From assembly GCA_025766275.1 (NCBI GenBank), contig JAFKAC010000041.1, positions 186,001-250,000 on the forward strand: a stretch of DNA of 64,000 nt, written 5' to 3'. The stretch's first letter is position 1; every line of letters starts with the position of its first letter. Under the pieces are notes generated by a model. That model made no database searches. It had not been told where the DNA came from and was given only the letters and a program-made list of their open reading frames with translations. Positions 1 to 64,000 of the stretch are shown here, one piece after another. Made by a program: the position numbers and the translations under genes. The DNA is from Lactarius indigo. Taxonomy: Eukaryota; Basidiomycota; Agaricomycetes; Russulales; Russulaceae.

Positions 1-1158
1 TATAAAAAGTTAGAATACACATAGGCTGCACTTGCGTGGCGTACCGAACACCAGATTCGAGAAGAGTCCAAAGACCATCGACGTCTCTCCCGGCTTTCAT
101 CATCTCGAAACCACCACCAAAGCTGAGAAGTCGAATCAGCATATGTGGCATCGGAGAACCGATTGGGAAACGAACGCCATGTCACCCATGAAATCTGTGC
201 TGTAATAGCGCATTGTCAGAACGAGATCACACCCATCCAAGTTAGAACTCACGTAAAGTATTTCAACCACTGATTAATGTCCACCACTGTATTCGTCTTC
301 TGACCCGACCTTTGGATCATATCATCCAGACAACCAACAAACTGCCTGACCCGCTTCGCCACAATAATTTCATATTCTTTGAGAGCCACTGATGAGAATG
401 CGCGGTTCCATGGCTTGCGTTGATGCATGTGCAATATCGGATCACGCTGAGCGACTAGCATCGGTGGTCCCGGCCGACCCTCCCAGCCTGTTTACTATAG
501 GCTTTAAATGGGTAACAGTTGGGACGCAACATACGCACGTGAACCCTTGAGCAGACCACCTTGCCCGAGTATCGGGTATATGAGCGAAGAATCTCGAACT
601 GAGAGTTCGTTTGGTCCTATATGGCTCACTGAGCGACCGGACATACGTTAAGGGTGGGACAACATTGGTACTTACCTACTCTCACGACGTCCCCATAACG
701 GTCATGCAGGCTCTTGTAGCATCTATGCTGCTCGCCTGTGGCGTTGAGATATGCGGCCCATAACTTGGAGGTTTTTGCAATTGTTGGTCCGGGGTACTTC
801 GCGAGCGGGTGAAAGGGCGACAGACGATAGATGAGCATGAAGAACGTGATAGCGCTTCCATAAGCTAGGAACGTGAACAGGACGGCAGCGGAAGACCATG
901 GAACGTGATAAGAAACTGGAACAGAGAGGAACGCAGGGACAACGAAAAGGAGGGTGATAAGAGGTAGTTTGGTTCGAGGTTCGAGGTGGTGGAAACATTG
1001 ATATGAGGTCTGGTCTCGGTCAGATCCTTGGTTCGAGGCTGGAAAAAATGAAGACTCACGAAGCTGGTCAAGAGTAAAAAAATGCCAACGTCGAATGGAG
1101 ACGTACGGTTGAGTGTTTGGCGCAGTAAGCCGAAGGCGTCCATGACGGCGAAAGACAT
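1..1158 (-). CDS. Cytochrome P450, 5' part of gene (runs off left edge)
   Basis: This is the N-terminal half of a membrane-anchored P450 mono-oxygenase. The exons I can place, in gene order, are 1158-1060, 1009-676, 616-539, 487-253, 199-176 and 122-45, giving about 282 residues. The intron that begins at 44 has a TCTAAC branch-point-like sequence, but its acceptor lies outside the window. Visible features are hydrophobic N-terminal segments, a proline-rich hinge (HPLAKYPGP), and the helix-C region (HMHQRKPWNRAFS). The six exons have exactly the same lengths as the first six of the downstream paralogue at 1686-3858, and all splice dinucleotides are intact. I therefore read it as an intact gene cut by the window edge, not a pseudogene. 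It is one half of a head-to-tail tandem duplication. The substrate cannot be inferred. Confidence 0.85.
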
Positions 1159-1685
1159 GATGGCGCCAGTGAGGGAAAGAAATCTGATGGAAACCAGGAT
1201 TGTACGGCATTCTTAGGTGTTTTCTGACTACCCCACAATTCCTCATTCGGTAGAATGTTCACGCGCTCCTTACATCATTTCGACAACGTCACGGTCATGT
1301 TCGTGACATCTTTGCTGTAATTGTTCCTTAATTAATAAAAAACCCATTTGTATTCCCGGATGCAAGCAAACTAGTACTAAGACGGCTCGTAGCGCGCGCG
1401 ATCCACCACATTCATGAAACACAAGTGTCCATCTTTACAGTAATTGTTCCATGACCCAACTGGGTGTTTCTTATCGAGGTCGGCGAGCGAAATGCTTCTC
1501 TGTGGGTAATATTTCACCATGTATTTTACAGTGTACTCTAATTCAGCAACAATTCTTAAGCAATTCCGCTGCAAAAATTCGAAATTCCAGTGAGTAAGCT
1601 TTGGGGTAAGCGACTGAATTGAAGACGTTATAGTTCCCAGTATTTGTTAGTCGGGCCCTGGTGCCGACGCAAGTATGATGAGCGT
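1159..1685. other. Intergenic spacer between the two P450 genes
   Basis: This holds the promoter region of the left P450 and the 3' flank of the right one (stop codon at 1686). I see no further reading frame with homologous character and no RNA gene. Confidence 0.6.
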
Positions 1686-3858
1686 TCACTCCCTGAACGA
1701 GACACCGACCAACAGGGGATCCTGTTGTACAACAAACCAGTCAAGGATCCTTCCTTCCCACTCCTCGTAATTCACCTCGGGTGCCTTCGAGAACCGGAAT
1801 CGCCGAAGAACCCAGCAAAGAACCATACGTATCTCGATCAACGCCAAGTTCTTCCCTACACATATCGTCGGCCCGTACGAGAACGGGAAGAACGCCAACG
1901 TATTATGCTCTCCCACGGGTGCACCAGTGCCGAACCATCGTTCAGGAAGGAACGCGTCTGGGGTGTGGAAGTTTCGTGGATCGCGGTGAATGCTGTACGT
2001 GTGAAGAGAGAGCTGCGTCTCTTCCGGAATGATCCTGCGCATGTGTGGTATTGTGAAGGGGAGAGGTAGGTCGAATAGCGGTAGTTCAACTCACAGATTT
2101 CTAAGTACCTTCGGGCCTTTACCCTTGTCCACCCTGCGTTGCGACCCACTTGGGACAGGCGGTTGAAGACGAAGTGTCTCGTTACTGTTCATGGCGACAA
2201 AAATTAGCTCGAGTTCGCTTCAGTATTCCGCACACCTACATGCAACCATTCAACCATTCCATCTGACTCAATTTCGCTACGTCCAGAGGTTCTTCTCCAC
2301 TCGGGAACGCCCCATCGACCTCTGCCTGCAGACGCTCGTATACCACCGGATTGCGTAAGAGGTAGTAGAGTGCGGCCGTGAGAACACTGCTTGTTGTGTC
2401 CGAGCCAGCGATGATCGCCAATATCCCGTCCTTCGTAACGTCGGCAGGAGATGGGCGCTCACTTTCAGGCAGTTCCCCACCACTCTATGATCTCGTTCTG
2501 TGAGACGAAGATGTCGAAGACTCGGTATGGGAGCTTACCAAGTGATAGAATAGATCTTTCCTGTTTGCGCCCATCCGCAAGCGCTCGAGGACCCGTTCAT
2601 TGCAAAATTCTCGTACACGCATAATCGAGGACCTCTTTCCCACGATTGCGTTGAGGATAGGTTCGACGTATGGTATATGCGCCGTGGCCCCAGCGAGACT
2701 GGGACAAGTTACTACACACAGCCAACACTTGCGCGGGTACGTACCAAATTCCAGATTCAAGGATGGTCCAAAGACCATCGATGTCTCTTCCAGCGTCCAT
2801 CATTTCGAAGCCACCGCCAAAACTGACGAGCGAATCAGCGTCCGATCTCGGAGATAACCTATTATGAGACAGACGCCATGTCGCCCATGAAATCTGTCCT
2901 GTGATAACGCATCGTCGGAGAGAGGTCGAGCCCATGCAAGCTGAAGCTCACGTAAAATATCTCAACCACCGATTAATATCCATCACAGTGTCCGCCTCCT
3001 GGTCCGATCTCTGGACCATATCATCCAGACAGCCAACAAGCTGTCTGACCCGCTTCGCCACGATAATTTCATATTCTTTCATGGCCACCGACGAGAAGGC
3101 GCGATTCCACGGCTTGCGTTGATGCATGTGCAATATCGGATCACGTTGCGCATTTAGCGCCGGCGGCCCCGGCCGACCCTCCCACCCTGATTACTATAGG
3201 TTTTAAATGGGTAACAGTCGAGGTGCCACATACGCACGTGGACCCTTGGGCAGTCCGCCTTGCCCAAGTATCGGGTGTATGAGCGAAGAATCTCGAATTG
3301 AGAGTTCATTTGGCCCTACAAGACCGGCTGAGCGACCAGACATACAGGGAGGTGCATGATATTGGCACCGACCTACTCTCACGACATCCCCATAACGGTC
3401 GTGCAGGCCCTTGTAGTACCTATGCATATCGCCCTTGGCGCAGAGATATGCGGCCCATAACTTGGAGGTTTTAGCAATTGTTGGCCCAGGGTACTTTGCG
3501 AGTGGGTGAAAGGGCGACAGACGGTAGATTAGCGCGAAGGATATGACAGCGCTTCCATGAGCTAGAAACCCTAGGATGACGGCAGCGGAGGGCCAAGGAA
3601 CGTGGTAGGAAATTGGTACAGCGAGGAGTGCAGGTACAACGAAGAGGAGGCCGATAAGAGGCATCTTGGACCGAGGTTCCAGGTGGTGAAAAAATTGATA
3701 GGAGGTCTGGGTCCTAATCAGGTGCCTTAGAGGGTGAGAAGAGTGAATCAGTGACCTACGAAACTAGTGAAGAGCACAAATACACCAGTGTCGAGTAGGG
3801 ACATACGGTCGAGTGTTTGGTGCAGTAGGCTAAACGAGTTCAAGACAGCTAAAAGCAT
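1686..3858 (-). CDS. Cytochrome P450 mono-oxygenase, complete, 10 exons, 563 aa
   Basis: This is a haem-thiolate mono-oxygenase, expected in the ER membrane. Exons: 3858-3760, 3706-3373, 3315-3238, 3186-2952, 2898-2875, 2822-2745, 2698-2539, 2484-2240, 2184-2095, 2034-1686. They sum to 1692 nt with all phases consistent, and introns are 46-60 bp. Landmarks in order: N-terminal hydrophobic segments; hinge HPLAKYPGP; helix C (HQRKPWNRAFS); I-helix oxygen-binding AGSDTT (about 362-367); K-helix ExxR as ETLR (E420, R423); PERW; and haem loop FSYGPTICVG with the ligand Cys near 506. The start is the first ATG whose exon splices in frame and matches the paralogue. The sequence resembles the basidiomycete group often labelled 'high nitrogen upregulated' P450s, but I cannot assign a CYP family. 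The substrate is unknown. Confidence 0.9.
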
Positions 3859-4575
3859 GACGGACGAGGGAGGAGATCTGCTGCGGGCTTGAATGTATAT
3901 TGATAGGTGGGCATACAGCTGGTTCCATAACGATTGTCCCCTGCCATTTTGAGAACATAGTCGGCCATCCAAAACTCGAGAGCGGGATTCATAATTAAGT
4001 CGAGGGAGAAATTCTCAGGAAATCAGGTTATCTCACAGAATTAAGGTTATAGAATAGTTATCTTGTAACAATTGGGGTTTTGGAATGGTTATCTGTATTG
4101 CTGCGCTCGAGAGCTGTGCCATCTCGGTGGTGGAGTTACCAATTCAAACCTCGCCTATGTCCAAAATTTGGTCACCAGGGGACAATTGTTATGGAACCAG
4201 CTGTAAGGGGCTCAGTTGCCGAGACCTCATTAGACCTAATCTCAGATCCAGCCGTTGATAGCGCCCATTGAGACACGCGTGCACAAGGGCCAGAGGAGGA
4301 TTGTGCAAGCGGTGGAGAACATCAGCCTAAAGAACTTTATTTCCCTTAGCCAATAATATTCATCATCTCCCCGGCTTCCCCAGTACAGTATCGATCATTG
4401 CTGAGATCGTCAGTGGGAGTTGTTGACTCTAAGCAGGGCCCGGAACTCGGAAGTACAATCCGGGCCGATATCGAACATGTGATCTCCTTCGCACCTCCCT
4501 GTATAATGAGTCAACATCCCCTTCATAAGTGTATACGGTGTTGCGCAGCAAAAGCCTTATAGGCCAAAGCGCAGC
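3859..4575. other. Non-coding flank upstream of P450
   Basis: About 0.7 kb between the P450 start and the left end of element A. It must contain the P450 promoter. The short open frames here lack recognisable motifs, and I see nothing else. Confidence 0.5.
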
Positions 4576-4580
4576 ATGCA

Positions 4581-5621
4581 TGTAACGCCGTCACGACGTT
4601 AGCTCGACTTGAGCTCGATAGAGGCGGTAACAACTTAGCGATGATCGCAACGTGTCTGTTCTCTCTTGAAGACTCGGAGGTCCAAGGCGTATGTGTAACG
4701 CCGTCACGACGTTAGCTCGACTTGAGCTCGATAGAGGCGGTAACAACTTAGCGATGAGCGCAACGTGTCTGTTCTCTCTTGAAGACTCGGAGGTCCAAGG
4801 CGTATGCGTTTGGTGAATACTCGAAGGCACACCTAAGGTTTGACTTGTCGTAGAGAAAGAGGAAAAGGAAGCGAGGTTTAGAAAGAAAGAAACAAGTGAC
4901 GATTCAAGAAGACCAAGATGGCGTATCTTGGTCTTCACAAGTCAGTTTAAATACATATTTTAGCAGGCTTAGAAGCGCTGCTATGAGTCACAGTAAGTAG
5001 CGTCCAACGTGTCACAGAAACAGCGCGAACCCTAATACTACTAGTACCAGTACTAGTGGCGTCAGTCATCAGTCAGCTATCGAGCTCCTATCGCCTATCG
5101 CACTACCGTATCACCGTAAGTAAGTCCATCACTAATATACCTTACCGCCGTAGTGACAACCGGTACAGTAAGGGTCCAAGTCGAGCAGTCCGTACGAGTC
5201 GAAACATAACAGTATGTGTTTGGTGAATACTCGAAGGCACACCTAAGGTTTGACTTGTCGTAGAGAAAGAAGAAAAGGAGGCGAGGTTTAGAAGGAAAGA
5301 AACAAGTGACGATTCAAGAAGACCAAGATGGCGTATCTTGGTCTTCACAAGTCAGTTTAAATACATATTCTAGCAGGCTTAGAAGCGCTGCTATGAGTCA
5401 CAGTAAGTAGCGTCCAACGTATCGCAGAAACAGCGCGAACCCTAATACTACTAGTACCAGTACTAGTGGCGTCAGTCATCAGTCAGCTATCGAGCCCCTA
5501 TCGCCTATCGCACTACCGTATCACCGTAAGTAAGTCCGTCACTAATATACCTTACCGCCGTAGTGACAACCGGTACAGTAAGGGTATGAGTCAAGCAGTC
5601 CGTACGAGTCGAAACGTGACA
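4581..5621 (-). repeat. 3' LTR of element A, split by a nested solo LTR
   Basis: The LTR is in two pieces, 4581-4693 and 5217-5621, which together give 518 bp and match the 5' LTR at 12446-12963 except for four CpG transitions. The interruption is a complete 518-bp solo LTR (4694-5211) flanked by GTATG on both sides (4689-4693 and 5212-5216). Confidence 0.92.
4694..5211 (-). repeat. Solo LTR (518 bp) inserted in the 3' LTR of element A
   Basis: The full-length LTR begins TGTAACG and ends ATAACA, flanked by a perfect 5-bp duplication GTATG. It has no internal region, so it is the footprint of an element that was later lost by LTR-LTR recombination. It differs from both LTRs of element A at more sites than they differ from each other, so it came from another donor of the same family. 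It must post-date element A's insertion. Confidence 0.9.
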
Positions 5622-5634
5622 TCACCCTCCTCTC
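5622..5634 (-). other. Polypurine tract of element A
   Basis: A purine-rich run (minus-strand GAGAGGAGGGTGA) directly abuts the 3' LTR. This is the expected primer for plus-strand DNA synthesis, and it lies just downstream of the pol stop. Confidence 0.75.
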
Positions 5635-5650
5635 AGCGTGAGGCCCCGAC

Positions 5651-8600
5651 TCACCGAAAGTCCCTAGCCGGCCAGTCGCGCTGTTCGTCGGCAATGCGTT
5701 CGAGTGCCGTGGCGCGCTCCAATCGATAGATGGAGTCTTGCCAGTCGCTTTGGGCGCACGCGATCATGTCGCGGAGTTGGGCCACCCTGGCGCGAAGTCG
5801 TTCCAGTTCGAAACTGGCCGCGCGGTAGCGCGTGACCTCCGCCGTGAGTGTCTCGTCGTTAATATGGTTGAGGGCGCGGTCGGTGATCTTGTCCGCGGCG
5901 AAGATGACGAGGTCTTCATGGGGGTACGTGGGGCGGAGCGCGGCGTTGACGTGTGGCTCAGCATAAAGGGGCTTACCGTATAGATGGGGCGAGCCAGGTA
6001 TCACCCCGAGTATGAGGGGGTCTGCCCCTCCAATAATCTGGACATGGGACGCGTCCCTCTCTACTCCGTCAGGCCCGGTGATGGGGTATGGAATGTGATG
6101 GGGTCGTCGATTTGCCCGGAACCCTTCAGGCGCAATAACATGCACCGGGTCGTCAGCGGCGGTGAAGGGGCGATGGTCGGCGGCGCCTGGTACACGCACA
6201 CGTCCTCGGTACATGGCGGACCTGTCAGAGTTGACGAGCCAGGGTGTGATGCGGGGATTAGTAGGGTTGCCTTTCGTTCGAAGGAAGGCGTGGCGTGCCG
6301 GGTAGTAATCGTCGTCGTCATGGCCAGCCTCAGCAGCCTCCATCGCTGCTGCCGCTCTCGCATCTCTCTCAGTCGGGCCGCGGCTGAGTCTAACTGTTCC
6401 TTCTGCCACTCCGCCGCTACCCTCCTCCAGCCGTCCAATTCGTACACCAGGAGAGCTTGAACGCTCGTCGTTGCGCGGGAAAACTCCGCGAACGCCGACG
6501 AGGTCGTCGCTTGGGGGGATGGCTGCGATGGGTTCGCGCGCCCCGTGCTCGTCTCGGAAGATGTGGGCGACGGCGGTCTCGTCGTCGGGCTGTTGCGTGG
6601 GGTCTGGGAATCGGGCCAGGACGTTTGCCCATTCTTGTGCGGTGATGCGGCCCTCTGGCTGGCCGACAGGTGTGTACGGGGTGATTTGGGTGTCGGGAAC
6701 CTCAGTCTCGTCGTCGTCTGCGAGGAGGGCCTGAGCGTCGTCTGCGAGGGAGTCGAGGAGCATCGCTTGGGTGACATGTCGAAGAGGGGAAGTGGGCATA
6801 AGAGTGGAGATGGTAGAGCGAAGGAAAAGGGGGTGACTTTCCTGAGCGGCGACCGAACCCCTTTTAACTGTCGTCTCATGTGCTTGCGCTTCCTGAAAGA
6901 GACAGAGCGCTTCTGGTGCGAAGACGTCATCTTTGTTGACCCACTGATTCTCCGAGTCTGGGTATCCCTTCCATTTGACGAGGTACTGGAGCCTTCTTCC
7001 TCTGCCGAAACACCGAGAGTCCAGAATAGCCTCGACCTCATACTCTTCTTCTCCATCGATCAACTCGGGCGGCGGTCGTGTGAAATTTTCCCCATGAAGG
7101 GGGGTTTGTTTGTACGGCGTGAGAAGATCGATGTGGAACACTGGGTGAATGCTCCACTGGGCGGGAAGTTCTAATCGATAATTGTAAGGGGACATCACCT
7201 GTGTCACCCGGAATGGTCCGTGGCGTCGCGCCGCTAATTTCGCCGTAGGTTGATTGGTTCGGAGGTGTTTCCCTTCCAGCCACACGAGGTCCCCTATCTT
7301 GAAGCTGGGTGTATCTTTGTTGCGTACCCATGCCTTTTGGGCCTGCTTTATGAGGCGCTGGGCATCTTCTCGAGCTTCTTTTAGCTGCGTTAGTCGTCTT
7401 GTGACCTGAGGAAGGGGAGATGGTTTATCGGTCCAGTCCGCTTGTGGGTTATACCCCATTAGAAGCTGGAACGGGGATTGCTTCGTGTGTTCATGTGGCC
7501 AGTTGTTATGAGCGAATTCGGCGATTGGTAGATAAGCAGTCCAGTTGTCTTGTCGTTCGTTCACCCAGAAACGCAGGTATTGTTCCAACCATTGGTTGGT
7601 GCGTTCGGACTGTCCATCGGTACGCGGGTGGTACGCAGTTGATATGTTTTGTTGGATGCCTAAGACTCGGCATACTTCTCTGGTGAATTTTGACGCAAAT
7701 CGTGGGTCTCTATCACTGATACACTTGCGTGGTAACCCAAAACGTTTAAACACGTGAGCGACGTACAGGGTGGCGGTTTCTTCAGCCGTTATCTCTTCTC
7801 GACAGGGGATGAAGATTGAGGCCTTGCTACAGTCATGATCCGTTACCGTTAGTATGCTGTCGTACCCTTGTGACGGTGGTAGCTTGGTGATGAAGTCCAT
7901 TGCTATGGTTTGAAAGGGTACCGCGTCCAGTACTGGCGTAATGGGGTGTAGCGCTGCTCGTATAGGCCTCGTGTTCACTTTGTTCCGCTGGCATTCCGCA
8001 CAGCCTTGGACGTACTCGTATACGTCTTTTCGTAGTCGCGGCCACCAGTAATGTCGCTCTAGGATGCGCTGTGTTCTTGCCACTCCTGGGTGGCCGTGTA
8101 TTGGTAGGTCGTGGTGGTCATGTATTAGCACTCGATATGTTGAAGCTGGCCCGGTTATCACGAACCTGCCGTCTTTGTACCATTCCCCTTCTATCTTTTT
8201 GAGGTTATGGGGGTTCACCCATACCTTGATTACTTCGTCGTCTTGTTGGTGGCGTGGTTGGAGCAGATTTGGATTCGCGGTGAAGGTGCGTGCGACGTTG
8301 AGAGTTCTTACGAAGACCTCGGGAGGTAGGACAACAACCTCCCTGTTGTCGTCTTCTCCTTGATTGTAGTCGGGTCGTCTTGAGAGTGCGTCCGCTCGAC
8401 CGTTGTTCTTTCCCTTGATGTGGTGAATCTCAAAGTCGTATTCAGAGAGTTCGAGCACTTCCCTAGCAACCCGCCTGCTGATCTTCTGTGGCGACTTCCA
8501 GTATTGCAGGTTGAGATGGTCTGAATAGATCTTGATTTTGTGTGGGGCTCCAGCGAGCAGCGGTCTCCAGTTTCGCAGTGCCTTGACTATCGCGAGCAGC

Positions 8601-10399
8601 TCCAAGTCGTAGATGTCGTAGTTCCGCTCCGCCTCTGAGAGCGTGGCTGAGTAGTAGCCTATGGGGTGTCGTTTTCCGTCAGACTTTCGTTGTAAAAGTA
8701 CGGCTCCCACCGCGTATCCGGAAGCGTCGACTTCCAACTCGAATGGGTCTTGGAGGACTGGGTGTGCCAGTACTGGTTCTTCGGTCACAAGGCGTTTGAG
8801 GGTTTTGAACGCCTCCTCTTCTTCTTTGGTCCATTTCCATTCTTCGTCTTTTCTCGTTAATTTGGTGAGTGGTTTGGCGTGGGTTGCGAATCCGCAGATG
8901 AAAAGTCTGTAAAAGTTGCAAAAGCCAAGGAATGATCGAACATCTTTGACTTTTGTGGGTGTTGGCCAATCTTTGATGCCTTGAACTTTTACGGGGTCCA
9001 TTCGGGTCACCCCCCTTTCAAGGATTACCCCCAGGTAATCCATCCGCGGCTGGTGAAACAGGCATTTCTCGAGTTTGAAGTAGAGGTCGTGCTCGCGTGC
9101 CACGCTCAAAACGTCGCGGACGGCGGCGATGTGAGCTGCTAGATCGTGGGCAAAATGAGTGGCAATGCCGATATCATCCATGTAGACACGTATCGTAGTC
9201 CCCAGTCGTTCGTGCTTTGTGATTGTATCGCGGTAGATGTGATTCATCATCGCCTGGAAGGTGGCGGGGGAGTTGGTGAGACCGAAAAACATGACCGTGG
9301 GCTCAAAGAGGCCGAATTTGGTTTTGAACGCCGCCTTTTCCTGGTCACCGTCGCGAATGCGGATGTTGTTGTAACCCCAGCGGATGTCAAGCTTCGTGTA
9401 GATATGAGCGTTGCTGAGGTCTAGGATGAGATCTTGAATGAGCGGTAGCGGGTACTGGTTGCGAATGGTGTGCGAGTTAATAACACGGTAATCCTGTACC
9501 GGGTGTAGTTTTCTGTCCTTCTTTTTGATGAAAAAGAAGGATGAGGCGTACGGGGAAATAGAGGGGCGTAGATAACCCTGTCGTAACTTCTCGTCGAGGA
9601 ACTCTTTCAACTCGCCTTCCTCCTTTTGCGTCATGGGGTAGATCTTACAATCGATTGCTGCCGGCGCCGATGGTTTGAAATCGATAGCATGATCCCAGGG
9701 TCGAGATGGGGGAAATCGGTGTGAGGCCTGTTCGTTGAATAACATATTATATTCTGCATACACCGGTGGTAGCACAGCTGCCGTTTGTTGTTGTTTCGCT
9801 GATATTGCCAGCTCTGTCGAAGTGGTGGCTCTAGCGAAGGTTGTCTCGTCTTCTTCTAGTTCTTGAATGATTGCTTCTCTTTCTGCTGTGATTAGAGCCC
9901 GTACGGCGGGCGTGGTGAGTAGGTCTTTGGTAGTAGCCAGGACCACCGGTTGCATGTCCGGATGCACAGTTGCTGTCGCCCAACTAATTGTAGGCTCGAA
10001 GGTGCTTAGCCATGGATAGCCCAGTACCATGTCTTCGCTGCCGAGGTCGGTAACCAGAAAGGTCATCTTCCTGATCTGTCCGCGTGTTTTCACTTCTAGG
10101 TTAACGTAATGAGTGATTAACCCAGCTTTGTTTTCCGTATTGTCTATGTTCCATATTTTGCGAGGCGTTTCTAAGGGCCATATCGGGATTCCTACCCTGG
10201 CTGCCATTCTTGGTTGGATGAAGTTGTCGGTGGCCCCGGAGTCCACCAACGCGTGTGTTTCAGTCGTTTGGTAATTCGTTCGGACGGTCACTGGGATTCG
10301 CAGAGATCGATAGCGCGTTGTCACGATTACAGAATTACATTGTAGAGCCCTCACCCAGACTGATGGGTTCAGGCGTTCTGAAAACCCTCTTTTCCCCAT
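5651..10399 (-). CDS. pol: Element A pol polyprotein, 1582 aa
   Basis: One uninterrupted frame from ATG 10399. Domains in order: aspartic protease (LVDSGA, about 51-56); reverse transcriptase (YMDD, near 406); RNase H (VDASGYA near 556, then ELLAIVKALRNW); integrase zinc domain (HHCC, ending CAECQRNK, about 760-805); integrase core with DFITKLP (about 835), SDRDPRF (about 897) and DGQSERTNQ (about 932); chromodomain (YEVEAIL ... YLVKWKGYP, about 1120-1165); then a tail of about 410 residues ending in a likely coiled coil. The tail is shared with element C. The ATG lies inside the end of gag, in the -1 frame with a 31-nt overlap. A GGGAAAA heptamer, correctly phased in gag, sits at 10396-10390, so expression by -1 frameshifting or by internal initiation are both possible. 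Confidence 0.93.
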   Translation of the reverse strand: MGKRGFSERLNPSVWVRALQCNSVIVTTRYRSLRIPVTVRTNYQTTETHALVDSGATDNFIQPRMAARVGIPIWPLETPRKIWNIDNTENKAGLITHYVNLEVKTRGQIRKMTFLVTDLGSEDMVLGYPWLSTFEPTISWATATVHPDMQPVVLATTKDLLTTPAVRALITAEREAIIQELEEDETTFARATTSTELAISAKQQQTAAVLPPVYAEYNMLFNEQASHRFPPSRPWDHAIDFKPSAPAAIDCKIYPMTQKEEGELKEFLDEKLRQGYLRPSISPYASSFFFIKKKDRKLHPVQDYRVINSHTIRNQYPLPLIQDLILDLSNAHIYTKLDIRWGYNNIRIRDGDQEKAAFKTKFGLFEPTVMFFGLTNSPATFQAMMNHIYRDTITKHERLGTTIRVYMDDIGIATHFAHDLAAHIAAVRDVLSVAREHDLYFKLEKCLFHQPRMDYLGVILERGVTRMDPVKVQGIKDWPTPTKVKDVRSFLGFCNFYRLFICGFATHAKPLTKLTRKDEEWKWTKEEEEAFKTLKRLVTEEPVLAHPVLQDPFELEVDASGYAVGAVLLQRKSDGKRHPIGYYSATLSEAERNYDIYDLELLAIVKALRNWRPLLAGAPHKIKIYSDHLNLQYWKSPQKISRRVAREVLELSEYDFEIHHIKGKNNGRADALSRRPDYNQGEDDNREVVVLPPEVFVRTLNVARTFTANPNLLQPRHQQDDEVIKVWVNPHNLKKIEGEWYKDGRFVITGPASTYRVLIHDHHDLPIHGHPGVARTQRILERHYWWPRLRKDVYEYVQGCAECQRNKVNTRPIRAALHPITPVLDAVPFQTIAMDFITKLPPSQGYDSILTVTDHDCSKASIFIPCREEITAEETATLYVAHVFKRFGLPRKCISDRDPRFASKFTREVCRVLGIQQNISTAYHPRTDGQSERTNQWLEQYLRFWVNERQDNWTAYLPIAEFAHNNWPHEHTKQSPFQLLMGYNPQADWTDKPSPLPQVTRRLTQLKEAREDAQRLIKQAQKAWVRNKDTPSFKIGDLVWLEGKHLRTNQPTAKLAARRHGPFRVTQVMSPYNYRLELPAQWSIHPVFHIDLLTPYKQTPLHGENFTRPPPELIDGEEEYEVEAILDSRCFGRGRRLQYLVKWKGYPDSENQWVNKDDVFAPEALCLFQEAQAHETTVKRGSVAAQESHPLFLRSTISTLMPTSPLRHVTQAMLLDSLADDAQALLADDDETEVPDTQITPYTPVGQPEGRITAQEWANVLARFPDPTQQPDDETAVAHIFRDEHGAREPIAAIPPSDDLVGVRGVFPRNDERSSSPGVRIGRLEEGSGGVAEGTVRLSRGPTERDARAAAAMEAAEAGHDDDDYYPARHAFLRTKGNPTNPRITPWLVNSDRSAMYRGRVRVPGAADHRPFTAADDPVHVIAPEGFRANRRPHHIPYPITGPDGVERDASHVQIIGGADPLILGVIPGSPHLYGKPLYAEPHVNAALRPTYPHEDLVIFAADKITDRALNHINDETLTAEVTRYRAASFELERLRARVAQLRDMIACAQSDWQDSIYRLERATALERIADEQRDWPARDFR

Positions 10400-12432
10400 A
10401 GGTCCTGAAGTATGAGGTCCTTTACCTCGTCCGTACTATTGGCCACTTGCGTTAGCCATTCCTTCGCCTGTTCTCCTGCCGTTTTTGCTGCTTTAATCTG
10501 TGGCGCAGGCGTCGCGCTAGGTGCTGGTGTTGCGTATCCCGGTAACGACGGTTCGTATTGGGATGTAGGCCCTGGGGATCCCGGCCATTGCGGGGGCCAG
10601 GCCGTCTCCGTCATCCGGCTGCTGGATGGGGCATTCTGCCATTGTCTCTGTTGTCGGGGATGCGGACAGTTTCGTGAGAGATGACCTGGGGTATCGCAGT
10701 TATAACAAAGGACGTTCCTTAGGTCCCTTCTGGATCCGCCCCTTCCTCGTCCCCTGGCTCCCGGACCCCCTCGCGGTGGGAACGGCGGTGTTGGCCAGCC
10801 GTGGTGGGGCAGCTTGTTGAAGTCGATCTCTTCGGATCCGGCTAGGCGTACCTTGGCGCGATCGGCTGAAGTGTCCATGGCCCATGGGTTCGTTTGTGGG
10901 AGGTTTTGCGGGAGTGCCCATCCTGCATTGCCGGTGTGTTTCTTCGTTGGAGTTGTTGTACTCTTGTACTCGTTAAGCCTCGCTTTGAGGTGGATGTAGT
11001 TCTTCTGCCGCTTGAGGACGGCCCTCTTCCAGTCGTCGAATGTCGTCGGCTCGTCAAACTGGAACGCATTTTTGAACAGTTCCTTGGGCAAACCCGACGT
11101 GAATAGGTCGATAGTTTGCGGTTCGTTGAGGTGGTAATGAGCCTTCCGTGCCAGCTGTTCAAAATCATTGACGTACTTGTCAATGTCCTCTCCCGCCATT
11201 TTGAAGCCTTTTCGTAGTATGGCTTGCGCTTGTTCCCTTTCCAGTGTGTTTTCGAATCTCTGGCTAAAGCCGTCTGCTACGGCATCCCATAAACCTCGAG
11301 TGTAGGGACTGATCCCTCGTTGTATTTGCCGATTGAGCCAATTTAGGAAGGATAGGACCCATTCACTGACTGCCCCACCCTTGATGTATGAAAGGAACAG
11401 GAGGCATCTTCTGTAGTCGTTGCGCATGATGGGGGCATCCAGGTTCATACCCCAGTAGACATGCCACTGCGTGAGGAACTGGTCGACTTTAAGTCGGTCT
11501 CCGTCAAAAATGGAAGGTGGCTCGCCGGTTAGTTTCTCGCTGGGGTGTCCTCGATCCCCTGCGCCTCCTCCATCACCGCCGCCTCCCCCGCCTCCTCCCC
11601 CTCCGGGTGGGGCTCGAGGTGGTTCTCTTGGTGGTTCGGTGCGTCGTAAGTCAAACGGAACGCCCCCTCCTGGTGGCGGTGGCGGGTCGTCTCCTGGTCC
11701 TCCTACTCCTGGGGGTAGTTCCATCGTTGGTCGTCATTCTGATGGGGGGTCTCCTCTATCCGACCCTATCGCCCTGAAAATCGCGGCGTCGTCTGCAGTC
11801 ATGCGTACTCCTGTTTCTGGATTGATGGGCATGATGATGTTCCTTGCTTCGTCTTGTATGACTCGCGCCTCTTCCATTGCGACTTCTTCCATCGCGCACG
11901 TTATTGTAGCCATGATAGCTGGGGATCGGATGTGAATCGGTTCTGGTTCGGTGATATGCGCAGACTCAGCTCGTTCTATAAGGAGATCTTGTATTGCCCC
12001 TCTGCTAGTCTCTGTCTGATTCGGCTCTCTTCCTTCGCTTTCCTCTTGACTTTGTTCGTCTTCTTCTGACACTACTTCTCCAGTAGAGTGTTCTCGTATT
12101 TGTCCGTCAATGGGACCCCAATCCGATCGGGTATTGAGTTCTCGCGCGTCGATATCGCAGCGGTACCTGGGTCCGGCTGGTCGTATTGCGTCCCACTGGG
12201 AGTCTATGGGGTTCCACGTGACTTCTACCCAGCACAGGTGATCGAAATTAAACTCAACTGGGCGGAACCTGCTAGGTCCGTTAAATTCCACAAAGTATCC
12301 GGTTTCTTCGGCTCTGTCCCTCCAACTGGCAGCTTGTAAAAAGCGCGTGGGGACGTTTCATTCTCCTCTTCTTGGGAGTGAGTAAGGACGAAAGTTCGTC
12401 CACTGGTCTCTTGTTGTTACGGCCACGATGGT
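10369..12432 (-). pseudogene. gag: Element A gag with N-terminal leader extension, two in-frame TGA codons
   Basis: The capsid/nucleocapsid gene. One reading frame can be followed from the primer site to the stop at 10369. It is broken by TGA at 12358-12360 and again at 11734-11736; the aligned element C codon at the first site is Arg (CGC). Blocks in order: a leader (IVAVTTRDQW, then VPTRF ... GYFVEFN, then RFRPVEFNF and EVTWNPID); an acidic linker; Pro/Gly-rich stretch; capsid-like region; and a CCHC zinc knuckle (CYNCDTPGHLSRNC). The first AUG expected for an intact copy is near 11912. Upstream of it the leader has only one AUG, at 12361, created by the same base change that made the first TGA. 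The part from 11724 down to 10369 is open (451 aa). Confidence 0.8.
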
Positions 12433-12443
12433 ATCTTGGTCTT
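12433..12443 (-). other. Primer-binding site of element A (self-priming type)
   Basis: Minus-strand AAGACCAAGAT lies 2 nt inside the 5' LTR boundary. It is the exact 11-nt complement of LTR bases 12671-12661 (ATCTTGGTCTT), where the transcript is expected to start. This is the arrangement known for Tf1/sushi-type self-primed retrotransposons. I did not recognise a tRNA 3' end in it. Confidence 0.7.
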
Positions 12444-12445
12444 AA

Positions 12446-12963
12446 TGTAACGCCGTCACGACGTTAGCTCAACTTGAGCTCGATAGAGGCGGTAACAACT
12501 TAGCGATGATTGCAACGTGTCTGTTCTCTCTTGAAGACTCGGAGGTCCAAGGCGTATGTGTTTGGTGAATACTCGAAGGCACACCTAAGGTTTGACTTGT
12601 CGTAGAGAAAGAAGAAAAGGAGGCGAGGTTTAGAAGGAAAGAAACAAGTGACGATTCAAGAAGACCAAGATGGCGTATCTTGGTCTTCACAAGTCAGTTT
12701 AAATACATATTCTAGCAGGCTTAGAAGCGCTGCTATGAGTCACAGTAAGTAGCGTCCAACGTATCGCAGAAACAGCGCGAACCCTAATACTACTAGTACC
12801 AGTACTAGTGGCGTCAGTCATCAGTCAGCTATCGAGCCCCTATCGCCTATCGCACTACCGTATCACCGTAAGTAAGTCCGTCACTAATATACCTTACCGC
12901 CGTAGTGACAACTGGTACAGTAAGGGTATGAGTCAAGCAGTCCGTACGAGTCAAAACGTGACA
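12446..12963 (-). repeat. 5' LTR of element A (518 bp) with promoter
   Basis: TG...CA ends. On the minus strand TATTTAAA (12705-12698) is followed 34 bp later by ATCTTGGTCTT (12671-12661), the likely transcript 5' end. A 12-bp inverted copy of that sequence (GAAGACCAAGAT) lies directly upstream, separated by 5 nt, so the start site sits in a hairpin-forming palindrome. The four differences from the 3' LTR are all C-to-T or G-to-A at CpG. Confidence 0.9.
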
Positions 12964-12968
12964 ACGCA

Positions 12969-13577
12969 GGAAGGACGTTCTCACCTTTGAGTAGGTTGAG
13001 AGACTAATGAGAGAGGAGAATGTGCACAAGCAAAGTGGGTGATGTTCTGTATTCGCCTCTCTCCCCACATAGGAGGGTATTTATGCTCTATGGCCCCACC
13101 ATGTCCATTTGCGGTTAAGTGATGAGTAAAGGCGTCCACAATATCGCGTTTTTACACACGCCTAATGTGTTTTGCCCTTCTGAGATAGTCATAAGACTTC
13201 TCCTCATCACGGGACATGATACGCCCGCTATTGTACGTATCGTGACTGCCTAATATAGTAAATATAGTACAGTAATGTTGTAACTGCTATAGATAAGGTC
13301 CTTACGTACTTATCACGTTTCAACATACAGACGACCACCAGTCCAACCTGAAATAATATCCTTTACTGCAGTGTTACAGGCTTCAAGCTTTACGTCCGGC
13401 TTGGTCTCAACGACCAACCGCGCATGGGGTCGCGACTGCCAAAGGACGTGGAGTAATTACAGTAGGGCCTTTTGTTTGTCTCCCCTTTTTGGCACGAGTT
13501 GCTTGCGAGAGCTCGGCTTAGTATATTGGCCCGCTTAATTATGCCTTTTAATTATAAGTTGCCGTGGCATGAAGGCC
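12969..13577. other. Spacer between elements A and C
   Basis: About 0.6 kb of AT-richer sequence with no convincing gene. It may include the edge of an older element, but I could not pair it with anything else in the window. Confidence 0.4.
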
Positions 13578-13582
13578 GTCAT

Positions 13583-14092
13583 TGTTACGCTCCACCGGCG
13601 TCAGTCCGACTTGGACTCGAAGAAGGCGTAATCGACTTAGCGAAGGTTAGGCGAATGGGGATCACGTGTCAACCCAACGCAAGCTGAACAGGGGCGCACT
13701 GGCACACGCTGCAACTAAGGATGAAGAAGTACTATCCCTTGGTATGGATAGAAGCGGAAGCACACTTAGTCAAGGACTAAGGTAGACAAGAGACGAGTCG
13801 AATGGTGGATTGAAGAAGACCAAGATGGGGACTCTTGGTCTTCCGAGTCGACTACTTATACAAATACGCGCGGGCTTTAAAGCGCCGCTAGAACAATAGT
13901 TAACCAATAGCGTAACTAGCTCGAACCCTAGTACAGCTATCCTAGGAATGAGTCATACACAAGCCACAATCACATGTGAACTACCGTGCTGACTGATGCG
14001 ATGTAAGAATCCATGACTAATACTGATACCGGACCGTAGTCATAACCGGTCATGAGTCGTGTGTAATGAGTCATTGAGTCCGTACCGTAACA
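13583..14092 (-). repeat. 3' LTR of element C (510 bp)
   Basis: Begins TGTTACG and ends GTAACA. It pairs with 30744-31253 and is flanked on its outer side by the GTCAT duplication. It has the same internal palindrome and TATA arrangement as the 5' copy. Confidence 0.93.
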
Positions 14093-14104
14093 TCACCCCC
14101 TTTT
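14093..14104 (-). other. Polypurine tract of element C
   Basis: Minus-strand AAAAGGGGGTGA directly abuts the 3' LTR, 20 nt past the pol stop. This is the expected plus-strand primer. Confidence 0.75.
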
Positions 14105-14124
14105 CAGGAGTGAGGCCCACCTCA

Positions 14125-16923
14125 CTAATCCGCCTGCGATTCCTTCCTCATTCGTTCTGCTTCATCCTCCATGCGTGCCAATATGTTAGCCCGTTCAAGA
14201 CAATAAAGACTGTCCTTTTTATCCTGAACCACCATCTCCCTTTCCAGCTGCAGCTGCCGTATCCGCCTATCCAGCTGGTCCTCCGCAAAGGCGAACTGCC
14301 TGAATCGGCGTAACTCCTGAATGAGAGTGACATCCCCAATGCGCATTAGTAGTAGGTCGGTGGGGTGTCGATCGCGGAGCATGAAATACTCCTCGTGTGG
14401 TATGAAGGCGCGATTGTTCTTCGGGAGATGTGGAGTGGCGTAAAGGGGTTTACCATAAAGAAAACCCGATCCAGGAGCTAGTCCGAGTACGAAGGGGTCT
14501 CCCCCTCGGATAACTTGTACGTGGGAGGCTTGTATCGTCGGTCCGTTGGGGAGTTTGATCGGGAACGGAATGTAATCGGGTCCTCGATTGACCCGGAACC
14601 CTTCAGGGACGATGGCCCTGGTTGCTGGGTCTCGCTCCCCCATTGGTGTATAACGAGCCGCTTGTGCCACGGCGACTCGTCCTCTGTGTAGAGGCCCCCC
14701 CGCTGTGTCGACGAGGTAGGGAGTGGCGGCTGGATCTTCAGCGTAGAATTCATGGTTAAGAAATGCGTGCCTGATGGGGTAGTGGTCTCCAAGCTCGTCT
14801 TCATCCTCATCTTCGTCCAGTACTCCTTCCGCTCCTTCATCATTCGGCGTCGGCAAGCGGCGATATGCAGTTGCTCCCGCTGCCACCGCGCCGCCGTTTC
14901 CTTCCACTCCTGTTCGTACTTCTGCATGGCGTTGGGCGGTTGCACCGCGTGGGACAGCTGCTTGAAGCTGGAAGAGTTCGTCCTCTGTGACGAAGGCTTC
15001 GGGCTCACCGGTGTTGGGGTTTGTGAGGGCATACATTGGCATCGGAGGTGTTGGTTGAGTTGCTGCCGGATCATTGTCGAGAGTTCCCTGTATGGGCAGA
15101 GGGAATCGTTGCAGTGTCTGGTGCAGTTCTTCACTAGTGATAGGGCCATCGTCCTCATGCTGCATGGGGGCACGGCCTCCAACTGCAACTCCAGCTGTTG
15201 CGGCGTTGTCGGTGGTGTCGGGGTTAACAAGCGTGGCGGAGGAGTCGTTGACAAGGGTAGAGAGGAGTGCGAGCTGGTCATTGCGTCGAGTAGAGGACAT
15301 AGAATGAACGGGAGATGGGGACTCATCATGACAGGATGCCATCCTTATATGCGTTTCTCTGTCGGGGTTTGAATGTTTGAAGTCCCGAACGGCTTCATCG
15401 GCAAACACGTCATCCTTATCTATCCACTGATTGTCTGAGTCTGGATAGCCCTTCCATTTGACAAGGTATTGGAGTCGACGTCTTCTGCCGAATCGCCGAG
15501 AGTCCAGAATCTTCTCAACTTCATACTCCTCTTCGTTATCGACCAAATCAGGTGGTGGGCGCTGATAATTTGGTCCGTGCGTGGGCGTTTCACGATAAGG
15601 TGTGAGAAGATCTATGTGGAAGACGTCATGGATGCTCCACTGCGTGGGAAGCTCAAGACGATAGTTGACAGGGGACATCACCTGGATGACCTTAAATGGT
15701 CCGTGTCGCTTGGCTGCCAGTTTTGCGGTTGGTTGGTGCGTGCGTAAGTGGCGTCCCTCTAGCCACACGAGATCTCCTATTTTGAACTTGGGCGTATCTT
15801 TGTGTTTGACCCATGACTTTTGTGCCCTGAGCATGCATGAGAACGCGCGCTGTCGCGCCTGTTTAAATTGGTCTAGCCTTAACGACACTTGAGGGATAGG
15901 GGAAGGTCTATCGGTCCAATCAGTGCGAGGGTTGAACCCTGATAAGAGAAAGAAAGGGGACTCCCGCGTGGTCTCATTAGGCCAGTTGTTGTGCGTGAAT
16001 TCTGCCATTGGTAGATAACGAACCCAGTCGTCTTGTCGTTCATTTACCCAGAAGCGGAGATATTGTTCCAGCCATTGATTTGTTCGTTCTGATTGGCCGT
16101 CGGTTCGGGGATGATAAGCGGTTGAGATGTTTTGGCTGATGCCAAGGATTTTGCATATCTCTTGTATGAACTTGGATGCGAAACGGGGGTCTCGATCACT
16201 GATGACACGCGAGGGGAGTCCGAATCGCGGGAAGACGTGAGAAACGTACAGAGCGGCTGTCCCTTCGGCTGTTATCTCTTCGTTGCACGGGATGAAGACG
16301 GCCGCTTTAGTACAATCGTGATCTGTCACTGTCAGGATAGAATTGTAACCACGAGAGATGGGAAGTTTGGTAATAAAGTCCACAGCGACGGTTTCGAATG
16401 GCAGGGCCTCCGGTTTAGGATATATGGGTTGTAAGGGTGCCCTGATGGGACGGAGGTTGACTTTGTGCCGCTGACATTCTGCACAACCTTTGACGTAGTC
16501 CATGACGTCATTTTTCATTTGTGGCCACCAATAATGTCGTTCTGTAAGTTGGAGTGTGCGTTTGATGCCAGGGTGACCGTACACAGGAGAGTCGTGATGG
16601 GCGGCAATAATAGTTCGTTTGTCGTGGATGCCGCCTGTGACTACTCGTCGTCCGTCCTTGTACCATGTCCCTTCAATGTCTTTTAGTTTGTGAGCGTCGA
16701 CCCATGGCTTTAACTTAGCTGTATCCTGTTCGTAAATGGGGTGTTCCGGAGTCATTTCTACTGGTAGGATTTCAGGTCTCCAGTGTGGGTGTCGCGGTTC
16801 TTCCAGTGTAGCGGCGCGTACGAAGACGCTCTCCGGTAATACCGTTATCCCTTCATTGTCGTTCTCCCCTTGGTCGTAATCCGGTCTTCGTGATAGCGCA
16901 TCAGCGCGTCCGTTGGAAGTGCC
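14125..16923 (-). pseudogene. pol: Element C pol, 3' portion (integrase, chromodomain, tail)
   Basis: This is the downstream part of a pol frame cut by element B; it continues from 26758-28772. The real sequence starts at the insertion point with SNGRADALSRRPDY. Earlier codons in the same frame belong to element B's LTR. It carries the integrase HHCC domain (ending CAECQRHK), core motifs DFITKLP, SDRDPRF and DGQSERTNQ, a chromodomain (YLVKWKGYP), then a tail of about 400 residues. The tail ends in a basic/acidic coiled-coil-like stretch that aligns with the tail of element A. The frame stays open to its stop at 14125. GTGCC at 16919-16923 is one half of the target duplication made by B. Confidence 0.88.
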
Positions 16924-17617
16924 TGTCACGAACCTATAAACCAGGTCGTGACTCAAGGCGCTTAGAGCCGGACCGGATCGGACCGGGCTTATGTCATCAA
17001 CTTCCTAAAGGGGAAATCCGAAATCGGAGTTTGAATTTCGCTCTCCGACGGTCACGTGATGTGTCACGTGACTACTCTGTCTTTCCAAGTCACATGCATA
17101 CCTGGACGTGTATCAATCAACGGTTGATTGTTTACCAATCAACGAAGATAATCAACCGAGTCACAAGGAACACGTGTCCTAATCACGGGTTCCGCAGCTA
17201 CTGCGGAATCACGCCATCATGGCGCAATATGGTGTCATTAACTGCGGCGCAGTCGTACCATGCTTATCCTTTATCCTGATTGGACAGTATTAATAACTTG
17301 TCTCTGGAATGTTCCAATCCGCAGTATTGTGCAGCACCCGTGGACAGGCCCTAAGCCTACCCTAAAGCTACGCACAGACCACCCCCTGTAGTATATAAGC
17401 TAGCGCAATCTATCGGACAGTCCCTCAGACTGTCCACTTGTGACATCCTCCCTCTCTTGCCTCTCAGCTCCTTCGAGTGCCCCACCTTGTGTGCGCCACT
17501 ATCCTCTTTGAGCCAAGAACGTCTCTTCCTTGACTCTCTCTCTCTCTCCGCTCCCGCCTCGCCCGCCGTCGTCTTCCATTGTATCCCTCGCTGTCGAGTG
17601 ACAGTGAGTTCTCCACA
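16924..17617 (+). repeat. 5' LTR of element B (694 bp) with promoter
   Basis: Begins TGTCACG and ends CTCCACA. U3 holds two CACGTG E-boxes close together (within 17052-17072), a TCCGCAG/CTGCGGA inverted repeat near 17212-17227, and TATATAAG at 17392-17399. The likely transcript start, AGACTGTCCA (17427-17436), lies 35 bp after the TATA box. GGACAGT just upstream forms an inverted repeat with ACTGTCC across the start. The last ATG in the LTR is at 17309, upstream of the predicted start. Confidence 0.92.
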
Positions 17618-18527
17618 CTTGGACAGTCTCTCCAATAGACTGACCTCGGGCTTCCCAGTGACTGACTACACCTACGAGTACGACTTCTCGCAGTACGGTC
17701 AGTGGGACGGAGACTCTGCCAGCTACCAGTCGGAGTTCGACAACCAAGGTAGCCCCCTTGACTTTTCCCGCGCCTCCCCTGTTCCCTCCACCTCTGCTGT
17801 CCGTCTTGACAGCCTCCGCTTCACCGCCCCCTACACCCCCGCCACTTTTGGTGGTAACGAGCCCCCCGCCCCTGTTGCCCTTGTTCGGGACGCAACCCCC
17901 GAACTAGTTTACCCCTACGCTCCGGCTGGAGAAGCCACCCCTCGTCCTTCCCCTCACCCCCTGTCCCCCAGCACCGCTCAGTTCTACGAAGAGGTCCTCG
18001 AGATCATCGACCTCAACGGGAACGTTGTCCCCTTGACCCCCGATCCCCGCGCCGAGTCTGCGCCTCCCCTCCGAGTCCCGACCCCCCGCCCCCCTGTTTC
18101 TCTTCGTGGCACTCCTTCGCCACCTCCTGTTCTTCCTCCGACTCCTCGTCGTTCTCCGTCTCCTGTTCCGATCCCCTCCCGCCTTGCGACCCCCGACTCG
18201 CCAATTAACTACGAGCGAGTAGCGGAACAAGGCCCCGCCTTCCCTCCGGCCCCTCACCCCGACCAGGAGAACCTTCCCCCCCTAGGCGCCACTGCCTACC
18301 AAGCCCCCCCTTGCCTCCTTCACCAAGGAGAACACCCCCACCAGTACATCGCCGTCGTCACCCCCCAAGGAGAGTCTTGGCGGCCCGCCTCCACCACACT
18401 CCGAGAACTGATCACCAAGGTTCCCCTCGCTACCTCCCTCGTCACCTTTCCCCCCGATCTTTCCTTCTGTCACCCCCTTTCGTCTCCTGCCCCCTCACGT
18501 CTACACCCTCTTCCCACGAATTGTTGA
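17457..18527 (+). CDS. Leader ORF1a of element B, no methionine codon
   Basis: An open frame of about 356 codons that starts inside the LTR and contains no ATG. I do not recognise the protein. It begins with a Ser/Leu-rich stretch, then an acidic Tyr-rich patch (TDYTYEYDFSQYGQWDGD), then a long Pro/Ser/Thr-rich region. Translation would need a non-AUG start; the left boundary is arbitrary. From 18412 to 18527 it overlaps ORF1b, which is in the +1 frame and looks like its natural continuation, so the last 30 or so codons of ORF1a may not be used. Confidence 0.45.
   Translation: MPLSSFECPTLCAPLSSLSQERLFLDSLSLSAPASPAVVFHCIPRCRVTVSSPHLDSLSNRLTSGFPVTDYTYEYDFSQYGQWDGDSASYQSEFDNQGSPLDFSRASPVPSTSAVRLDSLRFTAPYTPATFGGNEPPAPVALVRDATPELVYPYAPAGEATPRPSPHPLSPSTAQFYEEVLEIIDLNGNVVPLTPDPRAESAPPLRVPTPRPPVSLRGTPSPPPVLPPTPRRSPSPVPIPSRLATPDSPINYERVAEQGPAFPPAPHPDQENLPPLGATAYQAPPCLLHQGEHPHQYIAVVTPQGESWRPASTTLRELITKVPLATSLVTFPPDLSFCHPLSSPAPSRLHPLPTNC
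17587..17608 (+). promoter_or_regulatory. GAGT-tetraloop hairpin H0 (in LTR U5)
   Basis: A 9-bp stem (one G-T pair) encloses GAGT, with C-G closing the loop (CTGTC-GAGT-GACAG at the core). It is the first of four hairpins with the same loop in the AUG-free leader. Being in the LTR, it is also present near 26727-26748. The function is unknown; as RNA it would be a GAGU tetraloop. Confidence 0.55.
17620..17629 (+). other. Primer-binding site of element B (self-priming type)
   Basis: TGGACAGTCT begins 2 nt after the LTR end and is complementary over 10 nt to the predicted transcript 5' end AGACTGTCCA (17427-17436). The 2-nt offset is the same as in elements A and C. Confidence 0.65.
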
Positions 18528-18921
18528 CCCCGCTCAACACCCCGACTTTCCTCCCCTGTACATCTGTTCCAAGGCCATCTACGACCTCCCCTCCCCCGAC
18601 ACCCCTTTTGGGACTATCCGTTACGATTTTAGGGAAGGTCTGCGGCGCGCCTTTGCCCCCCTTGCTAACATCCACAGGGCTGGGTATATTGACTCTCTAG
18701 TAACCCTAGAGATCCAGGACTTTTTGGACGGAAGGATTGTGACCACTTACGGACACTTACGTTTCGCTTTCGACGGACAAATTTACGCTTACCACCAGGC
18801 CTACTTCTTTGAGGACTTGGTTCGTTCTGCCCCCCACCTTCTTGCTTACTGCCTTTCGCCTCGTATTCCTGCCGACCCTTTCAGTTTCATTTCCACTTTC
18901 CCCGATAACCAGCCACTTTAG
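18412..18921 (+). CDS. Leader ORF1b of element B, +1 frame continuation
   Basis: 169 codons, no ATG. Unlike the Pro-rich end of ORF1a, it looks like a folded protein, with mixed hydrophobic and charged segments such as HVYTLFPRIVDPAQHPDF and GQIYAYHQAYFFEDLV. C-rich runs at 18450-18456 and 18472-18476 lie in the overlap with ORF1a, where a +1 shift, a sequencing indel or a real deletion could join the two. The function is unknown. Confidence 0.45.
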   Translation, partial: SPRFPSLPPSSPFPPIFPSVTPFRLLPPHVYTLFPRIVDPAQHPDFPPLYICSKAIYDLPSPDTPFGTIRYDFREGLRRAFAPLANIHRAGYIDSLVTLEIQDFLDGRIVTTYGHLRFAFDGQIYAYHQAYFFEDLVRSAPHLLAYCLSPRIPADPFSFISTFPDNQPL

Positions 18922-18946
18922 ATAAGTGGTTATATATTTGCCTTGT

Positions 18947-18966
18947 CTTGAAACGAGTGTTTTAAG
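18947..18966 (+). promoter_or_regulatory. GAGT-tetraloop hairpin H1
   Basis: An 8-bp stem CTTGAAAC / GTTTTAAG (one G-T pair) around GAGT, 26 nt after the ORF1b stop. It is in tandem with H2 in the 107-nt gap between ORF1b and ORF2. Confidence 0.55.
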
Positions 18967-19008
18967 TGCAACGCAAAGTAAGTAAGTGTCTACTTATTCG
19001 GGTTTTGG

Positions 19009-19030
19009 ACTTAAATCGAGTGATTTAAGT
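19009..19030 (+). promoter_or_regulatory. GAGT-tetraloop hairpin H2
   Basis: A perfect 9-bp stem ACTTAAATC / GATTTAAGT around GAGT. The 3' arm contains the TAA (19026-19028) that sets the upstream limit of ORF2, so ORF2 opens exactly at the end of this hairpin. Confidence 0.6.
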
Positions 19031-20012
19031 GCCGCCTTCTACTCCATTTACCTTCAACTTAACTGAAGAACAAAGGCTCGCACGAGCCCGAGTTAACTTC
19101 GAGTCCCACAGGCAGCGGCAACTTGACCGCTATTACCCCGTCACTTCCACTTACGACCTCATTGATAACCCCCGTCTTGACTGTTGGACAGAACCCCCTA
19201 TCGCCTTACGTACCCTTATCGACCTCTTTGACTTTGGAGAAGTCATCCCCGAAAGGGTTTACCACGAATTTATTGACGATCTTTCTGAAGTCGTCAAGGC
19301 TGCCGACGAGCAACTCCTTTATTGGCATCTTTCAAACTCCGTCTCTGCCACCAACCATCCAACAGACCAACTCCTAGTGTGGGCCAAAAGCGACTATCTT
19401 TGGTTTGTCCACGTTCCCCCTCGTCGTGACCACTACATCCGGCAACTTGAAGACGGCTTCTCTCTTCACTTTGTCGACCGACTCCGTCTCACATATCAGG
19501 AAATACAGATTTCCTTCCAAGAAATCCGAGTGGTCATTCACCCCGACTCCGCCCCCCGTCTAGTCATCTCCGATAGTTCGGAGTTCACTTACTCCTTCAC
19601 CACCTCTGTGTGGGAAACTACCTTGTCCAACCCTGACCGAAACCTTGTCAACCCTAGCATCTGGCACTATCCTCCTTCGACCTCTGACGACCCCGAATTA
19701 GTGTCAATTCTCAACGCCCGAGAAACTTTCCGGACTCCACCCCTGCTGCGCCGAATTACAGATCGGCTACCCCCTAGTTCCCCTGAAACTGAAGACGAAT
19801 CTTCAGACTCCGACATCTCCCTACATAACGGAGATACCAACCAGCCGCCTAGCCCAAACGACGGTTGGGGACCAACTCTGACCTCAGGCCCCTGTTGGTG
19901 CTCTCAAGAAGTCTGCACCTGCGGTTATCGTCCTGACACCCCTCCGACACCCCCCAACGTAGTGTTGTGGTCCCCTGGAGTTAACTATCTACCTTATAGA
20001 GAAAAAGACTAG
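19029..20012 (+). CDS. Leader ORF2 of element B, 327 codons, no methionine codon
   Basis: An open frame immediately after hairpin H2 with no ATG in its length. The predicted protein looks globular: a charged N-terminus (EEQRLARARVNF), alternating hydrophobic/charged segments (RTLIDLFDFGEVIPERVYHEF; LVWAKSDYLWFVHVPP), then an acidic Ser/Asp region and a short Cys cluster (CWCSQEVCTC) near the end. I recognise no family. Translation would need a non-AUG start (GTG at 19029 is the first codon) or a hairpin-directed mechanism. The frame is the same as that of ORF1a and ORF3. Confidence 0.5.
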   Translation: MPPSTPFTFNLTEEQRLARARVNFESHRQRQLDRYYPVTSTYDLIDNPRLDCWTEPPIALRTLIDLFDFGEVIPERVYHEFIDDLSEVVKAADEQLLYWHLSNSVSATNHPTDQLLVWAKSDYLWFVHVPPRRDHYIRQLEDGFSLHFVDRLRLTYQEIQISFQEIRVVIHPDSAPRLVISDSSEFTYSFTTSVWETTLSNPDRNLVNPSIWHYPPSTSDDPELVSILNARETFRTPPLLRRITDRLPPSSPETEDESSDSDISLHNGDTNQPPSPNDGWGPTLTSGPCWCSQEVCTCGYRPDTPPTPPNVVLWSPGVNYLPYREKD

Positions 20013-20021
20013 ATAGTATAG

Positions 20022-20744
20022 ATTGCCGAGATAAATTTTACGAGTGTAAAATTTGAAAAATTCCCAAGCCAAATCCTGGATCCAATTCATTGGGCAATTA
20101 ACCTGGCATCCTCACACGTCGCCCAAAGAAGAACTCATCGTCGCTTCCAAGTGGACGATCGGCCCATAGCCTCTACCCCTAGCACCCCTGTCACCCCAAG
20201 AAGGGCCCCCAGAGCTCGTCGAGCTACCAACACCCAGATCCCCCTTCCGAGTATTAACCAAGCCGGTCCAAGTGAACCGGCGTACCCCAGTATCCAAGCA
20301 ACTCCGACTGCAAGGCAGCATTCCACGAGCAGCGACGAAGCTCAGTATCTCGAGACCCAACCCCGAGAAATCCATTGTCATCTTCCCGAGGCTATCCTAG
20401 TAACCAAGAGCCTACCAACCCGAACCCCCCGAGAACTCGACGTGTTCAGAAGACACTGTTCTCTGTTGTACCAAAACCGGCACAATCTCGAAACCCTGTA
20501 CTTTTCCCAGCCGCTTACGCGCATAAGCGAAGTTTCGACGAGCCCCTTGTATTTCCAAGACTTCTTGTGGAGAAGTAAAACAACCCTGACCCACTTTGGT
20601 ATTTGGGAAGAATACCATTGGATCCGTCGTTCACAAAGACCCCATCGTCCGGATAGAGCTATCCTCCTCCCGGCGTACAAAGTCTACTACCCCTGGAACC
20701 TGGACAGTTGGACTGTCACCCGTCTCACCAGAAGAGGTGAATGA
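20022..20744 (+). CDS. Leader ORF3 of element B, no methionine codon, overlaps gag start
   Basis: An open frame of about 240 codons after the tandem TAG codons at 20010 and 20019. It contains no ATG. The N-terminal part is basic and Pro/Ser-rich (RRTHRRFQVDD, TPRRAPRARRATN); the C-terminal part is rich in aromatic residues (YFQDFLWRSKTTLTHFGIWEEYHW). I recognise no family. Its TGA (20742-20744) overlaps the gag ATG (20741-20743) as ATGA, an arrangement known from other systems to allow termination-reinitiation. Confidence 0.5.
   Translation: MAEINFTSVKFEKFPSQILDPIHWAINLASSHVAQRRTHRRFQVDDRPIASTPSTPVTPRRAPRARRATNTQIPLPSINQAGPSEPAYPSIQATPTARQHSTSSDEAQYLETQPREIHCHLPEAILVTKSLPTRTPRELDVFRRHCSLLYQNRHNLETLYFSQPLTRISEVSTSPLYFQDFLWRSKTTLTHFGIWEEYHWIRRSQRPHRPDRAILLPAYKVYYPWNLDSWTVTRLTRRGE
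20033..20054 (+). promoter_or_regulatory. GAGT-tetraloop hairpin H3
   Basis: A perfect 9-bp stem AAATTTTAC / GTAAAATTT around GAGT, extendable by one G-T pair. It lies 21 nt after the ORF2 stop, near the start of ORF3. Confidence 0.6.
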
Positions 20745-22291
20745 ACACGCAACGAACCCTCACAGACGAAGAAAAAGCCCACATCCCAGTATACTTCTTC
20801 GACCCCTATTTTTCCCTTACCGACAACCTTTACTACGCTAAGTGGAAAGAAGAAGATATCTCCAGCCCCACAGGAAAACACCCGTGGACAATAGTCGCTA
20901 CCCAGCACCAAATCGTTTTTCAGGACCTAAAAGAAGCCTTTCCTGGTATCGACAAAGTCGAAGACCTAAGTTACAACTCCCTACACGCCACTTTCAAAGG
21001 AAAGAACGTCCGTTGGAACTTCGTAAACGAACAGTGGGTCTACCTAAACAACAAGCCAGTCCACTTCAACACACCTAGCGAATCCGACGATTCAACAAGT
21101 GACACAGAGGAAGTGTCACAAATCCTAGACACTACTACCAAAAAACTCTCTGGTCTACTATCCCAAGTAACCTCCCGACCCTCGACACCCCAGATTTCCC
21201 CTAGTACCCCCGGTCCTAGCCGTTTCCCTACAACGGCTCCACCACAGCGACTCCCGTCACCACCCCTGACTGTTCGAGCCTCTTCCTCCGCACCCCCTGT
21301 ATCCGTTCCTCCTGTACCCACTGCAATGGCAGCCCCTGCACCCGCAAAAATTTTAGGAGCAGCGCCAGAGCCCTTTAACGGCAAACCCGACCATGCAGAG
21401 GCCTTTTGGAACAACCTGGCCAATTATTTCCATCTAAACCAGGATATCTTTAACTCCGACGACAAAAAGGTATCCACTGCCCTTACCTATTTCAAGGTTG
21501 GGACCCCAGCAGGAGAATGGGCTCAAGATAGGCAAAAGAAAGCCTTGAACCCAACCGGAGGGGCGGCAGTATCCTTTGGCACCTGGGCACAGTTCAAAAC
21601 CGACTTTAATGCACACTTCGTTCCTGGTCACACTGCCATGGAATCCACAAACAAGATGTATTCTCTGAAAATGGGAACCCGACCCTTTAACGAGTGGTTC
21701 CAAGAATGGTCAACCCATGCTACACGAAGTGGTGCAAATGAACAAACCAAGATGTATGCCTTCCGACAAGCTATTCCAACAGCTCTGAATATGAAGCTGC
21801 TCGGCATATCCCCCATCCCTACCACCTTCGACACCCTTGTTGAGAAAGCAAGAGAATTCGATCGCGCATATCGAATTTACGCTGGTCACGCCATTAACCA
21901 GTTTAACAAGACCCATAAGCCCACCACAGGACGAGCCGTCCTAGCGGAGGACGATAGCGTTAATGTCAACGCTTCCTCATCTCGTACTACCAAACCAAGG
22001 AACAAACTTACCAAGGAAGAGCGAGAGTATCGCTTCAAAAATAAACTCTGCCTATACTGTGGCAAGCCAGGCCATGTACTTAAAGAATGTCACGCCAAGA
22101 CGGCAGCCATGAAGGCCAAAGGAGGCCAATCCAACAACAACGCTAGGGCGCACGGCGCCTTTGTTGATGAACCGAGTCAGGAGGAAGCACCTGCTGACCA
22201 CCCAGCAAACATTGGAGCGATATATCGAGAGATACTCCCTTTTGACCCGGACGCACGTCCGCGTTCGGTGCCTATTAATGAGGATTTTTAG
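20741..22291 (+). CDS. gag: Element B gag, 516 aa
   Basis: The start is the first ATG of the predicted genomic RNA. After a Ser/Thr/Pro-rich N-terminal third there is a capsid-like segment (PEPFNGKPDHAEAFWNNL ... FKTDFNAHFVPG) typical of Ty3/gypsy gag. A basic linker follows, then one CCHC zinc knuckle (CLYCGKPGHVLKEC, about 437-450) for RNA binding, and a short acidic C-terminus. It ends GATTTTTAG. Pol follows in the -1 frame, overlapping by 10 nt. Confidence 0.9.
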   Translation: MNTQRTLTDEEKAHIPVYFFDPYFSLTDNLYYAKWKEEDISSPTGKHPWTIVATQHQIVFQDLKEAFPGIDKVEDLSYNSLHATFKGKNVRWNFVNEQWVYLNNKPVHFNTPSESDDSTSDTEEVSQILDTTTKKLSGLLSQVTSRPSTPQISPSTPGPSRFPTTAPPQRLPSPPLTVRASSSAPPVSVPPVPTAMAAPAPAKILGAAPEPFNGKPDHAEAFWNNLANYFHLNQDIFNSDDKKVSTALTYFKVGTPAGEWAQDRQKKALNPTGGAAVSFGTWAQFKTDFNAHFVPGHTAMESTNKMYSLKMGTRPFNEWFQEWSTHATRSGANEQTKMYAFRQAIPTALNMKLLGISPIPTTFDTLVEKAREFDRAYRIYAGHAINQFNKTHKPTTGRAVLAEDDSVNVNASSSRTTKPRNKLTKEEREYRFKNKLCLYCGKPGHVLKECHAKTAAMKAKGGQSNNNARAHGAFVDEPSQEEAPADHPANIGAIYREILPFDPDARPRSVPINEDF

Positions 22292-25200
22292 GCTCTTCCA
22301 TCGTAGCACTGTCGATTGGAAGTATTCGTGCCAGTAGCGTTGTACACGGCCTTTCCCTACTAGAGACGCTCGGAGCCGAGCATGTACCTGCAGAAACAAT
22401 TCGGAATAGGAGAGCTCCTTCAATTGTTCTCAGAGTTACACTAGTAGGAAAGAAGTCTGGCAAAGAAATCAGTGCCCGTGCCCTGTTGGACAGCGGCGCG
22501 GAGGGCATCATCGTGGATGATGGGTTTGCACGTGCAAACAACCTAACAATGAGGACACTAATTAAACCCTTACCAGTTAGAAACGTGGATGGGTCTCCCA
22601 ACAAGACGGGATCTGTTAGGTATACTACGATCCAGAAGCTACGGATCAGAACTTCTGATAATGACTACCACGACGAAACCGTGGAACTCTATGCAACTAC
22701 TCTAGGGGAGCACGATATAATCCTAGGAACAGACTGGCTCCAAGCACATAACCCTGAAATCGACTGGCACCAACCAAAAATAGCCTTCACACGATGCCCA
22801 CGAACCTGTACCCTGTCCTCCTCAGCAGTCGTCATTTCTTCGAAGACACCACAAACACGACGCACGACTATTAACGTCCTGGAACTCGACCCAAACCAAG
22901 AAACCTGTCTTCCCGCAGGGGACGAAATTGAACCCCCGGAACCCACCTTTATCCAAGATGCCTGCGAACCCTGGCTGTGGATCCACAGCTTTAGCAAGTA
23001 TGACCACCTTGCCATCCGAGCAAAGATAACTACAAGCACCAAGATAGCAGCACGCACTGCACCTAAGCCTTCCACCGACCATATTCCGAGTCACTTCCAA
23101 CGATATACTAAAGTATTCAGTGAAATCGCGTCTCACCGACTACCCCAACATCAGTCTTGGGATCACGCAATTGATCTCAAACCAGGAGCCACTATGAAGA
23201 ATTGTGGCATTTATCGACTTACGCCGAAGGAATCCGATGCCCTCAAGGAGTACATCTCGGAACACCTAAAGAAAGGTTACATTCGACCATCTAAGTCACC
23301 CATGGCCTCCCCTTTCTTCTTTGTCGATAAAAAGGATGGTAAACTCCGACCTGTACAAGACTACCGTGCCCTCAACGACATAACCATTAAGAACGCAGCC
23401 CCCCTTCCCCTTATCCCTGAACTTATCGACAAACTCCATGACGCGCGCTACTTTACCAAGTTAGATATTCGTTGGGGTTACAACAATATCCGCATCCGCG
23501 AAGGCGATGAATACAAGGCAGCCTTCAAAACGTCCTTAGGACTCTTCGAGCCGACTGTAATGACCTTTGGTCTCTGCAACGCCCCTGCCACTTTCCAAAC
23601 ATTCATGAACAAAATCTTCGAGTCTTTGATTGACGGTGGACACGTAGTGGTCTACCTCGATGACATCTTGATCTTCACCGAGGATATCTCCTCACTCACA
23701 GCGTTGACACACGACGTGCTCCAACGGCTAGAACGCCACGACCTCTACCTGAAACCTGAAAAATGTACATTTGCACAAACCTCCGTCGAATACCTCGGAA
23801 TCATCATTTCCGATGGCCAAGTCTCTATGGATCCTGCGAAGGTTGCAGGTATTACTCAATGGCCCACCCCACGCACCGTCAAACAAGTCCAAGCCTTCCT
23901 AGGCTTTTGCAATTTCTATCGACGCTTCATTAAAGACTACTCCACTATCGCCCGCCCCTTGTTTGACCTAACCAAGAAAGACGTCCCCTTTTCTTGGGGT
24001 ACCGCGGCGGAAAGCGCTTTCCGCACCCTGATTAAATGCTTCACCGAAGCTCCTGTCCTTGCCCTACCCGACCACTCCAAACCTTTCCGCCTCATCACCG
24101 ACGCAAGTGATTTCGCTACCGGTGCCATCCTTGAGCAACCCGATGCTTTGCAACGATGGCACCCCGTTGCCTTCCTTTCCAAATCCCTCCTTCCTGCTGA
24201 ACGTCACTACGAGATCTGCGACAAGGAACTTCTGGCCATCATCCATGCCTTGCATGCTTTCCGCCACTACTTGGAGGGACGGGATGACGTTACTGAGATC
24301 TGGTCCGACCATGGTAACCTTGTCTATTTTACCACAAAGCAGAAGCTTTCCCGCCGTCAGGCCCGTTGGGCCTTGTTCCTCTCTCGCTTCCAGTTCATCA
24401 TCATCCACAAACCCGGTACACAGAATAAGTCTGATGCACTGTCTCGGCGTCCAGATCATAAAAAGGGGATAGCGGATGAAGATGAAAAGCGAGTACTCCT
24501 GGATACCAAATATTTTTCCGTCAACGCAGTACAAAGAACTGCAGTAACCATTCAAGGAGATACCACCCTCCGGCAGCGAATCAAAAACACCCAGACCTAT
24601 GACAAGGAAGTCAGCATGGCCCTCGAATCCCTTCTAAAAAACGGCCCTCGTTCCCTAGCTAAGGGTCTAGAAGAGTGGAACTTAGAAGATGGCCTTATCT
24701 TGTTCAAAGGACAAGTCTACGTTCCCAAAGACGACAACTTACGAAGAGACATTGCTAAAGCATACCACGACCACATCGCCACAGGACACCCTGGGCGTTG
24801 GAAAACCTATGAGTTAATATCCCGAGACTTCTGGTGGCCAGGCATATCAACCTTTGTTAAAACCTATGTTGACGGTTGCGCCATATGCCAAGCCACTAAA
24901 ATCAAACCACGTACCCAAGTACCCCTACAACCCAACACAATACCTGAAGAAATATGGGGAACCATCACAATGGACTTCATCACCGACCTCCCCCTATCCC
25001 ACAATTACGATTCGTTATTCGTAGTGGTTGATCGACTCAGCAAAGCTATAGTCATTTCCCCTTGCAACAAAACCATCACTGCAGACGAAACAGCCCAACT
25101 CTACCTGGAAAACGTCTGGAGACGTACCGGCCTACCCCGACAAGTTATTTCCGACAGAGGCCCTCAGTTTGCATCAAAAGTAATGCAAGAAATCTGGAAC

Positions 25201-26052
25201 AAGTTGGGAGTTAAATCCACCCTATCCACAGCTTTCCATCCACAAACAGATGGAGAAACCGAACGCGTAAACCAAGAACTCGAACAGTACCTCCGTGTCT
25301 TCTGTAACTTCCAACAAGACAACTGGGTAGACCTAATCCCGTTCATGGAATTCGCACACAACGCACGACAGCATAGTGCAACTCACAAGTCACCCTTTGA
25401 AGTGTGGTATGGGTACAATCCGGAGTTCATTCCCCCCATCCACTTCAATAGCAAGATACCCGCAGCCGAGGAAAGACTAGATGCGTTGAACCGAATCCGC
25501 TCCGAAGTCACTGCGGCCCTCAAGGTTGCTGCAGAAGTAATGAGAAATTCCAAGTCAACCACGACCTCTCACAAGTTCAACGAAGGCGATCTAGTCTGGC
25601 TGGAAGGAACTAATATCCACACTACCCACCCCAAAGCTAAACTCGCTCCCCGACGCCACGGTCCTTTTAAAGTCCTATCTTCCTGGGGAGTTAACTGCAA
25701 ACTCCAACTCCCAAAAACATGGCGAATCCACCCAGTCTTCCATAATTCCCTGATCTCTCCGTACAAAGAAAGCACCACGCATGGCCCTAACTTCACCCGA
25801 CCGCCCCCCGAAATTGTCCAAGGGGAAGACGAACACTATGAAGTCGAAAGGGTCCTGCAATCAAAGATATCGCCCAACAAGAAAGGCGTACTTTACTTGA
25901 TCAAATGGAAGGGGTATCCCGACTCCGAAAATTCCTGGCTTCCTGCCTCCCAAATGACCCACGCCCGAGATCTTGTCCAACGGTTCCACAAGGACAACCC
26001 CTCCGCCCCTAAACCAAAGTCAACTAGTGCTAGTGGAATAGCACGACGTTAA
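22282..26052 (+). CDS. pol: Element B pol polyprotein, about 1256 codons
   Basis: Open from just after the in-frame TAA TGA at 22276-22281. No ATG precedes the protease motif (LLDSGAEG, near 22486), so pol is probably made as a gag-pol fusion by -1 frameshifting at the end of gag (GATTTTTAG). No canonical slippery heptamer is in the correct phase. Domains: aspartic protease; RT (YLDDIL, near 457); RNase H (DASDFATGA near 607, ELLAIIHAL); integrase zinc domain (H-H ... CAICQATK, about 829-872); integrase core motifs DFITDLP, SDRGPQF and DGETERVNQ; chromodomain (YEVERVL ... YLIKWKGYP, about 1186-1227). It lacks the long tail seen in A and C. Confidence 0.92.
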   Translation, partial: GFLGSSIVALSIGSIRASSVVHGLSLLETLGAEHVPAETIRNRRAPSIVLRVTLVGKKSGKEISARALLDSGAEGIIVDDGFARANNLTMRTLIKPLPVRNVDGSPNKTGSVRYTTIQKLRIRTSDNDYHDETVELYATTLGEHDIILGTDWLQAHNPEIDWHQPKIAFTRCPRTCTLSSSAVVISSKTPQTRRTTINVLELDPNQETCLPAGDEIEPPEPTFIQDACEPWLWIHSFSKYDHLAIRAKITTSTKIAARTAPKPSTDHIPSHFQRYTKVFSEIASHRLPQHQSWDHAIDLKPGATMKNCGIYRLTPKESDALKEYISEHLKKGYIRPSKSPMASPFFFVDKKDGKLRPVQDYRALNDITIKNAAPLPLIPELIDKLHDARYFTKLDIRWGYNNIRIREGDEYKAAFKTSLGLFEPTVMTFGLCNAPATFQTFMNKIFESLIDGGHVVVYLDDILIFTEDISSLTALTHDVLQRLERHDLYLKPEKCTFAQTSVEYLGIIISDGQVSMDPAKVAGITQWPTPRTVKQVQAFLGFCNFYRRFIKDYSTIARPLFDLTKKDVPFSWGTAAESAFRTLIKCFTEAPVLALPDHSKPFRLITDASDFATGAILEQPDALQRWHPVAFLSKSLLPAERHYEICDKELLAIIHALHAFRHYLEGRDDVTEIWSDHGNLVYFTTKQKLSRRQARWALFLSRFQFIIIHKPGTQNKSDALSRRPDHKKGIADEDEKRVLLDTKYFSVNAVQRTAVTIQGDTTLRQRIKNTQTYDKEVSMALESLLKNGPRSLAKGLEEWNLEDGLILFKGQVYVPKDDNLRRDIAKAYHDHIATGHPGRWKTYELISRDFWWPGISTFVKTYVDGCAICQATKIKPRTQVPLQPNTIPEEIWGTITMDFITDLPLSHNYDSLFVVVDRLSKAIVISPCNKTITADETAQLYLENVWRRTGLPRQVISDRGPQFASKVMQEIWNKLGVKSTLSTAFHPQTDGETERVNQELEQYLRVFCNFQQDNWVDLIPFMEFAHNARQHSATHKSPFEVWYGYNPEFIPPIHFNSKIPAAEERLDALNRIRSEVTAALKVAAEVMRNSKSTTTSHKFNEGDLVWLEGTNIHTTHPKAKLAPRRHGPFKVLSSWGVNCKLQLPKTWRIHPVFHNSLISPYKESTTHGPNFTRPPPEIVQGEDEHYEVERVLQSKISPNKKGVLYLIKWKGYPDSENSWLPASQMTHARDLVQRFHKDNPSAPKPKSTSASGIARR

Positions 26053-26060
26053 AAAGGGGA
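26051..26060 (+). other. Polypurine tract of element B
   Basis: AAAAAGGGGA overlaps the pol stop and lies 3 nt before the 3' LTR, as expected for the plus-strand primer. Confidence 0.8.
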
Positions 26061-26063
26061 TAC

Positions 26064-26757
26064 TGTCACGAACCTATAAACCAGGTCGTGACTCAAGGCG
26101 CTTAGAGCCGGACCGGATCGGACCGGGCTTATGTCATCAACTTCCTAAAGGGGAAATCCGAAATCGGAGTTTGAATTTCGCTCTCCGACGGTCACGTGAT
26201 GTGTCACGTGACTACTCTGTCTTTCCAAGTCACATGCATACCTGGACGTGTATCAATCAACGGTTGATTGTTTACCAATCAACGAAGATAATCAACCGAG
26301 TCACAAGGAACACGTGTCCTAATCACGGGTTCCGCAGCTACTGCGGAATCACGCCATCATGGCGCAATATGGTGTCATTAACTGCGGCGCAGTCGTACCA
26401 TGCTTATCCTTTATCCTGATTGGACAGTATTAATAACTTGTCTCTGGAATGTTCCAATCCGCAGTATTGTGCAGCACCCGTGGACAGGCCCTAAGCCTAC
26501 CCTAAAGCTACGCACAGACCACCCCCTGTAGTATATAAGCTAGCGCAATCTATCGGACAGTCCCTCAGACTGTCCACTTGTGACATCCTCCCTCTCTTGC
26601 CTCTCAGCTCCTTCGAGTGCCCCACCTTGCGTGCGCCACTATCCTCTTTGAGCCAAGAACGTCTCTTCCTTGACTCTCTCTCTCTCTCCGCTCCCGCCTC
26701 GCCCGCCGTCGTCTTCCATTGTATCCCTCGCTGTCGAGTGACAGTGAGTTCTCCACA
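26064..26757 (+). repeat. 3' LTR of element B (694 bp)
   Basis: Same length as 16924-17617 and differs at one position (CG here, TG in the 5' copy, near 26630). It is followed by the GTGCC duplication. Confidence 0.95.
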
Positions 26758-28772
26758 GTGCCTTTGATGTGGTGAATCTCAAAATCATATTCCGAGAGTT
26801 CAAGCACTTCCCTGGCTACTCGCCTACTGATCTTCTGTGGCGATTTCCAGTATTGTAAGTTAAGGTGGTCAGAGAATACTTTGATTTTGTGGGGAGAGCC
26901 CGCTAAAAGGGATCTCCAATGGCGAAAGGCCTTGACGATTGCTAGGAGTTCAAGGTCGTAGATGTCGTAGTTTCGTTCAGCTTCATTAAGGGTGGACGAG
27001 TAGTAGCCGATGGGGTGACGCTTGCCATCTGCCTTGCGCTGAAGGAGGACAGCTCCAGTTGCGAATCCCGACACGTCAACTTCTAGTTCAAACTGTTGGG
27101 TAAGATCTGGATGTGCGAGAACGGGCTCGCTGGTAACAAGGGTCTTGAGCTCTTGGAACGCCTTCTCCTCGTCATCTCCCCAGCGCCATTCGGCGTTTTT
27201 GCGTGTAAGTTTGTTAAGAGGTCGCGCTTTGGTTGCGAATCCTCGTATAAAAGGTCGGTAAAAATTGCAAAAACCAAGGAAAGAGCGGATGTCCTTGACC
27301 TTGGTTGGCGTAGGCCAATCTTTAATACCCGAAATTTTGACGGGGTCCATGCGTGTCACCCCCTTTTCAAGGATTACCCCCAGGTAATCCATACGCGGGG
27401 AGTGGAAGAGGCATTTCTCGAGTTTGTAGTAAAGATCGTGCTCCACGGACACGCGGAGGACGTCTTTTACTGCTTCGATATGGTCGTTTAGTGAGTGCTT
27501 CAGTCCCGTAGCGATACTGATGTCGTCCATGTATACTCGGATAACCGTTCCACGGGCTTCGTGTTTGGCTATAATATCCCTGAATATGAAGTTCATCATA
27601 GTCTGGAACGTTGCGGGGGAATTGGTTAGGCCGAAAAACATCACCGTTGGTTCGAATAATCCGTAGCGTGTCTTGAACGCCGCTTTTTCTTCGTCTCCTT
27701 CTTTAATGCGTACGTTGTTATACCCCCACCTGACGTCGAGTTTGGTGTAGATGTGGGCGTTGCTGAGGTCTGTAATTAGGTCGGATATGAGAGGGAGAGG
27801 ATACTGATTGCGGATAGTGACGGCGTTTATTTTTCGATAGTCTTGGACGGGTCGCAACTTCCCATCTTTCTTTTTGATAAAGAAGAAGGACGACGCGTAT
27901 GGTGATTTAGAGGGTCGTATATACCCCTTTTTGAGTTGTTCATCGATCCATTCGCGTAGTTTCTTATCTTCCTCTTGTGTCATAGGGTATATTTTGCAGT
28001 CGATTGCATCGGTGGTGCCTGGTTTGAATTCGATAGCATGATCCCAGGGCCTGCTGGGTGGAAACCTGTCCGATGCCTCTTCACTGAAAAGGCGTTCGAA
28101 TTCGCGATACTCGGGGGGTAACTCAGCTTTAGTGACATATTGTTGAGCAGCGATAGCGAGATCAGTGGCAGTGGCCCTGATTCGACACCCCTCTTCAAAT
28201 TGCTGTCTCTGTTCGTCCGTGATGACGCAAGAATGTACTATCTCGTAGTCATCATGTTGGACTGTGGCGGCTGCCACTACTGGTGTTGTCTTGATGTAGG
28301 GATTAGTTGAACGGATGATGATGGGGAGCATATCTTCGTGAATGGCAGCTTGCGACCACTTGATATGCGGATCATAAATGGCGAGCCAGGGATATCCTAG
28401 CACGATGTCTTCATTTCCAATGTCGGTAATGAGGAAGCGTATCTCCTTGTGGATTCCTTTAGTTTGAACGTCGACATCGGTATAATGAGTGATACTCCCC
28501 GACTTATTTTCAGTATTGTCGATATTCCATATCTTTTTTGGGACGTCGAGTAGCTTGGTCCCAAGCCCCATTCTTTTTGCGAAGGAGGGCTTCATGAAGC
28601 AATGTGTTGCTCCCGAGTCGACTAGTGCTCGTATGTCGGCCATTGCGTAACTGGTGCGAATCGAAACTGGAACTCTCATAGAACGATAGCGAGTCATGAT
28701 TACACTGTTACAATTAACTGCCCTCACCCAGGCCGATGGGTTTAGGCGTCCTGAAAATCCTCCCTTTTCCAT
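26758..28772 (-). pseudogene. pol: Element C pol, 5' portion (protease, RT, RNase H)
   Basis: Starts at ATG 28772, overlapping the end of gag as in element A. It holds the protease (LVDSGATHCF), the reverse transcriptase (YMDDIS) and RNase H (VDVSGFATGA; ELLAIVKAFRHW). It is cut right after HHIKGT by element B; the gene continues at 16923. The apparent open frame beyond the cut belongs to B's LTR. Confidence 0.9.
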
Positions 28773-30204
28773 AATTGTTGGAGGATGATGTCTTTTACAT
28801 CGTCCGTTTCTCCTGCAACCCCGTTAAGCCAATCGCTGGCGTGCTGTTGAGGGGGCACTTCTTGGACCGCCCTGGTTGCGACGTCCGGTTCTTGTTGATG
28901 GTAGTCGGTGTCGATATACCGACTGGTCGATGCTTGGGGTTGATATCCCCCTCGTGGTTCTCTACAATCACGGGCCATGTGTCCGTCCTTTCTGCAGTTA
29001 TAACATGTGACTGGCCTTTGGTTATTGCGCCCTCCTCCTCTCTGTAGAAATCTCCTCTCGGTCGATATGGGGGACGAGGGGTGAGTATGTCTTCAGCCCC
29101 TGCAAGTCGCCCTCGAATTCGGTCTGCCGAGGTATCCATGGCGTTTGGATCTCGTAAATTTCTCGGCTGCCATGAACTTCTAGGTGGTCCCTGCCATTGC
29201 CGTTGTTGTCGTTGCCTTCCTTGTCCTTGTCCAGGGGGAACTCCCTTGTTCAACACCGCTTTAAGGTGAAGGTACTGTTGTTGACGAGTGGTGGCTGCTT
29301 CTTTCCATTCACGGTAGTTGCGGGGGTTGTCGAGGGTGTAGACCTTTTCATATAGGTCTTTTGGTAATCCGCTCGCGAATAAGTCGAGCGTTTGCGGATC
29401 ATCGAGCCTGTACTGAGCGCGGCGTATTAACTGTTCGAATTGGGTGCAATACTCATCTAGGTTGCCCCCAATCATCTTGACTCCTTTCTTGAGCTCATAT
29501 TGAGCTTGTTCTTGTTCCATCGTATTGCGGAAGCGCTGCATGAAGCTACGCGTGACTTCGTTCCATAATTCTTCGCTAGTTCGGGGTATGCCGGCTTGTA
29601 TCTGGCCGTTAAGCCAGGTGAGCATTGCCAGTACCCATTCGCTAACGTTAACGCCCTTGATGTAGGATAGAAAGAGTAGGGCTCGTCGATAGGGTGTGGC
29701 CATTATGCCTTCGTCTGCGTTCATGCCCCAATAGACATGCCACTGAGTGAGAAACGCTTCAACTTTGGCGCGTTCTCCGTCGAATACTGTGGGTGCCTCG
29801 CCAGCTAGCTTGTTACTGAGAGGGGGAATAATAGGACCTGCACCTGGTAGCCCTCCTCCCGGGGGTCCTCCTCCTGGTGGTCCTCCTCCTGGTGGTCCTC
29901 CTGGGAACCCTCCCGGGAATCCTCCGAATCCTGGTCCTCTTGATGGGGGTCCCCCATCTCCTCCTCTTCCGGGCAGATCACCAGGAGGCCCGCCTCCTCC
30001 GCTGGGAGGATCGGCTACGTCAGGTCCAATGGCGCGATGGATTGCTACATCGTCGTCAGTCATTCGATGGCCAGTATATGGGTTGATAGGAGCTAGATTA
30101 GCTCGCGATTCTTCTGCGATACGTCTTTGTTCTTCTAGGGCAATCTGATCTCTTGCCTCGCTGGTGAGGTATACTTCCTCTTGAGTGATGGTAGTAGTTG
30201 CCAT
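28742..30204 (-). pseudogene. gag: Element C gag from its first AUG, frameshifted before the zinc knuckle
   Basis: The first AUG of the predicted transcript is at 30204. The frame runs through a Gly/Pro-rich spacer (GGFPGG and GGGPPGG repeats) and the capsid-like region (FDGERAKVEAFLTQWHVYWG ...). The CCHC knuckle (CYNCRKDGHMARDC) is encoded in another frame, ending at 28742. The switch falls near 29,045. In element A the two parts are in one frame, so this is most likely a one-base indel. Confidence 0.82.
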
Positions 30205-30807
30205 TGCAACTGCTGGGCTATGAATGTGAATTACTTCTGGTTCGGGTTGGTGAATGGTGAGGGACTCAGTTTGTTGTATGATGTGGTCGCCGATGGCTCC
30301 CAGACTAGCTTCTTCCGCTGGCGTCGTTCCTCTGCTCGGTGATTGACTTTCGGAGGCTTCCTCTCCGCTAATTCCTTCGTCTGTGTGTTCTTGTGCTTGT
30401 CCGTCAATAGGACCGTAATCGGCGCGGCTATTGAGCTCTCGCGCGTCGATGTCGCAGTTGTAGTTTCTTCCCGCTGGTCGTACTATGTCCCAACGATGGT
30501 CTATGGGGTTCCAAGTAACCTCAACCCAGCAGAGATGTTCGAAATTAAACTCAACGGGTCGGAAACGGTTAGGACCGTTGAATTCTACAAAGTATCCGGT
30601 ATCTTCTCCTCTCTCTCTCCACTGAGCTGCTCCTAAGAATCTTGTTGGTACGTTGCGATCTCCTCGTTGTTCAATATGATAGGGACGGAAGGACGTCCAC
30701 TGATCTCTGGTCGAGTACGCCACGATGAGGATCTTGGTCTTAATGTTACGCTCCACCGGCGTCAGTCCGACTTGGACTCGAAGAAGGCGTAATCGACTTA
30801 GCGAAGG
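30205..30807 (-). CDS. Element C AUG-free leader ORF, in frame with gag
   Basis: An open frame from just after a TAA inside the LTR (30808-30810) running uninterrupted into gag. It has no ATG on the sense strand from the predicted transcript start (30987) to 30204. The protein sequence matches element A's leader strongly (RFRPVEFNF; HLCWVEVTWNPID; CDIDAREL; GPIDGQ), while the DNA differs at many third positions. That pattern points to selection on a translated protein, i.e. an N-terminally extended gag begun at a non-AUG codon. The exact start is not determinable here. Confidence 0.65.
30731..30741 (-). other. Primer-binding site of element C (self-priming type)
   Basis: Minus-strand AAGACCAAGAT, 2 nt from the LTR, exactly complementary to ATCTTGGTCTT at 30987-30977 in the LTR, the likely transcript 5' end. 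Confidence 0.7.
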
Positions 30808-31253
30808 TTAGGCGAATGGGGATCACGTGTCAACCCAACACAAGCTGAACAGGGGCGCACTGGCACACGCTGCAACTAAGGATGAAGAAGTACTATCCCT
30901 TGGTATGGATAGAAGTGGAAGCACACTTAGTCAAGGACTAAGGTAGACAAGAGACGAGTCGAATGGTGGATTGAAGAAGACCAAGATGGGGACTCTTGGT
31001 CTTCCGAGTCGACTACTTATACAAATACGCGCGGGCTTTAAAGCGCCGCTAGAACAATAGTTAACCAATAGCGTAACTAGCTCGAACCCTAGTACAGCTA
31101 TCCTAGGAATGAGTCATACACAAGCCACAATCACATGTGAACTACCGTGCTGACTGATGCGATGTAAGAATCCATGACTAATACTGATACCGGACCGTAG
31201 TCATAACCGGTCATGAGTCGTGTGTAATGAGTCATTGAGTCCGTACCATAACA
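30744..31253 (-). repeat. 5' LTR of element C (510 bp) with promoter
   Basis: Minus-strand TATAAGTA (31021-31014) is followed 34 bp later by ATCTTGGTCTT (30987-30977). An 11-bp inverted copy (GAAGACCAAGA) sits just upstream. The outer flank is GTCAT (31254-31258), the target duplication. Confidence 0.92.
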
Positions 31254-31258
31254 GTCAT

Positions 31259-31627
31259 CACCCTTCTTACCTACCAAGTATTCGTCCAAGCATGCTCTGG
31301 TGATCTTCCCCTGTGCATTGTGACTATATAAACGCAAATACAAAATAAAAGAAAAATGGCAAACCGATGAAGACCTCGACCCACCGCGTCTTCGTCGTAT
31401 TTTCAGCGTCCAAGGATTCGGGGCGTGTATAAATCAAAATCGGTTACCTCGTTGAGTTCGAGGCTCTTGCATACTGGTGCCAACTCCCTCAGCTAGGTCT
31501 CTCAAATAGGTGACTTCATGAGGTAGGCCAAGACATTCAATATTCTTATATGGGGTGATTATAGTGCTTTTTAAAGGTGCGGACGGAAACTGAGCGCTGC
31601 CTATTCACAGACAAGCACAGGTGCCTG
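31259..31627. other. Spacer between element C and the hAT element
   Basis: About 0.4 kb without a recognisable gene or repeat. Confidence 0.5.
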
Positions 31628-31639
31628 GATGTAGTTAGT

Positions 31640-31795
31640 GTTGCCGTGGCTCGGCTCAAATCGGCTGAGCCAGCCAAGCTGAGCTGTTTTGAGCCGAGCC
31701 AAGCTGACACATCGGCTCATGACCAAAATTGGCTCAGCTCGGCTCGCGAGCTGGCTGAGCTGGGCTGAGCCAGGCTCGATTGGGAATGATTAGAT
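31640..31795. repeat. Left subterminal repeats of the hAT element
   Basis: Many short, inverted and direct copies of GGCTCAGC / GCTGAGCC / GGCTCGGCTC just inside the terminal repeat. Clusters of this type are where hAT transposases usually bind. The mirror cluster is at 37985-38105. Confidence 0.7.
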
Positions 31796-32089
31796 TGGGC
31801 AGGGCTTGCCCGGCTCGTGAGTACGCGTGAGTGGGCGAGAACGGTTTCTGTCTGGCTGAGCCAGGAATGAGCTGGCCAAAAATGGAAATATATTTGCTCA
31901 ATATGCATGTCCGCTGTCCGCTGAGGCTCTCAGAAGAAAACTGGGTAGGTTCTCTTTCTTGGTGTCTCCTCAGACGACCTTGCACAAACTCTGACAAAAA
32001 ATAAAATAAAACATATGTATTGAAGTAGACTACATAGTACAGAGAATATATTTTATGTCTATCTACTGCCCGGGGAATCGAAACTGCCT

Positions 32090-32880
32090 CGCCATCGTCG
32101 TCGCTGTCGTCGTCATGGTCGCCGCAGTCGTTGTGGTGGTCGCAGTCGTGGTCGTGGTCGCTGCAGTGGTGGTGGTGGTGGTCGCGGTCGTCATTGCGGT
32201 CGCTGCGGTTGTGGTGGTGGCCGCCGTGGTGGTCGCGGTCGCTGCAGTGGTGGTGGTGGTGGTCGCGGTCGTCGTCACGGTCGTCACGGTGGTGGTGGTG
32301 GTCGCAATGGTGGTCACGGTTGTGGTGGTGGTGGTGGTGGTGGTGGTCGTCGTCGTCGCGGTTGCCGCGGTCGTGGTGGTGGTCGCCGTGGTGGTCGCGG
32401 TCACTGCAGTGGTGGTGGTGGTGGTCGTCATCGTCATTGCGGTCGCTGCGGTTGTGGTGGTGGCCGCCATGGTGGTCGCGGTCGCTGCAGTGGTGGTGGT
32501 GGTGGTCGCGGTCGTCGTCGCGGTCATCACGGTGGTGGTGGTGGTCGCAATGGTGGTCACGGTTGTGGTGGTGGTGGTGGTGGTGGTCGCGGTCGTCGTC
32601 GCAGTTGCTGCGGTCGTGGTGGTGGTCGCCGTGGTGGTCGCAGTCACTGCAGTGGTGGTGGTGGTGGTCACGGTCGTCGTCGCGGTCGTCGCGGTCGTGG
32701 TGGTGGTCGCGATGGTGGTCGCGGTCATGGTGGTGGTGGTGGTGGCCGCGGTCATGGTCGCAGTCGCTGTCGTGGTGGTCGTCGCCGTGGTCGTCACGGT
32801 CGCCGCGGTGGTGGTCGTGGTTGCTGCTTTGGTCATGGTTGCGGTGGTGGTCGTGGTGATGGTGGTCACGGTTGTCGCAC
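32090..32880. repeat. GC-rich tandem repeat, about 80-bp units in 240-bp higher order
   Basis: Built from GTGGTGGTGGTCGCGG-like words. Subunits of about 80 bp end in CTGCAGTGG, and a higher-order period near 240 bp is visible (32167, 32408 and 32649 start equivalent blocks). Because the unit lacks stops, several frames stay open on both strands (Val-rich, Trp-rich, Thr/Ala-rich, and a His/Asp-rich one on the minus strand). I do not call any of these a gene. Confidence 0.8.
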
Positions 32881-33291
32881 CACGGGGCTGGCGCCATCGC
32901 GCCGTGGCTGCCTTGGGGGCTTGGGGGTTCGGGGCGACGTTGTCGCAGGGCAGGTCTTGCCGCTGCCTTGTTACCTGCGAGGGTGCGCGTGTGGGCGAGT
33001 CAGTGAGCCACGAAAAAAAAGAAATACATACCTGATAGCCAAGAGAGAGGGTGGGTCGCAGACCCGTGCCAGTGGTTCGTGTTCGTGCTGGTGAGCACGA
33101 ACGCGAGTTACGCAATGCAATGGCAAGGAATTTTCGCAGCCACCGCATGTACGACGCGCATTCCCACGCTCTCGTCTCGGCTCCTGCTGTCTGCTACAGT
33201 CTCATCTCTCCTCATCTCTGCCCGATCTCAGCTGATCTACTTCAACTTGCTTCTTTTATTTTTTTTTGTACTACTCTTGGCTACATCTACT

Positions 33292-36200
33292 ATGGCTGGA
33301 TCTAGGAAGAGGGCCCCTTCAACACCCAAGAGGACTCCAAAAAGGCCAAAGACCAAGAAGAGCCAGGTCAAACAGCGGGAGCTTCCTGGTGGTGCTTTGG
33401 AGATGTCTTTTCAGCTTGATGGTATGTGCTCATTGTTTTGATGGTATCCATACACTCATATTGTGTTAGTCTCATCCACAGCTGCTCAGACATCAGTTGC
33501 CAGTGCCAGACATGTGCACTTTAATCTAGGCTCTTCTGCAGCTTCAGGTGGCCCTCCTGGACCCTCACAGCAGGGAGAGGACCCCTTTGCAGGTTCTTCA
33601 CCTGCTCAGGCTGCCAATCAAGTGAGTATCTATTTTATTAATTTTATAATCATTTTTTAACAAATTTAATATAGGGAGGCCTTAGCTCACCCCAACCTGA
33701 GAACTTTGACCTTGGAAATGGGTCAGATGGCTCTCAGGAGGGTGGCGCTAATTTCAATAGCCCTCAGGATGGCAGCTCTGACCCTCCAACTCCAACTCGC
33801 CGCCCAAGGAGGGCTCAAAAAGCTGGTTCAAGGCTGGGCTCAGGTGATGATACCTTGAGGTTTTTTCAAGCTGTTGATGGGAAGAAACAGTGCAAGTTTT
33901 GCTTGTGAGTTTTTTTATTTTTATTGTTATTTTTATTTCTAAAAATTATTTTTGTAGAATACTTCATCAAGAGGATGCGTCCATCAAAGTACACTCATAT
34001 CGCTCCACTACTGCGACAGGTCCTCTGCGATCCCATCTGCTCAATCACCATGCAGAAGAGTGGGTTACAGAGTGCCAAAGACTCAAAATTGAGCTGAGAG
34101 GTAAAGAGGGAGAAGAAGCTGTTGCAAGAGTTACTGGAGTTCCTGTAGAGCATCAAGCTAGGCGCCGCACTCCCTTCACTCAAGACAACTTTTTAGATGG
34201 CCTTGTGCAATTTATTGTTGCCACAGATCAGGTTTTTTATTTAATTTTAATTTTTTTTCCCTATTTAATGTTTTTTTTTTTTTTTTTAGCCTATGATGAT
34301 TGTGGAGAGACCAGAGTTCCGCCACCTGTGTCTCCTACTCTGCCCTGAGCTGAGTGATGCAGACATCCCTCACAGGACCACTATGCAGAAGCGCATTGTG
34401 GAGAACTGTACAGAGGCACTCCACAATTTGTCTCAGCATATTCAGGTAATATTTTATTATTATATCTTAGTGCTTGAGGGCTAACTTCTATTTAGACAAG
34501 CTGCCTTGGGAGGGTCTCTTTTACCACAGACATGTGGACAGACCCTGACCTCAAGCCATACATGGCTGTTACTGCTCACTGGCTGGAGCAGATCCAGACT
34601 CAAGATGGCCAGCAAAAGCTAACCCTTAGAGCTGACCTTATTGGATTTGTCTATTTTCCTGGGTCCCACACTGGAGAGAGGTTAGCTGAGGTCTTTCATT
34701 TTATCATTACTAGGATGGGGCTTGAAAGAAAGGTAATGTCTACTTTATTTTATATATAAATTTCGACTAATTAATTTTTTTTTAAAATAAAGATTGGTTG
34801 GATAACAACGGATAATGCATCCAACAACAGCTCTATGATGGAGGCACTAGAAACTCAGTTAAAGAAGCAATATCCTAATACTGGGTTTTCTGCAGAGCAG
34901 TGCCACATCAGGTAAGTGTCAAACTATTTAATATTTTTTTGCTAACACTTTTTAGATGCTTTGCCCATATTGTAAATCTTGCATGCAAGGCAATGCTTGA
35001 GGAAGCAGTTGAACTTGGTTTTGACCAAGTTAAAAGGCTTCAGCAAATTATTGTTTATGTGAGCCTTTCCTTTTTTTTTTTTCTTTTTTTTCTTCTTTTT
35101 CCCTTCTTTTTTTCGAGTTTTTTTGTCTTTTTTCTTTTTCTTTTTCTTTTTCTTTTTCTTTTTCTTTTTCTTTTTCTTTTTCTTTTTCTTTTTCTTTTTC
35201 TTTTTCTTTTTCCGAGTTTTTTCTTTCTTTTTTTTTTTTTTCTTTTTTTTCTAACTTATTTATAATAGATCCGCAACTCATCACGAAGGCGTGATATATT
35301 TTCTGCAATTGCAAAGGAGTCAAATGTGCCTCCTTTGCAATTAATCCTTGATGTGGAGACCAGGTGGTCCTCTGCCTATTTAATGATTAAGAGGGCATTT
35401 ATTTTGAGAGAGGTATTTTTTAAGCCATTTAATAAATTCTAATGCTAACTTTTAGTTAGGCAATTGATAGGTTTACTCAGGAGGGAGGGCCAGACCCATT
35501 AGATGAGGAAGATTGGAGGGTCCTTGGGGGACTTCAGAGAATTCTTCAGGTGTGCAGACATTTTCTCTCTCTGATTGTCTATTAATTTATTTATTAGATC
35601 CCCTTCTGGTATCAGCAATCACTTTCTTATGAGAAGACACCAACACTTTGTGGCACAGTTGCTGCATTTGAGGGCTTTTTAAAAACCCTGAATGACTTGG
35701 CAAATACCTTGGAGACTGAGAGACAGGATATTGGTCTTATTATTGGAAAAGCTTCAGAGAAGATAGTTCCATATTCTATGCAGGCCCTTGACCTTCCAGT
35801 ATATCAGCTTTCAATGGGTGAGTGGCTGTCTTAATATTCTGCATAATTTCTCATCTCATGTGAACAGTTCTTAACCCTTTGACAAAGCTTGAATGGTTCA
35901 AGCAACACTACCAATCAAATGTTTCTGAAGCAGTAAAGCGCCACCTCCTTGATGCAGTGAGTGCTTTTAATTTTATCATGCTACTCTAAAACTAAAATTC
36001 TAAGTAGCTCAGACCATTGTACACACCATCTAGAGCCCCTACTAGATCAACTGTACCCCCTCCACCCCCTGAACCATTTGGTGGCATGCAGGCCACTTTG
36101 GCAAACCTTGGTATTGGCCCAATGCCTGTCTACAGACCACAGGCAAATACCTTAGAAGGTGAAGTTGATGACTATCTAGCAGCCCCAGTCAAATATGCCA

Positions 36201-36583
36201 ATATTCTTGAGTTCTGGCAGGTATGTAGAATGGTTCATTTTGTTAGGGAGTACTGACAGTAGTTGGAATGGCAGGAACACCAGAAAAAGTGGCCAACACT
36301 CTTCAAGCTTGCCATGGACTTACTCCCCATTCAAGCCACTTCAGTCCCATGTGAGCGTGTCTTCTCAGCAAGCAAGGAGACAGCTAGAGCCAGGAGGAAC
36401 CGCCTTAAGCCAGGCAGCATGGAAGCCATACAGATACTCAAGTTCCAGGCAAAGTATAAAAGGGAACTCAGTTTTACTGAAGGGCTTGGAGAGAAGGATG
36501 AAATGGAAGAGCTGGAGGGAATGGAGGCAGTCAGACCAGTTGAGGACTTGAGGGCTTATCTCAGGGGCATTAGTGAGCAGTAG
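33292..36583 (+). CDS. hAT transposase, complete, 14 exons, 821 aa
   Basis: Exons: 33292-33421, 33482-33621, 33675-33904, 33958-34231, 34290-34445, 34496-34732, 34793-34911, 34956-35058, 35269-35412, 35460-35549, 35598-35817, 35868-35956, 36008-36220, 36263-36583 (2466 nt, all phases consistent). In order: a basic N-terminus resembling a nuclear signal (RKRAPSTPKRTPKRPKTKK); a BED-type zinc finger (C163, C166, H193, H197/198); RNase H-like catalytic segments SFTTDMWTDP (Asp near 322) and GWITTDNASNN (Asp near 396); CFAHIVNL; LDVETRWSSAYLM; and the C-terminal hAT dimerisation domain (FKLAMDLLPIQATSVPCERVFS, in the last exon). It would cut and rejoin the element's own ends in the nucleus. No disabling change is seen. 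Confidence 0.93.
35125..35215 (+). repeat. (CTTTTT)n microsatellite in transposase intron 8
   Basis: An almost pure run of TTTTTC units within a 210-bp pyrimidine-rich intron (35059-35268), unusually long for this gene. Confidence 0.85.
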
Positions 36584-36829
36584 TTTAAGAGAATTTATTT
36601 GCAACAAGGCTATATACATGTATTTGTACCTAGGAATGAACTACATAAAAGTAGGGGACCTGTGCGACTCACCTGGGGTGGCCAGAGAGGGAAAAGGGGG
36701 TGGGAAGAGAAAGGGGGGTGTGGAGGGGCAAGAGGAGGGTGCACGAGGGCTGTCCGAGGGTATCCAAGGGCGTCCGAGGGCCTTCCGAGGGTGTCCGAGG
36801 CATCCAGGGGCACGCGATGGTCGTCCAAA

Positions 36830-37700
36830 GGCGGGCGGGCGCTGGCGGCGGCAGCGAGGGTGGAATGGTGGCGGCAGCAACAGCTCCGGCGGTGGTGGCG
36901 CCAGCAGCGAGTGGTGGTGGCGGCGGCGGCAACGCGAGGGCGGTGGCGGCGGCGACAGCGAAGGTGGTGGCGCCAGCAGCGAGTGGTGGCGGTGGCGGCG
37001 ACGCGAGGGCGGTGGCGGCGGCGACAGCAAAGGTGGTGGCGCCAGCAGCGAGTGGTGGCGGTGGCGACAGCGAAGGTGGTGGCAGCGGTGGCAGCGGCAG
37101 CGAGGATGGTGGCGGTGGCAGCGGCTGCAGCGAGGGCGTTGGTGGCGGCAGCGGCAGCTGCAGCAGCAGCGTGGGTGGTGGTGGTGGCGGCAGCGAGGGC
37201 AGTTGTGGCGACAGCGGCGGCAGAAGTGAGGGCATAGGGTGATGATGCCGAAGATGACGTGGAGGCAGTGGCAGAGACAGTAGGCAGCGGTGACAGTGAC
37301 GGCGCAGGCGACAACGGCGACAACGTTGGCGACAACGTTGGCGACGATGGCGACAACGTTGGCGACGATGGCGACAACGTTGGCGACGATGGCGACAACG
37401 TTGGCGACGATGGCGACAACGTTGGCGACGATGGCGACAGCGCCGTCAGAGGCACCAACGGCTGCGCAGTGGCCAGAGGAGCGGCGAGGGGCGGCGAGAG
37501 GCAACGACCAGCAGCGAGAGGCGGCGACCAGCGGCGAGAGGCGGCGACCAGCAGCGAGAGGCAGTGACCAGCGGCGACCAGAGCGACGGGTGGCGACCAG
37601 AGCAAGCAGCGGTGACCAGAGTGAGTGGTGGTGACCAGCGACCAGCGGCGACCAGAGTGAGCGACGGCAAGAAGAAGCAGCGGCCAGAGAGAGAGCAACG
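36830..37700. repeat. GC-rich tandem repeats on the 3' side of the hAT gene
   Basis: Two kinds follow each other. First come imperfect GGTGGCGGCGGCGACAGCGA-type units, with GTGGTGGCGCCAGCAGCGAG recurring near 36895, 36966 and 37035. Then a clean 21-bp array (GACAACGTTGGCGACGATGGC, about five copies, near 37315-37440) and GGCGACCAGCGGCGAGA-type units to about 37700. Open frames here are Ala-, Gly- or Ser-rich artefacts of the repeat. Confidence 0.75.
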
Positions 37701-37984
37701 AGGGTGGCGAGAGCACAGACAAGGCCAGCGGTCGGCAGGCAGACAACGCAAACAGCGCGCAGACAGCGTGCAGACCACAAGCCCAGTCTGTGCAGAGGGG
37801 GGGGATGACTGGGGATCCCGGCCAGTCGTTCAGATAACTCAGTCTCACTGAGGGGGAGCCAGGTATACTCAGTTCTCAGGGCTTGAAGCTTGAAGTTCGA
37901 GACTTGGATTCACGCGCGTGTTCATTGGCTTGGCTGACTCAGGCTACCCAAAATGGTATGATTTCCTATTCGTACTTTTGGGTG

Positions 37985-38105
37985 GCTTGAGCCGGCTCAG
38001 CCTAGCTTGAGCCAGCTCAATTCGGAGTGGCTCAGCTCAGCTCGTCCTTTTTTGGTCGAGCTGTGCTTAGCTGAGCCAAGCCAAGCTGAGCCGAGCCACG
38101 GCAAC
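37985..38105. repeat. Right subterminal repeats of the hAT element
   Basis: Clustered GGCTCAGC, GCTGAGCC and GAGCCAGCTC words, mirroring 31640-31795, ending in the right terminal inverted repeat. Confidence 0.7.
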
Positions 38106-38117
38106 ACTAGACGTAGT

Positions 38118-39265
38118 GACGACAAAGGTGGGAAAGGTTTGTGGAAAATAACCCCAAGGGGTGATCCGGTTACTCCACAGATAGTAAGTCAGATGTGCGA
38201 TCGAACCGGTACATGCAACACGGCCAACAGTCGCATACAATCATAAGCCTCCCAGGAGTCCTAAAAGAGAAGCAGCGCAAGATTGTCGTTTGATTCACTC
38301 ACTTTGCTGTCCCCACGAACATACGTCTAGATTATCCAGCGGTGGGACATGATGCACAAGCCCGGCTACCAACTCACTCGCGGCCGCCCCTGTATCTATC
38401 ACCACCAAACCCGCGAGCCCCCATAGCAGCCGCCACCTGCGCCTTCGTTGCGGCTAACCCCATGGAGAGTGGCGGAGCCAGGACGCCTTCTGTGTGGGGT
38501 TAAGTCATGGGGACATCCGGTAGCCCTAGCCGAGTATGGGGTTGTTAGTAGAGAACATTGCACGAGGTTAATGCGTGAGGGTAAACCGATCAGGAAGACT
38601 TGCTGCCTGACTGCTACCGGCGCCGGCGGCAATCAAGGGTGGACCAGGGCGAAGCTTAGATAAAGGAAGTAAGGGGGAAAGGTAGAGGAAGTTCAAGTGT
38701 AGGTACGGTGGACGACGAGTGGCAATGATTGGCGAACAGAGATAAAGGGATACGGGCGCGAACATGAGTAGGAGCACGGAGTAAACTGTGACCAAAAACA
38801 AAGGAAGCCGCGACACATGATGCATGACGAACACACAATAATACGAATCTATGAATCCCATCTTTTTTGGAGGCTCGAAGAGTAATACATTTCTCTTGAC
38901 CTTTCCGGTACGGAGAGCATATATGCTTGAATGATAGCGATTGAGGCCATCGAGGTTTCCCAATCCCGATGAGGGGAGCGGTCACCGGCCGGTGGCCGGT
39001 CTCGGTCCGATTAGATCCACCTTTGTTTCCGCCACAAAGCAATACTGTAAAGGACATACTGCGGTACGAGGACTCGGAACCGGTGCAGTCGCATTATCTC
39101 ATGGCGACCTTTGTGGCTGGTACCAGTGGGCGCTTGCGGTTCGATCGATCCTATTATGGGCTTGGGAGCTGCCAGCCTGCCACAAGCAACGTGGGTCAAT
39201 CACTCACGACGTCTTCCACAACACCCCACCCTACTCTCTGTATTTCACCCACGACATAACCTTTC
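38118..39265. other. Intergenic, upstream of DUF6535 gene 1
   Basis: No gene recognised. The last 120 bp share blocks with the upstream region of gene 2 (both contain a TTCCAYAACA...CCCAC...TACTCT stretch about 40-60 bp before the start), so promoter sequence was part of the duplication. Confidence 0.5.
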
Positions 39266-41846
39266 ATGTACCGACCCCCTCATCCGGCCATGAGTACATC
39301 AAGTACAGGTGCATTGCTCCCACTCCTCTCCATCTCTACCGTCCTCATATGCCACCATCGCGCCCACAGGTGGCCATGAGTACCCACCCCGGTTTGTTCC
39401 GAACCAAGAACCAAGCTTTGACGATGGTTCCATGCCCATCTTCTCAATGTATTTAGAGACGGCGGCAGAAGAAGACAACAAGATGGCCGAGAGCTGGAAA
39501 GCAGATGCCGATGGGATCCTCTTATTCGTGAGTGTCTATCTTCCAATGACACGCTTCACTCAACTAGCATAGACTGGTCTATTCTCTGCGGCTGTTGCCA
39601 CATTGATCTCGTTTTCGATTCAGGACATCCGACCAAACTCGCAGGACACCTCCGTTTTCTACCTCGCAAATATCTATCAGTCCATGGCCGACCCGAATCG
39701 ATCCGATATTTCCCTCCCTCTTTCTCCACCCGCATTCTCCCCACCGACGTATGCTCTCTGGGTCAATGCGCTTTGGTTCTTGAGCTTGGTCATCAGTCTA
39801 ACATGTGCCCTGCTCGCGACCTTGCTACGGCAGTGGGCACGAAGGTACATCAGGGTCACTCAGCCACGTTACGCTCCACACAGGAAAGCGCGGATCCGTG
39901 CGTTCTTTGCCGAAGGAATCGACAAACTTCACTTCCGGCTGGTGGTTGAAGCATTGCCCACGCTACTGCACCTTTCCTTGTTCTTCTTCTTCGTTGGCCT
40001 CGTTGTGTACCTGTGCAACGTGAATCTCATGATATTCAATGTAGTGCTGTCATGGGTCGTAGTTGGCATAGCCGGATACGGATGTCTCACGCTCATGCCG
40101 ATATTTCGTCATGACAGCCCATTTTATACCCCGCTTTCGTTTCCGGCGTGGCTTGTTGTCAATGGAGTTCCATTCATCGTATTTCGGTTTCTTCGATGGT
40201 ATACCTTCTCGCCTTACTCACAGTCTTCGACCTGCCAATACTTCAAGCGTCTGGAAGAAAGGTATCATAAACTACTCTCGCAAGGCATGCTGAAGACGGC
40301 CGAAGAAACCGCCTGGAATTTACCATCGAAGATCGACACTCGCGCATTTATGCGGACCTTTGAATCCTTGGACGAAGACAAAGAACTGGAACGCTTCTTT
40401 GCGAACTTGCCTGGCTTCCGTAGCTCGAAGATCGTCGGCGACCCTCTCCCCGCTCTCAGGCACGAACAACAGTTGAGGCTCTTTGAAGCACTGATCGGAT
40501 TATTGGACCGCACTTTCTCATCCGATTTGCTTCCCGACTCGGACAAACACCGGCGCGCCATCGTCTGCGCGAAGGCCATCGGTCCCGCGGATATTCCCAA
40601 AGCGCTTGAGTGGATCCTCCAGAGAATTTTGCCCAAAGACCAGGATAGAGGACTGCAAACCACCGAATTCGGGCATCTCATTAGTGGCTGGGGAGGTAGC
40701 AGGGACCAAAGGGACGTCTTGTTTGTACAGGCCATCGTTTCCGTTATTCTCGCAAGAGTGCAAGCTCGCGATGGCCGCTGGTTTACACTCGCCTCCAAAC
40801 AACTAGGCGTCCCGGAATCTAACCTTCATGACTACGCGACACGCGGTGATAACTTGTCACTTGCCGTCTTGATTCATATCACTCGTCAGGTCCATGCCAC
40901 TTTCTGTGATCTTGCACCGCAGGCAAGGTTACAGGTCACCGAGTTATCGGACGTTCTTGGAGCAGTTTCGGAATTCACGGTACAGAAAACGTCTGCGGAA
41001 CAGCAACACGATTTTTGTGCCCTCTGGAATCAAATCGCTCTCCAAGCAAAGAGCAGAAACGGACTCCTTGCGTGGTTTATCCTCAGACGGATTCGAAACG
41101 TCTACATCGACTTACATCATGGTACCCGCGCTTCCCCTACAGATTTTTCCGCCGCAACCAGCGACCAGGACAGGATTCTGCGTCACCCGTCCGCATACCC
41201 TTTGTGCCGTATCCATGATCGTAATCCGAACCTGCCAATGACACCTCACACCCACGACGCCTCTTTCCCGACAATACACTCCGTTGACCATTCCTTCATT
41301 GAAACCCCGATACCCGCCCCTCCGCCTGCATCAACCTCCACGCTCCGTGGTACCGTTTCCCGGCGGCACAATGCAGACCCCTCCACTTCTTCCGATGCGC
41401 CAGACGTTCCACCTCCGCCTTTCCCCCTTCCGGTTCTCGACAACACGTCCCCTACAAGCCCGCAGCTGTCCTCAGACTCTCCCACGCCTCGGCCCGACAA
41501 CGCATCTTTACCAGAATCTCATTCCTCAACGCCAGCTCCTGTCCCTCCCGCTACATGTCCTCCATGGCCCGACTCTTCTCCGGATCAAGACGTTGCTGTC
41601 AAGAGAGTGAGTAACGCAGAACGTTGCTTTGCGCAAAGAAATGACCGTCGTGCCTCCCTTTAGCTGGACCCTGCAAACGGAAAGGCCGCCCCGGACTATC
41701 CACCGGAATCGCCGGCGCCATCGACTTCAGGCACCGCCGTCGGGGGTCCGTCACGGCGCTCACTAGACGGCGAGCAAACAGGAGACCATCATCCTCACCA
41801 ATCGCATGACAGCTGTGACGCATCCCCCAACAAGATGGATGTATGA
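39266..41846 (+). CDS. DUF6535-domain membrane protein 1, 805 aa
   Basis: Exons 39266-39308, 39370-39527, 39573-41606, 41664-41846 (2418 nt, phases consistent). The N-terminal DUF6535 signature is clear: a WKADADGIL helix, then TGLFSAAVATLIS after the intron, SIQDIRPNSQD, and VNALWFLSLVISLTCALLA followed by LLRQWARRY (membrane segment about 127-158). Two further hydrophobic segments follow. Next is a long soluble region conserved in gene 2 (KTAEETAWNLPSKIDTRAF ...) and a Pro/Ser-rich C-terminus. The start ATG (MYRPP) was chosen because gene 2 has the same ATGTACCGA start and splice. The molecular function of the domain is not established; the family is expanded in Agaricomycetes. Confidence 0.82.
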
Positions 41847-42912
41847 TATAGTATGTATTCTCGTTGAACCCTTGATATTACGATTGTGATATTATTTGAC
41901 CCTATTTCTCCAGACTGTCCGGCATATTTATCTTTATATTTACAACGCGAAAAGTATGATACTGTAACGCGAGTAGCGTATACGTGCGAACTCCCCCCTA
42001 TCGCGAGCAGTGTGGTTTGGTACTATTACTTTGCGCTCCTTGATCATTCTTGGGATATGTACAGTAATAGTGGTGTCGATTTTGTGTTCAACCAGGTTGC
42101 CCGCGTTTTGCGCTATCAATGATCACGTGATCATAACCCGATTCATAGATGCGACGACGCTCCCGTGCCCCTGTTGCTGCCCCCAGAATGCGCATGCACA
42201 GCCCCTACAACAGCTACAGTAGAGATCGAAGTCTTCGAGCTTCTCATCCTGTTCGGCACACGCCGCCTATATACCGAAGCGATGGCCGGGTCGAGACACT
42301 GCCCACAGAATCCGCGCGTCTCACACGCGACTGGAAGAGTGCCCCCAGGCGCCGTGCCATTGTGGCGGCTAGTGACGTACGCAGCGTCTACCATGAGTTT
42401 TCTGCGCGCCATTATTTGTGTGGCGGTAGGGGTTGTTCTTCCGTTTTACTGAGCGCTCCAAACCGGCCGTGCGCAAAGGGGGAAGGGCTACGCGATACCT
42501 CGCGCATCGAGTCGCACCGCTTGCAGTGACATAGACCGGTGCAATAGGTGGTGCAAACGGGTGCAAATGGGGGCGGTGCTATGCATGGGTCACGAGGTGG
42601 GAACGGAAATTACGGGACGCCCGTTTTTCATTTCCTTTTTGCCGGAGCGGAGCAACAGTACTGGTAAAGACTCGACCCGACTCATGACCCAACTATCGGA
42701 CTACCACCATCGACTGGCACAACACTGGCCCAACTCAATGCACGCATACACATTACTATACCAACAGGACTGTCGCCTCATCGGCCTCATCACATGGCGA
42801 GTGACCAGTGAGCGCTAGTCGTCTTGGGAGCTGCGGTCGCACGGTGCAGTCACTTTGACACCTTCCATAACAACCCCACTTTACTCTTTATTTCGCCTCC
42901 AACGTAGTCTTC
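41847..42912. other. Intergenic between DUF6535 genes 1 and 2
   Basis: No gene recognised. A perfect 16-bp palindrome with an E-box core, ATGATCACGTGATCAT, lies at 42119-42134. Confidence 0.5.
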
Positions 42913-45430
42913 ATGTACCGACAGACTCAATCAGGTATATTACACCCACTCCATCCTATGTTTATCGTTCTCACATGCCCCCGCCGCCTTCACCACGACA
43001 GGTGACCATGAGTACCCACCCTGGTTTGTTCCGAATCACGGAGAACCGAACTTTGATGATGGCTTTGGGCATATTTTCTCAATGTATTGGGAAATGGCGG
43101 GCGAAGCAGACAAGAAGATGGCAGAGGGCTGGAAAGCTGATGCTGACAGGATCCTCATCTTCGTAGGTGTCTATCTTTCATGCCGTGCCTAGCCCCAACC
43201 TCCAACTCAATAATCATAGACCGGTTTATTCTCTTCCACCGTCACAACACTGATTGGGATGTCGATTCAAGACGTTCGACCAGACCCACAGGCTAACACC
43301 GACTGTCACCTCTCAAATATCTATCAACTTCTTGCTGACCCAAGCCGAACGAGTGTTACCATCACTCATTGTTCACCCCCATTCTCTCCAACTCCATTCT
43401 CTCCACCGAAATATGCTATCTTGGTCAATTCGTTTTGGTTCCTGAGTTTGATCATCAGTTTTATATGTGCTCTGCTCGCGTCTTTGCTGCAACAATGGGC
43501 ACGAAGATATCTTAAGGCCACTCAGCCACATTACAGTCTACACAAGCGAGCGCGGATCCGTGCATTCTTTGCGGAAGGGGTCCAGACGTTTCACCTTCCG
43601 TGGGCATTTGATGCATTGCCCATGCTGCTACACGTTTCCATGTTCTTCTTCTTTGCCGGCCTCATCGTGTTCTTATCGAATGTCGAACCAACGATCTTCA
43701 AACTGGTATTATCTTTAGTCGGCGTTTGCACGACTCTATACGGATTTATCACCTTCCTACCGATCTTTCGTTACGACACCCCATTCTATACCCCGCTTTC
43801 GCTGCCGGTATGGTTCGTTGTCAATGGAGCACCATTCATCATATTTCGGTTTCTTCGGTGGTACACATCCCCACCTGATTCTTATTTCCAGTCTTCGACC
43901 TGCCAATACTTCAAGAAGTTAGAGGAAAAGTATCATAAATTGCTCTCGCAAGGCATGCTGAAGACAGCCGAAGAAACTGCCCGAAATTTACCATCGGAGA
44001 TCGACACTCGCGCATTCATGTGGACATTTGACTCCTTGGAGGAAGACGACGAACTGGAGCGCTTCTTTGCAGGCCTACCTAGCCTCCGCAGCTCGAAGGT
44101 CGTCCGCGATCCTCTGCCCGGTCTCACACCCAAGCAGCAATTGAAGCTCTTTGAAGCGTTGATCGGATTGTTGGACCGCACTTTCTCATCCGATTTGCTT
44201 CCCGACTCAGATAAACACGGGCGTATTATTGTCTGTGCGAAGGCCATCAATCCCGCGGACATTCCTGGAGCGTTTGAGTGGGTCCTCCGCAGAATTTTGT
44301 CCGGAGACCAATATAGAGGACTGCAAACCACCGAATTCGGGCATCTCGTTAGAGGCTGGAGTGATGGTAGGGACCAAAGGGATGTTTTACTTGTACAGGC
44401 CATAGTTTCCGTTATTCTTGCAAGAGTCCAAGAGCGCGATGACCGTTGGTTTACACTCGCCTCCAAACAACTAGGCGTCCCGGAATCTGACCTTCGTGGC
44501 CACGTGACGCATGGTAACGGGTTGTCACTCGCCATCTTGATTTATATCACTCGTCAGGTCCATAGCACCTTCGCGGGTTCTTCACCTCAGGCAAGGCCGC
44601 AGGTCGCCGAATTGATGTCGGATGTTCTTGGAGCGGTTTCGGAATTCACGGTACAGGATACGTCTGCGGAACTGCGACACGATTTTTGTGCCGTCTGGAA
44701 TCAAATCGCTCTTGAAGCGCGGAGCAGCAACGGACTGCTCGCGTGGTTTATCCTCAGACGGATTCGAAATGTCTACATCGGCTTACATCATGGTACCAGT
44801 GCTTCTCCTACAGATTTTACCGCCTCCACTGGCGATCAGGACAGGATCCTGCGTCACCAGTACGCGTACCCATTGTGCCGCATCCATGACCGTTTCCCGA
44901 ACTCGACACCTCATATTCACGATGTCACTACCCTCACCGCTTTTACTCCCCCTATCCCGCATGACAGCGCTGCTCTTCCCCCTGCTCCTCTTGCCGGTAA
45001 TCCCAATATCGGTCCCTCAGATGGGCCTGCCCTACTTCGTCTGGACAAAAACCTCTCGGATGCGCTGCCTCCCGATAACAACGATATATCTGTTCTTGAT
45101 TTGTTGCACACCGCCCATCGGACGAACGTTGAAAGCCACCGCACTCCCGCTACCGCTGGAGCAACACGACAAAGCACCGACCCGTCCGCTGGAACGACGC
45201 CCCCTTCTACCCCTACCCTCCAGTGGAACGCAGACTTCCGGACTTCTTCTGATGCATCAGACTTTCCATCGTCACCTTGTCTTACCGTAACCTTCGATAC
45301 TATGATCCCCACCGGCACTCAGTTGTGCTCAGAGCCCCGCGCGACTCGATCAGACCTTACTCAACCTCGGTCAGAATCACCTTCCTCGATGCCAGCCACC
45401 GTTGCTTTCACCACTTCTTTCTATTCATAG
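42913..45430 (+). CDS. DUF6535-domain membrane protein 2, about 797 aa
   Basis: Exons 42913-42934, 43002-43162, 43220-45430. It is a paralogue of gene 1 in the same order of parts: GDHEYPPWF N-terminus, WKADADRILIF, TGLFSSTVTTL, VNSFWFLSLIISFICALLAS membrane segment with LLQQWARRY, two more membrane segments, and the conserved soluble block (EEKYHKLLSQGMLKTAEETA ...). The 3' end is uncertain. The frame closes at 45430, but a homologous 3' flank with gene 4 (CCTTCGTATGGC) occurs 200 bp further on, so a terminal exon may be missing or decayed. Confidence 0.78.
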
Positions 45431-48083
45431 TAGATATTAACTTCTACTCGGGTGCCACTGTTGATGAGAAGGCAGCGCGGGAGGCCGCTTTGCGCAGGTA
45501 CAATTTGCCCTTTCAGTAAATCCCGCAATCACGAGTGGCGCCCCTACAGTCGTCGCTCCCATCAGTTGCCTACATTATCATCGCAGGTCTCTCGTAGCGT
45601 TCCCTAGATGCAAAGCACGCGAAATCACCCTCCTCACCCTTCGTATGGCATGTATGATAGAGGACGTATCTTGTTGGGCTCTCAATATTACCATTTTGGT
45701 GCCCTGTTTCCTCTTTGAGACCATATTTGCACGAAGGTCCCCTTGAGATGCAGTGAGGATGTGAACTACCGTGATGCCCAGAGGTTATGACGCTGTACCT
45801 GGGACTTCGTTTTCGGAGTGCCACCGAGGGGCGTGTGAAACTTACGTGGCTAGCGTGTGGTAATGGCGTGGTTGGAGCCCAGGGTACATGTGGGACAGTA
45901 GGATTGTGCAAATGCGGGAACAAGTACCAGCAGTTGCGGTTGCCCTCCATTACGCCCCACGTGAGAAGAAGATAATAAACACGTTTGTTCTTTTTCCGTT
46001 GAGGGGTTGAGGAACTTGAGGTAGTAACTTGGGAAGAAGCATCGGCGTTGACAGTGCATTGTGAACATGCACACACCGGTTTTTTTTTTCTTCCTTTGGA
46101 ACCACTATATTCCGGGATAGTAGATACAAGATGGCTGCAGCTGAAGCGGCAGTCTTATGCGTGTACATGTGAGAAACCTAACTTTCATGGGCGTGGGGGC
46201 GTCTGAGACTCTGGCACCGAGCTAATCCTACCAAGAATTTTACCCACGCCTGCGCCCATGAGTTGATTAAACAAAAACGTTAATATAATAGGTACCCCGG
46301 ACCTCCCAAAGAGATCAGAGAAGCATATGAAGACGTGGGGCGCCACGAGGTGATAGTTCGTATGTCAAAACAAAAGAGAATGCCGTCTGAATGCACAGAC
46401 TACCGGTCCGGTTTCCGGCATGAAAGCGTGATTGTCGGAAAAATTTTAGGAGGAGGTGCAAGAGGGCGTGCAAGAGGGCGTGAGGGTGTGAGCCATTGTG
46501 AAATCCTTGAAGAACTCGATAGGAGTGTGCTCCCCAAAGGTTATGTTGTGGAATAAAATTTGGTCGTACTGTCTTGCGCACTGTAAGGGCGACCATGATG
46601 TCCTCCTGGCTCGAAACGATATATTCAAATGATAACTTGTAAAAATAAACATGATTCTATCCTTGCATCAACGATATCTATTTGCGTCTGTGCTTGCGTC
46701 TTCGTCTTGTCTCGATTTTCCTGTTTCTCAATTTCTTCTACCTACGCTTCACCTCGGGTTTAAGTCTCGCTACAGGTAGTACTGTAGTAGAAAAGGAAAT
46801 AGACGAAGGGTCTTGAGTCCCCGCAAGTGCAAACTTGTGCTTCCAGAGGGATATATTTGTGAAAGCGGTGAGTGTATTCTGCGACTGCCAGCTGAAGGTA
46901 GTGGAGGTTGTGTGTGGAGGGGTTCCTTCAGGGGTTTGGGGGCTGTAGCGGCAAGCCAGGGGATGGTTGGGCCATCAGGGGCTTGGTGATGGCGGAGTTG
47001 CAGGTGTGATGGGATGATAAGCGCTTTTATAGTAGCGCTCCAACATCCACTCCCGCGTCTAGGCCCTTTGAAAAGCCGGTTTTCTGGTATACTGTATTGT
47101 CGATTGTACTCGGTCGTATGCAGCAATGGGGGCGAGCACGTGAGCTTTTAGAACCTTATTTCGGACTGTTGAAGCCTGTGCTTGAGCCTGTGCATTGTCC
47201 CAGCACTGAAGACCACACGAGGATCACCTCGTGTCTCGTGAGAGGAGAAGGAAGTGAGAAAATAGTAGAACAAAAGGACAGCCCGGTGAATCTGAGTCGA
47301 GAGTCCGGTACAGTGATGTGCTGTAGCGTAGCATAAGAACTGGGGCGCAAATGTTTTGAGGTGAGGCACTGGCACGACGTGAATAAAGAGACGTAATCCA
47401 ATTGGCTGCTTTCGCAAGCCTGAATGCGGTCACGCTGTGTTGTAGTCAGGCCTCGGGTCTCAGTACTCAGTACTCAGTGCCAAGACACCATGCGCATGCG
47501 TGGCGTGCCTCAATCCCACAAAATCAGGCTCCGTTAGGGCGATCTCGTCGTCGTATCGTCCCAATTGCTTGTTGCCGATGCTGATTATCAAAGCACGCAC
47601 TACACACCGGTTCAATGTGTAACTTACCGGGTTATACAGCCTACAATTGTGATAGTGCTGCAGGGCAACAGCAAGTAGTATGGCAAGCCGATAACGACGG
47701 CATTCGATTGTCAATAACCCAATTTTTGCAAGATACTGTACGTTCCTCCTTCAAGTTGGATTCCTCCCTTTACTAATGTACTGACACTACCACACATTTT
47801 TTGTAGCCCCAACAGCACCGTACTGTAGCTCCTTCGTTTTAAAGGTATTTCGGAATTTTGTGTATGATCGTTTGAATGCAATATAGTCATTTAATATTTA
47901 ATAGTCGAATCAGTAATAAATACGAGTAAACAGGGGCCTATCGCCGCCATCCGAGTCGGTTGGTATGTTCCTGGAAACAACAATATAAAGTTATATCTAT
48001 ACAGACTTGAACCGCCCAAAACGTCGTCAATGACTAAGAATAGTATACAGACTAATGGTAGTGACACCGTATCCTCTTCTTGG
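45431..48083. other. Intergenic, about 2.65 kb
   Basis: No gene recognised on either strand. A short stretch near 45,600-45,660 resembles sequence near 62,670-62,725 (3' flanks of DUF6535 genes 2 and 4). The rest is unique within the window. Confidence 0.5.
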
Positions 48084-49445
48084 CTACGAATCCAAGACTA
48101 AAAACGTGGCGGGTTGTGAATAAGGATCCGCCAGTGGAATTGCCGGATGGAGAAAAATGGCGTTCCACGAAGAGCGAACATACTGGATCCCCTTCCGAAT
48201 TATCCCGAAGACTTTAGGTTCCTTCTTATACGTGATAGCGGAGCGTAGCTTCAAGGACTCTCGAATGTGAACAAACTCCTCGATTACAACTTCGATTGGA
48301 GGGCGTGTCGCCGGGTCGACTTGGGTCATCCGGGCGACCAGGTCTTCCATGAATTCGAAACCGTTGCACTTCTATGAACGAAAATGAGATTATTTATAGT
48401 AGCAAACGATACAGTCGCATACCTCCACAAATTCTTTCCGTATGATGTTCCCGATGTAGTATATGTCAGTGTAGAACGGGTTACATTGTTGTCCCGATCG
48501 ATGTTCCGGTGCTGAGTCGTCTCCACCGCATAATGGTTCGTCCATTGCATCTCTGGAGGGATACCGGCAAGACAGACATAAATCAACGAAGTAGTAACGG
48601 GGAGGGCGTTGCGTCCTGTTATAAGCCTTTGTAGTATTGCCGAAGTTCCAATTTCGAACACTCTTGGCGGGATGAAACCCATTCGGATACGTTTTAGACG
48701 AATAAAACATAATATTGTTGACTGTGAAATTGCTTCCAAAATGGTTAGACTCGAATTACTGCAGATAATCGTAGGATTCTTATTCTTACCGGTGGGCGAC
48801 ATTCCGCTGATGCATGAATCGGATACCCTGTGCGAAGTGTATCAGGATTCAGGACCATATGCATGAACATGTGAAAGTTTGTCTTGCCTCGCATATCTGA
48901 GTGAAGAAGGCGGCAAACTCCCCAAGTGTTTGGATCCGCGGTTGTTTGAAAGGGCGAAAAAGTGGAAACACCATCAATTTCTGAGATCCAGAGTTCCCAG
49001 ACAGCTCTATGACATCCAGCAGTGGCGCACAGTGATTGTCGCGCACCCTGGAATGCTCTTCCGACGAGAATAGCTGGTTGATTCTCAATTCGTTTGGCCC
49101 ATCCCCGGGGAGGACTTTCTTGAGCACGACTGGAAGACCATCTCGCATGCGAGTCGCGTCCATTGCTGCCCTCGACTTAGGCGATCATGTAAGAGGCTAT
49201 GCAAGTAAGGAATGCAAAACACGCACCGTGATTGCTTGGCTGCTCTCCACGGCGTACAAGTCTTTGCCTGTCTCGAACCAGGATGGTCCAAACTGAGGGT
49301 GGTACCGAGGGCGAAGCCTGTAGCCTTGGTCCACGATGTCATTGTAGCGATCTCGCCACCAACGCTCTGTCATCATGAGGGTTCCTGCTTGTCTGCCGTT
49401 TCGTCCATTGTAGGCAAACTCACTCCCAGCGATTGTTAAAGACAT
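48084..49445 (-). CDS. Protein-kinase-fold gene, predicted pseudokinase, 380 aa
   Basis: Exons 49445-49227, 49175-48888, 48827-48790, 48732-48423, 48371-48084 (1143 nt, phases consistent); one intron uses a GC donor (48887-48886). It matches a kinase-like family common in mushroom genomes: WWRDRYNDIV, GYRLRPRYHPQFGPSW, VVLKK with the ATP-site Lys (about 92), NHCAPLLDVIE, and IRFMHQRNVAHR. Two catalytic positions are altered: HRD reads HRN (Asn about 183) and the metal-binding DFG reads DLC (about 232-234). Phosphotransfer is therefore unlikely, and a binding or scaffold role is more plausible. The C-terminus has a DPATRPP motif and a basic helix. Confidence 0.8.
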
Positions 49446-52400
49446 ATTGAGTTTGAGGGTGTTGAGAAATCCCCAGGAAGATTCCACAACCAGGATGTAA
49501 TTCGCTATCCGAGTCGCGGTGGTGGTGGGAGAGGATTCATATTGTGCAGTGGTTCATAAAGGTTTCTTCAAAGAGAGCCAGGCGGCCCACGCGAGTGTCA
49601 CGCCCCTTGACTACAAGTGGGCCACTAGCGAAGAATCCGAGGTTGCAACGCGTATCGCCGGAAAATAGTGGTTTGCGCCGTGAGCAACAAGATAGGTGAC
49701 GGAGATTTTGCGATCCTGCTTCCAAACCTGCTTCTGTTATACGAATGATTTACTTCGTGAGCAACAAAGTGGGCGACGGAGATTTTGCGAGTCCGCTCCT
49801 GCTACTGTATGATACAAAGACGGCCAGAATTGAAAACCTACCTAGAAAAAGCTCTGCCAGGGCTGCGGCCTTCAGGTCAGATGGGGCTTTGTGCGCCGAC
49901 GGCTCTATGGCACCAGGGAGTGGCACAATGGTCACGCAATTTCGTCGCGGCCTCTCCGGATGGGAATGCCCGATTGATTTGCAGTTCACACGGCCATTCT
50001 TCGGAGAGCACCTTCTTGGTCGAGCCATCACTATGTCATCGCTGGTTCATCACAGCCCTTAACTCATCAATACAGAGAGTATCGCCGAGTGCCGACAGTA
50101 CTCACGAGGCTGGTTTGTTCATCATCCACGGAGAAATCTTTCAAGTTGTTCCTCCCTTTCCGCGGTAGCACCTAGGTATCAGAGACGAAGTCGATACCAC
50201 ATCTCTTGATATAGTCCGAGTCGTGGTTATCAGTGACGTCGACTTGTGCAAAACTCAGCCTAGAATTCGGATGTGGGTACACGAGGGCCCGTCTGCTAGT
50301 TGGTGAAGATATCGCAAAGAATACCTACCAATTGTCCTCATCTGTCGTAGGTTTTAACAGAGTAGAAAAGTGCTACTTGCTTGGGCACCTGCCAGTGGGA
50401 ACGATAAATGCATACCCCTCGCTAGTATCCAATCTGCAGTAAAGATACAATAATACCCAAAGGGGTTAGATCGATTAGAGTCTCTGCGTGTTGCCCATCC
50501 CGCTTTGCAGAGCTTTCACCTACAGGCGACAGCGTGGTGCTGTCTGGCTAACCGACACTCCGGTACAACGACGCGCCAGTTAGGCTAGGATCTGGTGCCA
50601 GTGGGGATACACGGCTACAGTAACACGCACATCAAATTTCCCTTCTGCAGCACCTGCGCAACGCCTTTACAGCACAGCACACCCGTGCAGGCCTATGCAG
50701 CCCCTGTGTAGTGTCGTCGTCAATTCCCGTCATAGAACAATCTGAACAATCACCAAGACAATCACAGCAGGTGAGGCTGACTCAGGGTTCACTCCAAAGA
50801 CATGTTCTGGTCATTAGGAACTGAGCGGCCGTACAGAACTTTGCTCTTACAATGAGCTAGACGGAAAGAGGTCAAAGCTCAGGGGCATAACTGGTCGTGC
50901 CCGCTTCGCCCCCGTTAAGAGGTCATTTCCGTAGGTGGGTAGGCACTACTAGTGGCATTTCCCTTGAAAGAGCTGAACACGCAACTCGTTACTGTATCAT
51001 GGTCAAAAAATCGAAGCCGCGTGTTCTATTCCATCGTGCTCCTGTCAAGCCGCTCAAGCGTGTTGCAATCGATCAAATAGATCAAATTAAACGCCGCGTT
51101 TCCGATCAATGCAAGTTATGCAACACGTGCTGCTGAAGGCTGGAAAAAGCGACTTCCTGGCGGAGAGGTGCGAGATCTTTTGCGAGATACTGTACTAGTA
51201 ACGGACTCTTGAACGAACCAAGGAACGTACTATGAAAGTTTCGCTAGCCTAATATTTCATTCAATGTGCTCCAAGCCATTCCCTTCATGGAGAATTTGTT
51301 TATCCGAGTCCTATTCCACCCCTCCTAACTCACGCTGTACTTTCACTAACACAGAAACCACATGTTGTCTGCTTGGTTGTCTGAGGGGGGAAGGGGACTT
51401 GGAAGGGGAGCACTCCGACGGCTAAAGTTCCCGGTATTAGATCGAGATGTGCCTGACCCAGGGCCGAATATGGAAAATCCTCAAGTTTGTCACACCCGAC
51501 ATTACTCAACCCCGTAGTTCCCGGATGGCTCATTCCCTGATTACTGCTTCGGTCTGCCTGAGCCCTATGATCTTCTGACAGCCCCCGTTTTTTCGCCACT
51601 TCAGCCGGTATCGACAAGTAACAAACACTTGCTCATAGAAGTAGGTGACCCTGCGGCTGCGAGCCACTCTCGTGCATGCGTGAAACGAGGAGGGGACCTT
51701 TACTTACAGCAACACGAATACATTATTCACGTATTCTGATCGTACACCTACAAGGCTGTACCCGCGCTGGCTCCTGTAAACTTGTTCTATCTTCTTGGCG
51801 CTGGCCCACAGTCCAATCAAGAAAGTTTTGTAGTAAGCCCCGTCATTGCGTCATCATTGCCTATCCTGCATGCATTCCATGAAAATCTTGAGCTTGCCTA
51901 CAGGAGCTGACCTTTTGTCAATATTTAAACAGGAAGTTGATGGGTGGTGGGAGTGTTGCTATGAAAAGAGCGACAAAGGTATTATGTGCGCGTTCTGATC
52001 TCGTACATCTTAGTTGACCGAATGTGTCAAGCGCGGGTCCTTCGCTTTCTTGGTCCACAAAAGCCGTAGACAAAGAGTGTGTGCACAGCCAAGTGCAAGA
52101 CGAAGCGATAAGTGCTAGCGGGCTTCCACAGGAAAGACTCAGTTCATTCGCCTCCGCCAGTTCGTCTGCTGACTTTAACGAAGAAGGAAGTAAGGTCTAA
52201 CGGTGAAATATCTTTCCACCTCACTGGTGCTCACCGCTTTACGCATATTCTCCAATCAATCAATTCTTCAATGAACTGGTGGCCATTAGCCCATCGCGGC
52301 CATGACCTTGGTGAACGTGATGGTGTTATGGTTATATGATGAAGAATGAAAGAAGTACTTCGCTTACTGTAAGGAACCATATATAGCACAGTGCGCAGAT

Positions 52401-52499
52401 ATAAAGGAACTAGAATAAGTCTGCGGGTTGATAGAAAGGGGATGATGTAAGATGACTGTTAGAGAAACGCTAGCAGCTGTGGCTACAGTGTCTCATTCA
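49446..52499. other. Intergenic, about 3 kb
   Basis: No gene recognised. A short tandem duplication of about 77 bp occurs near 49,680-49,815 (GTGAGCAACAA...GACGGAGATTTTGCGA twice). Open frames here lack motifs, and I give them no function. Confidence 0.45.
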
Positions 52500-53000
52500 T
52501 GATAGACAACACATGGGGCTACGCCTTGAATTCGGATATCCATCGAGACCTTCCGGTAGGTGGGCACAGCGAACGGGTACCCGCGCCCCTTCGTGCAACC
52601 CAGGGTGTAGATCGTAGGCCGGCAAGCAGGCCCCAGCTCCGACACAGTAAAGACGCAAGTTTGTACCGCGTGCGAAAGTACCGATCCATGTCTTCCAAAT
52701 CAATCTCACTCAGCCTCAACACCAACACGTCGCCACAGTCCAAAGGTCGCCGCTACCATGCCCACCCACCACAAGCGACTGCCATGGCAGCCTCCTGCGT
52801 CTTCACCGCAGCTTCCCCAAGCACGTACATGGGGCGCAAGCCCGAGTGCATGGGTAGGCGTGTGTGCGGGGGGTATGGTCTGTATAGTGAATGTAAGGGG
52901 CATGAGAGGCCCGCACAGGGAAATCGCCCCAGCGAGCATGAGTAAGAGGTGTTGTTAGGAGACTCGCAGGGCATGAGGCCTTTGGTTGGAGTCGTTGGAC
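52500..53000 (-). pseudogene. Unassigned coding-like remnant, copy 1 (similar to 63,050-63,500)
   Basis: Minus-strand peptide containing RYFRTRYKLAS, followed in a shifted frame by YTLGCTKGRGYPFAVP. The copy near 63,050-63,230 reads YFRIRDELAS and YSIGCTGGPGCLFAMP in one frame. The similarity is recognisable at both DNA and protein level, and upstream flanks also match. I do not recognise the protein. This copy appears frameshifted. Confidence 0.4.
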
Positions 53001-54885
53001 TTGGGAATGCGGATAGAAAACGCAAAGGCGTGTCACAATCAACGATTCCACCACCAATTGCCGGCACAGTTTCGTATTTGACATACAGATTCATTCCTGT
53101 GAGATTATCGCCGAGCACGACATTGAGCGAGACCAGGGATAGCATTGTCCATCGACAACATTCCAAGACGCAGCTTCTGGTCCAAAAAGAAAGGTGCATC
53201 CTTCATCGCTAACGACATCGCTGTCCTCATTTCCTCATCTGTGCTTTCCTCTGCGAGATCGATCTACAAGCCCGCACCGGATTTCACAAAGAGGTGCACG
53301 AACGAACAGAAGACAGACTTGGTGGAACGGCCCTCGCATTGTCGCAAGCCATAAGTTGGGTCGAAATTCTCAGGGGATGTGCTGTCCGGAGGACCCCGGA
53401 GATGATGAAGGGGAATGAACTGAAACGAACGAACCTCAGACCAGGCCTCGCTAAATCCACAGGGCTCCGGGCCTGGCTGTCCCCGCAAAGATGGACCGAT
53501 GATGGTCCCGAACTTGGTCCCGAAGAAGTCCGCGCACGATGAAAGATCAAAAACGGCCCTGACTCATGGCATCGAGTCGAACGTGCTGTTGATGTCCACA
53601 TGTTGAAGTAGGCCTGTCTTGAAGACCAATGTGATGCCTTTTCACTCAAAAACGACGAGGATGGGATATGAATGGAAGCGCAAAGGCACAAAAGTAAGGA
53701 CAGCACGAGAGCCTGCTCCGTTGCTAGTACGCTACGAGGACAGGGATATCGGGTCATGTATGTTTTTGGATTTACCTACAAGATTGTCAGTAAGTTATCT
53801 ATGTCGTCAGCTAACGTGTTTGGTCATGTGCACAAGGTGCACAAGCTGTGACAAGAACAGCCAAGGTATACTAGGTAATTGACACCCTCTACATGGTGTG
53901 TTTGACCCGAGAAACTTCAAGATGCCACCGCCCACTCCCCGTGATAGGGGGTAGCATGAAGTAGAAATGTCCCGAACGACCTCAATGCACAATCAAATTA
54001 TGGAAAGGTAGTGGAAGGGCACTGTGTGGGCGAGAAATCTCACAAAACTTGTCTCGCAGGTTTATAGGCATGTGGAAGCAGAAGGAGATTGTTGGTGTAT
54101 GGAGAGCAGCTGCCGGTGACATAGAGAACGGGATAGGAAATACCTAGACTTTAGTCCTCGACACGGTGTACGCATCATTGGTATAGATTAGATGAAAAAA
54201 ATGCCCAGTTACCAAAGTCTAGCTCGATGGTTAGCGCGCAAAGTGTGACGGAGTTAAGGCCTGAGGCATGCGGAGTTGAGCATGTCTGGCAGTGATGCGC
54301 CAGAAGCCGATGCACCTACATCAGTTACTAGGTGCCAGTGCCCACCTCTCACTCGACAGCGTCCAAGCCCTTCATATGCATTGAGCGTCTCGATAAGTGG
54401 TGTCGGTGAGGAAATGTTTCCGAGAAGCCATGGAAACAAAAGGGACGTCACGGGCCCGGGAGAGCGGAGTGACTTGCAGTACAGTACTGTGAGTGTAACC
54501 ACGCCGCCGCGGTGTTGTGCCCAAGTTGTGCCTGTGCGTCAGCGCTCAGCGCTCAGCAGAGGCGGAGGCGAAAGAAGGCTGACGTTATCAAACGTATCTA
54601 CCACCCACCGGCAGACGAATTACTGTAATTTACAGTAAGTACTTGGAACCTCACCGTGTTCTTGTATACCAAAGGCCTTAGCTCAGAGTCCAAATTCGTA
54701 AATCCCGGTTCTAGCACACACGACATACCTTCCGCATGGCCATTTTACCGAATTGACCACAGCTATGCTCGTGACATGCGTATGGCGTGGCTGGAGCTGC
54801 CTCGTACCCCCCTCGTTTTGCCTCACTTTTACTCGAGTGAACTGCCACTTACCCTCCGTCACCATACAATAAGAATATGTCAACT
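53001..54885. other. Intergenic, possibly decayed coding sequence near 53.1-53.8 kb
   Basis: Minus-strand frames around 53,100-53,760 look protein-like in short runs but are broken by stops, and I cannot assemble a gene. The remainder is featureless. Confidence 0.35.
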
Positions 54886-57488
54886 ATGTCTCAACGTTAT
54901 CGAAGCCTCGGGAGTTCACCAGAGTTGGCTGGCATTGACCCAGGTACTGTACCCTCCAACCAGCCAGGAAGTATCGAAAAGCTAACACACATACACTATC
55001 CGTGGCTGTCACCCTTATCAATCAGCTCAGGATCAGGTCCCGCAGGAAAAGTCTGAAATTTCCGACAGTTCAGATCATCTCTTCACCATGTATAATGACA
55101 TGACGATGGAAGAAGACCGAAAGTTAGCCGAGAGCTGGAAGGCAGACGCTGAGGGTATCCTTGTCTTCGTGAGCTCCTATATTCTTCTAGACATACCACG
55201 TCGAACATGACCGTTAACTCAAATGGTCGTAGACTGGTCTATTCTCTGCCGCAGTGGCAACCTTAGTTGCGGTCTCAATACAAGACCTTCAGCCAAATCC
55301 ACAGGACGACTCTACATTTTATCTCCAGAATATCTACCAGCTTCTTGCGGATCCGAGTCTCAAGACCTCCAATGTCTCTGTCCCCCCCTCACTTACCAAC
55401 CGACCTCAATTCTCTCCCCCTCGATATGCAGTCTTGGTCAATTCGCTGTGGTTCTTGAGTTTGGCCATGAGTCTTACATGCGGCCTACTTGCCACGTTGC
55501 TACAACAGTGGGCACGTCGGTATATTAAGATCACTCAGCCACAGAATGGTCCACACAAGCGGGCGCGAATTCGGACGTTCTTTGCTGAGGGCGTTGAGAA
55601 GCTGCACCTGCCCTGGGCGGTTGAAGCCTTGCCTACCCTGCTACACATCTCCCTCTTCCTCTTCTTTGCAGGTCTCCTTGTACTGCTTTTCAATACCGAC
55701 CGTGCAGTCTTCGGGATTGTAGCCGGATGGGTCGGCCTTTGCGTCGCCATATATGGATCCATCACCCTTCTCCCAATATTTCGGCACGATAGCCCCTACT
55801 ATTCCCCGTTTTCAACACTCTCCTGGTCCCTCCTTAACGGTACAAAATTTGCGGCTATTCGGGCTCTCTACTTGTCCAGGATTCCTGACCGTATCGGCTT
55901 TTCAATCCGTGATCACATGATCAATCTGGGAGTGCTTTCCAAGAGACGCTTTGTAGAAGGCATGCTCAAGACCGCCCAAGAAACCGCCCTGAAAGTCTCA
56001 TCGAAGATCGACGCTCGCGCTCTCATATGGACATTCAACTCTTTATACGAGGACCACAAACTGGAGCGATTCTTCGCAGCCATCCCGGAGTTCTGCAGCT
56101 CGAAATTAGTCTCAGATCCCTTCGGAGTTTTCATAAAGCCATATAAGTGGAGGTTGTCCGACGCATTGGTTGGGCTGATGCACCGTACTTTGACGTCCGA
56201 TTTGGTCAGCGAATCGGTAAGAAGACGCCGGAGCCTAATCTGTACGAGGGCGATGCACGCCGCATCTCTTTCTATCCATCCGTCCATCTGCGAAGAGATT
56301 ATCAACGGGGGATGGGACGGACTCCTGGACCACGTTGAATTTGGCCGCTTTGTCAAGATGGACCATTACGACGACGCATCGATGGCTTATTATTCAACTT
56401 GTATGGTGGCCATCGTCTTGGTGAGGGCGAAAGAGCGCGATGACCTTTGGTTCGAACTAGCTGTGGGTCATCTTGGTATATCTGCACCTGTCCTTCGAAG
56501 CTATCTTGCACACAGTGATAGTGCGTCACTCGCCAATTACATCCACATTCTTCGAGACATCATCCACGTTCACCTAGAGGACCTTCGTTTCGGAGATGAT
56601 GCAACCCTCTGGAAGACTCTTGAATTGGTTTCTCAATTTGACTTTCAGGGAACCCTTCCTACGCTACAGCACGACTTCTGTGACTTGTGGAACGAGATCG
56701 TTAGCATGGCAAGGACCTCCCCAGATCCTCACATTCGATCCATTCTTACCGCACTACTCAAGCACGTCCGCCGCGCTTACGTCGCTTTACATGGAGGCAC
56801 TGATTCCGCCCCAACAGCACGCCCTGTCTCGACGACTGACGACGCGCATGTTTTTTCTCTTCTACCCTCTTACCCCCTGTGCGATATCCCCGGTCATCGC
56901 CCCCGTCCTACCTCGCATACTCGGGTCAAATTTTCGAGTGCGGAAGTTCCCACCTCCCCTGCACAGAAAACACACAAGTTGCCGCTATTTCCCGTGCCAC
57001 ACGAGGTTCTCCCTTCCACCGCGTCTCCCAGTTGTGCTCCCCAAACTCGGGTGAGCGTCGAGGACCACCAATTTCCTCCTATCGTTACTCCCGCATCTGT
57101 TTCGGCGCCTACTGTCCCAGCGCATGGCGCCGCTAACATGCCCAGGCCTGTCTCACAATCAATTCCAATGGTTGTCGCAGCATCTGCTCCTCATCCAGTT
57201 CGCCCATCTTCGTCTTCTGGTATCACCACTCCGTTATACCACCCGAGTTTTCATACTTTCTCTCATTCTGTGACGCAAACCACCACATCTCCTACCTTCT
57301 CCCTCCTGGATCTCGCCAACACGACGAGGCTCTCCTCCGTACCACCATCGGTCGTGGACCACGCCGCGCCCTGGTCCGATGACGCACATTCCGAGCCAAA
57401 GTCCCATTCTCTGATCCCGGCTACTGCCCTTCCCACCGCCTCTCTTACGCGTCCAGAATCTGCTCTATGTCGGGGCTGCCGCTCCTGA
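54886..57488 (+). CDS. DUF6535-domain membrane protein 3, about 818 aa
   Basis: Model: exons 54886-54943, 55026-55168, 55233-57488 (2457 nt, phases consistent). The first exon (MSQRY...) is 58 nt, the same as in gene 4. Parts: WKADAEGILVF helix, TGLFSAAVATLVAVSIQDLQP, VNSLWFLSLAMSLTCGLLAT with LLQQWARRY, then two more membrane segments ending GLCVAIYGSITLLPIF. A soluble block follows (RDHMINLGVLSKRRFVEGML ...), then a Pro/Ser/Thr-rich tail. The block around 55,900-56,460 is nearly identical in DNA to gene 4 while flanking parts are clearly diverged. Confidence 0.78.
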
Positions 57489-59292
57489 GGGCGATGATAG
57501 CAAGAGGGCTACTTCGTAGAAAGCAAAGATGCGTCCAACCTCTCAATCACTCTGGCCATCCCTTATCGTTCATTACGACTGCCACCCTCATCAGCTGAAG
57601 ATATTGCTGTCCAGGATTCTTTTGATCTTCTCAGTGGGGCGGGGGCGGCTGAACACGCTCCCTACATGACAGGTTTACTACAAAGTCGTAGTCCTAACTT
57701 GTGATTTCAGATTCTGGCTTTCCTGGTCGGTGCTGGTGGTGGGTGGGGCATTCTGCTGTGCTTGATCTCGGACAGTGGTACTTGTATCGTGGGTGAGACG
57801 GCTAGATACTTTTCGACTCGGCTGGTACTGTTGTCTCTCAGTACCTTTGTAGGCCCGGGATGAGTTTGGTCATCTTACAATTCTCAGCTTTGGAAAGGAC
57901 GAAATTAAGGTGAGGTGGAGATTTGTTTGGTGTAACTGTACTGTTAGGCTACCTGCGTCGTCTTTACTTCTTCGTTTCTACTATTACGCAGCCCGCTATT
58001 CTATTAACAGGGAAGCCAATGCGCGGACTCGGACAACACATCCCCAAATCCGGTAGAGTTCTGCCTATCCGAGTCTCACAAGCGTCACATGCTGGAGATA
58101 ACATCGGAACCTCTCCAGTTAGCCAAACGTTGTCACATTGGCTTCTCCGCATGATGACTTTAAACACTGGCTACATGCGCTAGCCTAATGGCGATGCACG
58201 AGGTAACTCATGCTTTCGCTTTCGATAACTGATTCTGCGGCACATTTGAGGCCGTTGAGGCCTTGTTAATATCAATTGGATTCTCATCAGTTCGGAGAGG
58301 TGAGAACCCGAACAGTATATCGGGACTTTATTTTTAAAAGACTATTTATATACCGCGACAATCATGACAGCGGTATACTAAAACCGCGGTACATGCAGAA
58401 CTTAAGCCTATACATTTCCTATCTAGCCTCGATCACCTCATCAAGCCTCCCTCAACACCATACACTGAAGGGCGGAGCCATGTTAGAATATAAAACTGGG
58501 ACGAAGGCAACATACTACCATAGGGAAAAGAGGGGGAGAGACGGGGACTAGAAAGGCCGGGGAGTTAGGAATGGTAACACGCTGTTGTGGGTATTTGCCG
58601 GTGTACATAACTGTAGCTTAGGCTACAACCAATCCGGGTCCACGGCTCTCATCCCGGATTATAAATGGTCAAAAGAAAGAAATGGTGTACACGCCGAAGC
58701 ATGCATGGAAGGGAACGTGGTCACGGGGCGCTGGAGCGCCTCGAGACGGGGAATCAGAAGGATCGAAGCTGGGAGGTGCGGCTAAAAGCCGAGTTTTCAA
58801 AGGCAACGAGATAGGGGCGAAGCCCTAGGTTATGAAGTCCTATGGGGAAGAGGGGTCGCGATCGCGAGTGGGACGGGAGTGAGTAGTTGTGGTGAGTAAT
58901 TCCGAGAGCCATTTACTACCCAGAATGGGGTAGGATCTGTTATATCAAATACAAGGCCCTAGAATAGACTTGAATGCGTTGGATGCAAGTGATAGGCCAG
59001 TGCTCAGGCTAGTGTCTCTCGCGTCATTCTTATATGTTCCTCGTCGCTCCATCATCTAGTCACTACCATCGCGTCGCGACACGGGCACGGGCAGTTCTAT
59101 TACCCAAATGGTCAGAACCGAACTTGTGATGAAAAAAATGTGGTGCTTAGGTACGTGATGCATGATGCATGAGGCATGTATGTGATTTCTGATACAGCCT
59201 GAGATGGCTCGCGCATCCCTACATTATGTCTGGTCCATCCGAATGGTGCCTCCTTCACCATCAGCAGCCCCCTCATACAAACACAACACAAA
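57489..59292. other. Intergenic between DUF6535 genes 3 and 4
   Basis: About 1.8 kb with no recognised gene or repeat. Confidence 0.5.
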
Positions 59293-61781
59293 ATGTCTCA
59301 ACGTTTTGTCGAGGTTATCGAGCCTGGAAATGTACCAAAGGAAGGGACCAGTACTAGCCCAGGCACTGTGCTTTCTACTCGGCCGCAATTTCCCTAATTT
59401 AACCCAAGTTCATAGGTCGCCGTCTCTGTCCTCAATTTCAAATGTCAGAGGGAGAGTCCAGTTTCACCGATGGTTCAGACCCTCTCTTCACCATGTACAA
59501 CGAGATGGCAGGGGAAGAAGATGAAAGGACGGCAGAAAGCTGGAAGGCGGACACTGATAGGATTCTTATTTTTGTGAGTTCCTATATCACGCTCACGTTC
59601 AGAACATAACCTCAATTCAAATGGTTGTAGACCGGTTTGTTCTCCGCCGCAGTCGCAACCTTGGTTGCGGTCTCAATACAGGACCTTCGACCGAATCCAC
59701 AGGATAGGTCCACGTTCTATCTCCAGAATATCTACCAACTTCAACTTCTTGCCGACCCCAATACCCCTAATGTCTCGATCCCTTCTACACTCACCGACCC
59801 ACCTCGGTTCTCTCCGCCTCGATATGCCGTCTGGGTCAACTCGCTCTGGTTCTTGAGTCTGGCTGTAGATCTCACATGTGGCCTGCTAGCTACGTTTCTA
59901 GGACAATCAGCCCGTCGATATCTCAAGGTCGTCCAGACGCGGTTTGGTCCACACAAGCAAGCGCGGATTCGCGCGTTCTTTGCAGAAGGCGTCGACAAAT
60001 GGCACCTTACCTGGGCTGTTGAAGCGTTACACATTTTGCTCCATCTTTCCCTTTCCCTTTTCTTTACAGGCCTTCTTATACTTCTTTTCAATACCGATCA
60101 TACAGTCTTCGGAATCGTAGCCGGATGGGTCGGCCTTTGCGTCGCCATATATGGATCCATCACCCTTCTCCCAATATTTCGGAACGATAGCCCCTACTAT
60201 TCCCCACTCTCATCACCCGCCTGGTCCCTCCTCAATGGCACGATTTTTGCGACTGTGCGGACTCTCTACTCGTTCCAGATTCTTGACCATGTCGGCTTTT
60301 CAGTCCGCGATCACATGATCAATCTGGGAGTGCTTTCCAAGAGACGCTTTGTAGAAGGCATGCTCAAGACCGCCCAAGAAACCGCCCTGAAAGTCTCATC
60401 GAAGATCGACGCTCGCGCTCTCATATGGACATTCAACTCTTTATACGAGGACCACAAACTGGAGCGGTTCTTCGCAGCCATCCCGGAGTTCTGCAGCTCG
60501 AAATTAGTCTCAGATCCCTTCGGAGTTTTCATAAAGCCATATAAGTGGAGGTTGTCCGATGCATTGGTCGGGCTGATGCACCGTACTTTGACGTCCGATT
60601 TGGTCAGCGAATCGGTAAGAAGACGCCGGAGCCTAATCTGTACGAGGGCGATGCACGCCGCGTCTCTTTCTATCCACCCGTCCATCTGCGAAGAGATTAT
60701 CAACGGGGGATGGGACGGACTCCTGGACCACGTTGAATTTGGCCGCTTTGTCAAGATGGACCATTATGACGACGCATCGATGGCTTATTATTCAACTTGT
60801 ATGGTGGCCATCATCTTGGTGAGGGCGAAAGAGCGCGATGACCTTTGGTTCGAACTAGCTATGGGCCATCTTGGTATATCTCTACCTGTCCTTCGGAACT
60901 ATCTCGCACACAGTGATAGCGTGTTACTCGCCAATTACATCCACATTATTCGGGACATCATTCATGTTCATTTCGAACAATTTCAGTCCGGAGATTCTGC
61001 GGCCCGCTGGAAGACTCTTGAAGCAGTTTCGCAATTCGAAATCCAGGGTACCCTTCCTACACTGCAGCACGACTTCTGCGACCTGTGGAACGAGATCGTT
61101 CACCTGACAAGGACCACCCCAGATCATCGTGTTCGAACTTTTGTTCTCGCCTCTCTCAGGAATGTCCGCCGCGCTTATATCGCTTTACATGGAGGCACCA
61201 ATTCCGCCCCGACGGCATTCTCTACCTCGACGACTGACGACGCGCACGTTTTATTTTTGTCGTCCTCTTACCCCCTGTGTAACGTCCCCGACCATCACCC
61301 CCGTCCTGCTTCGCATGCTCGAGTCGAATTTTCGGATACGACAGCTCCCAGTTCCCCCACGCAACAAACGTGCGACTTGTCGCTGTTTCCCACGTCACAT
61401 AACACTGTTCCTTCCACCACGTCTGCTAGTTACAGCCCTCCAAGTCGGGAGAATGTCGAAGGCCACCAATTTCCTACCGTTACTCCCACATCGGATTCTG
61501 CGCCCCCAGTACAAGGCGCCGTCGACGCCTCTATCACGTCATCTATGAGTAGGTCAGTGTCCATCGTACGATCGACCCAGACTGCTATGGCAACGTCTAC
61601 TTCACCTGCCCACACGTCTTCGTCTTCTAGTATCCCCGCTCCGGCAAGCCCCGCAATTGTCCACACTGTCCCTCATTCCGTAGCACAAGACACCCCACCA
61701 CCTGCCTTCGAGACTCTGGTTCTAGACCACGCCGCGGTGACTCCCCAGTTCGAGGGAAAGAACGTACGTGACTTCCCTTAG
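59293..61781 (+). CDS. DUF6535-domain membrane protein 4, about 777 aa
   Basis: Model: exons 59293-59350, 59449-59573, 59631-61781 (2334 nt, phases consistent). An alternative is a start at ATG 59442, giving a 760-aa form without the first exon. Parts as in gene 3: WKADTDRILIF, TGLFSAAVATLVAVSIQDLRP, VNSLWFLSLAVDLTCGLLA, GLCVAIYGSITLLPIF, then the soluble block shared almost identically with gene 3 and a Pro/Ser-rich tail. LLQQWARRY is changed to FLGQSARRY. The 3' end may extend through a further intron (GTACGT near the stop), so the C-terminus is uncertain. Confidence 0.78.
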
Positions 61782-62251
61782 TTTGCAAATCCTGGACGCC
61801 CTCATCGTCTATCACAATCACAATGGCCCCCGCCACCATTAGCTTGGGACGTAACCTATACAAGCGAGACATAGTTTTGGCCGGCAAGGCGTGCGGTGGT
61901 GGAGGGGTTATTTCGTTGTGCTCTGTTCTTCGGATTGATGATACTTGTATCGTGAGTTGGGCGAGATGTCTGCCATCAGGGACAGGTTCGGGTGCTTGTA
62001 GACCTCATTGTTGTTAATGTAATTACGTTTCTCACTTGTTATTTTCCGAAGGGTAGGCGCATATCTTCACCCTTCCTCTGTTACAAGCTTGTCTGGTAGC
62101 TGTTCACCACCTATGAAAGTAGTCTCACCACACCTATTTCCTCATGTCCGGAAAGTTCCCCGACTGACACCCAAACATACAGAATCAGGCCGACGTGATT
62201 TGAGGCAAGGTGATCGAAAAAGTACGGCACAAGCACACGAAATGCGTTTCT
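61782..62251. other. Short intergenic spacer
   Basis: Nothing recognised between gene 4 and the kinase remnant. Confidence 0.5.
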
Positions 62252-62389
62252 TTAATACACAAACGAAGGGCACAGTAACCAGTACATAGAACAATCAATC
62301 GCGGAGAAGTCCAAGGATTTTTTTCCATTGTAAAATTTCATTATATCATCGCACGATGTCTTGGGAAGAGAGTTAATGCTAAGGTGGCG

Positions 62390-62569
62390 TGGCAGACGCG
62401 AAAAATGTGGATCTGGAATCGCGGGGCAACGCAACACGATGTACCACATAGTCCGGACGAATTGCCTTGCCCGCCGAATTATCCTAAATACCTTCGAACC
62501 ATTCTTTGCAGTGATGGAAGAGCATAGCCTACTGTTGCTCAAAGCCACTCGAACGCGAAAAAAGGACAC
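62390..62569 (-). pseudogene. C-terminal remnant of a kinase-fold gene
   Basis: Minus-strand peptide with SSITAKNGSKVFRIIRRARQ and RCPAIPDPHF aligns with the last exon of the gene at 48084-49445 (AITYKKEPKVFGIIRKGIQ ... HPAIPLADPY). No upstream catalytic exons are visible, so it is a truncated duplicate. Confidence 0.6.
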
Positions 62570-63038
62570 GCTTGACCCTTTAGTGAACCCTAAATACGAG
62601 GGCTTCCCCGCACGATCCCCTTAAATCATCGTCGTTGCCGACATCGCCGTTGAGGGCCCTTTACGGCGCACTCTAGATACTGAGCATGTGAAAGACCTCC
62701 TACTCGCCCTTCGTATGGCCAGTATGATATCGTCTGATGCATTATCTACGATAAAGTATGGTTTTTCTTCTTAGGTCTCAATACCTAGGCGGAGAGGGGG
62801 TGCGTGTGATGCTCTCTCTCTCCCTGTTTTGTACACCTCGTTTCTATCTCTCGAGCCAATCTATTCTTCGATGAACCAATAGTCGTTGCAACCTCAACGA
62901 CGACAATATTGACCGAGTGAGGGCGCTTCTTCTACGGAACCATATCATGATATGATGCAATAATACATTACGCCAATAACAAAATAAATAGAATAAGCGT
63001 ATGGGAAAGCAGAGAGAGTGATGTGATGGTGCGCTATA

Positions 63039-63323
63039 TCACCCATGATACACGTCCCTATGCATTGGCGCGAATCCGATATGCATCAAGACTTTCTGGC
63101 AGGCGGGCATGGCGAATAGGCACCCGGGCCCGCCCGTGCACCCGATGCTGTAGACCATAGGCGAGCGACGCGGGCGCGACGCGAGTTCGTCCCGTATGCG
63201 AAAGTACCAATTCATGACCTTCACATCGAACCCGCTCGGCAGCGACACCGACTCGGCGCCCCCGCCCCCACCCTCCGAATTCCCGTCTACAGCATCACAC
63301 GCAGCAGCAACAACCTCCTGCAC
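63039..63323 (-). CDS. Unassigned short ORF, copy 2 of the 52.5-kb segment
   Basis: A 94-codon frame opening with ATG. It has a Gly-rich acidic stretch, then NWYFRIRDELASRP and YSIGCTGGPGCLFAMPACQK. It shares sequence and flanks with 52,500-53,000, where the frame is broken. It could be the terminal exon of a larger gene. No function can be given. Confidence 0.35.
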   Translation of the reverse strand: MQEVVAAACDAVDGNSEGGGGGAESVSLPSGFDVKVMNWYFRIRDELASRPRRSPMVYSIGCTGGPGCLFAMPACQKVLMHIGFAPMHRDVYHG

Positions 63324-64000
63324 TATCTAGGCAGAGGCCTCGTGCACGTGTGTGTTATGTTATGTCACCACGTGCGATGTGGGTGATGCGGGCGGTGCGT
63401 GGCGTGGGCTCGAGCGCAAGATGAGCGAGTGTGCACGTGTACGAAAGGGTGTTGGAGTGCGCTCTTATAGTGAACATCGAGGGCGCGGCGTGCAGCGCCT
63501 CCGTGTCGGCGATCGTGATGGAGGCGCGGCGTGCAAGCCCCCCCCCCCCCGTGGGAATGCGTGGGCTGAAGGACATCAGTCGAGGGCGGCGTCGGCACGG
63601 GGTGTGTGTGGATGTGGTACCATGAAGCAGAGTCCATCAACTAATACATAGAATAACTAATCTAACCTTGATAATATACATCTTGTACAACTAACACTAG
63701 CACCCCGAAGAATTCCACCACCGCACGCCCGGAAAGTCGTTGTCTGGCAAAGACTACGCCTCGCCAGTAGACTCACCATGCAGGGAGTGCGAGGGTTTCT
63801 TTCCCAGTTGCTATATAGCGAGAAAGTCGTGAAGGTCGTGTGGAGATTATATCTCGAGCTAATGGAGGCGAGGGTCATTGTAGTGAACGACGAGGGACGT
63901 TTATGATTGGCGAAATTAAATAAGGGAAGTCACAAGCACCTTTTCCATTGTGTTGAGGAAGCCATTGCGGTATAATTCGGAACTAGGGATTATGCGTCAT
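63324..64000. other. Right edge of window
   Basis: GC-rich around 63,360-63,600 with a run of ten or more C at 63,539-63,550. No gene is recognised. Confidence 0.4.

Follow-up and report, generated by a model that had tools for sequence, protein, structure and literature searches.

Extra genes between the 5' LTR and gag have been described in plants: the Ogre elements have an additional ORF1 upstream of gag. A second case is Retrosat2, whose ORF0 lies between LTR and gag, and the available text of its description makes no mention of AUG avoidance (PMC3485330). ORFs that are free of AUG are described for RTBV: according to the accessible part of that account, its upstream ORFs I and II lack AUG, leaky scanning extends over about 900 nt, and an AUU serves as a start (PMC5902531). 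As an analogue, and within the limits of that text, RTBV is the closest precedent for AUG-free upstream ORFs combined with leaky scanning.

The window, that is, the whole stretch of DNA that we analysed, is 64,000 nucleotides long and comes from Lactarius indigo. It contains a fungal Ty3/gypsy chromovirus, with the order protease, RT, RNase H, integrase, chromodomain, flanking LTRs and a short TSD; the inferred 5' end of its RNA is complementary to the primer-binding site (PBS) adjoining the LTR, as in self-priming of the Tf1 type. Between the 5' LTR and gag, the element carries three accessory genes, A, C and D (Table 1). Our main reading, to which we give a probability of about four in five, is that the genomic RNA is free of AUG ahead of gag, that the AUGs of A and C are assembled by splicing, and that D starts from a CUG; splicing, CUG initiation and scanning are all read from the DNA.

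Table 1. Features of the element, in positions of the window; a slash marks a predicted splice site, and dN/dS values are means among copies.
Feature	Position	Strand	Remarks
TSD GTGCC, 5 bp	16919-16923 and 26758-26762		flank the element
5' LTR (TG...CA)	16924..17617	+	1 mismatch/694 vs 3' LTR
TATA box TATATAAG	17392..17399	+	in 40/40 sequences; putative promoter
Inferred RNA 5' end AGACTGTCCA	17427..17436	+	complementary to PBS, 10/10 nt; in 40/40 sequences
GAGU-loop hairpin 1, 9-bp stem	17587..17608	+	covers donor of predicted intron A
Predicted intron A, 55 nt	17604..17658	+	GACA/GTGAGT ... CTGAC (17640-17644) ... CCCAG/TGAC
Primer-binding site TGGACAGTCT	17620..17629	+	inside predicted intron A; in 40/40 sequences
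ORF A, 420 codons in 32/40 sequences	17659..18921	+	dN/dS 0.178 front, 0.050 rear
GAGU-loop hairpin 2, 8-bp stem	18947..18966	+	5' of donor of predicted intron C
Predicted intron C, 52 nt	18978..19029	+	A/GTAAGT ... CTTAAAT ... TTTAAG/TGCC
GAGU-loop hairpin 3, 9-bp stem	19009..19030	+	covers acceptor of predicted intron C
ORF C, 327 codons counting the splice-made AUG	19030..20012	+	dN/dS 0.070; 24 homologues
GAGU-loop hairpin 4, 10-bp stem	20032..20055	+	5' of CUG of D
ORF D from CUG, 222 codons	20076..20744	+	dN/dS 0.067
gag, first AUG of unspliced RNA	20741..22291	+	Retrotrans_gag, E 4.6e-08
pol: protease, RT, RNase H, integrase, chromodomain	22282..26052	+	
3' LTR	26064..26757	+	comparison with 5' LTR

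Protein genes in front of gag

An earlier, sequence-only reading took the region in front of gag for a plain long leader. This has to be given up: the stretch holds three genes that purifying selection maintains, and the proteins they encode have no internal methionine. The mean dN/dS values, computed without the decayed copy L041, are listed in Table 1 for A, C and D, and the value for gag is 0.120; the four wrong-frame controls (A and D with one each, C with two) range from 1.3 to 2.3. The diversity among copies follows a codon rhythm: it is in frame 0 from about 17662, shifts near 18412-18460, and then continues to the stop at 18921; frame 0 returns over 19030-20012 and again between about 20040 and 20744, and the gag frame comes after.

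In the window copy, ORF A loses its frame somewhere between about 18412 and 18460. A programmed frameshift and a separate gene B were both considered and rejected: the region is a single ORF in L049 and L051, two copies of a second family, and 32 of the 40 sequences of the window's own family read through, so that the break is to be attributed to the window copy. When the frames are read as if spliced, A is open over 420 codons in 32 of the 40 sequences and C is open in 33, while D, read from its CUG, is open to within 7 codons or fewer of its usual end in 38. ORF C has no methionine after its start and carries a C-terminal CxC...CxC motif; ORF D has no methionine at all, and its UGA stop overlaps the AUG of gag.

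None of the three proteins has a match in Pfam or, by sequence search, among solved structures; Rfam gives no match to any part of the leader, and no relatives of C or D were confirmed in viral contigs. The homologues listed from Lactarius genomes and metagenomes number 24 for C, 7 for D and, among the 8000 best candidates scored, at least 90 for A. These proteins are poor in methionine as well: 4 after residue 1 in the 5234 residues of 18 non-Lactarius (metagenomic) homologues of C, and none in the 1641 residues of the 7 homologues of D. For A, the 89 homologues among the matches listed include 47 without methionine; the whole set has 37118 residues with 124 methionines, of which a single fused gene model accounts for 41.

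Absence of ATG, and selection against it

From 17312 to 20740, that is, over the 3429 nucleotides between position 17309 and the gag ATG, there is indeed no ATG, with 20.7 expected from the dinucleotides of the stretch itself, and the 30 occurrences of CAT that we count agree with the earlier figure of about 30. The gap between 17309 and 20741 is the longest ATG-free one on the forward strand of the window, the runner-up being 585 nucleotides long; on the reverse strand, the longest is 913. Since the inferred 5' end of the RNA is at 17427, the AUG-free RNA would extend over about 3314 nucleotides.

The genome searched comprises 90.3 Mb and yields 313 candidate copies, of which 40 were scored; the aligned set consists of the window copy and 39 other scored copies, 40 sequences in all. 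The median pairwise divergence of their leaders is 7.6%, and the set includes four nearly identical pairs, which makes the independent sample smaller than 40. Between 17427 and gag, 19 of the sequences have no ATG (the window and 18 of the 39 others), 9 have one, 5 have two, and 7 have from 3 to 14. At least one ATG is thus present in 21 of the 40; the absence is common to many copies, and is not private to the window copy.

It also extends beyond the family. A protein search with C gives 126 matches in the genome, including a group at about 50-57% identity, and eight loci of a second family were fetched. In the first four, identity to the window is 51-53% for C, 74-76% for D and 92-95% for gag. 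From start site to gag, three of the eight loci (L048, L049 and L056) have no ATG, L055 has one, and L051 has two; in L050 the front is foreign sequence, and the remainder is ATG-free. The last two loci, L053 and L054, are decayed and hold 24 and about 50 ATG. The donor of predicted intron A is present in 6 of the 8 loci, and both donor and acceptor of predicted intron C in 7 of the 8; the undecayed copies of the second family keep the same plan.

One could still put the absence down to chance, to base composition or to decay, or regard it as an artefact of a single copy, given that the stretch is 36% C and that 21 of the 40 sequences do contain ATG. However, the count expected with dinucleotides kept is 20.7, many copies and a second family have the absence in common, and decay has the opposite signature: the decayed copy L041 of the window's family holds 14 ATG, to be set beside the 24 and about 50 of L053 and L054. 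The sequence-only reading had called the element very young, and hence not decayed, from one LTR difference, and its LTRs do differ at a single site. Chance and decay are contradicted by the expected counts, by the ATG-rich decayed copies, and by the shuffles that follow, and we give this explanation practically no weight.

When the ORFs A, C and D of the two families are shuffled synonymously, between 1.1 and 4.6 out-of-frame ATG are expected per ORF, and all six ORFs have none. The share of shuffles with no ATG is 0.11 for A of copy L010, 0.29 for D of the second family, and 0.006, 0.029, 0.012 and 0.003 for the others; taken alone, the test is not significant for the first two. The control, gag, has 12 out-of-frame ATG, for 12.8 expected. 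The substitutions among copies, again counted without L041, tell the same story: ACG changes to ATG in 32 of 1709 cases in the leader (1.9%), versus 45 of 463 in gag (9.7%). Comparable changes in the leader are CCG to CTG (219/2699), TCG to TTG (135/1929) and GCG to GTG (19/412). Still in the leader, ATA never becomes ATG (0/662), and GTG becomes ATG in 4 of 1217 cases, versus 129 of 2146 for GTC to ATC; the gag counts for these two changes to ATG, 3/333 and 2/200, offer too few cases for a control. The loss of AUG is under selection in the leader. The depletion of ACG to ATG changes, the copies and the second family all agree with the selection on genomic RNA that the sequence-only reading had put forward; the scanning of ribosomes to gag, which it also invoked, is what we infer from them.

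Proposed splice-made start codons and a probable CUG start

The missing starts of A and C are best explained, from the sequence, by splicing. In front of each ORF lies a stretch, of 55 nt for A and 52 nt for C, that has the makings of a short intron of the GT...AG type, including a branch point of CTNA type; three actin introns of the host are 53, 58 and 60 nt long. The donor, the CTGAC branch motif and the AG/TG acceptor of intron A are each found in all 40 sequences, and so are the donor A/GTAAGT and the acceptor AG/TG of intron C. Removing either predicted intron would join an A to TG, and would thus create an in-frame AUG for the ORF that follows. For C, the AUG made with the first donor has a C at -3, and there is an alternative possible donor at 18982, likewise preceded by an A.

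Protein databases bear traces that such junctions would leave. Among the matches listed, 50 JGI homologues of A begin with V (43), L (6) or M (1), and 34 begin with VS: a V start corresponds to GTG, which would be the AG/TG acceptor read without splicing, although some V starts, for example that of P0047, are not at the start of A. Three intron-blind proteins run through the PBS (TWTV) toward the start of A. In Lactarius gene models, which may be ab initio, the A junction reads SSDM (13 models) and the C junction reads NATM (7 models).

The same GTG, present in the DNA at the starts of A and C, may be taken at face value. The RNA would then be polycistronic and unspliced, with A and C initiated at GUG and D at CUG, or with an IRES-like entry, and AUG would be avoided to permit leaky scanning as in badnaviruses; the RNA between the ORFs does fold. 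This leaves unexplained why a donor, a branch point and an acceptor are conserved at the intron length of the host, why the GTG of both A and C contains the G of an AG acceptor, and why the Lactarius models have these junctions; moreover, eukaryotic ribosomes initiate poorly at GUG. Even with the precedent of RTBV, whose AUU start and AUG-free ORFs are reported in the accessible part of its description (PMC5902531), we find this alternative unlikely. A splice-made AUG would account at once for the lack of AUG, for the methionine-free proteins, and for the fact that the GTG of A and C each follow an A.

D probably starts at the CUG at position 20076, to which several observations point. Homology to its relatives begins at this CTG, which has an A at -3 and a G at +4 in 39 of the 39 sequences scored; copies L048-L051 of the second family have AACCTGGAACC at the start of D. 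Five copies, two of which (L043 and L044) are near-identical, have deletions of 8 or 13 nt just 5' of the CUG, and D stays open. It is also the first CTG of the RNA in that context, but about 2 such CTG are expected in the whole leader by composition, so that being first says little by itself. A splice-made AUG was considered for D and rejected: the in-frame AG/TG at 20150 in the window is not matched in L048, L049 and L051, and the start was for this reason assigned to the CUG.

The leader also contains four hairpins; the loop of each is C-GAGU-G, and their stems measure 8-10 bp. Elsewhere in the window, the only GAGU hairpin with a stem of at least 6 is the 3' LTR copy of hairpin 1, and a scan of the leader for other tetraloops closed by C-G gives no stem of at least 6. 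The hairpins are less strictly conserved than the splice sites. The stem is reduced to 5 bp in 10 of the 39 other copies for hairpin 1, and in L015, L016 and L024 for hairpin 3; L033 and L041 lack hairpin 2, and L025, L027, L034, L041 and L046 lack hairpin 4. In the second family, hairpins occur at the positions of the first three, with a bulge in the third, and L049 has one stem pair of hairpin 3 changed on both sides; hairpin 4 was not found in this family. Our guess is that those that lie on or beside splice sites may control splicing.

The pieces could fit together as follows. AUG has been purged from A, C and D in all frames, so that a ribosome scanning the unspliced RNA would meet its first AUG at gag; this RNA would yield gag (and pol), and some D through the CUG at 20076 on the way. 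Removal of intron A would give the mRNA of A, and that of intron C alone the mRNA of C, possibly under the regulation of the GAGU hairpins. Because intron A holds the PBS, the mRNA of A would lose it and would be no template for reverse transcription. DNA copies of spliced A RNA were looked for, with no pattern match, and those of spliced C RNA gave 22 pattern matches versus 75 for the reversed pattern, which is not above chance. Spliced C RNA would keep the PBS, yet no DNA copy of it is found above chance.

Scanning would lose its role if gag were translated from a separate RNA with a short leader, produced by an internal promoter or by splicing from a donor in U5 to an acceptor just before gag; the absence of AUG would then be unrelated. 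A YAG does lie a few bases 5' of the gag ATG, in CACCAG in the window and in CTGCAG in L049. Such an RNA predicts no selection, yet the avoidance of AUG spans every ORF up to the AUG of gag, and we consider this possibility improbable, slightly more so than initiation at GUG.

A more far-reaching reading, which we consider possible but less likely than not, is that splicing acts as a switch of start codons throughout a large clade of mushroom Ty3 elements. Their genomic RNA would stay free of AUG across three overlooked genes; splicing would assemble the starts of two of them and could take out the PBS in the same step; and a protein of the element or of the host, binding the GAGU hairpins on the splice sites, would set the shares of RNA that serve as genome and Gag message, as A message and as C message.

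Comparison with known systems

Such a leader was said to be undescribed in Ty3/gypsy elements. A literature search that covered few subscription journals contradicted nothing in this statement, and returned neither an account of this element family nor splice-assembled start codons before AUG-free ORFs; the novelty does not extend to AUG-free upstream ORFs as such, known in pararetroviruses from what is accessible of the RTBV report (PMC5902531). If the main reading is true, an LTR element can carry several genes before gag without blocking gag, and the starts of A and C would exist only after splicing. It would also explain three conserved protein families without a Pfam entry, the GTG starts in databases, and the fused gene models. 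It opens two ideas to direct test: scanning over more than 3 kb in a eukaryote, and splicing that switches an RNA from genome to message.

The element resembles Ty3/gypsy chromoviruses in its gag and in its succession of protease, RT, RNase H, integrase and chromodomain, and, in the complementarity of the RNA 5' end to the PBS, it resembles the self-priming Tf1 of fission yeast. Tf1 is not known to have accessory genes before gag, or an intron holding its PBS. Like Retrosat2 with ORF0, as far as its accessible description goes, and Ogre with ORF1, it has extra protein genes of unassigned function between LTR and gag: the plant elements have one such ORF, and the element here has three.

With RTBV and the badnaviruses (Caulimoviridae), within what the available text on RTBV covers, it shares reverse transcription and ORFs without internal AUG before the main polyprotein; the non-AUG start is AUU in RTBV and would be CUG for D. 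The scale differs, with about 900 nt and two ORFs in RTBV, and about 3.3 kb and three ORFs here, and so would the starts of A and C, which are predicted to be splice-made. Badnaviruses and tungroviruses have no LTRs and no integrase, and encode an MP-CP-RT polyprotein. Since LTRs and integrase are present here, the element is not a member of Caulimoviridae, though it may work partly alike.

Finally, the env gene of Rous sarcoma virus is expressed from a spliced mRNA that takes the AUG of gag from an upstream exon. Splicing there supplies the start codon of another protein, as it would here; the difference is that Rous sarcoma virus carries over an existing gag AUG, whereas the AUGs of A and C would not exist before splicing.

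Leader genes and gag in two families

Between the focal element and copies L048-L051 of family 2, compared over window 17659-22012, identity is about 52% in leader gene C, but 92-95% in gag. The leader modules may have been exchanged, or C and the front of A may be evolving fast. At its C/D boundary L025, another family-1 copy, looks like a chimera. At synonymous sites the leader genes have diverged less (0.19-0.47, window 17661-20735) than gag (0.66, 20744-22010), perhaps reflecting RNA constraint or recombination.

Neighboring features

The focal insertion splits an older Ty3 element of a different family, whose Gag-frame ORF runs for about 183 codons without Met before its first ATG, near 30202; these codons fall within a 913-nt minus-strand stretch without ATG. 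One stretch of the window holds four DUF6535-domain ORFs.

Other features of the window
Feature	Position	Strand
Older Ty3 element	26604-31115	minus
Its Gag-frame ORF	28795-30756	minus
GC-rich tandem repeat, 9- and 12-nt steps	~32016-32900	
DUF6535 ORF 1	39603-41663	
DUF6535 ORF 2	43259-45430	
DUF6535 ORF 3	55254-57488	
DUF6535 ORF 4	59637-61781	

The D/gag junction

The gag ATG and the stop of D overlap as ATGA (window 20741-20744); there is no overlap in family 2 (L048, L049), where a few bases separate the two.
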